DNA of 40,005 nucleotides from assembly GCA_014879465.1 (NCBI GenBank), contig JACSSA010000114.1, forward strand, positions 1 to 40,005. Reading direction: 5' to 3'. The notes below the pieces were generated by a model that was not told where the DNA came from, made no database searches, and worked only from the letters and a program-made list of their open reading frames with translations. Position numbers and translations under genes: made by a program. Position 1 is the stretch's first letter. Every line of letters starts with the position of its first letter. Shown here piece by piece: positions 1 through 40,005 of the stretch. Origin of the DNA: Rhodothermales bacterium. GTDB taxonomy: Bacteria > Bacteroidota > Rhodothermia > Rhodothermales > BA12.

Positions 1-387
1 GGGCAGGGCACGACGACCGAGCGGACGGACTACACCTACGACGTGGCGAACCTGACGGCGGGCCGCCACACGTTCCGCCTTCGCCAAACCGACACCGACG
101 GCACGGTGCATCACAGCGCGAGCGTGACCATCGAGATTGGGACGGACGGACAGACGCTCGTGACGATCCTCGGCAACGGCAACGGCTCGCCTCGGGTGCG
201 GATCGAGGGCGCAGGCGCGGTTCGTGCGGAGGTGTACGACGTGCTGGGCCGCAGCGTGGCGAGGGTGTTTGACGGTGAGGTTTCGGGTACGGCGGAGGCG
301 TCGTTGCCCGCGTTGTCGTCGGGGTCGTATGTGGTGCGGGTGACGACAGTCGGACGGATGACCAGCCACACCGTCGTGGTGCGGTGA
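1..387 (+). CDS. C-terminal part of a secreted protein with a T9SS sorting domain (5' partial)
   Basis: The reading frame is open from the first base, so the gene starts outside the window and only the last 128 residues are seen. The final ~75 residues have the layout of a type IX secretion C-terminal sorting domain: a beta-rich segment with EVYDVLGRSV, then SGSYVVRV, ending in TVVVR. The same layout recurs at the ends of the proteins at 11541 and 13407 (VFDLLGRRI and VYDVLGREV; GVYVYRV and GVYVVRL). In Bacteroidota this domain sends the protein through the outer membrane and is removed or linked to a surface anchor. The function of the missing N-terminal part cannot be told. A perfect hairpin follows 8 bases after the stop. 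The T9SS assignment is confident; the cargo type is unknown. Confidence 0.85.
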   Translation, partial: GQGTTTERTDYTYDVANLTAGRHTFRLRQTDTDGTVHHSASVTIEIGTDGQTLVTILGNGNGSPRVRIEGAGAVRAEVYDVLGRSVARVFDGEVSGTAEASLPALSSGSYVVRVTTVGRMTSHTVVVR

Positions 388-395
388 ATCGTGGC

Positions 396-427
396 CACCC
401 TGTCAGGGGAGATACCCTGACAGGGTG
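396..427 (+). terminator. Hairpin terminator, CTGTCAGG family
   Basis: A perfect 13-bp stem: CACCCTGTCAGGG (396-408) pairs with CCCTGACAGGGTG (415-427) around the 6-base loop gagata. It starts 8 bases after the stop of the upstream gene. There is no clear T-run on either side, so it may also work as an mRNA 3' end. The same core occurs in the hairpins at 30075 and 38024. Confidence 0.7.
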
Positions 428-469
428 CCTCTTCGGCTGGGGAAAGCGATGGCGCTGCTCCGAGATCGG

Positions 470-1561
470 CTACGAACCTGACGAGGTTCGTCTTTGGCGT
501 TGCCGGACGGTAAAGCGTCGCCACGCGAGCGTGAGTGCGGCGCTGACGACGAGGTAGCCGCCGACGAGGAGCATCGCCTCCCATCCAGACCGGACGGCGT
601 ACGGCGGGCAGAGAATCAGCAGCACGTTGCCGATGACGAAGTAGCTGAACGTAACGCTGCCAAGGGCGTGGGCCGCAGCGCGTGCACGTCCACGCAGCAC
701 CTCGTCGAGCGCATACGCGACGGGAATGGTGAGCGCGGCACCGAGGATACCGTAGGCGTAGTAGATCGGGCTGTTGTGGGCGCGGTACTTCGACAGGTCG
801 GTGATGCCTTCGAAGAAGCCACGCACTCCCGTGTGCGTCATTTCCAAGCCCACCAGCGCGACCGCAAGCGCGAGAAACACGCCCGCCAGCACCCGAGCGT
901 CGAGGCGACGCTCGGAGGTGTAGAGGACGTTGCCGAAGGCCATCCCGGCCACGAGAAGGGTGAGCGAGTGGAAAGCGCTCGGCCCCCACGCGCCGCCGCG
1001 CCCGATGGTGATGTCGGCAAGAGCCTTGAACGTGTCGTTGGCCAGCGGAAGCCGGGCCAGCACAAGGGCGCTGATCGTCCAGACCGCTGCCACCAGCACG
1101 GCCAGCCCGCCGAAGCCGAACCGATGCCGCAGCGGCAACACGAACACGAGCGCGCCCAGCAGCAGGAAGTAGAGCGCGAAAATGACGGTGTAGCCTTCGA
1201 GCGTGAGAAAGCCGAAGCTTCGAAGCACAAAGCCAACGGATTCGGGGCGGGTGACGGCCACCAGCGCCGAAAGCACCACAAACGTCGTGTAGCATTGGCG
1301 CATCCGCCGGTAAAGGCGCGGGTACATCGCCGGGCCAAGGTCGCGGTACCGTCGGTAGTGTACCACTTCGGCCATCACGCCGAAGAGCAACAACAACCCC
1401 GGCGTGGCGCTGCGGGTGACGGATCGGACGACCAGCCACCACGACGGATCGGTGACGGCGCTGACGTTGAATTCGAGAAGGCCGTGCGAGAGCAGCGCCA
1501 GCGTAACGGTCAGAAACCGGTAGGTGTCGAGCGGGCCGATGCGGGAAGATGTGGCGGACAT
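470..1561 (-). CDS. Multi-spanning membrane protein, acyltransferase-3-like
   Basis: A protein of about 363 residues with roughly ten hydrophobic segments and Arg-rich loops between them. The N-terminus ([21 protein letters not shown]) resembles the opening of acyltransferase-3/OpgC-type integral membrane proteins, where R-x-x-x-L-D is followed by a first helix ending in a conserved His. Those enzymes move acyl groups onto surface sugars. The similarity is limited to the N-terminus and the general topology, so the family call is tentative. I place the start at the ATG at 1561; an in-frame ATG ten codons upstream (1591) is possible, but neither has a ribosome-binding site. The gene is divergent from the flavoprotein gene at 1646, with 84 bases between them. 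Confidence 0.6.
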
Positions 1562-1634
1562 CGTGCGGAAGGACGGAGCAGGGCGGAGCATACGCGCCGC
1601 CGCGTTTCAAAACAAGTCTGCGCGTCTTCCGAGG

Positions 1635-1641
1635 TATCTTG
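1635..1641 (+). promoter_or_regulatory. Possible Bacteroidota-type -7 element (TATCTTG)
   Basis: TATCTTG resembles the TAnnTTTG -7 box of Bacteroidota promoters. It ends 4 bases before the ATG at 1646, so transcription from it would start at or within a base or two of the start codon. Similar strings lie before 13407 and 32512. This is pattern resemblance only. Confidence 0.3.
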
Positions 1642-1645
1642 CGGG

Positions 1646-2314
1646 ATGTCCGATTCGCCGCCCTTCGTCCCGCTTGCGTTCGACCGTCTCGCGCCCGGCG
1701 AGATGCAGACCCGCGCTGCTGTGTTCTACGCCGCAATGAACCGCCGTCGCACGGTGCGGCACTTTTCGCCCGAACCCGTCCCCGACGGCGTGGTGGAGGA
1801 TGTGCTTCGTACCGCCGGCACCGCGCCCAGTGGGGCACACCTCCAGCCGTGGCATTTCGTGGTCGTCCGCGATGGCGAGACGCGGCGGCAGCTGCGCACG
1901 CTTGCCGAAGAGGAAGAGCGAGCGTTCTACAGCGAACGCGCCCCGCAGGAATGGCTCGACGCGCTTGCGCCGCTTGGCACCGACGCCGACAAGCCGTTTT
2001 TGGAGACAGCCCCCGTCGTCATCGCCGTGTTCGCGCAGTCGTTTGGCCTGCTCCCGGACGGGCGGCGGGTGAAGCACTACTATGTGAGCGAGTCGGTGGG
2101 GATTGCCGTGGGTTTCTTGCTGGCGGCGCTGCACACCGCAGGTCTTGCCACGCTCACGCATACGCCCTCGCCGATGGGATTCTTGAACGAGCTGCTGGAT
2201 CGCCCGTCGCACGAGCGCCCGTACCTGCTCGTCGTGGCCGGGTATCCTGCCGAGGGTGCCACCGTCCCGGACCTGTCGCGCCCGGCGTTGGATGCCTTCA
2301 CAACCGTCGTATAG
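1646..2314 (+). CDS. Nitroreductase-fold flavoprotein, iodotyrosine deiodinase (IYD)-like
   Basis: A 222-residue FMN protein of the nitroreductase superfamily. It follows the IYD subgroup along nearly its whole length: RRTVRHFS at 34-41, GTAPSGAH at 58-65 with QPWHFVVV after it, [19 protein letters not shown] in the second half, and [14 protein letters not shown] near the end. IYD uses reduced FMN for reductive dehalogenation of halotyrosines. The substrate-gripping lid residues of the family, Glu, Tyr and Lys, appear as E91, Y95 and K116, with the E-x3-Y-x20-K spacing of characterised enzymes. Bacterial IYDs are known (for example from Haliscomenobacter). The ATG at 1646 gives the family's normal length. 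The MGMT-like gene starts 4 bases after the stop, so the two are probably co-transcribed. The subgroup is well supported; the natural substrate is not known. Confidence 0.85.
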
Positions 2315-2318
2315 CCGC

Positions 2319-2651
2319 ATGCCGCCGCCCGACTTCTTCTCCCGCGTCCTTGACCTCGTCGCCCACATTCCGTACGGACGCGTGACGACCTACGGCCATT
2401 TGGCACGAGCCGTGGGAAGTGCAGGCAGCGCCCGGACGGTGGGATGGGTGCTCAGCGGAGCCACCGCCAGCGGGCTTCCATGCCACCGGGTGGTGAACCG
2501 CTTCGGGGCGCTCAGTGGGGCAGTGCATTTTCCCTCGCCAACGTTTATGGAAGATGCACTGCGCAGCGAGGGCGTAACGTTCGACGACGAGGGCTGCGTG
2601 CGGCTCGACCGGCATCTCTGGGTGCCGGGTGACGACATTAAGCCGGTGTGA
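2319..2651 (+). CDS. MGMT/ATL-family DNA-alkylation protein, short form with active-site Cys
   Basis: A 110-residue protein made only of the C-terminal DNA-binding half of O6-alkylguanine-DNA alkyltransferase. IPYGRVTTYGHLA (17-29) is the usual helix-turn-helix entry, GWVLSG follows, and PCHRVV (54-59) is the active-site motif with the alkyl-accepting Cys at 55. The length matches alkyltransferase-like (ATL) proteins, which normally have Trp or Ala in place of this Cys and only flag alkylated bases for excision repair. This one therefore looks like an ATL-size protein that keeps the Cys and might transfer the alkyl group. It sits 4 bases behind the IYD-like gene. The family is certain; catalytic competence is inferred. 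Confidence 0.85.
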   Translation: MPPPDFFSRVLDLVAHIPYGRVTTYGHLARAVGSAGSARTVGWVLSGATASGLPCHRVVNRFGALSGAVHFPSPTFMEDALRSEGVTFDDEGCVRLDRHLWVPGDDIKPV

Positions 2652-2784
2652 AATTGACGGGTGTTGGAGCGGCGAGGCAGAGAACCAAGCGGACGAGAGG
2701 GGCTAAAAACCGCGTTGTCCGTAGGGGAAACCACGTCGCGGAGGAGGGGACAAGGCGAGAAAAAAGCCCTTTGTTCGATTTCCC

Positions 2785-2813
2785 TTGACGGCGGGTTACG
2801 AAGGCGTTATCAT
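2785..2813 (+). promoter_or_regulatory. Candidate sigma-70-type promoter of the lacI-family gene
   Basis: TTGACG (2785-2790) and TATCAT (2808-2813) are separated by exactly 17 bases. They lie 32-60 bases before the GTG start of the regulator and directly before its operator, so a bound repressor would cover the start site. Confidence 0.55.
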
Positions 2814-2822
2814 AGGGCCTGC

Positions 2823-2834
2823 GTAAGCGCTTAC
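2823..2834. promoter_or_regulatory. LacI-family operator in front of its own gene
   Basis: GTAAGCGCTTAC is a perfect 12-bp palindrome of the kind bound by LacI/GalR regulators (central CG). It lies 10 bases after the candidate -10 box and 10 bases before the regulator's start codon, which suggests autoregulation. The identical 12-mer occurs at 18584, and a one-base variant at 13373. Confidence 0.8.
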
Positions 2835-2844
2835 ACCTGCCCCT

Positions 2845-3837
2845 GTGTCTGTCACCATCTACGATATCGCTGCCGAGGCCGAGGTCTCCATCGCGACGGT
2901 CTCGCGGGTGCTCAACGGTTCGCCGCGGGTGGCGAAGGCGACGCGGGCGCGGGTGCATCGCGTGGCCGAGCGGATGGGCTACCAGCCGCACGCGCTCGCC
3001 CAAAGCTTGGCCCGCCAGACCACCGGCCTCGTCTCGGCGGTGATTCCGGTGCTGACCAACGACTTCTACATGGAGGTGTTGCGCGGCATCCAAGACGCGG
3101 TGGCGCAGAGCGACTTCGACCTGCTCGTCTACGCCGCTTCCGACCCCGAACACGTCGACGGCCAGCTTGCCCGGGCGCTCCAACGGGGCCGCGCCGAGGG
3201 CGTGTTGCTGCTCTCTACGCCGGTGGACGCTGCCCGCCGCGAACTGCTCAACGGCTCGACCGTCGTGCTGCTCGACGTGGCCGATGCGGCGTTCGACTCG
3301 TTTACGGTCGATAACAGCCTCGGTGGCTACCTCGCCACGCACCATCTGCTCGAAAACGGCTTCCAACGCATCGCGCACATCAGCGTTGTGCCGGAGCCGC
3401 TGCCTGCTCGCGAGCGCCGCGCCGGATACGAGCGCGCACTGGCCGAGGCCGGTCGGACGCCGCTGATCGCTGCCTCCGACCAACGCCCGTACGGCTTTTC
3501 CGAAGCGGCAGGATACGAGGCGATGACGGCGCTGCTGGCCCTTCCCGAACGCCCCGATGCGGTGTTCATCGCCTCGGACGCGCAGGCGCTGGGAGCGCTC
3601 TCTGCCTTGCGCGAGGCCGGTCTTTCCGCTCCGCACGACATGGCGGTCGTGGGGTTCGACGACATCAAGGTGGCGGAAGTGGTCGGCCTCTCCACCGTGC
3701 GTCAGCCGATGCACGAGATGGGCCGCCTGGCTGTCGAACGCCTTGTTGCTCGGCTGGCCGACAGCCAAGCGCCGCCTATCCAGCACGTCTTCTCCCCCAC
3801 TTTGGTCGTTCGCGCCTCGTCGGCGCGGCGCGTCTAA
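2845..3837 (+). CDS. LacI/GalR-family transcriptional regulator of the glucan locus
   Basis: A 330-residue protein of standard LacI length. Residues 3-55 are the DNA-binding headpiece: TIYDIAAEAEVSIATVSRVL contains the helix-turn-helix, and NGSPRVAKATRARV with YQPHALAQSLA is the hinge. From about residue 60 follows a periplasmic-binding-protein-like effector domain (TGLVSAVIPVLTNDFY, AVVGFDDIK, STVRQPMHEMG). Such proteins repress or activate sugar genes according to a bound sugar or sugar phosphate. Translation starts at a GTG. The three matching palindromes in front of this gene, the T9SS amylase and the malE-like gene make it the probable regulator of the locus, with maltose or maltodextrin the likely effector by context. 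The TonB receptor begins 38 bases after the stop and may be co-transcribed. Confidence 0.93.
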   Translation: MSVTIYDIAAEAEVSIATVSRVLNGSPRVAKATRARVHRVAERMGYQPHALAQSLARQTTGLVSAVIPVLTNDFYMEVLRGIQDAVAQSDFDLLVYAASDPEHVDGQLARALQRGRAEGVLLLSTPVDAARRELLNGSTVVLLDVADAAFDSFTVDNSLGGYLATHHLLENGFQRIAHISVVPEPLPARERRAGYERALAEAGRTPLIAASDQRPYGFSEAAGYEAMTALLALPERPDAVFIASDAQALGALSALREAGLSAPHDMAVVGFDDIKVAEVVGLSTVRQPMHEMGRLAVERLVARLADSQAPPIQHVFSPTLVVRASSARRV

Positions 3838-3875
3838 TCGGTTTCGTTCGCCTTCATTCTTCTGCTTCCCGCGCG

Positions 3876-6599
3876 ATGCGTCGCTTCGTTACCTCCTCCA
3901 CCCTTGCGGCCTTCTGGCTCGGCCTTGCCGGCGTGGCCGCTGCGCAGTCCGGCAAGATCACCGGCACCATCACCGACACGGCCAACGACAACGAGCCGAT
4001 GATCGGTGTGACCGTGCAGCTGGAAGGCACCGACCTTGGGGCGGTGACCGACCTCGACGGCAACTACACGATCATCGGTGTGCGGCCCGGCACATACGTC
4101 GTGACGGCCTCGTATGCAGGTTACCAGCCCGCCCGCGTGACGAACGTCCGCGTCTCCATCGACCTTACGACCCGCATCGATATCGCGATGCGCGAGTCGG
4201 CTCAGGCCGAAGAACTGGTGGTGACGGGCATCGGCGAGGCTCCGCTGGTGCAGCGCGACGTGACGGCCACCACGGCCATTGTGGGCGCGGAAGAGATCGC
4301 GGCGCTGCCGGTCGAAAACTTCGGCGATGTTGTGGCCCTGCAGGCGGGCGTGGTCAACGGCCACTTTCGTGGTGGACGCTCCGGCGAAGTCGGCTACTGG
4401 GTGGACGGCCTCCCGGTGACCGATGCCTACAACGGCGGCCTCGGCGTGTCGATCGAGAACTCGATGGTGCAGGAGCTGCAGGTCGTGACCGGCGCGTTCA
4501 ACGCGGAGTACGGGCAAGCCCTTTCGGGCATCGTCAACGTGGTCACCAAAGACGGCGAGAACCGCTTCTCCGGCAGCGTGTCGGGATTTATGGGCGACTA
4601 CGCCTCGTCGCACTCCGACCTTTTCCGCGGCGTGGATCAGATTTCGCCGCTGGCCGTGCGCAACGTGGAGGCCAACCTCTCCGGCCCGGTGGTGAAAGAT
4701 CGCCTGTGGTTTTTTACCACCGCGCGCTACTTCGGCAACGATGGGTTCCTGAAAGGCCAGAACCGCTACGTTCAGAACAGCTTCTTCCTCGACGCCAACA
4801 ACCGCACCGTCTACAACGACACGCTGCGCGGCGACATGGAAGATGTCGATTTCAACCCCTACGAGAAGGTTTCGGGGCAGCTCAAGCTCACCTACCGGGT
4901 GAACCGGAACATGCGCTTTGCCGCCAGCGCCATCGCCAGCCGCGATTGGAGCCGTGGGGCGGGCTACAACCTGCTGTTCCTGCCCGAAAACCGCCGCCTC
5001 AACCAAAACGAAGGGCTGTCGTCGTACCTCAAGTTTACGCACACGCTCTCGTCCAAGACGTTCTACGAGATCGGCCTGATTCGCAACGCCAACCGCTCGG
5101 AGAGCTACCTCTACGAAGACCCCCTTGACGCACGGTACATCACCGGCGGCGTCTCGACGGACACGTACACCTCGGGCTTTACGGCAGGCGGCACCGACAA
5201 CGGGCGCTTCAACCGTTCGACCACGACGTACTTGGGCAAGGTGGACGTGACAAGCCAGGTCAACCGCTACAACATGGTCAAGACGGGCGTCGAGTTTCGC
5301 CGCCACACGCTCGTCTACAACGACGACTACACGGTCATCGAGAACGTGCCGGGCACACTCACCCGCGACACCGCCTACGTGGCGACCGGCGGGCGTTACC
5401 GCTACAATCCCGTCGAGTTTGCAGCGTATGTGCAGGACAAGATCGAGGTGGCGGGCTTGATTGTGAACGTGGGCTTGCGCGCCGACTACTTCAACGCCAA
5501 CGGGGTGGTGCTGCGCGACGACCGCGACCCCAACGCGCTGTTCTTGGAGCGGCGGTTGGTGGGGCAAGACCCTGCCAATCTGGACTACACCCCGGACGAG
5601 TACTTCGAGGCGAGCGAGGGCAAATTCCAGCTTTCGCCGCGTCTTGGCGTGGCCTTCCCCATCTCGGAAGGCGGCGTGGTGCACTTCTCCTACGGCTTCT
5701 TCTTCCAGACGCCCAACTACGAGCGGCTCTACCAAAACCCGTACTTCCAGCTCGGCGCAGGCGGATCGGGTCTGGTGGGCCTGATTGGCAACGCCAACCT
5801 CAACCCCGAGCAGACGATCTCCTACGAGCTGGGCCTCAAGCAGCAGATCGGGCAGGGCGCAGCCGTCGAGGTGACGGCCTACGCCCGCGACATCCGCAAC
5901 CTCACCGGCACGGCAACCGACCCAATTCAGATCGACGGGACGGCGGTTTCCTACGGGCAGTTCTCCAACACGGACTTTGGTTTCGTGCGCGGCATCATCT
6001 TGCGCTTCGACCAGCGGGTTGGACGTAACGGCTTTGCGGGGATGGACTACACCTACCAGATTGCCCGCGCCAACTCGTCCGATCCCTCGCAGGTGTACAA
6101 CGCGGCAGCGAGCAAGGTGCAGCTCGAAACGCAGCTTGTGCGCACGCCGTGGGACCAGCGCCACACGGCCAACTTCTCCTTCGGCTTCAACAAGCCCAAC
6201 GCTTGGAGCTTCGGCGTGATTGCGCGCTTGGGCTCGGGCGAGCCGTACACGCCTTCGCGCAACACGTTGCAGGCCGGCGGGACGATCCAGCCGTCGTCGA
6301 TTCAGCTCAACTCGCTCGACAAGCCGTTCGTCTACAACGCCGACTTGGACGCGAGCAAGGTTTTCCGCCTGCAAAACCGCTACAACGTGACGGTTTTCGG
6401 GCGCGTGAGCAACCTCTTCGACCGGCTCAACCAGTACGACGTGTTCTCCGACACCGGAAGCGCAGCCTACACGCTCGACCAGACGCTGGCCGCGCGGACG
6501 TTTGTGGGCGATCCGGCGATCCTCGAGCGCTGGTACACGCAGCCTTACCGCTACGGCGAACCGCGCCGCGTGACGATCGGCCTCTCGCTCTCGTTCTAA
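3876..6599 (+). CDS. TonB-dependent outer-membrane receptor with carboxypeptidase-regulatory domain
   Basis: A 907-residue outer-membrane receptor. Residues 1-24 are a signal peptide ending AAAQ. Residues ~28-108 are a carboxypeptidase-regulatory-like domain (GKITGTITDTANDNEPMIGV, TDLDGNYTIIGVRPG). A TonB-box-like EELVVTG is at ~112. The plug follows to ~230 (GGRSGEVGYWVDGLPVTDAY, AEYGQALSGIVNVVTKDG), then a long beta-barrel ending in an aromatic residue (LSLSF). It takes a bulky ligand across the outer membrane with energy passed on by TonB. The domain order is that of SusC-like and related receptors, but no SusD-type partner is next to it. Its neighbours (LacI regulator, amylases, malE-like gene) suggest maltodextrins as ligand; this is inferred from position only. 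Confidence 0.93.
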   Translation: MRRFVTSSTLAAFWLGLAGVAAAQSGKITGTITDTANDNEPMIGVTVQLEGTDLGAVTDLDGNYTIIGVRPGTYVVTASYAGYQPARVTNVRVSIDLTTRIDIAMRESAQAEELVVTGIGEAPLVQRDVTATTAIVGAEEIAALPVENFGDVVALQAGVVNGHFRGGRSGEVGYWVDGLPVTDAYNGGLGVSIENSMVQELQVVTGAFNAEYGQALSGIVNVVTKDGENRFSGSVSGFMGDYASSHSDLFRGVDQISPLAVRNVEANLSGPVVKDRLWFFTTARYFGNDGFLKGQNRYVQNSFFLDANNRTVYNDTLRGDMEDVDFNPYEKVSGQLKLTYRVNRNMRFAASAIASRDWSRGAGYNLLFLPENRRLNQNEGLSSYLKFTHTLSSKTFYEIGLIRNANRSESYLYEDPLDARYITGGVSTDTYTSGFTAGGTDNGRFNRSTTTYLGKVDVTSQVNRYNMVKTGVEFRRHTLVYNDDYTVIENVPGTLTRDTAYVATGGRYRYNPVEFAAYVQDKIEVAGLIVNVGLRADYFNANGVVLRDDRDPNALFLERRLVGQDPANLDYTPDEYFEASEGKFQLSPRLGVAFPISEGGVVHFSYGFFFQTPNYERLYQNPYFQLGAGGSGLVGLIGNANLNPEQTISYELGLKQQIGQGAAVEVTAYARDIRNLTGTATDPIQIDGTAVSYGQFSNTDFGFVRGIILRFDQRVGRNGFAGMDYTYQIARANSSDPSQVYNAAASKVQLETQLVRTPWDQRHTANFSFGFNKPNAWSFGVIARLGSGEPYTPSRNTLQAGGTIQPSSIQLNSLDKPFVYNADLDASKVFRLQNRYNVTVFGRVSNLFDRLNQYDVFSDTGSAAYTLDQTLAARTFVGDPAILERWYTQPYRYGEPRRVTIGLSLSF

Positions 6600-6656
6600 A
6601 CACGCGCATCGTTCGTGCCTCTGCGGCCCCTTTTGATCGACGTCTTCTTTTCCGCA

Positions 6657-9600
6657 ATGGTCTTTCCTCGTTTCCTTCGCTCTTGGGCGTATGTCGCCAC
6701 GCTCGCGGCTGGCGTGCTCGCGATCGGTGTGCCGAACGCTACGGCGCAGACACGCGCCGATTTGCCCTCGTGGCTGTTTGACCCGACGTACTTCGGGCGA
6801 CGCGACTACGTCAAGAATGCCGTGATGGACGGCAACGAAGTTGCCATCACCGTCTTCAACACCGGCCTGCTGGGCGGCATCGGACAGGTGCGTGGCACAT
6901 GGCCTCGTTCGGCGGCCAGCCGCCTGCAAACGAACTATGTGGGCGACGTGTGGCCTATTGTGGCGCTCGAAATCCCGGTCAAGGGACGCAACGGGCAAGA
7001 CTCGCTCGTGCGCCACGCCGTCACAACCGACGGCCCGGATCTGAAAGCGCCCAACGTGGCACCGGGCCAGCCCGGCGTCATCTGGGCCTTCCAGCCCAAG
7101 CCCGGCTTCGCCAGCGACCGCGTGATCGGACGCGACGCGTCGGGGCGCGACGTGCGCAACGCCCGCTCCGCCCTCTCTACCGACCCCAACACCTGGCCCG
7201 ACTTCTGGCCCGATCAGCCCACCTGGATCGGCCCCGATGGCCGTGCCCAGTGGAACGGCTACTTCGGGCGTGACGTGCGCAACGCCGACCTCGAGACCTT
7301 CTTCTGGACGGACGACAGCAAGGACGAGGAGATGTACACGCGCTTCGGGTTCTTGCCGGATGCCACCGATGCCTCGCGTCGCGGCCAAGGGCTTGCCATG
7401 AAGGTACGCGGCCTGCAATGGAGCCAGTTCCTCGCCCAAGACGCCATCTTCTGGCTCTACGAAGTCACCAACACCAGCACCACCACCTATCCGCGCGTGG
7501 CCGTAGGCCTCAACGCAGGTACGCTCGCCGGTGGCGACGGCGACAGCGGCGACGACCTCGCCTTCTTCGACCAAGCCAACCGCATTGTGTATTCGTGGGA
7601 TGCCGACCCGCGCACCGGCAACAACGGGCAGCCCGTTGGCTACGTCGGTTACGGCTTCCTCGAATCGCCGGGCGACGCCACCAACGGCATCGACGACGAC
7701 GGCGACGGCGACCCGACCACCACGCTCGGGCGGGACATCGAGGGCCGTGCCTATGTCTCGACGGCGCTTGCCGGTACCGACAACACGTTCAATTCCGGCG
7801 ATTTCACCCCGCGCACCTTGGCGCAGGGCGACCCGATCGTGCTGATCAACGCGACCACCAACGCGCGTTCGGTGGTGTACCTCGGCAGCACGACCCAGAC
7901 GGTCACGAGCCAAGGCCGCAGCTACATCGTTGCGCCCGGTCAGGTGCTGCAGGAAAAGGAAACGCAGCTCCCCGGCTTCCGCGGCGAACTTCAGACCGTA
8001 ACCGAGCGCAACCTGATCGACGACGACCTTGACGGGATCGTGGACGAAGACCAAGATTTGCACGGGCCGGGCCGTCGCGCCCAAGCGTTCACGGGCGAGG
8101 TCATCAACCTGCCTGCGCTGCGGTACAAGAACTACGTCGGATTCTTCCGCGCCGTGAACGGACGGACGCCGACCACCGCCGACTCGGTGACGTTCGGGCT
8201 GCTCAATCCGATGATTGACGAAGACCGCAACGACGGGATAGACAACGACGGCGACTGGAGCGCCGCCACAGACGACCTTGGCGCCGATGGCGTGGTGGGT
8301 ACCGGCGACCGGGGCGAGGGCGATGGGCTTCCGACGCCGGGCGAACCCAACTTCGATGCGCTTGACGTGACGGAGTCCGACCAGGTGGGCCTCACCTCGT
8401 TCTACTACTTCACGCCGCCCACGGCGGTGCAGATGTCCAACGACCAGCAGGTCTGGGACGCGCTTACGCCCGGCTTCTTCACCACCGACCAAGAGTTGGC
8501 GCTTCAACGCCCGCGCGGCGTCGACGGCGACTTCATCTTCGGCTCCGGCTACTTCCGGCTGTCGCCGGGGCAGACGCTCCGGTTTACGCTGGCGCTGGTG
8601 TTTGGCAACGACCTTGCCGACATCACCAACAACACGCGGACGGTTCAGGAGATCTACAACCGCAACTACCAGTTCGCCCGTCCGCCCGATCGGCCCACGG
8701 TGCGGGGCGTGCCTGGCGACCGGCGCGTCACGATCTACTGGGACGGCGTGGCAGAGGAGTCCACCGACCCGATCTTGGGGCGCGACTTTGAGGGCTACAA
8801 GATCTACCGCTCGACCGACCCCAACTTCCGCGATCCCACCCGCATCACCGACGGGCGTGGCAACGCCGCCCTGGCCAAGCCGCTGGCTCAGTACGACCTC
8901 GCCAACACGGTGCAAGGCTTCTGGCCTGCCTACACCCGTCCGGTGTACGACTGCGGCTCGGCGCTTTGCACCGGGGCCGACTCGCTGGCCATCTTGCAGC
9001 GCTACATCGCCGCCACCGGCGCGCTCACGCAGCGCACCGCCGGAACGCCGTTCTATGTGGGCGAGAACACCGGCTTGCAGCACGTTTTCGTCGATTCGGT
9101 GGACGTTCGCAACGGCCAGACCTACTACTACTGCGTGACCGCCTACGACCGCGGCAGCCCCGAATTCTATCCGGCAGAGAACAACTGCGCCATCTCGGTG
9201 GCGGAAGACGGCTCGGTTTCTACGGGCACGAACGTCGTGGTGGTGCGTCCCCGGGCTGGGGCGGCAGGCCTCGTCGAAGGCTCGACCAACGTGGTTACGA
9301 TGTCCGGCTTTACGTCGGGCACGGTGTCGGCTGCGGTGGTAGATCCTGCCGTTCTGGTGCAGGATGCTCGGTACGAGGTGACGTTCAACGCGCCTACGGG
9401 TGCGGTGGTGGCCTCCACGTTCAACGTGCTGCGCAACGGCGTGGTGGTGCGCGAGAACGTGCCGATCACGCGGGCCGATACGCTCACAGTAGACGGCGTC
9501 CGGCTGTCCTTCGTCAACGACATTCTTCGCCTCAACAGCGATTCGACGCGCTGGGTGGCCGGTTCGGGCACGCAGATCGATACGCTGAACGCGCGCTTGC

Positions 9601-10430
9601 CCGACCTCAACACCTCGTCGGGGCAGGCCATCTACTACTTCTTCAACCAGACCAACATCCAGATTACGGGGCAACCCGTGCCGTACGACTACGAAGTGCG
9701 CTTCGGCGAGACGTGCCAAAGCGTAGGCGGTTTCCGCCTCGGCACCGGCAGCAGCGCGCCCACGCTCACGTCGCGTTCGACCAACTTCTGCGTCTACAAC
9801 CTGACGCTGGGTCGCAAAAGCGCGTTCGGCCTCACCGAGCCGTCGAGCGACCCGTCGTTTGGTCGGTTGGGAACGACCAACAACGCGGTCGAGCGCATCT
9901 TCATCTTCGAAACCCTCGGAAGCGACCTTACGACGGCAGGCACGCCCGTGGCGCTGGTGGAGACGGTGCCGTCGACCGACCGCGCGTTCCGTAGCCCTGC
10001 CGACGGCACGCGCTACCGTGTGAAGGTCTACAAGCCGTTCACCTCGCTCGACCGGTTCTCCTTCACCGTCAACACCTCGCGCATCGACGCCGATGCGGTG
10101 CGGGCGGCCCTCGAGAACGTGCGTGTGGTACCCAACCCGTATGTGGTGGCAGCCTCGTGGGAGGCGGCCTTGCCGCCCACGATTACCAGCGGACGCGGCG
10201 AGCGGCGCATTCAGTTCCAGAACGTGCCGCAGAACGCCACCATCCGCATCTTCTCCGTGCGGGGCGAACTCATCCGCGAGCTGCACCAAGACGGAACGAT
10301 TGACAACGGCGCGGTGGACTGGGACGTGCGCACACGCGAAGACCTCGAAGTCGCCTACGGCGTCTACTTCTACCACATCTCCGTCCCCGGCGTGGGCGAG
10401 AAGACGGGCCGTATCGCCATCATCAAGTAA
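6657..10430 (+). CDS. Large secreted multidomain protein with Asp-rich repeats, Fn3-like region and FlgD/T9SS-like C-terminus
   Basis: I do not recognise a named family for the bulk of this 1257-residue protein. Starting at the ATG at 6657 it has a signal peptide (hydrophobic stretch ending NATAQ, ~30 residues). At ~341-350, ~452-467 and ~518-533 it has Asp-rich calcium-type loops (NGIDDDGDGD, LIDDDLDGIVDEDQD, DRNDGIDNDGDW). At ~676-850 lies a fibronectin-III-like region (VTIYWDG, GYKIYRSTDP, TYYYCVTAYDRG). The last ~110 residues, from VVPNPYV through IFSVRGELIREL to GVYFYHISV, resemble the FlgD-like/T9SS C-terminal fold. It lies between the TonB receptor and a PorV/PorQ-like gene (5 bases before the latter). 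A surface accessory protein that works with the receptor is plausible, but not shown. An alternative in-frame start is at 6615. Confidence 0.8.
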   Translation: MVFPRFLRSWAYVATLAAGVLAIGVPNATAQTRADLPSWLFDPTYFGRRDYVKNAVMDGNEVAITVFNTGLLGGIGQVRGTWPRSAASRLQTNYVGDVWPIVALEIPVKGRNGQDSLVRHAVTTDGPDLKAPNVAPGQPGVIWAFQPKPGFASDRVIGRDASGRDVRNARSALSTDPNTWPDFWPDQPTWIGPDGRAQWNGYFGRDVRNADLETFFWTDDSKDEEMYTRFGFLPDATDASRRGQGLAMKVRGLQWSQFLAQDAIFWLYEVTNTSTTTYPRVAVGLNAGTLAGGDGDSGDDLAFFDQANRIVYSWDADPRTGNNGQPVGYVGYGFLESPGDATNGIDDDGDGDPTTTLGRDIEGRAYVSTALAGTDNTFNSGDFTPRTLAQGDPIVLINATTNARSVVYLGSTTQTVTSQGRSYIVAPGQVLQEKETQLPGFRGELQTVTERNLIDDDLDGIVDEDQDLHGPGRRAQAFTGEVINLPALRYKNYVGFFRAVNGRTPTTADSVTFGLLNPMIDEDRNDGIDNDGDWSAATDDLGADGVVGTGDRGEGDGLPTPGEPNFDALDVTESDQVGLTSFYYFTPPTAVQMSNDQQVWDALTPGFFTTDQELALQRPRGVDGDFIFGSGYFRLSPGQTLRFTLALVFGNDLADITNNTRTVQEIYNRNYQFARPPDRPTVRGVPGDRRVTIYWDGVAEESTDPILGRDFEGYKIYRSTDPNFRDPTRITDGRGNAALAKPLAQYDLANTVQGFWPAYTRPVYDCGSALCTGADSLAILQRYIAATGALTQRTAGTPFYVGENTGLQHVFVDSVDVRNGQTYYYCVTAYDRGSPEFYPAENNCAISVAEDGSVSTGTNVVVVRPRAGAAGLVEGSTNVVTMSGFTSGTVSAAVVDPAVLVQDARYEVTFNAPTGAVVASTFNVLRNGVVVRENVPITRADTLTVDGVRLSFVNDILRLNSDSTRWVAGSGTQIDTLNARLPDLNTSSGQAIYYFFNQTNIQITGQPVPYDYEVRFGETCQSVGGFRLGTGSSAPTLTSRSTNFCVYNLTLGRKSAFGLTEPSSDPSFGRLGTTNNAVERIFIFETLGSDLTTAGTPVALVETVPSTDRAFRSPADGTRYRVKVYKPFTSLDRFSFTVNTSRIDADAVRAALENVRVVPNPYVVAASWEAALPPTITSGRGERRIQFQNVPQNATIRIFSVRGELIRELHQDGTIDNGAVDWDVRTREDLEVAYGVYFYHISVPGVGEKTGRIAIIK

Positions 10431-10435
10431 CCCCC

Positions 10436-11452
10436 ATGCGTAGCATTTTCCTTTCCGTTGCCGCCGTCGGGCTACTCCTTCCCGGGGTCGGGCAGGCGCA
10501 GGACAAGACGGGCACGACCGCCGCCGCCTTCCTTGGCATCGGGGTGGGGGCGCGTGCCACCGGGATGGGTTCGGCCAACGTAGCCGCTGCCCAAGGCCCC
10601 TCCGCGCTCTATTGGAATCCGTCGGGCATCACCGACATGAGCCAAAGCGGCATCGAGTTTTCCACCACCGCCTACCTCGTCGACACCCGGTTCTCCAACG
10701 CCAGCGCCGTGCTCGATCTGGGCCAGATGGGACATCTTGGCCTGAGCGTGACCAACCTGAACTACGGCGACGACCTCGTGACGACGGTGGATCGCCCCGA
10801 CGGTACCGGTGAGCGGTGGAGCGCAAACGATCTGATGGTGGGCGTCTCCTACGCCCGTGCCCTCACCGACCGCTTCTCGGTGGGCGGCACCGTCAAGGCC
10901 GTGCGCCAGCAGATCTACCGCGAGAGCGCCACCGGCTTCGCGCTCGACTTGGGCGTGATGTACCGGATTCCGTTTCGCAACACGCGCATCGGGATGGCGA
11001 TGACCAACTTCGGCACCGATATGCAGCTCGCAGGCCCGGATCTGCGGCAGGCCATCGACCTTGACCTGAACACCAACGGCGGCAACGACCGGCTCGAAGG
11101 GCAACTGTCCACGAGCGCGTGGGCGCTTCCGATTTCGTACCACGTCGGCGTCGCGATGGATGCGTACCGGAGCGGCCAGCACGCGCTGCTCGTCACCGCC
11201 GACGCTGCCGCACCGAGCGACAACGCGCAGAACGTGAGCGTGGGCGGCGAATATGCCTTCCGCGACCTGTTTTATGTGCGCGGTGGCTACCGGCAAGCCT
11301 TTACGAAAAGCCAATACGACCAAGGGTGGAGCGCGGGTGCAGGTATTCGCTACGCGGTGTCGAATCGCTACGCCCTGCGTGCCGACTATGTATTCCAAGA
11401 AATGGAACCTTTCGGTACGCCACAAACCCTGTCGGTCGGTTTTACTTTCTGA
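10436..11452 (+). CDS. PorV/PorQ-family outer-membrane beta-barrel protein
   Basis: A 338-residue protein with a signal peptide (1-21, ending GQAQ). After it comes the typical opening of the PorV/PorQ (UPF0164) family, FLGIGVGARATGMGSANVAA and GPSALYWNPSGI, and then regular amphipathic beta-strands to a final aromatic residue (VGFTF). This family belongs to the FadL-like barrels. PorV shuttles T9SS cargo from the translocon to the attachment complex, and PorQ/PorZ relatives take part in the same step. It begins 5 bases after the large secreted protein, so the two are probably one transcript, and T9SS cargo genes follow directly. Whether it is the general PorV of the cell or a paralogue dedicated to this locus cannot be decided here. 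Confidence 0.87.
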   Translation: MRSIFLSVAAVGLLLPGVGQAQDKTGTTAAAFLGIGVGARATGMGSANVAAAQGPSALYWNPSGITDMSQSGIEFSTTAYLVDTRFSNASAVLDLGQMGHLGLSVTNLNYGDDLVTTVDRPDGTGERWSANDLMVGVSYARALTDRFSVGGTVKAVRQQIYRESATGFALDLGVMYRIPFRNTRIGMAMTNFGTDMQLAGPDLRQAIDLDLNTNGGNDRLEGQLSTSAWALPISYHVGVAMDAYRSGQHALLVTADAAAPSDNAQNVSVGGEYAFRDLFYVRGGYRQAFTKSQYDQGWSAGAGIRYAVSNRYALRADYVFQEMEPFGTPQTLSVGFTF

Positions 11453-11540
11453 TCGCAATCCGAACGTTCGCGTAGATCCTTGGGTAATCAGGGTTTAGCG
11501 CGGCGTAGTCCCATACAACCCCTCTACCTCTTCATTACCC

Positions 11541-13202
11541 ATGAAAAGCGTTACTCAACGCCTTCTGGCTCTTGTGGCGGTGCTCCTTGTGAGTGCTCCT
11601 GCATGGGCGCAGACGGTCAACGTTACGTTCCAGGCCGACCTTCGGCCTGCCGTAGCCAACTGCCGTTTCGATCCTGCCACCGGCAGCGTGTTCCTGCGCG
11701 GCAGCGCCTTCGGCGAATGGGCCGAAGCCTCGGCGGTTCAACTGTCCGACACCGACGGCGATCGGATCTACACGACGACGCAGGCTGTCGCGCCGGGTGT
11801 TGCCATCAACTACAAATTCCTTGCGCCCAACGTGACGGGCTGGGAAGACGGCGGCGACCGCACCTTCACCCCCACCAGCGACGCCTCGCAGACGGTCGAG
11901 GCGGTGGTGCCCAACGTTCCCAACTACGGCACCAACGGCTGCGGCGCGGTCAACAGGAACTACGAAGTCGAATTCCAAATCGACGTCTCGACGCTCTCGG
12001 CCACGGTGTTCAACCCTACGCAAGACACGCTCTTCGTGGCGGGCGGGATGACCGGATGGGGCGACAGCAAAGACCGTCTCACCCCGTCGTTTGACAACGC
12101 CGACATCTACACGACGGTCATCAACATCGACAACTTCCCGTCTCCGGGCGAGCAGTTCTACAAGTTCATCGTCCGCAAGGCCAACGCTCCCGGCGTGATC
12201 GGGCGCGGCCCGATCTCGTGGGAAAGCCCGCGCAACACCAACCCGGACAACAACCGCAGAATCACCTATACGGGGACGGAGCCGGATACCGATGCCGATG
12301 GGCGCTTGGAGAAGACCGAAGGCCCGTTCTACTGGAGCGACGTGCCCCCGACCGAAGTGCTCTCGGCGGCCACCACCGTGACGCTTGAAGTCGATCTCGG
12401 CCCGGCGATCTACTACGCTGCGGCGCACAGCAACATGGTGCCCGGTGCTACGACGGCCTTCAGCAGGACGATCTTCCTCAACGGCCCGGTGATGCAGGCC
12501 GCCGATGGGATGACCGACTGGGCCGCGTGGACGCCCGAGGGCCTTGGCGCGATGCCAACCCGCCAGTTCCTCGACGACGGGGCCAACGGCGATGCCGCGG
12601 CCAACGACGGCATTTACTCCAAGACCGTAACCTTCCCGCGTGGCTCGGCCATTGTGCAGAAGGGCAAGTTCGGTGCCGATGCGGGCGATAACGAGTCCGG
12701 CTTCGCTGCCGACCGCTACATCGACCTGAGCACGGCGGTGGGCGGACGCCTCAAGATGGTGTTCGGGGCGGTCGTGCTCCAGTCGGGCAAGGTCACCGAC
12801 CTTCGCGGCCCGGGCGCGGCGCCGTTCGGCTACGATCCGTACATCTGCATCCCGGCCGACAGCCTCTCCGCGACCGTTTCGCCGACGGGAGCATGCGCAC
12901 GCCCGTCCGCTTCGGAGCCGGTGGACGCCCCGGCGACCTCGCGCTTCACGGTGGAGACCGTCTACCCGAACCCGACGACGGGCGCGACGCGCCTTCGCTA
13001 CGCCCTCCCGTCGGCGATGGCGGTGAAGGTTGAGGTGTTCGACCTGCTGGGCCGTCGCATCGAAACGGTGGTGGACGAAACGCAGGCCGCCGGTACCTAC
13101 AACGCGGTGTTTGATGCCCGTGGGCTGACGACCGGCGTGTACGTCTACCGCGTCTCGGCAGGCGGACAGGTGCAGAACCGCACCTTCGTCGTCAACCGCT
13201 GA
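11541..13202 (+). CDS. Secreted starch-binding-like protein with T9SS sorting domain
   Basis: A 553-residue exported protein with a signal peptide (1-23, ending AWAQ). Two successive modules (~25-125 and ~140-260) look like starch-binding beta-sandwiches of the CBM20/SusE type: VFLRGSAFGEWAE and LFVAGGMTGWGDSKDRLTP carry the usual 'structure-x-x-W-x-W' start, and YKFLAPN and YKFIVRK the core strand. A third beta-rich region covers ~285-430. Residues ~475-553 are a T9SS sorting domain (YPNPTTGATRLRY, VFDLLGRRI, GVYVYRVSA). No catalytic residues of a glycosidase family are visible, so it is probably a surface glucan-binding protein that holds substrate near the amylase encoded next. A strong GC hairpin follows 26 bases downstream. 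Confidence 0.8.
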   Translation: MKSVTQRLLALVAVLLVSAPAWAQTVNVTFQADLRPAVANCRFDPATGSVFLRGSAFGEWAEASAVQLSDTDGDRIYTTTQAVAPGVAINYKFLAPNVTGWEDGGDRTFTPTSDASQTVEAVVPNVPNYGTNGCGAVNRNYEVEFQIDVSTLSATVFNPTQDTLFVAGGMTGWGDSKDRLTPSFDNADIYTTVINIDNFPSPGEQFYKFIVRKANAPGVIGRGPISWESPRNTNPDNNRRITYTGTEPDTDADGRLEKTEGPFYWSDVPPTEVLSAATTVTLEVDLGPAIYYAAAHSNMVPGATTAFSRTIFLNGPVMQAADGMTDWAAWTPEGLGAMPTRQFLDDGANGDAAANDGIYSKTVTFPRGSAIVQKGKFGADAGDNESGFAADRYIDLSTAVGGRLKMVFGAVVLQSGKVTDLRGPGAAPFGYDPYICIPADSLSATVSPTGACARPSASEPVDAPATSRFTVETVYPNPTTGATRLRYALPSAMAVKVEVFDLLGRRIETVVDETQAAGTYNAVFDARGLTTGVYVYRVSAGGQVQNRTFVVNR

Positions 13203-13227
13203 CGTTCGGTTGCTTTGCTAAAGCCTC

Positions 13228-13263
13228 GCGGGGCGCTCCGGCCAAACGGTCGGAGCGCCCCGC
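13228..13263 (+). terminator. GC-rich hairpin terminator
   Basis: A perfect 13-bp stem, GCGGGGCGCTCCG (13228-13240) with CGGAGCGCCCCGC (13251-13263), and a 10-base loop that can pair further. It sits 26 bases after the stop of the starch-binding protein and ahead of the next promoter and operator. No T-run follows, so termination would depend on the stem alone or on Rho. Confidence 0.7.
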
Positions 13264-13338
13264 TGGCGTTGGCGGCGTGCCTCATCGTGCATCGATGTGT
13301 GGAGATTTTATGCCGTAGGTGCACGTTTTTACAAGCGG

Positions 13339-13371
13339 TTGTGCGTTCTGGCCGGATTGGTTGTATCCTTG
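13339..13371 (+). promoter_or_regulatory. Candidate promoter of the T9SS amylase gene
   Basis: TTG at 13339-13341 is followed, 22 bases later, by TATCCTTG (13364-13371), close to the Bacteroidota pattern TTG-N~20-TAnnTTTG. The operator palindrome begins at 13370 and overlaps the likely start point. Confidence 0.4.
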
Positions 13372-13387
13372 TGTAAGCCCTTACACA
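13370..13387. promoter_or_regulatory. LacI-family operator before the T9SS amylase
   Basis: TGTGTAAGCCCTTACACA is symmetric over 18 bases except for the two central bases. It contains GTAAGCCCTTAC, one base different from the operators at 2823 and 18584. It lies 20 bases before the ATG at 13407. Confidence 0.8.
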
Positions 13388-13406
13388 CTTCAAGCCCCTG
13401 CTTGCG

Positions 13407-16280
13407 ATGCGTCGTATCCCGTCGTTCTTCGCCGCCGTTCTGACGTTGCTCTTGGCGGCTCCGCTCGCCCATGCCCAAGACAGCCTCGACGTGCTGTTTC
13501 GCTATCTGCCCGACCTCAACGGAACGGCAACCACCCAAACGCGGGTGCATTTCCCCGGCGAGTTCAACACCTGGGGCCCCAACGCCAGCGGCGTGATTGC
13601 TGCCGGTGCCATCTCTCAGGCGACGTACGACGCGACGTCCAACGAATACCGCTACACGAAGCGGCTGCGCGTCGGTGGCGGATTGGCTGCCGGACGGTAC
13701 CAGTACAAGGTCAACCGCGACGGCGGAACGTCAGGATGGATGACGGATCCGCTCAACCCGGACTTCAACGCCGCCGACAACAACAACTCGCTGCTGACCG
13801 TCACCAACCCGCTCGTCTTCCAACTGGCTCGCGAGCAAGAGGGCACGGCGGCGATTGTGGCGGTGAGCGCCTATGTGACCGGCACCGGCACGCTGACGGC
13901 CTTGACGTTTGAGGTCAACGGCGTGCAGCGCGACGGAATGGCGTACTACAACGCCACCACCAAACTGCTGCGCTATGTGCTGCCGACGTCGGTTGCGCCG
14001 GGAAGCCAGTTCAAGGTCACGGCCACCTACGACGGTGTTCGCACGCAGTCGGCCACCATCGGCACGATTCCGCCGACGGTGACGAAGCAAGCCCGTCCGG
14101 CGGGCCTGCGCGACGGCATCACCTTCAACCCCGACGGCACCGTCACCTTCTCGCTCTTCGCGCCGGGCAAGCAGTACGTCTACCTCATCGGCGACTTCAG
14201 CTCGTGGCAGCCGAACGCAACGTATCTGCTCAAGAAGGACAGTGTGGACGCCAGCAACGTGTGGTATTGGGGAACGTTCTCTGGCTTGTCGGGGCGCGAA
14301 GTCCGTTTCCAGTACTTCGTGGACGGTCTGATTCGCGTGGCCGATCCGTACAGCGAGAAGGTGTTGTTCGAGGGCGAGAGCACGAGCACGACGAACCTGC
14401 CCGGCCAGACAAGCGTGACGTACCCGGCGGGACAGACGACCCAGCCCGTGGGCGTGATTGCCGCTGGCGCGCCGGCCTACGTCTGGCAGACCACGAACTG
14501 GGTGCGTCCCAAACCCAAAGACCTCGTCATCTACGAGCTGCTGCTGCGCGACTTCTTGGCCGCCCACAGCTTCAACGCCCTCGCCGATACGCTGGCCTAC
14601 CTTCAACGTCTCGGGGTGACGGCCATCGAGTTGATGCCGGTCTCGGAGTTCGACGGCGACGAATCGTGGGGCTACAACCCGGCTTTTCACGGGGCGGTGG
14701 ACAAGTACTACGGCTCGAAAGACCAGCTCAAGCGCCTCGTCGATATGGCGCATGCTCGCGGCATCGCCGTGATCCTTGACGTCGTCTACAACCACGCTTC
14801 CGGCCAAAGCCCGCTCGTGCGGCTCTGGAACGACAGCCCCACCGGCGACCCGGCGGCGCTGCCCACGGCGCAGAACCCGTACGCCAACCGAACGGCCACC
14901 CACCCGTTCTCGGTCTACAACGACCTCAACCACGACAGCCCGGCCACGCGGCGCTGGCTCGACCAGATGAACCGCTATTGGATGGAGGAATACCGTCTCG
15001 ACGGTTTCCGTTACGACCTGTCCAAGGGCTTCTCGCAGCGTAGCTGCGCGGGCGACCAGGGGTGCTGGGATGCGTACGATGCAAGCCGCATCTACAACCT
15101 TCGCCGGATGGCCGACCAGATTTGGACGTATGCCCCCGACGCCGTCCTCATTCTGGAGCACCTTGCGGGCAACCAAGAGGAGTACGAGCTTCACGGCTAC
15201 GGCACCGATCAAGGCCGCCCGGGCTTCCTGTTCTGGTTGAAGATGATGGGACCGTACAACCAGTCCACGATGGGCTACGCGTCCAGCAGCGACCTGCGCG
15301 GGTCGTACTTCGGCGGCGGTGGGCGCGGCTTCCTCATTCCCAACAGCGTCGCCATCCTCGAAGACCACGACGAGCAGCGGCTGATGCGGAAGAACTTCCT
15401 CTACGGCAACGCCGTCACCGGCTATTCGGCGAAAGACCTGAGCACCGGCGTGTCTCGTATGGGCACGGCAGGTGCCTTCTTCTTCGCGATTCCCGGCCCC
15501 AAGATGCTCTGGCAGTTCGGCGAACTCGGCTACGGCACGGTGGCGGACGAGTGCCTCGGTGCGGTAGACTCGTGCACCGGCGGCCGGACCGACCGTCGCG
15601 CCACCCGGTGGACCTACTGGACGTCGGCGGCCGAGACGGCGCGTCGCGCGCTCTACAACGTGTGGTCGGCGCAGATGAACCTTCGCCAAGACCAAGCCAT
15701 CTTCACCGATCCGGCAACGACAGCGGACGTGAGCAGCTTGGGCGGGATCGTCAAGCGCTTGCGGCTCTCGCGCAACGGACTGAACGCCGTGGTGCTGGGC
15801 AACTTCGACGTGGTGCAGCAGTCCATGGCCGGTAGCTTCCACAGCACGGGGACCTGGTACGAGTTCTACACCGGCGAGACGCTGTCGGTGTCGGATGTGA
15901 ACCAGCAGGTCACGCTTGCACCCGGCGCGTACCGCCTCTACACCAACCAATACATCGGCAAGATGACGGACTATACGTCGGTGGCTGCGGAGCCGGTGGA
16001 CGGCGTCGATGCGCCCTCGGCCCTCGTGCTGGGCGGTGCGGCACCCAACCCGTTCGCGGAGACGACGCAGCTGAACTACGGCTTGCCGCAAACGGGCCGC
16101 GTCTCGCTCGCCGTCTACGACGTGTTGGGCCGGGAAGTCGCTCGCCTGGTGGACGAAGAGCAGGCGGCAGGTGCGTACCGCGTGGCGTTCGACGGCGGCG
16201 ACCTGCCCGCTGGGGTGTATGTGGTGCGGCTGAGCGCTGCCGGCCAGGTGCGCACCCAAACCGTGGTTCGCGGGCGTTGA
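13407..16280 (+). CDS. Secreted GH13 amylase/pullulanase-like enzyme with N-terminal CBM48-type modules and T9SS domain
   Basis: A 957-residue exported glycosidase. A signal peptide (1-23, ending AHAQ) is followed by an immunoglobulin-like carbohydrate module at ~25-140 (VHFPGEFNTWGPN, YQYKVNRDG). A second, CBM48-like module is at ~230-330 (VTFSLFAPGKQYVYLIGDFS). The GH13 barrel runs from ~370 to ~770 with all four signature regions: DVVYNH (D458), DGFRYDLSKG (nucleophile D537), ILEHLAG (acid/base E584) and LEDHDEQR (D655). The last ~85 residues are a T9SS sorting domain (APNPFAETTQLNYGL, VYDVLGREV, GVYVVRLSA). It hydrolyses alpha-glucans at the cell surface or outside. The CBM48 points to branched substrates (pullulanase, isoamylase or branching-type relatives); the exact bond specificity is open. 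A promoter and operator lie directly upstream and a hairpin downstream. Confidence 0.92.
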   Translation: MRRIPSFFAAVLTLLLAAPLAHAQDSLDVLFRYLPDLNGTATTQTRVHFPGEFNTWGPNASGVIAAGAISQATYDATSNEYRYTKRLRVGGGLAAGRYQYKVNRDGGTSGWMTDPLNPDFNAADNNNSLLTVTNPLVFQLAREQEGTAAIVAVSAYVTGTGTLTALTFEVNGVQRDGMAYYNATTKLLRYVLPTSVAPGSQFKVTATYDGVRTQSATIGTIPPTVTKQARPAGLRDGITFNPDGTVTFSLFAPGKQYVYLIGDFSSWQPNATYLLKKDSVDASNVWYWGTFSGLSGREVRFQYFVDGLIRVADPYSEKVLFEGESTSTTNLPGQTSVTYPAGQTTQPVGVIAAGAPAYVWQTTNWVRPKPKDLVIYELLLRDFLAAHSFNALADTLAYLQRLGVTAIELMPVSEFDGDESWGYNPAFHGAVDKYYGSKDQLKRLVDMAHARGIAVILDVVYNHASGQSPLVRLWNDSPTGDPAALPTAQNPYANRTATHPFSVYNDLNHDSPATRRWLDQMNRYWMEEYRLDGFRYDLSKGFSQRSCAGDQGCWDAYDASRIYNLRRMADQIWTYAPDAVLILEHLAGNQEEYELHGYGTDQGRPGFLFWLKMMGPYNQSTMGYASSSDLRGSYFGGGGRGFLIPNSVAILEDHDEQRLMRKNFLYGNAVTGYSAKDLSTGVSRMGTAGAFFFAIPGPKMLWQFGELGYGTVADECLGAVDSCTGGRTDRRATRWTYWTSAAETARRALYNVWSAQMNLRQDQAIFTDPATTADVSSLGGIVKRLRLSRNGLNAVVLGNFDVVQQSMAGSFHSTGTWYEFYTGETLSVSDVNQQVTLAPGAYRLYTNQYIGKMTDYTSVAAEPVDGVDAPSALVLGGAAPNPFAETTQLNYGLPQTGRVSLAVYDVLGREVARLVDEEQAAGAYRVAFDGGDLPAGVYVVRLSAAGQVRTQTVVRGR

Positions 16281-16328
16281 CCGGCGACTCCTGGTAGGGG
16301 CTTTGCCCTTGGAAGAATGCAAACGCGT

Positions 16329-16365
16329 CGAGCGGCCCGGAGGAAAAACTCTTTCGGGCCGCTCG
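16329..16365 (+). terminator. Hairpin terminator after the T9SS amylase
   Basis: CGAGCGGCCCG (16329-16339) pairs perfectly with CGGGCCGCTCG (16355-16365) over 11 bp, with a 15-base A-rich loop. It lies 49 bases after the stop. The 200 bases between it and the next start hold nothing else that I can support. Confidence 0.7.
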
Positions 16366-16567
16366 GCACTTTATTAGGGCGTTCGGTACGAAAAAAACCG
16401 TGCGCTCGATTCGCCGCCTTCGCTGGCCGATACCAATGCCGCCGGTGCTGTCGTTGACTCGGCGGTTGCGGGGGACTGTCGGGGAACGCCTCTCAACGGT
16501 TCGCGCCCTTTTCGTTCGGACACGTCCCGTCGTTGTCCCGATCTTGTACGAATTCGCCTGCCTTGCG

Positions 16568-18532
16568 TTGACACGTTCCGTCCGTGCTGTCCTACCCGCC
16601 TTCGTCGTGGCTGCGACGATGGCCTCGTCGTGCGAATCGCCGTCGTCTGCTGCGGAAAGCGGGGGTGCGTCTACAGATGCCGCCCCGGTCGTTTCGCAAG
16701 AGGCCATCGAGCGGTTGCAATCCGATGCGCTGGCGACGGTGCCCGACTGGGCCGCCGATGCGGTGTGGTACCAGATCTTCCCCGAGCGCTTCCGCAACGG
16801 AAACGCCGCCAACGATCCGACCCGTAGCACCCTCGAAACGCCCATCCTTCCCGACTCGTCGTGGCGGGTATCGCCGTGGACGGGCGATTGGTACGCCCGC
16901 GACGCGTGGGAACGTCGGCTGGGGACGGATTTCTACGACCACGGTGTCTTCCAGCGGCGCTACGGCGGCGATTTGCAGGGCGTGATCGACAAGCTGCCGT
17001 ACCTCGACAGCCTCGGCGTGTCGGCGCTCTACTTCAACCCCGTCTTCTACGCCCGAAGTCTCCACAAGTACGACGGTGCGAGCTTTCATCACATCGACCC
17101 GCAGTTCGGCCCCGATCCCAAGGGCGACTACGAGCTGATGCTTACCGAGACGAGCGACCCGGCGTCGTGGAACTGGACGGCGGCCGACCGGCTCTTCCTG
17201 CGGCTCGTGGCCGAGGCCAAGCGGCGCGGGATGCGCGTGATCGTGGACGGCGTGTTCAACCATACCGGGCGCGATTTCTTCGCCTTCGACGATCTGCGCC
17301 GCAACCAGCAGGCCAGCCCGTACACGTCGTGGTACCTCGTCGAGCGCTACGACGACTCGGCCACGCCCGAGAACGAGTTTCGTTACAAGGGCTGGTGGGA
17401 CCACGATACGCTGCCCGTGTTTGCCGATGCGCCGGGCGGGCAAGATCTGCACGACGGCCCCAAACGCTACGTCTTCGACATCACCCGTCGCTGGATGGAC
17501 CCCAACGGCGACGGCGATCCCCGCGACGGAATCGATGGGTGGCGGTTGGACGTGGCCGACGAGGTGCCGGTGGGCTTCTGGCAGCAGTGGAACGCCTATG
17601 TGCGCGAGCTCAATCCCGAAGCCTACACCAGCACCGAGATCTGGCTCAACGCCGCGCCCTACCTCCGCGAGGGCGGCTTCTCGGCCACGATGAACTACTG
17701 GGCGTTTGCCTATCCGGTGAAAGGGTTCTTGATTGACCGCGTGACGCGCCCCACGGCCTTCCGCGACACCCTGGCCCGGCGACGCAGCGTCTACACCGAG
17801 GCGCAGCAGTACACGCTGCAAAACCTCGTCGGCAGCCACGACACCGACCGCCTCGCCTCGATGATCGTCAACGCCCGACGTCGACCGTATGCCGACGGCG
17901 ACGGTTCGGCGCGGTTCGATTTCGACTGGGGCGACCGCGTCAGCCCGCGCCAAGATCCTGGCTATCTCATTCGCAAGCCCAACGACCGAGAGCGCGAGCT
18001 TCAGCGGCTGGTGGTGCTCTTCCAGATGACGTACGTCGGCGCGCCGATGTTCTTCTACGGCGACGAAGCCGGGATGTGGGGGGCCGACGACCCCGACGAC
18101 CGCAAGCCGATGCTGTGGAGCGACCTCGGCCCCTACGCCGACGAATCCGCCGCGCCGCGCGGCCTCGTGCGCCCGTCCGACGTCAACCGCTTCGACCGCA
18201 GCCTCTGGGCGTTCTACCGCGACGCCATCGCCCTCCGCAACGACCGCGTGGCGCTCCGGCGTGGGGCGTTCGTGCCGCGCCTTGCCGACGATGCCTCCGG
18301 CGTGTTCGCGTTTGAGCGCAGCGGGGAAGGACAGCGACTCGTCGTCGTGCTCAACCCCAACGACGCCGCACGCCGCGTGACGATTCCCGTGCCGAACGCC
18401 AGTCGAACGCGGTGGGCGCTGGCGCTGTCGTCAAGGGCGAGCCAGCCCACGAGCGTGCAGCAAACCGCAGTCGGGTTCGTCGTCAATTTGCCCGGGCGTA
18501 CGGGGATTGTGCTGGAGCCTGTTCGACGCTGA
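16568..18532 (+). CDS. GH13 alpha-amylase / cyclomaltodextrinase-like predicted lipoprotein
   Basis: A GH13 enzyme of about 654 residues from the TTG at 16568. This start gives a compact lipoprotein signal (VLPAFVVAATMASSC, lipid-bearing Cys ~22). The frame stays open further upstream, with ATG at 16436 and at 16400, but that extension is Arg-rich and would bury the signal. AVWYQIFPERFRNG is the neopullulanase/cyclomaltodextrinase-type barrel entry. The GH13 regions are VDGVFNH (D227), DGWRLDVADEV (nucleophile D328), TSTEIWLNA (acid/base E357) and VGSHDTDR (D425). The C-terminal ~80 residues are the usual beta-sandwich. Enzymes of this type cut maltodextrins and cyclodextrins into maltose and glucose. 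A membrane-anchored periplasmic or surface position, just before the malE-like gene, suits trimming of imported oligosaccharides. Confidence 0.88.
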   Translation: MTRSVRAVLPAFVVAATMASSCESPSSAAESGGASTDAAPVVSQEAIERLQSDALATVPDWAADAVWYQIFPERFRNGNAANDPTRSTLETPILPDSSWRVSPWTGDWYARDAWERRLGTDFYDHGVFQRRYGGDLQGVIDKLPYLDSLGVSALYFNPVFYARSLHKYDGASFHHIDPQFGPDPKGDYELMLTETSDPASWNWTAADRLFLRLVAEAKRRGMRVIVDGVFNHTGRDFFAFDDLRRNQQASPYTSWYLVERYDDSATPENEFRYKGWWDHDTLPVFADAPGGQDLHDGPKRYVFDITRRWMDPNGDGDPRDGIDGWRLDVADEVPVGFWQQWNAYVRELNPEAYTSTEIWLNAAPYLREGGFSATMNYWAFAYPVKGFLIDRVTRPTAFRDTLARRRSVYTEAQQYTLQNLVGSHDTDRLASMIVNARRRPYADGDGSARFDFDWGDRVSPRQDPGYLIRKPNDRERELQRLVVLFQMTYVGAPMFFYGDEAGMWGADDPDDRKPMLWSDLGPYADESAAPRGLVRPSDVNRFDRSLWAFYRDAIALRNDRVALRRGAFVPRLADDASGVFAFERSGEGQRLVVVLNPNDAARRVTIPVPNASRTRWALALSSRASQPTSVQQTAVGFVVNLPGRTGIVLEPVRR

Positions 18533-18583
18533 GCTCGGCCTACGGCACATGCGCTGCTATGGGTGCAACAGGAATCGCAGATT

Positions 18584-18595
18584 GTAAGCGCTTAC
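18584..18595. promoter_or_regulatory. LacI-family operator before the malE-like gene
   Basis: GTAAGCGCTTAC, identical to the operator at 2823, 58 bases before the GTG at 18653 of the binding-protein gene. I could not place a convincing -10/-35 pair around it; TATTCTG (18622-18628) is the best candidate for a -7 box. Confidence 0.78.
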
Positions 18596-18652
18596 CTGTC
18601 GCAAACGGGGCGAAGATTGCGTATTCTGCCCGTCCCCGAACGCGCTGCTCCT

Positions 18653-19900
18653 GTGCCCCGTATCCTTCGCCTGTTCGCTGTCCTTTGGCTCGCCGCGAGC
18701 GCGAGCGCATGCCGCCCCGACGACGGTCCGCCGAAAGATGGCCCGGTGGTCATCGGCATCTGGCACCAAAAAGACGGCGGCGAGCGCGCATTCTTCGATC
18801 GGCAGGTGGCGGCGTTCAACCGCGAACACGAAGGCCGCATCCGCATCGAGCCGCTCTGGCGCGAGACGGAGGAACTGCGCAACCTGTTCGTGATCGCCAG
18901 CGTGGGCGGGCAGGGGCCGGATCTGATCTTCGGCCCGTCGGACAACATGTCCATCCTTGCGCTCACCGGCTCGGTGCGCCCGGTCACCGACGTACTGCCC
19001 GACACCTTCCTCGCCCGGTTTGACTCGTCAGGGGTGCTCGGCTGGAACGGGAAACAGTGGCTTGTGGCCGATCAAGTGGGCAACCACCTCGCCTTCGTCT
19101 ACAACAAGAAGCTGCTTCCGAATGTCCCGGAGACGTGGGAGGAACTGCTTCCCCAACTCCAAGCGCTCACGAAAGACACCACCGGCGACGGGCGGCCCGA
19201 CCGCTACGGCCTGACGTGGAACTACACCGAGCCGTTCTTCTTCGTCCCGTTCCTCACCGGCGCGGGCGGCTGGATGATGACGCCCGACGGCACGCCCACG
19301 CTCGATACGCCACAGACGGTGGAGGCCATCCGGTTTGTGCTGGATCTGCGGGACAGATACAAGATCATCCCCGGCGAATCCGATTACAACGTAGCCGAGA
19401 CGCTCTTCAAGGAGGGGCGCGCCGCCGCCGTCATCAACGGCCCGTGGGCGTGGGCGGGCTACAAAGACGCAGGCATCGACTACGGCATCGCCCGCATTCC
19501 CAAGATGCCCAGCGGACGGTGGAGCGCGCCGGTGACGAGCAGCAAGGGCTATTCGGTGAACGTGAACGTTCCGGCGTGGAAGATTCCGTACCTCCGCACC
19601 GTCCTCGAATTTCTCACCGGCCCGGCCATGCAAACGGCGATGGCCGACAGCCTCGCCACCATTCCGACGCTTCCTGCCGTGCTCAATAGCCCTGCGGTGA
19701 CGAACAACCCGACGCTCCAAGCCAGCCTTTCACAGGTCGAGGTAGGCCGTCCGATGCCGCTGGCTCCGCAAATGCGGCAGGTGTGGGACGGCATGCGCGG
19801 CCCGTACCAGTCGGTGATGTCCGGGTCGGTTTCGCCCGAGCAAGGGGCGCGGCAGATGCAGGCGGAAGTTCAGAAACGTATCAACGACACGTTCCTGTAA
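18653..19900 (+). CDS. malE: Maltose/maltodextrin-type ABC transporter substrate-binding lipoprotein
   Basis: A 415-residue solute-binding protein of the MalE/family-1 type. From the GTG at 18653 it has a short basic start, a hydrophobic helix and a lipobox-like SASAC, so it should be a lipoprotein anchored in the inner membrane. The frame is open back to 18563, but that extension would run across the operator. Family features are: VVIGIWHQKDGGERAFFDRQ near the mature start; PDLIFGPSDNMSILA; the hinge AFVYNKKLLPNVPETWEEL; NGPWAWAGYKDAGIDYGI (binding-site aromatics); and the SSKGYSVNV lobe. It hands oligosaccharides to the permease. The malF-like gene follows after 79 bases. Sugar identity rests on family and context. 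Confidence 0.9.
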   Translation: MPRILRLFAVLWLAASASACRPDDGPPKDGPVVIGIWHQKDGGERAFFDRQVAAFNREHEGRIRIEPLWRETEELRNLFVIASVGGQGPDLIFGPSDNMSILALTGSVRPVTDVLPDTFLARFDSSGVLGWNGKQWLVADQVGNHLAFVYNKKLLPNVPETWEELLPQLQALTKDTTGDGRPDRYGLTWNYTEPFFFVPFLTGAGGWMMTPDGTPTLDTPQTVEAIRFVLDLRDRYKIIPGESDYNVAETLFKEGRAAAVINGPWAWAGYKDAGIDYGIARIPKMPSGRWSAPVTSSKGYSVNVNVPAWKIPYLRTVLEFLTGPAMQTAMADSLATIPTLPAVLNSPAVTNNPTLQASLSQVEVGRPMPLAPQMRQVWDGMRGPYQSVMSGSVSPEQGARQMQAEVQKRINDTFL

Positions 19901-19979
19901 AGGCTGTAGAGGTAGATGTATCGGCGCGGAAGTCAAGCAGCTTTCCGCCTACAGTAACGACATACGAGACACCATTTTT

Positions 19980-20891
19980 ATGCAGAGCGAAGCGACGAAC
20001 ACCGCCGAGCGGCGGCAACGCAGCCGGTTCCTGTTTTGGATGCTTGCGCCCACGATTCTGATCGTGTTGGCGGTTGTGGCGTACCCGTTCGTCTACAACG
20101 TGGTGCTGTCGTTCAGCAACATGAACCTGTACCACATCCGCGATTGGAAGGTGGTAGGCCTTGGGCAGTACGCGGCGGTGTTTGCCGAACCCAACTTCTG
20201 GAAGATCTTCGGCAAGACGGTGCTGTGGACGGTCGTAAACGTCTTCTTCCACGTCGCCATCGGCGTGTTTCTGGCGGTGATGCTGCACCAGAAGTTTATC
20301 AAGGGCAAGTCCGCGTGGCGCACGCTGCTCATCCTGCCGTGGGCGCTGCCGCAGTACATCACGGCGCTGACGTGGCGCGGGATGTTCAACTACGAGTACG
20401 GCGCGGTCAACCTGTTCCTCGGCAAGTTCCTAAACCTCAGCCCCATCGAGTGGCTGACGTCGCCGACGGAGGCGTTCATGGCGGCCATCATCACGAACGT
20501 GTGGCTCGGCTTTCCGTTTATGATGGTCGTGGCGCTCGGCGGCCTTCAGTCCATTCCGGAAGAGCTGTACGAGGCGGCAGACGTGGACGGCGCGTCGGCG
20601 TGGTCGAAGTTCTGGAACATCACCGTGCCGATGCTGCGGCCCGTGCTGATCCCGGCCATCACGCTCGGCACCGTGTGGACGTTCAACAACATTAACGTCG
20701 TTTGGCTCGTGTCCAACGGCGGCGAACCGGCGGATCAGACGCACATCCTCGTCTCGTACGTCTACAAGGCGGCGTTTGCGATGTACCGTTTTGGCTGGGC
20801 GGCGGCGCTCTCGCTCGTCATCTTCGCCATCCTGTTCCTCTTCACCCAGGTCTTTCTCCGGCAGACCGACGCTACGGAGCCGGCATATTAG
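19980..20891 (+). CDS. malF: Sugar ABC transporter permease, MalF type
   Basis: A 303-residue inner-membrane permease with six predicted helices (about 18-40, 77-102, 112-135, 163-187, 215-237, 265-290). The cytoplasmic EAA loop that docks the ATPase is EELYEAADVDGASAWSKFW (~193-211), followed by NITVPMLRP. It lacks the long N-terminal extension of enterobacterial MalF, as is usual for the shorter MalF/UgpA group. It would form half of the membrane channel for the upstream binding protein. Normally a MalG-type permease comes next; here the next gene is a DUF305 protein, and neither a second permease nor an ATPase is found in the window. The protein looks complete, with no sign of truncation. 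Confidence 0.92.
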   Translation: MQSEATNTAERRQRSRFLFWMLAPTILIVLAVVAYPFVYNVVLSFSNMNLYHIRDWKVVGLGQYAAVFAEPNFWKIFGKTVLWTVVNVFFHVAIGVFLAVMLHQKFIKGKSAWRTLLILPWALPQYITALTWRGMFNYEYGAVNLFLGKFLNLSPIEWLTSPTEAFMAAIITNVWLGFPFMMVVALGGLQSIPEELYEAADVDGASAWSKFWNITVPMLRPVLIPAITLGTVWTFNNINVVWLVSNGGEPADQTHILVSYVYKAAFAMYRFGWAAALSLVIFAILFLFTQVFLRQTDATEPAY

Positions 20892-20915
20892 CGGAGGCCG
20901 CATCCCGATAAGCGC

Positions 20916-21422
20916 ATGGAACACGCCGCCCACGAGTCCCCGATGCCAGCGTCCGGCGCGTCCGGGTCATCCTCCCACAGCGAAAACGGCATGTACCGAC
21001 GGCTGGCCATCATGATGGCGCTGTCGTTTGGGTGTATGTTCGCGCTGATGTACGCGATGGTGGATCGCTGGTCGAGTGTGGTGCCGAACATCAACCAGGC
21101 GTATATGGCGCTGCTGATGACCGCGCCGATGCTGGTGCTGGAGGTGGTACTGATGGGCGCGATGTACCCGAACAAACGCTTCAACCGCTGGCTTGTGCTG
21201 GGGGGCGTGCTGCTGGGCGTGCTCAGTTTCTGGGCCATCCGGGCGCAGGTGGGCGTGGGCGACCGTTCGTTTCTGCGGTCGATGATTCCGCACCACTCGG
21301 GCGCGATTCTAATGTGCGAAGAGGCCGACCTGACCGACCCGGAGGTCAAAACCTTGTGCGCCAACATCGTCGTCGCCCAGAAGGAAGAAATTGAACGTAT
21401 GCGGCAGATGCTGGCCCGCTGA
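20916..21422 (+). CDS. DUF305-domain membrane protein
   Basis: A 168-residue protein. The first ~26 residues are His/Ser/Gly-rich and probably unstructured. Three hydrophobic helices follow (about 28-48, 60-82, 90-106), and then the DUF305 signature SMIPHHSGAILMCEEA (M123, H126, H127) with CANIVVAQKEEIERMRQML. DUF305 is a ferritin-like four-helix domain often found near metal-handling genes; its His/Met residues suggest copper or another metal, but its biochemistry is poorly defined. It begins 24 bases after the malF-like gene, in the place where malG would be expected. No Shine-Dalgarno sequence is visible. The family is clear; a link to sugar uptake is not shown and may be accidental. Confidence 0.87.
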   Translation: MEHAAHESPMPASGASGSSSHSENGMYRRLAIMMALSFGCMFALMYAMVDRWSSVVPNINQAYMALLMTAPMLVLEVVLMGAMYPNKRFNRWLVLGGVLLGVLSFWAIRAQVGVGDRSFLRSMIPHHSGAILMCEEADLTDPEVKTLCANIVVAQKEEIERMRQMLAR

Positions 21423-21543
21423 CGCGGCGTGATGGCCCGTGGCCACAGCCATTTCGCTGCCCGCTTGGCTCGAAACGGTTGCACCGTGCCGGGCACCATC
21501 ACCTCGCCCGATCCGTTGAGACGGCGATACGCCTCTCTTGCCG

Positions 21544-24500
21544 ATGCTTCGCCCGACGTTCTGCGTCGCCCTCGTGGCCACGTTCCTCGCCCCCCTCGAC
21601 GCTTCGGCGCAGATGCCGATCGACAGCCTCGCCGTCGAGGCCGCGCGCTCCGGCGAGGCGCGGGCGTTCGTCTACACCAACAAGGTGGCCGCGAGCCTCT
21701 ACGGACAGGCCAATGGCCCGCAAACGAGCGCGTGGCAGGGGTTTTCGGTGCGCGGCTTCGTGTTCGTGGACGACTGGGCGTGGACGGTGCGCGGGCAGCG
21801 CCTGACGGCCCGCGACCTTGCTTCGGCGGCGGTGCGTCCCGACCGGCTCTCGCGCACCTACACCGGCGGCTTCTCGGAGACGGTGCAGCCGCTCGACCGC
21901 CTCGACGCGTTTGTGCTCGACCCGTCGGGACGAGGCGTGGAGGCAATTGAACCGCTCGTGGCCGACAGCCGCGACGCCGCGTATTTCGACGTGCGCACCC
22001 GCCCCGGCGTGCTGCTCATCGCCCGCAAAAACCGCCTGAACGCCGGGCGCGGCCCCGACGGTGCGCCGTTGCCGCTGTGGCTTGCCGTGGCGAGCGAGGG
22101 CGCGCGGGCCGAGCGCACCGCCGCCGTGGTGGAGTCCGGCGGGGTGGACGGGGCGGTCTTTGCGCCCGGTCGCCTGCGCCTGCGCGGAGATCGTCCGGTG
22201 GCGTTTGCCGTGGCCGCCACGCCCGAGGCCGCCGAGGCGCTCGCCCGGCAGGTGCTGCGCGAACGCACGACGCTCGCCGAGGCTCGCACGGCGCGGATGC
22301 AAGCGCTGCTCGACGCCTCTTCGGTCCAGACCGGCCGCGACGAGCGGTTCAACCGCGCCTTCGCGTGGATCCGGCTGTCGATGGACGCGCTCGTGATGAA
22401 CCAGCGCGGCACGGGCATTTTCGCCGGGCTGCCGTGGTTCAACAACTACTGGGGCCGCGACACCTTCATCAGCTTGCCCGGGGCGCTGCTTGCCACCGGC
22501 GCGTGGGACGAGGCCCGTGACGTTCTCCTCGCCTTCGCCGCTCGACAGAACCGCAACGCATCGAGCGAAGATTATGGGCGGATCCCCAACACCGTCTCGC
22601 TCGACGACGTGAGTTACAACACGGTGGACGGCACGCCGTGGTTCGTCGTCCAATCCGCCGCGTACTTCCGCCACCGCCGCGACGCCGCCAGCCTGCCCGC
22701 GCTCTGGGACGCGGCGAAGATCGCCACCGACGCCAACCTCCGCCGCACCGACGCCGACGGCCTGCTTCGCCACGACGACCAAGCGACGTGGATGGACGCT
22801 TCCGCCGGGCCGGGGCAGGAGTGGAGCCCGCGCGGCGACCGCGCCCTCGACGTGCAGGCGCTGTGGATGCAGCAACTCCGCGCCGCCGCCGAACTCGCGT
22901 CTCTCTCCGGCCAAACCGCCGAGGCTGAACGCTATCGCACCGCATCCGGGCGCGTCCGGGAGGCCATTCTGCGCCGGTTTATCCGCCCGAACGCGACCGG
23001 GGCGACACGATGGATCGATCACCTCAACGCCGACGGCAGCGCCGACAACCAGATCCGCCCGAACGTCTTTTTCGCCCTTCGCGCCCTCGACTTGCCCGCC
23101 GCGCAGGAGGCCGAAGACACGCGGGCCGTCGCGGCGGCCACCGTCTACCCGTGGAGCGTGTCGAGTCTCGCGCAGGCCGATGCCGCCTTCCACCCGTACC
23201 ACGAATCGCCCGAGCATTACCCCAAAGACGCGGCCTATCACAACGGTGCGATTTGGACGTGGCTGACCGGGCCGCTCGTTTCGCTGATGGCCGAGCAGGG
23301 CGCGGCGGACAAGGCCTACGAGCAGACGCAGTATCTGACGCATCTGGCGCTCGACCGCTGGGGCATCGGGACGATCCCCGAGAACTCCGACGCGCTGCCG
23401 AAGCCGGGACAGGCCGAGGTGCGGCTCACCGGCACGGTGTCGCAGGCGTGGAGCCTCGCCGAGTACCTGCGGAATGCGTACGAGGATTATGCAGGCGTGA
23501 CGTACGTTCGGCCCGACTTCGTCCGCCTCGCGCCGCATCTGCCCGCCGCGTGGGGCGGGGCCGTGCGCGTGCGGTTCCGCGTGGGCGACGGCCTCGTAAC
23601 GGCGCTGATCCGGCAGGGCAAGGACACGGGCACCGACGGCGAGGTTGTAGAGGCGACGCTCGACGCTGGGCCGGGCGTGACGGACGATGCGACGGTCGAA
23701 CTCGTCGCGGCAGGGGGCGTGAAGCGCGTAGGCGTGTCGCCGGGGCGGCGCACGGTTGTGCGGATCGAGCGGGTGTCAAACGGCGCGTACGTCGTGACGA
23801 ATGCGTTCGTGGGGCAGGGGGCCGCGGGCGCGGACGTGACGGCGGCGGGCGTGGGGATGGACGAGCGCGCCGAGCGCCCCAACCCGGCGTGGTGGCAAGG
23901 GTTTGGCTGGCTCGTGCCGCGCAGCCTCGACGGTATCCGTGCGCTTCAAGGTCCCGGATGGCCGCTCTTGACCAACGCCGAGGCCAAGACGCCGCCCCCG
24001 CCGTCTGCCGTGCTTCGCCTGGATGCCGCGTTGCCTTCGGGCGACGACCGCGGGCCGAACGGCGCGTACGTCTACCCGAGTCATCCGCAGTTCAAGCCCG
24101 GCATCTTCGACGCGACCCGACTGACGATCCGCGAAGACGCCGACCGCTGGTACTTCGACCTGCGGCTGCGCGACCTCGCCCAGCCCGGCTGGAACCCGCA
24201 GTACGGCTTTCAACTCACGTTCGCCGCGCTGCTTCTCGGCGAATCGGGTGCGCCGATGGCCGTGCCTCGCGAGTCGGGCGTAACGCTGCCACGCGGCTAC
24301 CGCTACGCCGTGTTCGTGGGCGGCGGGGTTCGGGTGGAAGACGCCGCCGGGAACGTCCTCGCCGAATACCGTCCGGCGCAGGCCGACGCCGCCAACCCGC
24401 TCGGCTCCACCACCGACCGCGCCGTGACGTTCGCCGTTCCCAAGTCCGTCCTCCCCGACCTGCCGGCCGGTACGCCCGTCGTGCTGCTCGTGGGCGGGCA

Positions 24501-24633
24501 AGACGACCACGGCGGCGCGGGCATCGGCGATTTCCGGGCGGTGCTGCCCGTGCGCGGCGACTGGAACGGCGGCGGCAAGCCCCAAGGCGAGACCAGCAAC
24601 GTGTTTGACCGGTTTGAAACCCGCCTCCGCTAA
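21544..24633 (+). CDS. Exported glycogen-debranching-like (GH133 type) enzyme fused to a glucodextranase-like C-terminal domain
   Basis: A 1029-residue protein from the ATG at 21544, with a signal peptide (1-22, ending ASAQ). Residues ~25-270 are a beta-rich N-terminal domain. Residues ~275-670 match the amylo-alpha-1,6-glucosidase (GDE_C, (alpha/alpha)6) domain: GLPWFNNYWGRDTFISLPGA at 295-314, then GRIPNTVSLDDVSYNTVDGTP, DDQATWMDA and YHNGAIWTWLTGP. Residues ~820-1029 resemble the DOMON/CBM9-like C-terminal module of glucodextranase-type enzymes (YFDLRLRDL, GFQLTFAALLLG, LLVGGQDDHGGAGIGDFR). GDE_C enzymes remove alpha-1,6-linked glucose at branch points and are usually cytoplasmic; here the signal peptide puts the enzyme outside the cytoplasm. 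It fits as a debranching step for branched maltodextrins made by the GH13 enzymes. The substrate is inferred. Confidence 0.85.
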   Translation: MLRPTFCVALVATFLAPLDASAQMPIDSLAVEAARSGEARAFVYTNKVAASLYGQANGPQTSAWQGFSVRGFVFVDDWAWTVRGQRLTARDLASAAVRPDRLSRTYTGGFSETVQPLDRLDAFVLDPSGRGVEAIEPLVADSRDAAYFDVRTRPGVLLIARKNRLNAGRGPDGAPLPLWLAVASEGARAERTAAVVESGGVDGAVFAPGRLRLRGDRPVAFAVAATPEAAEALARQVLRERTTLAEARTARMQALLDASSVQTGRDERFNRAFAWIRLSMDALVMNQRGTGIFAGLPWFNNYWGRDTFISLPGALLATGAWDEARDVLLAFAARQNRNASSEDYGRIPNTVSLDDVSYNTVDGTPWFVVQSAAYFRHRRDAASLPALWDAAKIATDANLRRTDADGLLRHDDQATWMDASAGPGQEWSPRGDRALDVQALWMQQLRAAAELASLSGQTAEAERYRTASGRVREAILRRFIRPNATGATRWIDHLNADGSADNQIRPNVFFALRALDLPAAQEAEDTRAVAAATVYPWSVSSLAQADAAFHPYHESPEHYPKDAAYHNGAIWTWLTGPLVSLMAEQGAADKAYEQTQYLTHLALDRWGIGTIPENSDALPKPGQAEVRLTGTVSQAWSLAEYLRNAYEDYAGVTYVRPDFVRLAPHLPAAWGGAVRVRFRVGDGLVTALIRQGKDTGTDGEVVEATLDAGPGVTDDATVELVAAGGVKRVGVSPGRRTVVRIERVSNGAYVVTNAFVGQGAAGADVTAAGVGMDERAERPNPAWWQGFGWLVPRSLDGIRALQGPGWPLLTNAEAKTPPPPSAVLRLDAALPSGDDRGPNGAYVYPSHPQFKPGIFDATRLTIREDADRWYFDLRLRDLAQPGWNPQYGFQLTFAALLLGESGAPMAVPRESGVTLPRGYRYAVFVGGGVRVEDAAGNVLAEYRPAQADAANPLGSTTDRAVTFAVPKSVLPDLPAGTPVVLLVGGQDDHGGAGIGDFRAVLPVRGDWNGGGKPQGETSNVFDRFETRLR

Positions 24634-24647
24634 TGCGTGCGGCTTTG

Positions 24648-24663
24648 GGCTGGCCAGCCAGCC
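24648..24663 (+). terminator. Small hairpin after the debranching-enzyme gene
   Basis: GGCTGG (24648-24653) and CCAGCC (24658-24663) form a 6-bp stem with the loop CCAG, 14 bases after the stop. It is short and has no T-run, so the call is weak. The rest of the 192-base gap to pdxA shows nothing else. Confidence 0.35.
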
Positions 24664-24825
24664 TACTTCTGCCCCCGATCGTGCGGTCGGAATGCCATGA
24701 CGGTTCGAGCGAACGGGATTTCTGCATTCGAGAGGCGGCCCTCGTGACACTCCTACCCAACGCAGGCGTTAGAGCCTTCGGAGCATCCTTTTTCTGTGTT
24801 GAGTACCGATTCCAGTTCGAATTTG

Positions 24826-25842
24826 ATGCCTTGTGGCCCGTGGCCCGTGGTCGTGACGCTTGGAGATCCCGGCGGCATCGGGCCGGAGGTCACGCTGAAA
24901 GCGCTGCATGTGCTGGGCGATGCCGCCCCGCCGCTGCTCGTGGGCAGCCTCGACGCGTTGCGCCAACACGCCACCCGACTGGGCTACGACCCGGCGCGGT
25001 TTGTAGCGACGACCGCCCCGTTCGGGGCGCAGACGGGAGATGTCCCGGTGCTCGACGTGACGGGCGGCGCATCGTTCAAGGTGGATTGGGGACGAGCCAC
25101 CGAAGAGGGCGGCCGCGTGTCGATGCTCGCCGTTGAAGCCGCCACCCGGCTGTGTCTTTCCGGAGAGGCCAATGCGATGGTGACGGCCCCGATCTCGAAG
25201 GAAGCCATTGCGCTCGCAGGACACGACGTGCCCGGCCACACCGAGTTCATCGCCCGGCTCTGCGGCGTCGAGCACCCGCTGATGCTGCTTGTGGCCGATC
25301 TGCCCTCCGGCACGTCGCTGCGCGTAGGCCTCGTGACGGTGCACGTTCCGCTTCGGCGCGTGGCCGATCTGGTTACGAAAGATGCGATCCAGGCGCGGTT
25401 GCGTACGATGGAGGAGGCGCTTCGGCAGGACTTCGGAATCGACCGTCCGAGGATTGCGGTGCTCGGTTTGAATCCGCACGCAGGCGACGGCGGCGTCCTC
25501 GGCGACGAGGAGATCGCCACGATCCGACCCGCCCTTGAGTTGGCACGGACGGCGGGAATCAACGCTCACGGGCCGTTTCCCGCCGACGGTTTCTTCGCCA
25601 CCGACGTTGCGGCGTTCGACGGCGTGCTGGCGATGTATCACGATCAAGGCCTTGCGCCGTTCAAAGCGTTGGGATTCGACCGGGGCGTGAACGTCACTTG
25701 CGGCCTGCCCATCGTCCGCACCTCGCCCGACCACGGCACCGCCTACGGCATTGCAGGACAGGGGCGCGCCGATGCCGGATCGATGATCGCGGCCTGCCGT
25801 TTAGCTTCCGGCATCGCCCAAATCCGCACCGAAGCGCCCTGA
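24826..25842 (+). CDS. pdxA: 4-hydroxythreonine-4-phosphate dehydrogenase
   Basis: A 338-residue enzyme that oxidises 4-phosphohydroxy-threonine on the DXP-dependent route to pyridoxal 5'-phosphate; it is cytoplasmic and usually a dimer. Family marks are GDPGGIGPEVTLKAL at the N-terminus, PISKEA, GHTEF (H138, phosphate/substrate site), and the three metal-binding histidines in VHVPL (H173), NPHAGDGG (H218) and MYHDQGLAP (H272). Their spacing of 45 and 54 residues is that of the family. RTSPDHGTAYGIAG closes the active site. I chose the ATG at 24826 because the conserved block begins 9 residues later; a GTG ten codons upstream (24796) is possible. It converges with the PAP2-like gene, 19 bases away. 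Confidence 0.95.
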   Translation: MPCGPWPVVVTLGDPGGIGPEVTLKALHVLGDAAPPLLVGSLDALRQHATRLGYDPARFVATTAPFGAQTGDVPVLDVTGGASFKVDWGRATEEGGRVSMLAVEAATRLCLSGEANAMVTAPISKEAIALAGHDVPGHTEFIARLCGVEHPLMLLVADLPSGTSLRVGLVTVHVPLRRVADLVTKDAIQARLRTMEEALRQDFGIDRPRIAVLGLNPHAGDGGVLGDEEIATIRPALELARTAGINAHGPFPADGFFATDVAAFDGVLAMYHDQGLAPFKALGFDRGVNVTCGLPIVRTSPDHGTAYGIAGQGRADAGSMIAACRLASGIAQIRTEAP

Positions 25843-25861
25843 GTTCTGCCGATTCCAGCCG

Positions 25862-26503
25862 TCACCCGGCCCAAAGTGTCAGTTGCAGCGGCGGGAGAAG
25901 CGAGCCGACGACAGTCCCGGCGAGGATCTCGCCCGGCGTGTGCGCCCGCAGCTGCAGCCGCGCCCACGCCACGAGCGGCACGGCGAGCGCCGCCACCACG
26001 AGCCACCCGTCGGGGATGGGCAGGTGTGCGGCCGAGCGTGCCCACGCGAGCGTGGCGAACGTACCGGCCACGGCGACGAGGTGCACGCTGATCTTCCATC
26101 TACGGTTGATTAGCAGCAACACCGCGGTGGTAACGGCTTGCCAGAGCGCCGAGGCCGCCGCCAACCGCTGCCCTCCTGGCAGCACGCCCAGCAGCACGAG
26201 TCCGAGCAGGAGCGTGCACACACCGCCCACGAGGTACGGCACGGTGCGCCGACCCTGCTCGCGCACCTCCATCGTCGCCACCGCGCCGCGCCGTACCATC
26301 GCCGCGAGTACAAGCGCAGGCACGACGGCCACGAGCGCAACGGCCCATCCGATCACCAGCGATACGTCGCGCCCCGACGCGCCCGACGCACTCGCCAAGC
26401 CGCCGAGCAACAGCGGCGCAAGGCTGAGCGGGCTGACGGCGTATGTGACAGCCAGCGCCAGCCGGGTGGCTACGCTCGACGAACGGCGGTCGGGAAGATC
26501 CAC
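25862..26503 (-). CDS. PAP2-superfamily membrane phosphatase-like protein
   Basis: A membrane protein of ~213 residues from a GTG start, with five or six hydrophobic helices. The PAP2 (acid phosphatase / lipid phosphatase) signatures are present in relaxed form: REQGRRTVPY, then WKISVH with the central His, and RLQLRAHTPGEILAG with the last Arg-x-x-x-x-His pair. Such proteins dephosphorylate lipid phosphates or polyprenyl diphosphates on the outer face of the inner membrane. The start is uncertain because the frame stays open into the upstream gene; GTG at 26503 leaves 44 bases after the UDG-like stop and a short cytoplasmic head before the first helix. It is probably the third gene of the proS transcript. 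Confidence 0.72.
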   Translation of the reverse strand: MDLPDRRSSSVATRLALAVTYAVSPLSLAPLLLGGLASASGASGRDVSLVIGWAVALVAVVPALVLAAMVRRGAVATMEVREQGRRTVPYLVGGVCTLLLGLVLLGVLPGGQRLAAASALWQAVTTAVLLLINRRWKISVHLVAVAGTFATLAWARSAAHLPIPDGWLVVAALAVPLVAWARLQLRAHTPGEILAGTVVGSLLPPLQLTLWAG

Positions 26504-26547
26504 GGCGGGGAGACGTCTGAGAGAAGCGGCGGCGGCGGACGACGGTG

Positions 26548-27171
26548 CTACCCGTGCGGCAGGTGCGCTTGCACGACCGGCCGCCACTCCGCAAGCTTGA
26601 ACCCGTACGCGGACGGATGCATGAGGCCGACGAACGTACACGGCTCGTCGCCTCCGCCGGGCGCGACGAGGCCGAGGCGCTCCACCCGGCGTTGCCGCTT
26701 GCCGATCTCCTCGGCGCGGCCGGCCAGCACCGTTCGGACGTGCTTCCACAGGTCGAATCCGGTCACGAGCACAAGTTCTGGGCGGAGTGCAGCCAGACGG
26801 TCGGGGAGCGACGCCTCCGCGTCGGCCCACTGGAAGGCCGACGGGCGCTGCCGGGGGGCATCGCCCACGAACCGCTCCACCACGTTGAAGAAGGCGAGCC
26901 GCTGCCAGAGCGTCGCGTCCGGTTGGCCGTCGGGGGAGAGCAGGGCGGTGAGGCGCTTGAAGTAGGCGAGCCGCCCGCCCTGCTCCACCTCCTTCTGCAC
27001 GACCCGCCGGGTGAAGTCGGCGTCGCGGTGGGTGCGCCAGTCGCCCTTCTCGGGCACAAGGTAGTGGCTCTCGCCCAGCACGAGCGTTCGCACGCCGTGC
27101 AGGCCGCCGGCGTAGGCGTCTCCCACCCACGGCAGAAAGCCGTCGTCAAACGCGTTCAGGGAAACGTCCAT
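26548..27171 (-). CDS. Uracil-DNA-glycosylase-superfamily-like protein
   Basis: A 207-residue cytoplasmic protein that looks like a distant member of the uracil-DNA glycosylase fold. RTLVLGESHY lies near the N-terminus, where UDGs have the water-activating loop. The core has FFNVVERF and LRPELVLVTGFDLWKHV (the buried strand), and HPSAYGF near the C-terminus is where UDGs keep the H-P-S leucine-loop motif. The classical GQDPY motif is not present, so activity on uracil is uncertain; many such relatives are uncharacterised. It starts at the ATG at 27171, 25 bases after the proS stop on the same strand, so it probably shares the proS transcript. Confidence 0.65.
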   Translation of the reverse strand: MDVSLNAFDDGFLPWVGDAYAGGLHGVRTLVLGESHYLVPEKGDWRTHRDADFTRRVVQKEVEQGGRLAYFKRLTALLSPDGQPDATLWQRLAFFNVVERFVGDAPRQRPSAFQWADAEASLPDRLAALRPELVLVTGFDLWKHVRTVLAGRAEEIGKRQRRVERLGLVAPGGGDEPCTFVGLMHPSAYGFKLAEWRPVVQAHLPHG

Positions 27172-27196
27172 GGTGCAGAGGGAAGGTAGTGGTAGC

Positions 27197-28666
27197 TCAG
27201 TACGCCTTGGCGTAGAGCACGCGGCCCTTCGACGGCTGGCCGGAGACGGGGTCGATGCCGTCTTCTTCCGCTTGGCCGAGCGGGATGCAGCGGATCGTCG
27301 CCTTCGTCTCTTCCTTGACGCGGGCCTCGGTCTCGGCGGTGCCGTCCCAGTGCATCGCGAAGAAGCCGCCCTTCTCGTCGAGCAGCCGCTTGAACGTGTC
27401 GTAGTCGTCCACGACGGTCGTGAGCGCTTCGCGGCGGTCGAGGGCCGTTTGGAACAGGCTCGCTTGGATGGTTTCGAGCAGCGCGGCGCACGTTTCGGGG
27501 AGGCCGTCCTGCGAGACCGAGGACTTCTCGCCGGTGTCGCGGCGGGCCAGCTCGACGGTGCCGTTCGCCACGTCGCGGGGGCCAAGGGCGAGGCGCAGCG
27601 GCACGCCCTGCGCTTCGTACTCGGCAAACTTCCAGCCCGGACGAAACGCCTCGCGGGCGTCCACCTTCACACGCAGCCCGGCGGCTTTGAGGGCGGCGGC
27701 GAGGTCGTTTGCCCGCTCCAGCACGGCCACGCGCTCCTCGTCGGTGCGGTAGATGGGCACGATCACGGCCTGCGTCGGGGCGAGGCGCGGCGGCAGCACG
27801 AGACCCTTGTCGTCGGAGTGCGTCATGATGAGCGCGCCGATCATCCGGGTGGACGTTCCCCACGACGTTGCCCAGACGTATTCGAGCGTGTTGTCCTTTG
27901 TCTGGAACTGGACGTCGAATGCCTTGGCGAAGTTCTGCCCGAGGAAGTGGCTGGTGCCTGCTTGCAGCGCCTTGCCGTCCTGCATCATCGCCTCGATGCA
28001 GTACGTTTCGACGGCTCCGGCGAAGCGCTCCGACGGCGTCTTGAGGCCGCGTACGACCGGGATCGCCATAAACTCCTCGGCGAACGTCGCGTAGACGTCG
28101 AGCATCCGCTCGGTCTCTTCGATGGCCTCTTCGGCGGTGGCGTGGGCCGTGTGGCCCTCTTGCCAGAGGAACTCCATCGTGCGCAGGAACAGGCGCGTGC
28201 GCATCTCCCAGCGCACCACGTTGGCCCACTGGTTGATGAGGATCGGAAGGTCACGGTGGCTCTGGATCCAGTCGCGGTACTGGTTCCAGATGATGGTCTC
28301 GCTGGTGGGGCGGACGATCAGGTTCTCGTCAAGCTTCGATTCCGGATCGGGAATCAGGCCGTCTTCCGTCACCTTGAGGCGGCTGTGCGTGACGACGGCG
28401 CACTCCTTGGCGAACCCGTCGACGTGCTCGGCCTCTTTGGCGAGAAACGACTGCGGGATGAACAGCGGGAAGTACGCGTTCTCGTGGCCCGTGTCCTTGA
28501 ACATGCGATCCATCTCGCGCTGCATGTTCTCCCAGAGCGCGTAGCCGTTGGGGCGGATCACCATGCAGCCGCGCACGGGCGAGTAGTCGGCCATCTTCGC
28601 CGCCTTGATGACGTCGAGGTACCATTGGGCGTAATCGGTGGTGCGGGGCGTGATGGCGTCGGCCAT
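27197..28666 (-). CDS. proS: Prolyl-tRNA synthetase, archaeal/eukaryotic type
   Basis: A 489-residue class II aminoacyl-tRNA synthetase that charges tRNA-Pro. It has the compact architecture of the archaeal/eukaryote-like form (no editing insertion; ~490 residues, against ~570 for the E. coli type). [20 protein letters not shown] opens the protein, the motif 2 region is [11 protein letters not shown]-like (seen as [17 protein letters not shown]), and motif 3 is [19 protein letters not shown]. The anticodon-binding domain and the C-terminal domain ending RVLYAKAY follow. In relatives the last domain has a Zn-site Cys in GKC-x-x-SGKPS; here it reads [11 protein letters not shown], so part of the Zn site seems lost. 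The ATG at 28666 is used; the open frame before it does not look like ProRS. It leads the proS, UDG-like, PAP2-like series. Confidence 0.95.
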
Positions 28667-28913
28667 TCTTGTGGACAGCGAGTGTCGGGATTCGTGAACA
28701 GAAAGGGGGCGGGCCATCCGGCGCAGCCCCGAAGAAAACGGCCCGACGGCGGATTCGACGCCGTGGCGCGGCCTTTGCCCGGTGATCGGGCACAGCCCGA
28801 AGATACGGGACGTGTGCGAGCCGGTTCGCGGACGCACGCTGCTCCCAACACGGTTCTGCACAACCTTCGCCCGATGACGGCGTTTGACTTCCTGCTTTTA
28901 TTGCTTTACCCCT
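28667..28913. other. Divergent intergenic region, proS and lipoprotein gene
   Basis: A 247-base spacer that must hold the promoters of both flanking genes. GCCCGGTGATCGGGC (28777-28791) can form a small hairpin. TTGACT at 28885-28890 is a possible -35, but I see no matching -10 at the right distance. Confidence 0.4.
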
Positions 28914-30065
28914 ATGGCCGACCGATTCCGCCTCCTGCGTCCGCTGGCCGTCGTCGCGCCCGTGCTTCTGGCCGGGACGCTTCTCGCCGGTTGCATCACC
29001 GTTCGCGATTACGACGATGCGTACTACGAGGAAGTGGTCGCGTACTCCAAAACCGAAGACGGCGAGGTGGTGACGACCTACGACGAGACGACGGGATCCG
29101 CCGGCGGCTACACGGCTGTGACGTCGGACGACGACTACCGTGAGGGCTACCAAGACGGCTACGCCGACGGCAACCGCTACCGCCGCTACTTCTCGCGCTA
29201 CTACGACGACTACAACTACGGCTACGACCCGTACTACTACTCGTACGGATTGTCGTACACCTGCTGGGACGGCTGGGGGTACCGCCCGTGCGCATACGGC
29301 TACCGTCCTGGTCTTTCGATTTCGTTCGGCTGGGGCGCTCCGTGGGCGTACTACAACCCGTACCGCTACTGGTACTACGATCCGTACTACGCCTATGCGT
29401 ACCGGGGCGGCTACTACGGCGGCCACCACGATCCGTACTACTCAGGCTGGCGCTACGACGGACGCGGAACGGTGCGCCCGATCTACGGCACGACGCCTCG
29501 TGGCGCGACCGCCGGGAGCGGTTCGATCAACGGTGCGCCGATGCCCGCAGGGCTGGGCCGTGCCGGAACGACCGAAGGACGGGGCGTGACGGGGCGCGGC
29601 TCAACCGGAAGCGCGACTCGCGGAGCGGCGACCGGACAGCCGATCTCGCGTCGCCCAAGCGTGGGCGCAGGCGACGCACGCGGCACGACGCGGGTGGTAG
29701 AAGGTCGCGGCCGTGTAGGGGGTGGCGAGGCGTCCACGGGGCGCGGAAGCACCGCTACCACCACGCAGCCTACCCGTCGCCCGAGCGTGGGCGCGGGCGA
29801 AACGCGGGGACGGACGTACACGCCGCCTGCCCGCGACAACGGCTCCAGCGGGCGCGGCTCGTCGGAAGGCTCGTACACGCCCCCGCGCCGCGAGTCGGCC
29901 CCGCCGCGTGCCGAACCGCCGCGCCAAGCGCCCCCGCGCGAAACGCCACGCTACGATCCGCCCAGCCGCTCGTCGGGCGGAGATTCCGGACGGGGTTCGT
30001 CGGGCGGGTCGTCCGGTGGCGGGCGCGGCTCGACCAGCCGAGGCGGTGGCCGAGGCGGCAACTGA
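28914..30065 (+). CDS. Lipoprotein with Tyr-rich and Gly/Arg/Ser-rich low-complexity regions
   Basis: A 383-residue protein of no family I recognise. Residues 1-27 are a lipoprotein signal (LLAGTLLAGC, lipid-bearing Cys ~27). Residues ~75-185 are packed with Tyr, Asp and Gly (YYDDYNYGYDPYYYSYG and similar), and residues ~200-383 with Gly, Arg, Ser, Thr and Pro. Inside the second part a 12-residue unit occurs twice with little change: SRRPSVGAGDARG and TRRPSVGAGETRG (DNA about 29648 and 29775). The low-complexity parts are probably disordered or matrix-like. An envelope, surface or polymer-associated role is possible, but nothing shows it. A hairpin with a T-run follows 9 bases after the stop. 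Confidence 0.75.
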   Translation: MADRFRLLRPLAVVAPVLLAGTLLAGCITVRDYDDAYYEEVVAYSKTEDGEVVTTYDETTGSAGGYTAVTSDDDYREGYQDGYADGNRYRRYFSRYYDDYNYGYDPYYYSYGLSYTCWDGWGYRPCAYGYRPGLSISFGWGAPWAYYNPYRYWYYDPYYAYAYRGGYYGGHHDPYYSGWRYDGRGTVRPIYGTTPRGATAGSGSINGAPMPAGLGRAGTTEGRGVTGRGSTGSATRGAATGQPISRRPSVGAGDARGTTRVVEGRGRVGGGEASTGRGSTATTTQPTRRPSVGAGETRGRTYTPPARDNGSSGRGSSEGSYTPPRRESAPPRAEPPRQAPPRETPRYDPPSRSSGGDSGRGSSGGSSGGGRGSTSRGGGRGGN

Positions 30066-30074
30066 ACCGAACTG

Positions 30075-30108
30075 CGCTGTCAGGGCCGAGGCTCTGACAG
30101 CGTTTTTT
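30075..30108 (+). terminator. Rho-independent terminator, CTGTCAGG family
   Basis: CGCTGTCAGGGC (30075-30086) pairs with GCTCTGACAGCG (30091-30102) through one G-T pair and the loop cgag. TTTTTT follows at 30103-30108. It ends the lipoprotein gene; its left arm contains the stop codon of the convergent coaX gene. The core matches the hairpins at 396 and 38024. Confidence 0.88.
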
Positions 30109-30844
30109 GTACGATCCGGGCGATGCCGACCAGGACGAGGTGCGGACGCACGTCGCCGAAGGCCGCTGCGTCCCACGCCGCCAGCAGCGACGCGAAGCCT
30201 CCGGTGGCCACGACCGGCGCGTCGGGAGCACCCAGCGCATCGCGGGTGCGGCGAACCAGCCCACGCGCGCCCTCGGCGTACATCCCCACGATGCCCGCTT
30301 CGAGCGCCTCGGCGGTCGTGGTGCCGATGGCGGGCGGATCAGGCTCAACCGTGATCTCCGGAAGCTGCGCTGTGCCTCGGGCGAGGCTCCGAGCCATCAG
30401 GCGAGGGCCGGGAGCAATCGCGCCGCCGACGTACGTCCCCGACGCGTCCACAGCCTCGACGGTAAGCGCCGTCCCCGCCGACACGACGACGAGCGGCCCC
30501 GCGCCGCGCTCAAACGCGCCGGCCACGGCGCACAGTCGGTCGACGCCCAGCGTATCGGGCGTGGCATAGCCCACGCGAAACGGCCAAGGCATCTCGGCCT
30601 TGACCTCAACCAAGGGCACTGCGAAGCGCCGACGTACGACGTCGGTCACCCGCAGGGTTTGCGCGGGCACGACCGACGAGAGGCCGATGGCGTCGGGCTT
30701 TGCGGACAGCCCGTCAAGCGCCCGGTCGAGGGCTTCGGGCAGGTCGTCGTAGGCGATGCGGAAGGCTCCTCGAACGCCGTCGTCTGCGTCGATCAGCGCC
30801 CCTTTAAGGGCCGAGTTGCCGAGGTCGAGGGCGAGGACGTTCAC
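30080..30844 (-). CDS. coaX: Type III pantothenate kinase
   Basis: A 254-residue cytoplasmic kinase for the first step of coenzyme A synthesis (pantothenate to 4'-phosphopantothenate), of the ASKHA fold. DLGNSALKGAL at 7-17 is the phosphate-1 motif, TPDTLGVDRL at 95-104 carries the catalytic Asp102 within the usual LGxDR, and VATGGFA at the end is the adenosine motif. The middle motif normally reads D-x-G-T-A-x-T-x-D; here it is SAGTALTVE (122-130), with Ser and Glu in the two Asp places. The GTG start overlaps the birA stop in GTGA, so the two are translationally coupled, as vitamin-cofactor neighbours often are. The stop codon lies inside the hairpin at 30075. Identity is firm; the motif change is unusual. 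Confidence 0.92.
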   Translation of the reverse strand: MNVLALDLGNSALKGALIDADDGVRGAFRIAYDDLPEALDRALDGLSAKPDAIGLSSVVPAQTLRVTDVVRRRFAVPLVEVKAEMPWPFRVGYATPDTLGVDRLCAVAGAFERGAGPLVVVSAGTALTVEAVDASGTYVGGAIAPGPRLMARSLARGTAQLPEITVEPDPPAIGTTTAEALEAGIVGMYAEGARGLVRRTRDALGAPDAPVVATGGFASLLAAWDAAAFGDVRPHLVLVGIARIVQKTLSEPRP

Positions 30845-31626
30845 GGCGTAGAGGAGGGCAAAAGATGAACATCGCCCGCGTAGAAGGCCCGTGTCCGACC
30901 GTCGGGCAGGAGCAGCCGCAACGCGCCGTCTTCGCCGACGGATGTGAACGTGCCGGTCAGCATCGTCTCACCCTCCACAAGCCGAACGGTTTGGCCAAGA
31001 CCGTCGAGCCGTGCGGTGAAGGCCGGAAGCCACGTCTCCGCGTGGTCGGATAGTGCGTCGTCGAGGCGGCGTTCGAGCGCAGGAAGCAGCGCCGCGAGGA
31101 CGGTGGCGCGTTCGAGCCGTTGCCCGGCGTGGAGGGCCAGCGAGGTAGCCGTGGCGACGAGGTCGTCCGGAAAATCGGTTTGGTTGACGTTCACGCCAAG
31201 GCCGACGATCAGCGCGCCGCCCGCCGCCTGCGCAATCGTTCCCGCCACCTTGCGTCCGCCGAGGCGTACGTCGTTGGGCCATTTCACCGTCGCAGCCAGC
31301 CCCATCGCATCGAGGGCCTCGGCCACGCCGAGCGCTACTCCCAGTAGCGCCCGCGGCCACGCATCGGGGCGGCCGTCACGCCAGACGAACGACAGCAGCA
31401 GGTTTTGCCCCGGAGCGTCGTTCCACGACCGACCCTGCCGGCCACGCCCCGCCGTTTGATGATCGGCGACGACGAGGGTGCCCGAGGGCGCTCCGTCGCG
31501 GGCGAGGGTGGCGGCGTCCGTCATCGTGGACGGTGTGTACGCTCGAAACGACGCCTGTTGGCCCAGCTTTCGCGTGGCAAGCGCCTCGAAAGCGCCGGAA
31601 AGATCGGCCGGGAACGGTTCGTGCAT
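30841..31626 (-). CDS. birA: Biotin--[acetyl-CoA-carboxylase] ligase, class I (no HTH domain)
   Basis: A 261-residue enzyme that makes biotinyl-AMP and attaches biotin to the carrier domain of acetyl-CoA carboxylase. The catalytic marks are STMTDAATLARDG, the biotinyl-AMP loop GRGRQGRSW, KWPNDVRLGGRKVAG with the active-site Lys, and GLGVNVNQ. The C-terminal ~50 residues form the SH3-like domain. The N-terminal DNA-binding domain of E. coli BirA is absent, so it should not act as a repressor. The ATG at 31626 is chosen; the frame is open upstream, but the ligase domain starts right after this Met. The gene ends in a GTGA overlap with coaX and is divergent from the gene at 31697 (70 bases between them). 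Confidence 0.93.
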   Translation of the reverse strand: MHEPFPADLSGAFEALATRKLGQQASFRAYTPSTMTDAATLARDGAPSGTLVVADHQTAGRGRQGRSWNDAPGQNLLLSFVWRDGRPDAWPRALLGVALGVAEALDAMGLAATVKWPNDVRLGGRKVAGTIAQAAGGALIVGLGVNVNQTDFPDDLVATATSLALHAGQRLERATVLAALLPALERRLDDALSDHAETWLPAFTARLDGLGQTVRLVEGETMLTGTFTSVGEDGALRLLLPDGRTRAFYAGDVHLLPSSTP

Positions 31627-31696
31627 CGAAACGGGGCAGGGACGCGGATCGGAACGATCTTTGGATTTGAACGGTCGCACGCCCACCTCTCCGCCG

Positions 31697-32467
31697 ATGT
31701 TCACGTTTCCCCCGCAATTTTGCCGCTGGCTCACCGTCCTTGCTGTAGGGCTGGTGCTGGGCGGCTCGGCGGCGTCGGACACTGCGGCGCAGCCGTGGCG
31801 ACGGGGGCTTCCTCCTCCGCCTGCCCCAACGGTGTCGGGGTTGACCGGCGATTCCCGCCTTGCTCGTCCTGCCGGCCCGGCCCGCGATCTGCAACGCGCC
31901 GAGTCGGCCTTGCGCAGCGGCGTCAGCGGTGCGCCGGAAGCAAAAGCTCGCCTCGACCGCATCCTGACGGCAACGCCCGACGATGCCGACGCCCGTCGCC
32001 TTCGTGCGCACGCGCTGCTGGCGCTCGGCCGCCCTGCCGGTGCCCTCGTCGACGCCGAACGTGCCGTCGCGTTGAGGCCCGAGAGCGCCGAAGCGCATCT
32101 GCTCGTCGTGGAATCCGCCCGATTGGTAGGCAACCGAAGCCGTGCCTTCGCCGCCCTCGACCGCCTTGCCGCGCTTGCTGTGCGCGACGGCCCGCTCCAC
32201 GCCCGCGCCGCGTGGAACGCTGCCGAACTCGGCGACCTCGAACGCGCAGAGAGCCTCGCCCGCATCGCCGTCACGCAAGACGCTTCCCGCCCCGACGGCT
32301 ACCTGCTGCTGGCCCGGCTGTTCGTGCTCCAACGCCACGACGATGCCGCGGCGGCGGTGCTGGCCCGCGCCGCGAATGCCGGCGTCGTAACGCGCCCGAT
32401 GGTGCAGAGCGACGATCTGCTCGCCCGTCTTGCCGACCACCCGGACGTGCGCCGGGCGTGGCGCTGA
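31697..32467 (+). CDS. Exported TPR-like repeat protein
   Basis: A 256-residue protein with a signal peptide (about 1-31, ending DTAAQ) and a Pro-rich linker. From ~65 to ~250 it is a helical repeat region rich in Ala, Leu, Arg and Asp. Units such as ARRLRAHALLALGRPAGAL, DAERAVALRPESAEAHLLV and AAWNAAELGDLERAESLA have the spacing of tetratricopeptide repeats, which bind partner proteins. No enzyme motif is seen. GATCTTTG at 31656-31663 is a possible -7 box. The gene ends 44 bases before the GH13 enzyme at 32512 on the same strand, but a possible promoter lies between them. The partner and role are unknown. Confidence 0.7.
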   Translation: MFTFPPQFCRWLTVLAVGLVLGGSAASDTAAQPWRRGLPPPPAPTVSGLTGDSRLARPAGPARDLQRAESALRSGVSGAPEAKARLDRILTATPDDADARRLRAHALLALGRPAGALVDAERAVALRPESAEAHLLVVESARLVGNRSRAFAALDRLAALAVRDGPLHARAAWNAAELGDLERAESLARIAVTQDASRPDGYLLLARLFVLQRHDDAAAAVLARAANAGVVTRPMVQSDDLLARLADHPDVRRAWR

Positions 32468-32482
32468 GGCGGGGCGGAGGCG

Positions 32483-32489
32483 TACTTTG
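32483..32489 (+). promoter_or_regulatory. Possible -7 element (TACTTTG) before the GH13 gene
   Basis: TACTTTG lies 22 bases before the ATG at 32512 and resembles the TAnnTTTG box of Bacteroidota. No operator palindrome like those at 2823, 13373 and 18584 is present here. Confidence 0.3.
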
Positions 32490-32511
32490 AGGCGTCGTCC
32501 TTTCTGCCTCG

Positions 32512-33981
32512 ATGCCCCGATTTGCCCGCGCCATCCTTGTTGCCCTTCTCGCCGCGCCCGTCGTTGTGGCCCAACCTGCGGGCGAACACCGCGCCGGAGC
32601 CGCCGTCGCACCGGGGACGGTGGTCGACGTCGGACGGCCCGCGCACAGCGCGTTCGACCCGCGCGACGAAATCGTCTACGAACTGTTCGTCCGCAACGCC
32701 ACGCCGGAGGGCACTTTGGCGGCCGCCCAAACGCTGCTGCCGCAAATCAAGGCCCTCGGCACCACAACCGTTTGGCTAATGCCCATCCACCCGATTGGGC
32801 TGGAAGGCCGAAAGGGCACGTTTGGTAGCCCGTACAGTGTGCGCGATTATACGGCCGTCAACCCCGATTTCGGGACGGCCGACGATTTTCGCGCCTTTGT
32901 GGACGCCGCGCACGCTCTGGGGATGAAGGTGATGCTCGACTGGGTCGCCAACCATACGGCGTGGGATCATCCGTGGATTGCGCAGCATCCGGAGTACTAC
33001 ACGAAAGACGCGTCGGGCCGCATCGTCCCACCCAACCCCGACTGGACGGACGTCGCCGACCTCGACTACGGCAACCCCGGACTGCGCCGCGCCATGATCG
33101 ATGCGCTTCGGTTTTGGGTGACGGCCTACGGCGTAGACGGCTACCGCTGCGACGTGGCGGAGATGGTGCCCGCCGATTTCTGGCGCGAGGCCATCGCCGA
33201 ACTGCGTACGATCAAGCCCGTGCTGATGCTGGCCGAAGGCGCGACGCCGGAGCTGTACGACGCGGGCTTCGACCTGACGTACGACTGGCCGCTCTACCAA
33301 GCGATGAAGCGTGTCTGGAACGGCGCACCGCTGGCCGATCTGGCCGCGCCGCTTTCGGCCAACCAACCCAAGCTGCGCTTCACCACCAACCACGACGAGA
33401 CCGCGTGGGACGCCCCGCCGATGTTCCGCTTCAACGGCGGCCTCGGCGCGATGGCGGCGTTCTGGACGGTCGCGCTGCTGCCCGGAGCGCCGCTCGTCTA
33501 CACCGGCCAAGAGCACGGCAACACGGCCATCGTCCCGCTGTTTGAACACATGCCGCTGGCTTCCCTGGACTACCGCACCCGCGACGAGTACGAAGCGGCG
33601 CTGCTGCTGCGTGAGGCGCATCCGGTGCTTCGCGAGGGGGCCTTGCGGGTTTTGGATGCGGGCAACGACGGCGTGCTGCTGTTCGAGCGCCTCTTGGGCG
33701 AGGCGCGGGTGCTGGTCGCCGTGAACGTCCGGCCCGCGCCGACCGTCTACACTCCGTCCGAGACGCTCCAAGCGTCGTACAACGGCACGGTCGAGCGCCG
33801 GGGCCGCCGGACGGTGGACGTGCCCGGCGTTCGCACGGTGCAGGTCGTCACCGCCGCGCTGTGGGACGGCACCGACGGCGATCCGTCGCGCCTGAGCGCC
33901 CCGCTGGGCTTGCCCGCCCGCGTCGACCTCGCTCCGTACGAAGTCCGCACATGGGGCACGGTCGTGCTGCGCACGCGCTGA
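32512..33981 (+). CDS. Exported GH13 alpha-amylase-family enzyme
   Basis: A 489-residue glycosidase with a signal peptide (1-20, ending VVVAQ). The GH13 barrel begins at ~50 (DEIVYELFVRNATPEG). All four signature regions are present: DWVANH (D143), DGYRCDVAEM (nucleophile D214), LAEGATPE (acid/base E242) and TNHDE (D295). A C-terminal beta-sandwich follows from ~390 to the end. There is no T9SS domain and no lipobox, so it is predicted to be soluble in the periplasm, or secreted by another route. It is the fourth alpha-glucan enzyme of the window, about 8 kb from the main locus and without its operator. Exact specificity (alpha-amylase or alpha-glucosidase type) cannot be read from the motifs alone. 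Confidence 0.92.
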   Translation: MPRFARAILVALLAAPVVVAQPAGEHRAGAAVAPGTVVDVGRPAHSAFDPRDEIVYELFVRNATPEGTLAAAQTLLPQIKALGTTTVWLMPIHPIGLEGRKGTFGSPYSVRDYTAVNPDFGTADDFRAFVDAAHALGMKVMLDWVANHTAWDHPWIAQHPEYYTKDASGRIVPPNPDWTDVADLDYGNPGLRRAMIDALRFWVTAYGVDGYRCDVAEMVPADFWREAIAELRTIKPVLMLAEGATPELYDAGFDLTYDWPLYQAMKRVWNGAPLADLAAPLSANQPKLRFTTNHDETAWDAPPMFRFNGGLGAMAAFWTVALLPGAPLVYTGQEHGNTAIVPLFEHMPLASLDYRTRDEYEAALLLREAHPVLREGALRVLDAGNDGVLLFERLLGEARVLVAVNVRPAPTVYTPSETLQASYNGTVERRGRRTVDVPGVRTVQVVTAALWDGTDGDPSRLSAPLGLPARVDLAPYEVRTWGTVVLRTR

Positions 33982-34239
33982 AGACAGGCGTTAGGGGACG
34001 CTGTGCGAGAGTGCTTCCCCGTATCGGATCGTACGACGCACATCGTATCGAGAGGTTGGTCGTATTCGTTGTGATGATTGCAAACACTCTCGTTTGTTTT
34101 GCACCGCATATCGTTCTTTTCCTCCAACTGAACGATTTTCGTAACTACAAGAAGCAGTGCTGCGCATGCCTGCGAGTCACGGAACGTCATCTCACCGCTA
34201 TTCCCCAGTTCATCGCAGGAACTACAAGAAGCAAGCCGT
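33982..34239. other. Lower-GC intergenic stretch
   Basis: A 258-base spacer clearly richer in A+T than its surroundings, with no coding frame that I can support. It holds the direct repeat described at 34143-34233. The start of the fragment gene at 34240 lies at its end. Confidence 0.5.
34143..34233. repeat. 14-bp direct repeat AACTACAAGAAGCA
   Basis: AACTACAAGAAGCA occurs at 34143-34156 and again at 34220-34233, 77 bases apart from start to start, in the AT-richer stretch before the aspartic-protease-like fragment. It could be a leftover of a small duplication or a pair of binding sites; nothing more can be said. Confidence 0.6.
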
Positions 34240-34551
34240 ATGATACAAGACCTTTGCACGCTATCTATTCTGCTTGCGATCGCCCCAATGGCGAGTAGTC
34301 AAGACCTCTGCAGTCTGGACAAGGCGAAGATGATCCCGTTACGAGACGCCACCTACAGAGCGTATCCGTTCACGTTCTCGCTGGAGGGAACTGCCATCGC
34401 AGGGGGGACGCCCTATGAGATCCACTTCGACACGGGGAGTTGGACGACGAGCATTCCCGGCGGTGCTCTGGACTTCTCCAAGCTCACGGTCATCTACCGT
34501 TTGACCAAAGGCGCAGACACGTTTGTGAGCCTAATCACGCTGGTTCGGTAG
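34240..34551 (+). pseudogene. Truncated secreted aspartic-protease-like (retropepsin-like) gene
   Basis: A 103-residue frame from the ATG at 34240. Residues 1-20 are a plausible signal peptide (LSILLAIAPMASSQ). After ~25 residues comes YPFTFSLEGTAIAGGTPYEI and then HFDTGSW, with D64-T-G-S, the catalytic motif of aspartic proteases of the pepsin/retropepsin fold. In that fold the active-site Asp sits early, and 60-100 further residues are needed; here the frame stops 40 residues later, so the domain cannot be complete. Base composition and codon use are less GC-rich than in all neighbours. The most likely reading is a decayed or truncated acquired gene; a genuine small secreted protein is possible. 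The 128 bases after it show no continuation in another frame. Confidence 0.5.
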
Positions 34552-34679
34552 GCTTGGGTCGAGATGGAGGGCACAAAACGTCGCTTCGGATGACGAGGAG
34601 ACGTGCGGCTTCGTAGCGCAACAGTCCTCGTTTTGAGTGCCACCGATTGCGGGTCCAATCCCTTGCAAACCGAAGGCGG
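34552..34679. other. Short spacer between the fragment gene and the thioesterase stop
   Basis: No gene is supported here. The stretch 34617-34675 has a tRNA-like flavour (TAGCGCAACAG, GGGTCCAATCCC) but does not fold as a tRNA. A remnant of a tRNA-like integration site is only a speculation. Confidence 0.3.
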
Positions 34680-35123
34680 CTACCTCGCCGACCGCTCCCA
34701 CATCGCGCGGAAGGCGTCGGGGAGGGAGACGGGACGGCCGGTTTCGTAGCTCACCCACACGAGCGTCGTCTCGGCGGTGGCGCAGAGCACGTCTGGCACG
34801 TCGGCGGTGCGCAGTTCGTAATAAAACACCAGCGACGAGCGGCGCGGCTCTTCCGACCAGATGTCGATCACGACCGTGGCCGGGTAGACGATGGGCCGTT
34901 TGTAGGTGATCGCCGCATGCGCCACCACGGGGCCGCGCTCCTTTGTCCACGCCTCGTCGGCGTCGGGCAGGGCGGCCAGCCAGTCGGTGCGCACCTGTTC
35001 GAGCAGCGTCAGGTAGGTAGCGTTGTTGAGGTGACCGAGCGCGTCCATGTCGCCCCAGCGGATCGCAATGCGCCCGGTGAAGGCATGGCGGCGTTCAGTC
35101 GGAGCCGGGCGATCGAGGGCCAT
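34680..35123 (-). CDS. Acyl-CoA thioesterase, 4HBT/YbgC-type hotdog fold
   Basis: A 147-residue hotdog-fold protein of the 4-hydroxybenzoyl-CoA thioesterase family. RWGDMDALGHLNNATYL (~22-38) is the signature with the catalytic Asp and the His-x-Asn element, and AHAAITYKRPIVYPATVVI forms the central strands. Such enzymes hydrolyse acyl-CoA (or acyl-carrier) thioesters in the cytoplasm; the substrate varies widely. The length is typical and the ATG at 35123 puts the signature at the usual place. It is 129 bases downstream of the sigma-factor gene on the same strand and may be read from the same transcript. Confidence 0.88.
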   Translation of the reverse strand: MALDRPAPTERRHAFTGRIAIRWGDMDALGHLNNATYLTLLEQVRTDWLAALPDADEAWTKERGPVVAHAAITYKRPIVYPATVVIDIWSEEPRRSSLVFYYELRTADVPDVLCATAETTLVWVSYETGRPVSLPDAFRAMWERSAR

Positions 35124-35252
35124 CCTCAGTGCTGCAAGAAGTCCTTGGTATCAGATGGTCATGGCGGGCGAGGCGCAGCGACTCAACCAACGAGATGGCT
35201 TCGTCGGCCTCCTCGCGATGCCAGTCCATTGACCGTATGTTTGTCGCCGCGC

Positions 35253-35954
35253 TCAGGCGTAGAGTTCTTCGGTCTCCTCTTCGTCCGACGACGCGTTGCT
35301 GCTGCCGTCGAAGAACGGGTAGACGTCTTTGAGGAGCTGCTGGAGCTTGGTGCGCCCCCGGTTGATGCGGCTTTTGACCGTGCCCATCGGCAGGCCCGTG
35401 ATCTCGGCGATCTCCTCGTAGGCGAGCTGCTGGATGTCGCGCAGCACCACGACCTCGCGGAACGACGGCGGGATTTCCTTGAGCGCCTGCTGGATGTAGG
35501 CGTCCTGGATCATCGACTCCGCGTGCTTGTCGGGCGCGAACGTCTCGTCCGGGATTTCCATCTCGTACTCCTCGTTGTCGCGGTTGACCGACTGGAGGCT
35601 GTACATCCGCCGCCGCTTGCGCTTGCGGTACTCGCTCCGCGCCAGGTTGCCGGCAATGGTGTAGAGCCACGTCGAGAACTTGGCGATCCGCTGGTACGAA
35701 TGGCGGTTGCGGTGGACGCGCAAGAACGTCTCTTGCAGCAAGTCTTCGCAGCGCTTGACGTCGCCGAGGAAGCCGTAGAGGTAGCGCATCAGCCGCTCCG
35801 AATAGCGCTCAACCAGCAGGTTGAAAGCTTCCACGGTGCCCCCCTGAAACTGCTCCATCAGGTCCTCGTCGTTCATCGCTTGCAAGGCGGCAAGGCGCGA
35901 CGAGGCGGGCGTGCGGCGGATGAGGGTGCGGGAAACGGTGGTGGTTTCGGTCAC
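35253..35954 (-). CDS. Sigma-70 family RNA polymerase sigma factor (ECF-like)
   Basis: A protein of about 233 residues that directs RNA polymerase to alternative promoters. Region 2 runs from ~30 to ~105 (FNLLVERYSERLMRYLYGFL, CEDLLQETFLRVHRN, FSTWLYTIAGNLARSEYRKR) and region 4 from ~150 to ~205 (EIPPSFREVVVLRDIQQLAY, EEIAEITGLPMGTVKSRINR). An acidic tail, SSDEEETEELYA, ends it. No regions 1 or 3 are present, so it is of the ECF class. I use the GTG at 35954 (VTETTTVSR); an ATG 26 codons later (35876) is also possible, while the open frame before 35954 is not sigma-like. There is no anti-sigma gene next to it. It is divergent from the isoaspartyl peptidase gene. Confidence 0.92.
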   Translation of the reverse strand: MTETTTVSRTLIRRTPASSRLAALQAMNDEDLMEQFQGGTVEAFNLLVERYSERLMRYLYGFLGDVKRCEDLLQETFLRVHRNRHSYQRIAKFSTWLYTIAGNLARSEYRKRKRRRMYSLQSVNRDNEEYEMEIPDETFAPDKHAESMIQDAYIQQALKEIPPSFREVVVLRDIQQLAYEEIAEITGLPMGTVKSRINRGRTKLQQLLKDVYPFFDGSSNASSDEEETEELYA

Positions 35955-36212
35955 GTTGGGGAGCGACTCGCGAAGGAGCCACAAGGGAAGGTGCGAGAGA
36001 GGAGGGCCGCGCCGGAGGGCAGGGCGAAGCGAACGGTACGAAAAACAGAGGGTGTCTGACGGGAACTCTGGAAGAATCTTCGCTATTCCGCGCCGCCGTG
36101 GCCCCAAGATCGGAACGAAACGCCTCTATCGCAACGGGCGAGGTGTGAAGGGATTGTGCCGGATGGCTTTCTTGATGGCGATATTGCCTCCCGATCTTAT
36201 GCCGCCCCAACG

Positions 36213-37289
36213 ATGCGCCTGCTCTTTGCCGCCCTTGCCTTGCTGATGGTCTCGCCCGTTGCCTCCACCGCGCAGCCTGCCCCCGAACGGCCCATCGCGC
36301 TGGCGCTGCATGGCGGCGCGGGCACGATCCTCCGGCAGAACCTCACGCCCGAACGCGAGGCCGCCGTCCGCGCAGCCCTCGAACAGGCGCTCGACGCGGG
36401 CTACGCTGTGCTCCTGCGCGGCGGCACGGCGCTCGACGCGGTGGAAGCGACGATCCGCGTGCTCGAAGAGTCGCCGCACTTCAACGCGGGCGTCGGCGCG
36501 GTGCTCACCGACGCGGGCACAGCGGAACTCGACGCGGCGGTGATGGACGGGCGCACCCGCGCCGCCGGGGCAGTGTCGGGCATCACGACCGTCCGCTCGC
36601 CCATCCAACTGGCCCGCCGGGTGATGGAACGCTCGCCGCATGTGATGCTCGTCGGGGCCGGAGCGGAGGAGTTCGCCGGGCAGCAGGGGCTGGAACGGGT
36701 GACGAACGACTTCTTCATCCTGCCCGAACGCCGCGAGCAGCTTCGCCGGATGCAGGAAAACCGACGCACCGGCTTCAACGCCCTCGGCGTGCCCGACCCG
36801 TCGTTTGTCTCGCCCGAACGGTTCGACGCGGCGCTGGCGGCGTCGCCGGATCTGTCGGGCGGGATGGAGCACAAGTTTGGGACGGTAGGCGCGGTGGCGC
36901 TCGACCGCGACGGCAATCTCGCCGCCGGAACGAGCACGGGCGGGATGATGGGCAAGAAGTTCGGGCGCGTCGGGGATGCACCCATCATCGGGGCCGGAAC
37001 GTACGCCGACAACGCCACGTGCGCCGTGAGTGCCACCGGCCACGGCGAGTACTTCATCCGCGCTGTCGTGGCGCACGATATCGCGTCCATTATTCGCTAC
37101 ACCGGACTGTCGCTTACGCAAGCCGCCAGCGCGGTCGTGCACGGCTCGCTGGTCGAAATGGGCGGCGGCGGCGGGGTCATTGCCGTCGATCCTCAAGGCC
37201 GTGTGACGATGCCGTTCAACACGCCGGGAATGTACCGCGCCGCCATCGACGGGGCTGGAAACCGCACCGTTGCCATCTTCCGCGACTAA
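36213..37289 (+). CDS. Exported isoaspartyl peptidase / plant-type L-asparaginase (Ntn hydrolase)
   Basis: A 358-residue protein with a signal peptide (1-20, ending ASTAQ), so it acts in the periplasm or outside. IALALHGGAGTI starts the mature enzyme. The autocleavage site is GTVGAVALD, with the nucleophile Thr224 that becomes the first residue of the beta subunit. AAGTSTGGMMGKKFGRVGD and IGAGTYADN line the active site, as in the E. coli IaaA group. The enzyme is made as one chain and splits itself; it removes isoaspartyl residues from dipeptides and hydrolyses asparagine. The ATG at 36213 places a normal signal peptide at the front. Family and processing are confident; it stands alone in its transcript. 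Confidence 0.93.
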   Translation: MRLLFAALALLMVSPVASTAQPAPERPIALALHGGAGTILRQNLTPEREAAVRAALEQALDAGYAVLLRGGTALDAVEATIRVLEESPHFNAGVGAVLTDAGTAELDAAVMDGRTRAAGAVSGITTVRSPIQLARRVMERSPHVMLVGAGAEEFAGQQGLERVTNDFFILPERREQLRRMQENRRTGFNALGVPDPSFVSPERFDAALAASPDLSGGMEHKFGTVGAVALDRDGNLAAGTSTGGMMGKKFGRVGDAPIIGAGTYADNATCAVSATGHGEYFIRAVVAHDIASIIRYTGLSLTQAASAVVHGSLVEMGGGGGVIAVDPQGRVTMPFNTPGMYRAAIDGAGNRTVAIFRD

Positions 37290-37513
37290 AGGTAAGTCGC
37301 TGCGGTGCAAGGGTTTGGTGTGTGCATCCGAGTTTGGCTCCGAGCCTGCGTCGAAGGCATGGGCATCGGGCGGAACGGCGGGATGCGCGGCCCAGAATGC
37401 GGCGCGGAAAGGGGCGCGATCGGAAAGGTTGGCACGGGCGTTGGAAGGAAATCGGGCAACGGCTCGTTCCAGCGTCCACGCAACCTCTTGATCCCTTCTT
37501 TCACCCCACTCCT

Positions 37514-37999
37514 ATGCGTAACCGCTTCTCCCTTCTCGCCCTGGCGCTGATGACGCTCTTCGTCGCTGCGTGCGACACCACCAGCAACAGAACCATCATC
37601 GATACCGACGTCTACGTCACGGAAGTCGACTTCAACGTGGCCAGCGCCACGCTCAACGGCACGGTGCTCTCGCAGCAGTTCGCCGTTCCGGCCATCGACA
37701 ACAATGCCGCCGCCGTGCTGGCGTACTTCTACGAGCAAGGGACGTGGACGGCCATGCCGTACACCTACGCCGTAGACGATGCGCAGCTGCAGGCGGTGTC
37801 GTACACGATCTCGCTCGGCCATGCCTTCTCGCACGAGACGTTCGAGGCGTTTTACGAGTCGTCTGCCGCCGACGTGAACCTGCGCCAGCAGCCGTCGCGC
37901 CGCATCCGCGTCGTGGTGCTTGGCGACTATGCGGCCAAGCAGAACGTGGACTTCTCGGACTACAACGCCGTCAAGGCCGCTTTCCACCTGCCCGACTGA
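37514..37999 (+). CDS. Small predicted lipoprotein of unknown function
   Basis: A 161-residue protein I do not recognise. Residues 1-20 form a lipoprotein signal (LALMTLFVAACDTT, lipid-bearing Cys 20). The mature part is beta-rich (TIIDTDVYVTEVDFNVASAT, TWTAMPYTYAV, RIRVVVLGDYAAK), about 140 residues, and could be a single sandwich domain. No motif for catalysis or metal binding is visible. The 224 bases before it show no gene. A hairpin terminator with a run of seven T follows 24 bases after the stop. Confidence 0.75.
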   Translation: MRNRFSLLALALMTLFVAACDTTSNRTIIDTDVYVTEVDFNVASATLNGTVLSQQFAVPAIDNNAAAVLAYFYEQGTWTAMPYTYAVDDAQLQAVSYTISLGHAFSHETFEAFYESSAADVNLRQQPSRRIRVVVLGDYAAKQNVDFSDYNAVKAAFHLPD

Positions 38000-38023
38000 T
38001 CTTGGTCGATGGCGCGTTTGCCC

Positions 38024-38060
38024 ACCCTGTCAGGGTCACCGACTCTGACAGGGTTTTTTT
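38024..38060 (+). terminator. Rho-independent terminator, CTGTCAGG family
   Basis: ACCCTGTCAG (38024-38033) pairs perfectly with CTGACAGGGT (38045-38054), with further inner pairing, and TTTTTTT is at 38054-38060. It closes the small lipoprotein gene and lies directly against the stop of the convergent gene at 38059. The stem core is the same as at 396 and 30075. Confidence 0.9.
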
Positions 38061-38526
38061 ATGTGCCAAACCGCTGGCCGAGCATCGCGCAGAGCGCTTC
38101 GAGGTGACGCTGGTCGGTGGTCGTGAACGCATCGGGGGCGTTGGAATCCACGTCCAGCACGGCCAGCACCTCGCCCGAGGGCGTGAGTACCGGCACGACG
38201 ATCTCGCTGCGGGTCGACGACGAGCAGGCGATGTGACCGGGAAACGCCTCCACATCCGGCACGAGCTGTGTCGTTTTCGTCCGCGCCGCCGCGCCGCATA
38301 CGCCCCGGCTAAACGGGATGCGCAGGCATCCGTGGCCGCCTTGGTACGGCCCGATCACCAGCATTTGGGGCGACGTTTGGCGGTAGAATCCCGTCCAATG
38401 GTAGTGCGCGAAGGTGTGGTGAAGCTCGCTCGCCACCGTCGCCATCGCCGCCACCCAGTCGGTCTCGCCGTCGATCAGCGCATCGATGCGGGCACGCACG
38501 TCGACGTACGTTTCGTCGGTATCCAT
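38059..38526 (-). CDS. msrC: Free methionine-(R)-sulfoxide reductase (GAF-domain fRMsr)
   Basis: A 155-residue single GAF domain. It reduces free methionine-(R)-sulfoxide with electrons from thioredoxin, as a defence against oxidation. HYHWTGFYR (41-49), GPYQGGHGCLRIPF and RGVCGAAA, then IACSSSTRSEIVVPV, are the family blocks. The three redox cysteines are C67, C77 and C101, and their spacing of 10 and 24 residues is that of the characterised enzymes. The ATG at 38526 gives the normal length; the frame is open for 24 more codons, but that part is AT-rich and unlike the family. It lies 81 bases after the Sua5-type gene on the same strand, behind an AT-rich spacer that probably holds its own promoter. 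Confidence 0.93.
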   Translation of the reverse strand: MDTDETYVDVRARIDALIDGETDWVAAMATVASELHHTFAHYHWTGFYRQTSPQMLVIGPYQGGHGCLRIPFSRGVCGAAARTKTTQLVPDVEAFPGHIACSSSTRSEIVVPVLTPSGEVLAVLDVDSNAPDAFTTTDQRHLEALCAMLGQRFGT

Positions 38527-38585
38527 CGGATTGTAGGTTGTGTCGTTTGTGGTGTATGGAGATGCGATTGTTTTCAATGCACGAT

Positions 38586-38606
38586 AAATCGTACACAAAA
38601 ATCGTA
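38586..38606. repeat. AAATCGTA direct repeat in the msrC upstream spacer
   Basis: AAATCGTA occurs at 38586-38593 and 38599-38606, a 13-base step. It is in the only strongly AT-rich piece of this end of the window, between the Sua5-type stop and the msrC start. It could be a regulator site or part of the promoter. Confidence 0.4.
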
Positions 38607-38607
38607 T

Positions 38608-39561
38608 TTATTCGGCGGCGCGAAGTATGCGGTCGCGGAGGGCGTGGGCGAGGGTTTCCGGTTGGTCGGGTGGCAGTCGGCAGACGAGCGCTTCAAGGCC
38701 CAACGCGTCGGCTTCGCGGAACGTCCGGAAAAGGGCGTGGGCGTAGTCGGGTACGGTGGCGAACGTCCAAATCTGCGCAAACGGCGACGGATCGTCGGGT
38801 GGGACAAGGCCGAGCCATCCGGCGGGAGAGTGGACGTGGGGAACGGGGGCGTTGGGTTCTACGGCCACGATGCGGGTGCGTGGGGCGTAGTGCCGGTGGC
38901 GGGTGCCGGGGCTGCGGCGGGCAAGCTCGCTCCCGCGTGCCGCTCGGACGGTTTCGGGCACGACGCGTCGGAGGTCGGCGAGCGTGACGGCACCGTCGCG
39001 CAGTACGACGGGGATGCCCTGTGTGACGTCCACGACCGTCGATTCCAGCCCTGCCGTGGCAGGCGGCCCGTCGAGCACCGCATCGATGCGTCCGTCCAGA
39101 TCGAGCAGGACGGCGTGGGCATCGGTAGGGCTTGGGCGTCCTGAACGGTTTGCCGACGGCGCGGCCACCGGGACCCCGCACGCCGCGAGGAAGGAGTGGG
39201 CTTCGGGCAAATTCGGCACGCGCAGGCCCACGGTACCAAGCCCTGCCGTCACGGCCTCGGCCAGTCCGGCATCGGCGCGAAGCGGAACGACGAGCGTGAG
39301 CGGGCCGGGCCAAAACGCATCCATCAGCCGCCGCGCGGTCGTCGACACGACGGCGAAGGCGCTGGCGTCGGCGGCATCGGCAAGGTGGACGATCAGCGGA
39401 TTGTCGGTCGGGCGACCTTTGGCGGCAAAGAGTCGCCCGACCGCCTGTGCGTTGCGGGCGTCCGCGCCAAGGCCGTAGACCGTCTCGGTCGGAAACGCGA
39501 CCAGCTCGCCGCGCCGAAGCCGCCCGGCGGCGTCGCGCCCATCGGTCAGCAGTGTTGTCAC
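38608..39561 (-). CDS. sua5: Threonylcarbamoyl-AMP synthase, Sua5 type
   Basis: A 317-residue enzyme that makes threonylcarbamoyl-AMP from threonine, bicarbonate and ATP, for the t6A37 modification of tRNAs that read ANN codons. The YrdC domain covers ~10-190: GELVAFPTETVYGLGADA, FAAKGRPTDNPLIVH, WPGPLTLVV, GLRVPNLPEA and APSANRSGRPSPT. The extra C-terminal Sua5 domain covers ~210-317 after SPGTRHRHYAP, so it is the long form. It starts with a GTG inside the GTGA overlap with the stop of the RuBisCO-like gene, so its translation depends on that gene. The pairing of a tRNA-modification gene with a RuBisCO-like gene is unusual, or at least not one I know. Confidence 0.94.
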   Translation of the reverse strand: MTTLLTDGRDAAGRLRRGELVAFPTETVYGLGADARNAQAVGRLFAAKGRPTDNPLIVHLADAADASAFAVVSTTARRLMDAFWPGPLTLVVPLRADAGLAEAVTAGLGTVGLRVPNLPEAHSFLAACGVPVAAPSANRSGRPSPTDAHAVLLDLDGRIDAVLDGPPATAGLESTVVDVTQGIPVVLRDGAVTLADLRRVVPETVRAARGSELARRSPGTRHRHYAPRTRIVAVEPNAPVPHVHSPAGWLGLVPPDDPSPFAQIWTFATVPDYAHALFRTFREADALGLEALVCRLPPDQPETLAHALRDRILRAAE

Positions 39562-40005
39562 GGGGCGGAGGCGATTTGGGCGGCCTCGACGAGTGCGCGG
39601 GTGGCGTCGGCCAAGGCTGCCGGATCGCCGAGGGTGTCGGCGGCGAGTAGGCTGCCTCCGACGAGCAACATCGTGTCGGTGCCGTAGAAGCGGACGAGTT
39701 CGGCGGCGCGTTCCACCGTCATGCCGCCCGCGGGCACCGGCATCGCGCCGGTCATGCCCGGAAACGGTGCTCGGATGCGTTCGGCCATCGTGCGGCAGGT
39801 CTCGGGAGGGATGGCGAACCGCCCGCCGTAGCCCGCGAAAATCACGGCGTCGGCCCCGACGAGCGGGAAGAGCTGGCCGAGCAAGACCGTCGTTTCGACG
39901 TTCATCCCGGAAAAGCTCGGGTGTGCCAAAAGCGGCACGGACAGATGGTCGCGGACGAGTTCCGCCGTCGTAGGCAATCCGATCAGCATCGGCGCGACCA
40001 TCACG
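39558..40005 (-). CDS. RuBisCO-like protein, C-terminal part (5' end outside the window)
   Basis: The frame is open to the right edge, so only the last 148 residues are seen. They match the end of the RuBisCO large-subunit barrel: APMLIGL, then VPLLAHPSFSGM, GADAVIFAGYGGRF, PVPAGGMTVERAAELV and FYGTDTMLLVGGSLLA, which correspond to the later barrel strands and the phosphate-binding loops. RuBisCO-like proteins (form IV) do not fix CO2; known ones act in methionine salvage (2,3-diketo-5-methylthiopentyl-1-phosphate enolase) or in related enolase, isomerase and decarboxylase reactions on sugar acids. The lysine and Asp/Glu metal site lie in the missing part, so the subtype cannot be set, and no salvage gene is in view. 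A true RuBisCO is not formally excluded. It is translationally coupled to the Sua5-type gene. Confidence 0.85.
   Translation of the reverse strand, partial: VMVAPMLIGLPTTAELVRDHLSVPLLAHPSFSGMNVETTVLLGQLFPLVGADAVIFAGYGGRFAIPPETCRTMAERIRAPFPGMTGAMPVPAGGMTVERAAELVRFYGTDTMLLVGGSLLAADTLGDPAALADATRALVEAAQIASAP

Follow-up and report, generated by a model that had tools for sequence, protein, structure and literature searches.

A TonB-dependent receptor, a large secreted protein and a PorV-family barrel, encoded side by side in a Rhodothermales bacterium, probably form the core, in the outer membrane, of a starch importer that works without SusD and is part of an FCB-wide polysaccharide-import module. 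In Bacteroidota starch loci, a SusC-type receptor is normally paired with SusD. The three genes described here travel together beside glycan genes in many phyla and so suggest an alternative to SusC/SusD that has gone unrecognised. In the open-licence PMC papers searched, we found no earlier description of this triad.

The triad lies within a starch locus

The DNA analysed here ("the window") is 40,005 nt long and corresponds to positions 1-40,005 of the forward strand of contig JACSSA010000114.1 (GCA_014879465.1). The ORF list of the window and its translations confirmed three plus-strand genes: the receptor (907 residues, 3876..6599), the large protein (1257 residues from the ATG at 6657, 6657..10430) and the barrel (338 residues, 10436..11452), separated by 57 nt and 5 nt, respectively. 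A 2180-residue minus-strand ORF over the same region was rejected as a gene, since coding DNA rich in GC commonly produces such antisense artefacts. Pfam and NCBIfam profile searches identified a LacI-family regulator upstream (2845..3837; Pfam LacI and Peripla_BP_3) and a run of starch genes downstream, all on the plus strand. The first of these, gene 4 (11541..13202), encodes a CBM20-type starch-binding protein with a T9SS tail, recognised by Pfam and belonging to a family conserved after the triad. It is followed by a secreted GH13 enzyme with CBM48 and a T9SS tail (13407..16280), a cyclomaltodextrinase/maltodextrin-glucosidase-like GH13 enzyme (16400..18532) and a MalE-like solute-binding protein (18563..19900), each assigned with Pfam/NCBIfam, and by a MalF-like ABC permease (19980..20891; Pfam BPD_transp_1). 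Elsewhere in the locus, a GDE/glucodextranase-like gene lies at 21538 and a further GH13 gene at 32512. The first-pass annotation had placed a receptor, a 1257-residue protein and a PorV-like barrel in the middle of a starch locus, and the ORFs, profile matches and neighbouring genes all agree with that description.

The LacI regulator, the triad and gene 4 appear to form one operon. A promoter-like site, TTGACG-17-TATCAT (2785..2813, plus strand), precedes it; this candidate is a consensus match only (10 of 12 positions) and the sole plus-strand site of its kind within 2600-20000. Pattern searches and comparison with relatives also revealed a LacI-type palindrome, TGTAAGCGCTTACA, as the candidate LacI target. 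Plus-strand operators of this type are located directly upstream of LacI (CGTAAGCGCTTACA, 2822..2835), ahead of the first GH13 gene (TGTAAGCCCTTACA, 13372..13385) and within the called ORF start of the MalE-like gene (TGTAAGCGCTTACC, 18583..18596), whose true start is probably downstream of the called start at 18563. The operator, common to the triad operon, the amylase gene and the MalE gene, has 4 pattern matches in the window compared to 0.58 expected, and 15 of 20 relatives carry the same palindrome a short way ahead of their LacI or receptor gene.

The triad is conserved across FCB phyla and sugar loci

The first-pass annotation had suggested surveying gene neighbourhoods for the same three-gene order near other sugar loci. 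Of 80 relatives drawn from about ten FCB phyla, 69 have the genes for receptor, large protein and PorV-family barrel as direct neighbours. Across clades, such triads are found in starch, xylan, beta-glucan and galactan contexts. Because adjacency recurs at this frequency and 10 of the 11 remaining loci reach a contig end at the triad, the grouping goes beyond chance. These genomes are rich in outer-membrane and T9SS genes, and the three genes might in principle be neighbours by coincidence or through general clustering of envelope genes, with no joint function. However, median intergenic gaps of 11-12 nt are maintained through about ten phyla and several paralogous clades, and the survey already disfavours this explanation, which we regard as very improbable.

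Relatives of the class Rhodothermia retain the LacI-triad-gene 4-GH13 synteny. The gene 4 family occurs at 71 of 100 loci of the window clade versus 0 of 20 in the sister clade, where all 20 triads are complete and, at the loci checked, adjoin GH16/GH5/CBM9 genes instead. Other triads lie beside xylan genes (GH10; locus L201 consists of the triad, CBM9 and GH10) or galactan genes (GH53 and GH35). As relatives adjoin xylan, beta-glucan and galactan genes, the module appears to be general for polysaccharides. The earlier view of a glucan uptake set is supported by the LacI-CBM20-GH13 synteny, but the triad is not confined to glucan. Gene 4 itself, with its recognisable starch-binding modules and clade-specific distribution, could be the true SusD counterpart, leaving the large protein merely a structural spacer. 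We consider this improbable, because the large protein persists at triads where unrelated CBM or GH proteins stand in for gene 4, and because gene 4 distances track those of the receptor less well.

Two sets count against a conserved sugar-import role. In the window's own genome, the C107 set has its large protein apart from the receptor-barrel pair, and one triad in genome G003 (L203) has no clear sugar genes. L203 is a possible exception and the sole one, aside from distant own-genome paralogues of unclear context, to the rule that triads do not sit beside unrelated functions, a finding that the first-pass annotation had said would refute its proposal.

The large protein has a divergent T9SS sorting domain and is co-inherited with the receptor

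The large protein, defined from full-length relatives and models, has a signal peptide (residues 1-31, read by eye) and no lipobox. It has no Pfam match, in line with its first description as belonging to no known family, and NCBIfam does not recognise its family either. A simple lipobox pattern was found in 0 of 104 large proteins, which differ in this respect from the surface-lipoprotein partners of SusCD systems. We detected a C-terminal T9SS sorting domain (10113..10427, plus strand, limits approximate) with hhalign, which shows homology to type-A sorting domains (95%, E 4e-8, against the gene 4 domain), along with a weak PorZ-tail match. The domain is missed by Pfam Por_Secre_tail and is divergent enough to escape most curated models, which counts against our interpretation. 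The genome encodes SprA and PorU, and SprA is present in 14 of 16 triad genomes. Signal peptide, sorting domain and host T9SS are therefore all in place, and from its sequence the large protein is predicted to be T9SS cargo, as had been proposed.

In a fold search, the N-terminal region weakly resembled the beta-sandwich of glucan-active enzymes. The weakness of these fold matches also weighs against our reading; a viral fold library returned FN3-type noise. Sugar import by TonB-dependent receptors does not always require a SusD-type lid. The receptor could likewise take up maltodextrins alone, with the large protein working independently at the surface, as an adhesin or in starch processing, and the barrel serving only its export and anchoring. 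The beta-sandwich resemblance fits this idea, yet the large protein stays beside the receptor regardless of substrate. Moreover, pairwise distances of the three triad proteins correlate at 0.86-0.91, above the linked LacI and CBM20 control genes, and the highest partial correlation (0.66) is between receptor and large protein. We therefore judge the receptor-alone explanation unlikely. Conservation of the triad across phyla, the shared operator and these distances instead support the earlier suggestion that the large protein is tied to the receptor.

The barrel is a PorV paralogue distinct from PorV, PorQ and BamG

The barrel belongs to the PorV/PorQ family, as first annotated (NCBIfam NF033709, 197 bits against a cut-off of 90). 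It is a paralogue of canonical PorV, falling below the PorV equivalog cut-off (NF033710, 77.9 versus 250 bits) and that of PorQ as well. The genome contains 10 family members, 8 of them above the cut-off, and its best match is a separate, canonical PorV on contig C154 that adjoins PorU. The PorV gene tree is poorly resolved and does not place the barrel paralogue.

Barrel and large protein might instead help to fold the extracellular loops of the receptor, much like BamG-BamH-BamM, or the receptor might assist export of the large protein. The FadL-type barrel BamG anchors a surface protein, and the BAM complex also contains a PPIase-fold protein (PMC12611786). PPIase genes often precede triads (11 of 51). 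In addition, protein secretion in Myxococcus has reportedly been linked to a TonB receptor whose N-terminal domain is similar. Nevertheless, the barrel scores only 22.6 bits against the BamG equivalog cut-off of 250, the large protein carries a T9SS signal of its own in a genome with a T9SS, and every triad comes with glycan companions of its own. An assembly or export device is accordingly a poor candidate.

A probable parallel system that does not strictly replace SusD

Three Pfam SusD models (PF07980, PF14322 and PF12771) found no SusD in the whole genome, so the set is SusD-free as initially described. SusD models also failed to match the large protein or 37 of its relatives, and we rejected a distant SusD identity because there is neither a sequence nor a fold match. 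Among 395 genomes of the phylum, 139 encode the large protein, and 70 of these carriers have no SusD. There is no mutual exclusion over the 395 genomes, and strict replacement is rejected. Coexistence with SusD in about half of the sampled carriers counts against our interpretation in its simplest form and indicates that the triad is a parallel system. The earlier suggestion that the large protein could take the place of SusD is supported with this correction.

We also considered whether the published Melioribacter roseus sus operon is a mislabelled triad. A Melioribacter-like genome led us to drop this idea: its true SusD, at 880 kb, is at about the expected place of the published operon, and its triad lies separately at 1.10 Mb.

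A model for SusD-free polysaccharide import

We propose that the TonB-dependent receptor acts as a gated pore. The large protein would first use its signal peptide and then be exported through the SprA channel under direction of its C-terminal domain. Its own PorV paralogue would keep it on the cell surface, gripping this domain as PorV grips T9SS cargo. Held beside or over the receptor, the large protein could serve as lid and scaffold, the job that SusD does for SusC, and companion T9SS proteins would set substrate choice. Here, starch would be bound and cut by the gene 4 protein and amylase, and the receptor would then admit maltodextrins, for MalE and the ABC importer to take over. LacI would control operon, amylase and importer through one palindrome.

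More tentatively, somewhat short of an even chance, the triad may represent a second class of outer-membrane glycan importer in about ten FCB phyla, including genomes without SusD, that combines a TonB receptor, a T9SS-exported partner of about at least 1000 residues and a dedicated PorV paralogue as tether. If so, this class may equal SusCD in age, and it would link type IX secretion machinery to nutrient import. To our knowledge, accounts of polysaccharide uptake in the superphylum rest almost entirely on SusC/SusD, the pair that locus finders seek. About half of the sampled triad genomes lack SusD, so the uptake loci of this half would be missed. The module also offers PorV/PorQ-family paralogues, and a large protein family unseen by Pfam and NCBIfam, a role that can be tested. 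It may be open to experiment, since closed genomes resembling Rhodothermus and Melioribacter carry the triad.

Comparison with known systems

Rmar_1070-1074 of the Rhodothermus marinus xylan locus encode a TonB receptor, a secreted T9SS "hypothetical", a "hypothetical", a T9SS "hypothetical" and GH10 (PMC6987092). This order resembles the triad, CBM9 and GH10 of L201, an equivalence suggested by gene order rather than sequence. The genes were published as hypothetical proteins within a SusCD locus and not recognised as a unit (PMC6987092). In the Flavobacterium BAM complex, the FadL-type barrel BamG anchors the large surface protein BamH beside another barrel, but in contrast to the triad, BamG-BamH serves to assemble outer-membrane proteins, and its BamH component is a lipoprotein (PMC12611786).

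Like the PorV shuttle of the T9SS, the triad barrel is a PorV/PorQ-family protein that adjoins a T9SS-type protein. It differs in lying below both equivalog cut-offs, with canonical PorV located elsewhere beside PorU, and in being encoded with a single cargo and a receptor.

The triad shares with SusCD loci a TonB receptor with a CarboxypepD-type N-terminal domain and an adjacent gene for a secreted partner, and as in other polysaccharide loci, glycan-binding proteins, GH enzymes and a sugar regulator are found together. Its receptor has Pfam CarboxypepD_reg, Plug and TonB barrel domains but fails the SusC model cut-off (TIGR04056, 66 versus 368 bits, confined to residues 27-162). Unlike SusD, the partner has about 1000-1300 residues, is of the T9SS type and shows neither SusD homology nor a lipobox, and a PorV-family barrel is always added.

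Genomic context of the triad

The three open reading frames described in the first-pass annotation are present as a 907-residue receptor (3876-6599) with CarboxypepD_reg, Plug and TonB barrel matches in Pfam, a 1257-residue large protein (6657-10430, counted from the ATG at 6657; a longer ORF form starts at GTG 6615) with no Pfam match, and a 338-residue barrel (10436-11452) that matches Pfam PorV and scores 197 bits against the NCBIfam PorV/PorQ family model (cut-off 90). The triad is preceded by a LacI gene (2845-3837) and followed by genes for a CBM20 protein with a T9SS C-terminal domain (gene 4, from 11541), two GH13 enzymes (from 13407 and 16400), MalE-like (from 18563) and MalF-like (from 19980) proteins, a GDE/glucodextranase-like protein (from 21538) and a further GH13 (from 32512). 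Because these genes flank the triad, we regard the proposed starch locus as real. Within 19980-21422, a DUF305 gene comes after the MalF-like permease; none of the genes checked could be recognised as a second permease (MalG).

LacI and the receptor are separated by 38 nt, and the following gaps down to gene 4 are 57, 5 and 88 nt. The sole plus-strand promoter-like site found within 2600-20000, TTGACG-17-TATCAT (2785-2813), is followed by the palindrome CGTAAGCGCTTACA (2822-2835) directly before LacI. With one mismatch, this palindrome also occurs at 13372, before GH13, and at 18583, at the MalE-like ORF. Allowing one mismatch, a generic LacI operator pattern matches at four places in the window where 0.58 would be expected, and not one of 100 shuffles produced as many. 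Among same-class relatives, 15 of 20 carry the palindrome (0-2 mismatches) close 5' of LacI or the receptor. These sequence patterns support co-regulation of the triad with the starch genes through a common operator palindrome. GC-rich hairpins at 13250-13300, after gene 4 (found by eye), and 16327-16367, after the first GH13 gene, probably end transcripts.

Conservation of the triad

A scan of genome contigs returned at least 566 stretches encoding large-protein relatives, of which the best 80 were kept. The neighbourhood survey proposed in the annotation found the same three genes adjacent in 69 of these 80 loci, with median gaps of 11 and 12 nt and the order receptor-barrel-large protein in six. 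Contigs end within 308 nt in 10 of the 11 incomplete loci; the other, L057, is the only one of the 80 without a barrel despite room left, with none in the remaining 3.7 kb of contig. Two tandem large-protein genes follow its receptor (L057:1134-8572). Among the names in the record titles are Bacteroidetes, Balneolaceae, Ignavibacteria, Neomarinimicrobiota, Calditrichota, KSB1, Kryptonia, Cloacimonadota, WOR-3, Fermentibacteria and Gemmatimonadota. Five related sets occur in the window's own genome, on contigs C209 (the window), C177, C201, C44 and C107. ABC permeases follow the C201 set, and in C107 the large protein is split from the receptor-barrel pair; there (L098, 2428-13093), other genes separate an 834-residue large protein from the pair, which begins some 4 kb downstream of it.

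Pairwise distances across 104 triads correlated at 0.91 for receptor and large protein, 0.87 for receptor and barrel, and 0.86 for large protein and barrel. In the control-gene subsets, receptor-large protein and large protein-barrel correlated at 0.87-0.97, versus 0.72-0.75 between the trio and gene 4, which aligns less cleanly, and 0.52-0.64 for LacI. Of the partial correlations, receptor-large protein was the highest (0.66). This pattern favours a functional unit, distance correlation being no proof of contact.

Companion genes and substrates

The triad is usually followed by a gene 4 relative. CBM20 was found in 24 and a T9SS tail in 40 of 49 aligned downstream proteins, a set containing a few unrelated neighbours; further members match CBM48, CBM53, AMPK-CBM or pullulanase X25 in place of CBM20. 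Of the 80 contig loci, 52 matched a gene 4 profile, as did 19 of the 20 loci in the Rhodothermia-class set but none of 20 from a sister clade of triads (Fisher p 1e-9). Across several families of the Rhodothermia-class set, the triad repeatedly occurs with LacI, gene 4 and GH13; LacI stands after gene 4 in some of these loci, and one contig of the set stops inside the large protein.

Judged by their neighbours, sister triads would serve substrates other than starch. All 20 sister-clade loci (L160-L179) are complete triads, and the same flanking protein families recur in 13-14 of them; the examples scanned carry CBM9, GH16 with malectin, and GH5 with CBM6. A closed 3.43-Mb genome (G003), inferred to be Rhodothermus-like, holds five triads: L148 with starch genes, L200 with an ABC sugar importer, L201 with CBM9 and GH10, L202 with CBM9, PF10091 and GH3, and L203 (4468-16079 of the locus, on G003:C1), flanked by an FG-GAP T9SS protein on one side and an amidase_2 (N-acetylmuramoyl-L-alanine amidase) protein on the other. 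Because of these neighbours, the L203 substrate may be something other than plain polysaccharide. In a closed 3.30-Mb genome (G188), triad L204 accompanies GH53 and GH35, a galactan set. PPIase (rotamase/SurA-like) genes often neighbour triads: they make up 11 of 51 members of an alignment from upstream of triads, and one lies at L201:16057-17826; the Flavobacterium BAM complex likewise includes a PPIase-fold subunit (PMC12611786).

Structure and proposed export of the large protein

AlphaFold2 modelled residues 40-1239 of the large protein with a mean pLDDT of 82 and a pTM of 0.78; for residues 40-688 the values were 88 and 0.89. None of the Foldseek matches listed was SusD-like; the best of these were weak (E 0.003 and up), to glucan-active GH15/GH94/GH149-type enzymes, a hint at most that the modelled N-terminal beta-sandwich is being matched. 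No PDB sequence relative was found except a chance-level FN3 match. Invariant DxDxDG-type loops suggest calcium binding.

In a single hhalign comparison, the last ~95 residues matched the type-A sorting domain of gene 4 (95%, E 4e-8). Curated models mostly miss this domain, which is therefore divergent. A simple lipobox pattern matched none of 104 large proteins. In the window's own genome, SprA is present, divided over two contig ends, and PorU adjoins a canonical PorV on C154; the triad barrel is distinct from canonical PorV by score, though the resolution of the tree is poor. Of 16 triad genomes across phyla, 14 yielded SprA; the remaining two are bins of 1.2 and 0.7 Mb.

Relation to known systems

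No SusD was found anywhere in the window's own genome, which upholds the SusD-free aspect of the proposed uptake set for this organism. The large-protein family (E <= 1e-30) occurs in 139 of 395 genomes of the phylum: 69 also have SusD, 70 have the large protein only, 140 SusD only and 116 neither (Fisher p 0.34). Exclusivity with SusCD was rejected across the 395 genomes, and the triad is a module parallel to SusCD. We propose a model around the observed gene order, conservation, T9SS domain, glycan context, shared operators and SusD absence: T9SS would export the large protein, the PorV paralogue would hold it at the cell surface, it would act with the receptor as a lid or scaffold, and companion CBM/GH proteins would set substrate choice. 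We found no description of the triad in the open-licence PMC papers searched; an earlier one may exist elsewhere.

A published parallel is BamG-BamH, in which a FadL-type barrel holds a surface protein next to another barrel (PMC12611786). The L201 xylan set shares its gene order with Rhodothermus marinus Rmar_1070-1074, published as TonB receptor, three successive hypothetical proteins and GH10 (PMC6987092). The triad would work like SusCD, yet it is not a member of that system because its receptor falls below the SusC cut-off and the receptor's partner is not SusD.
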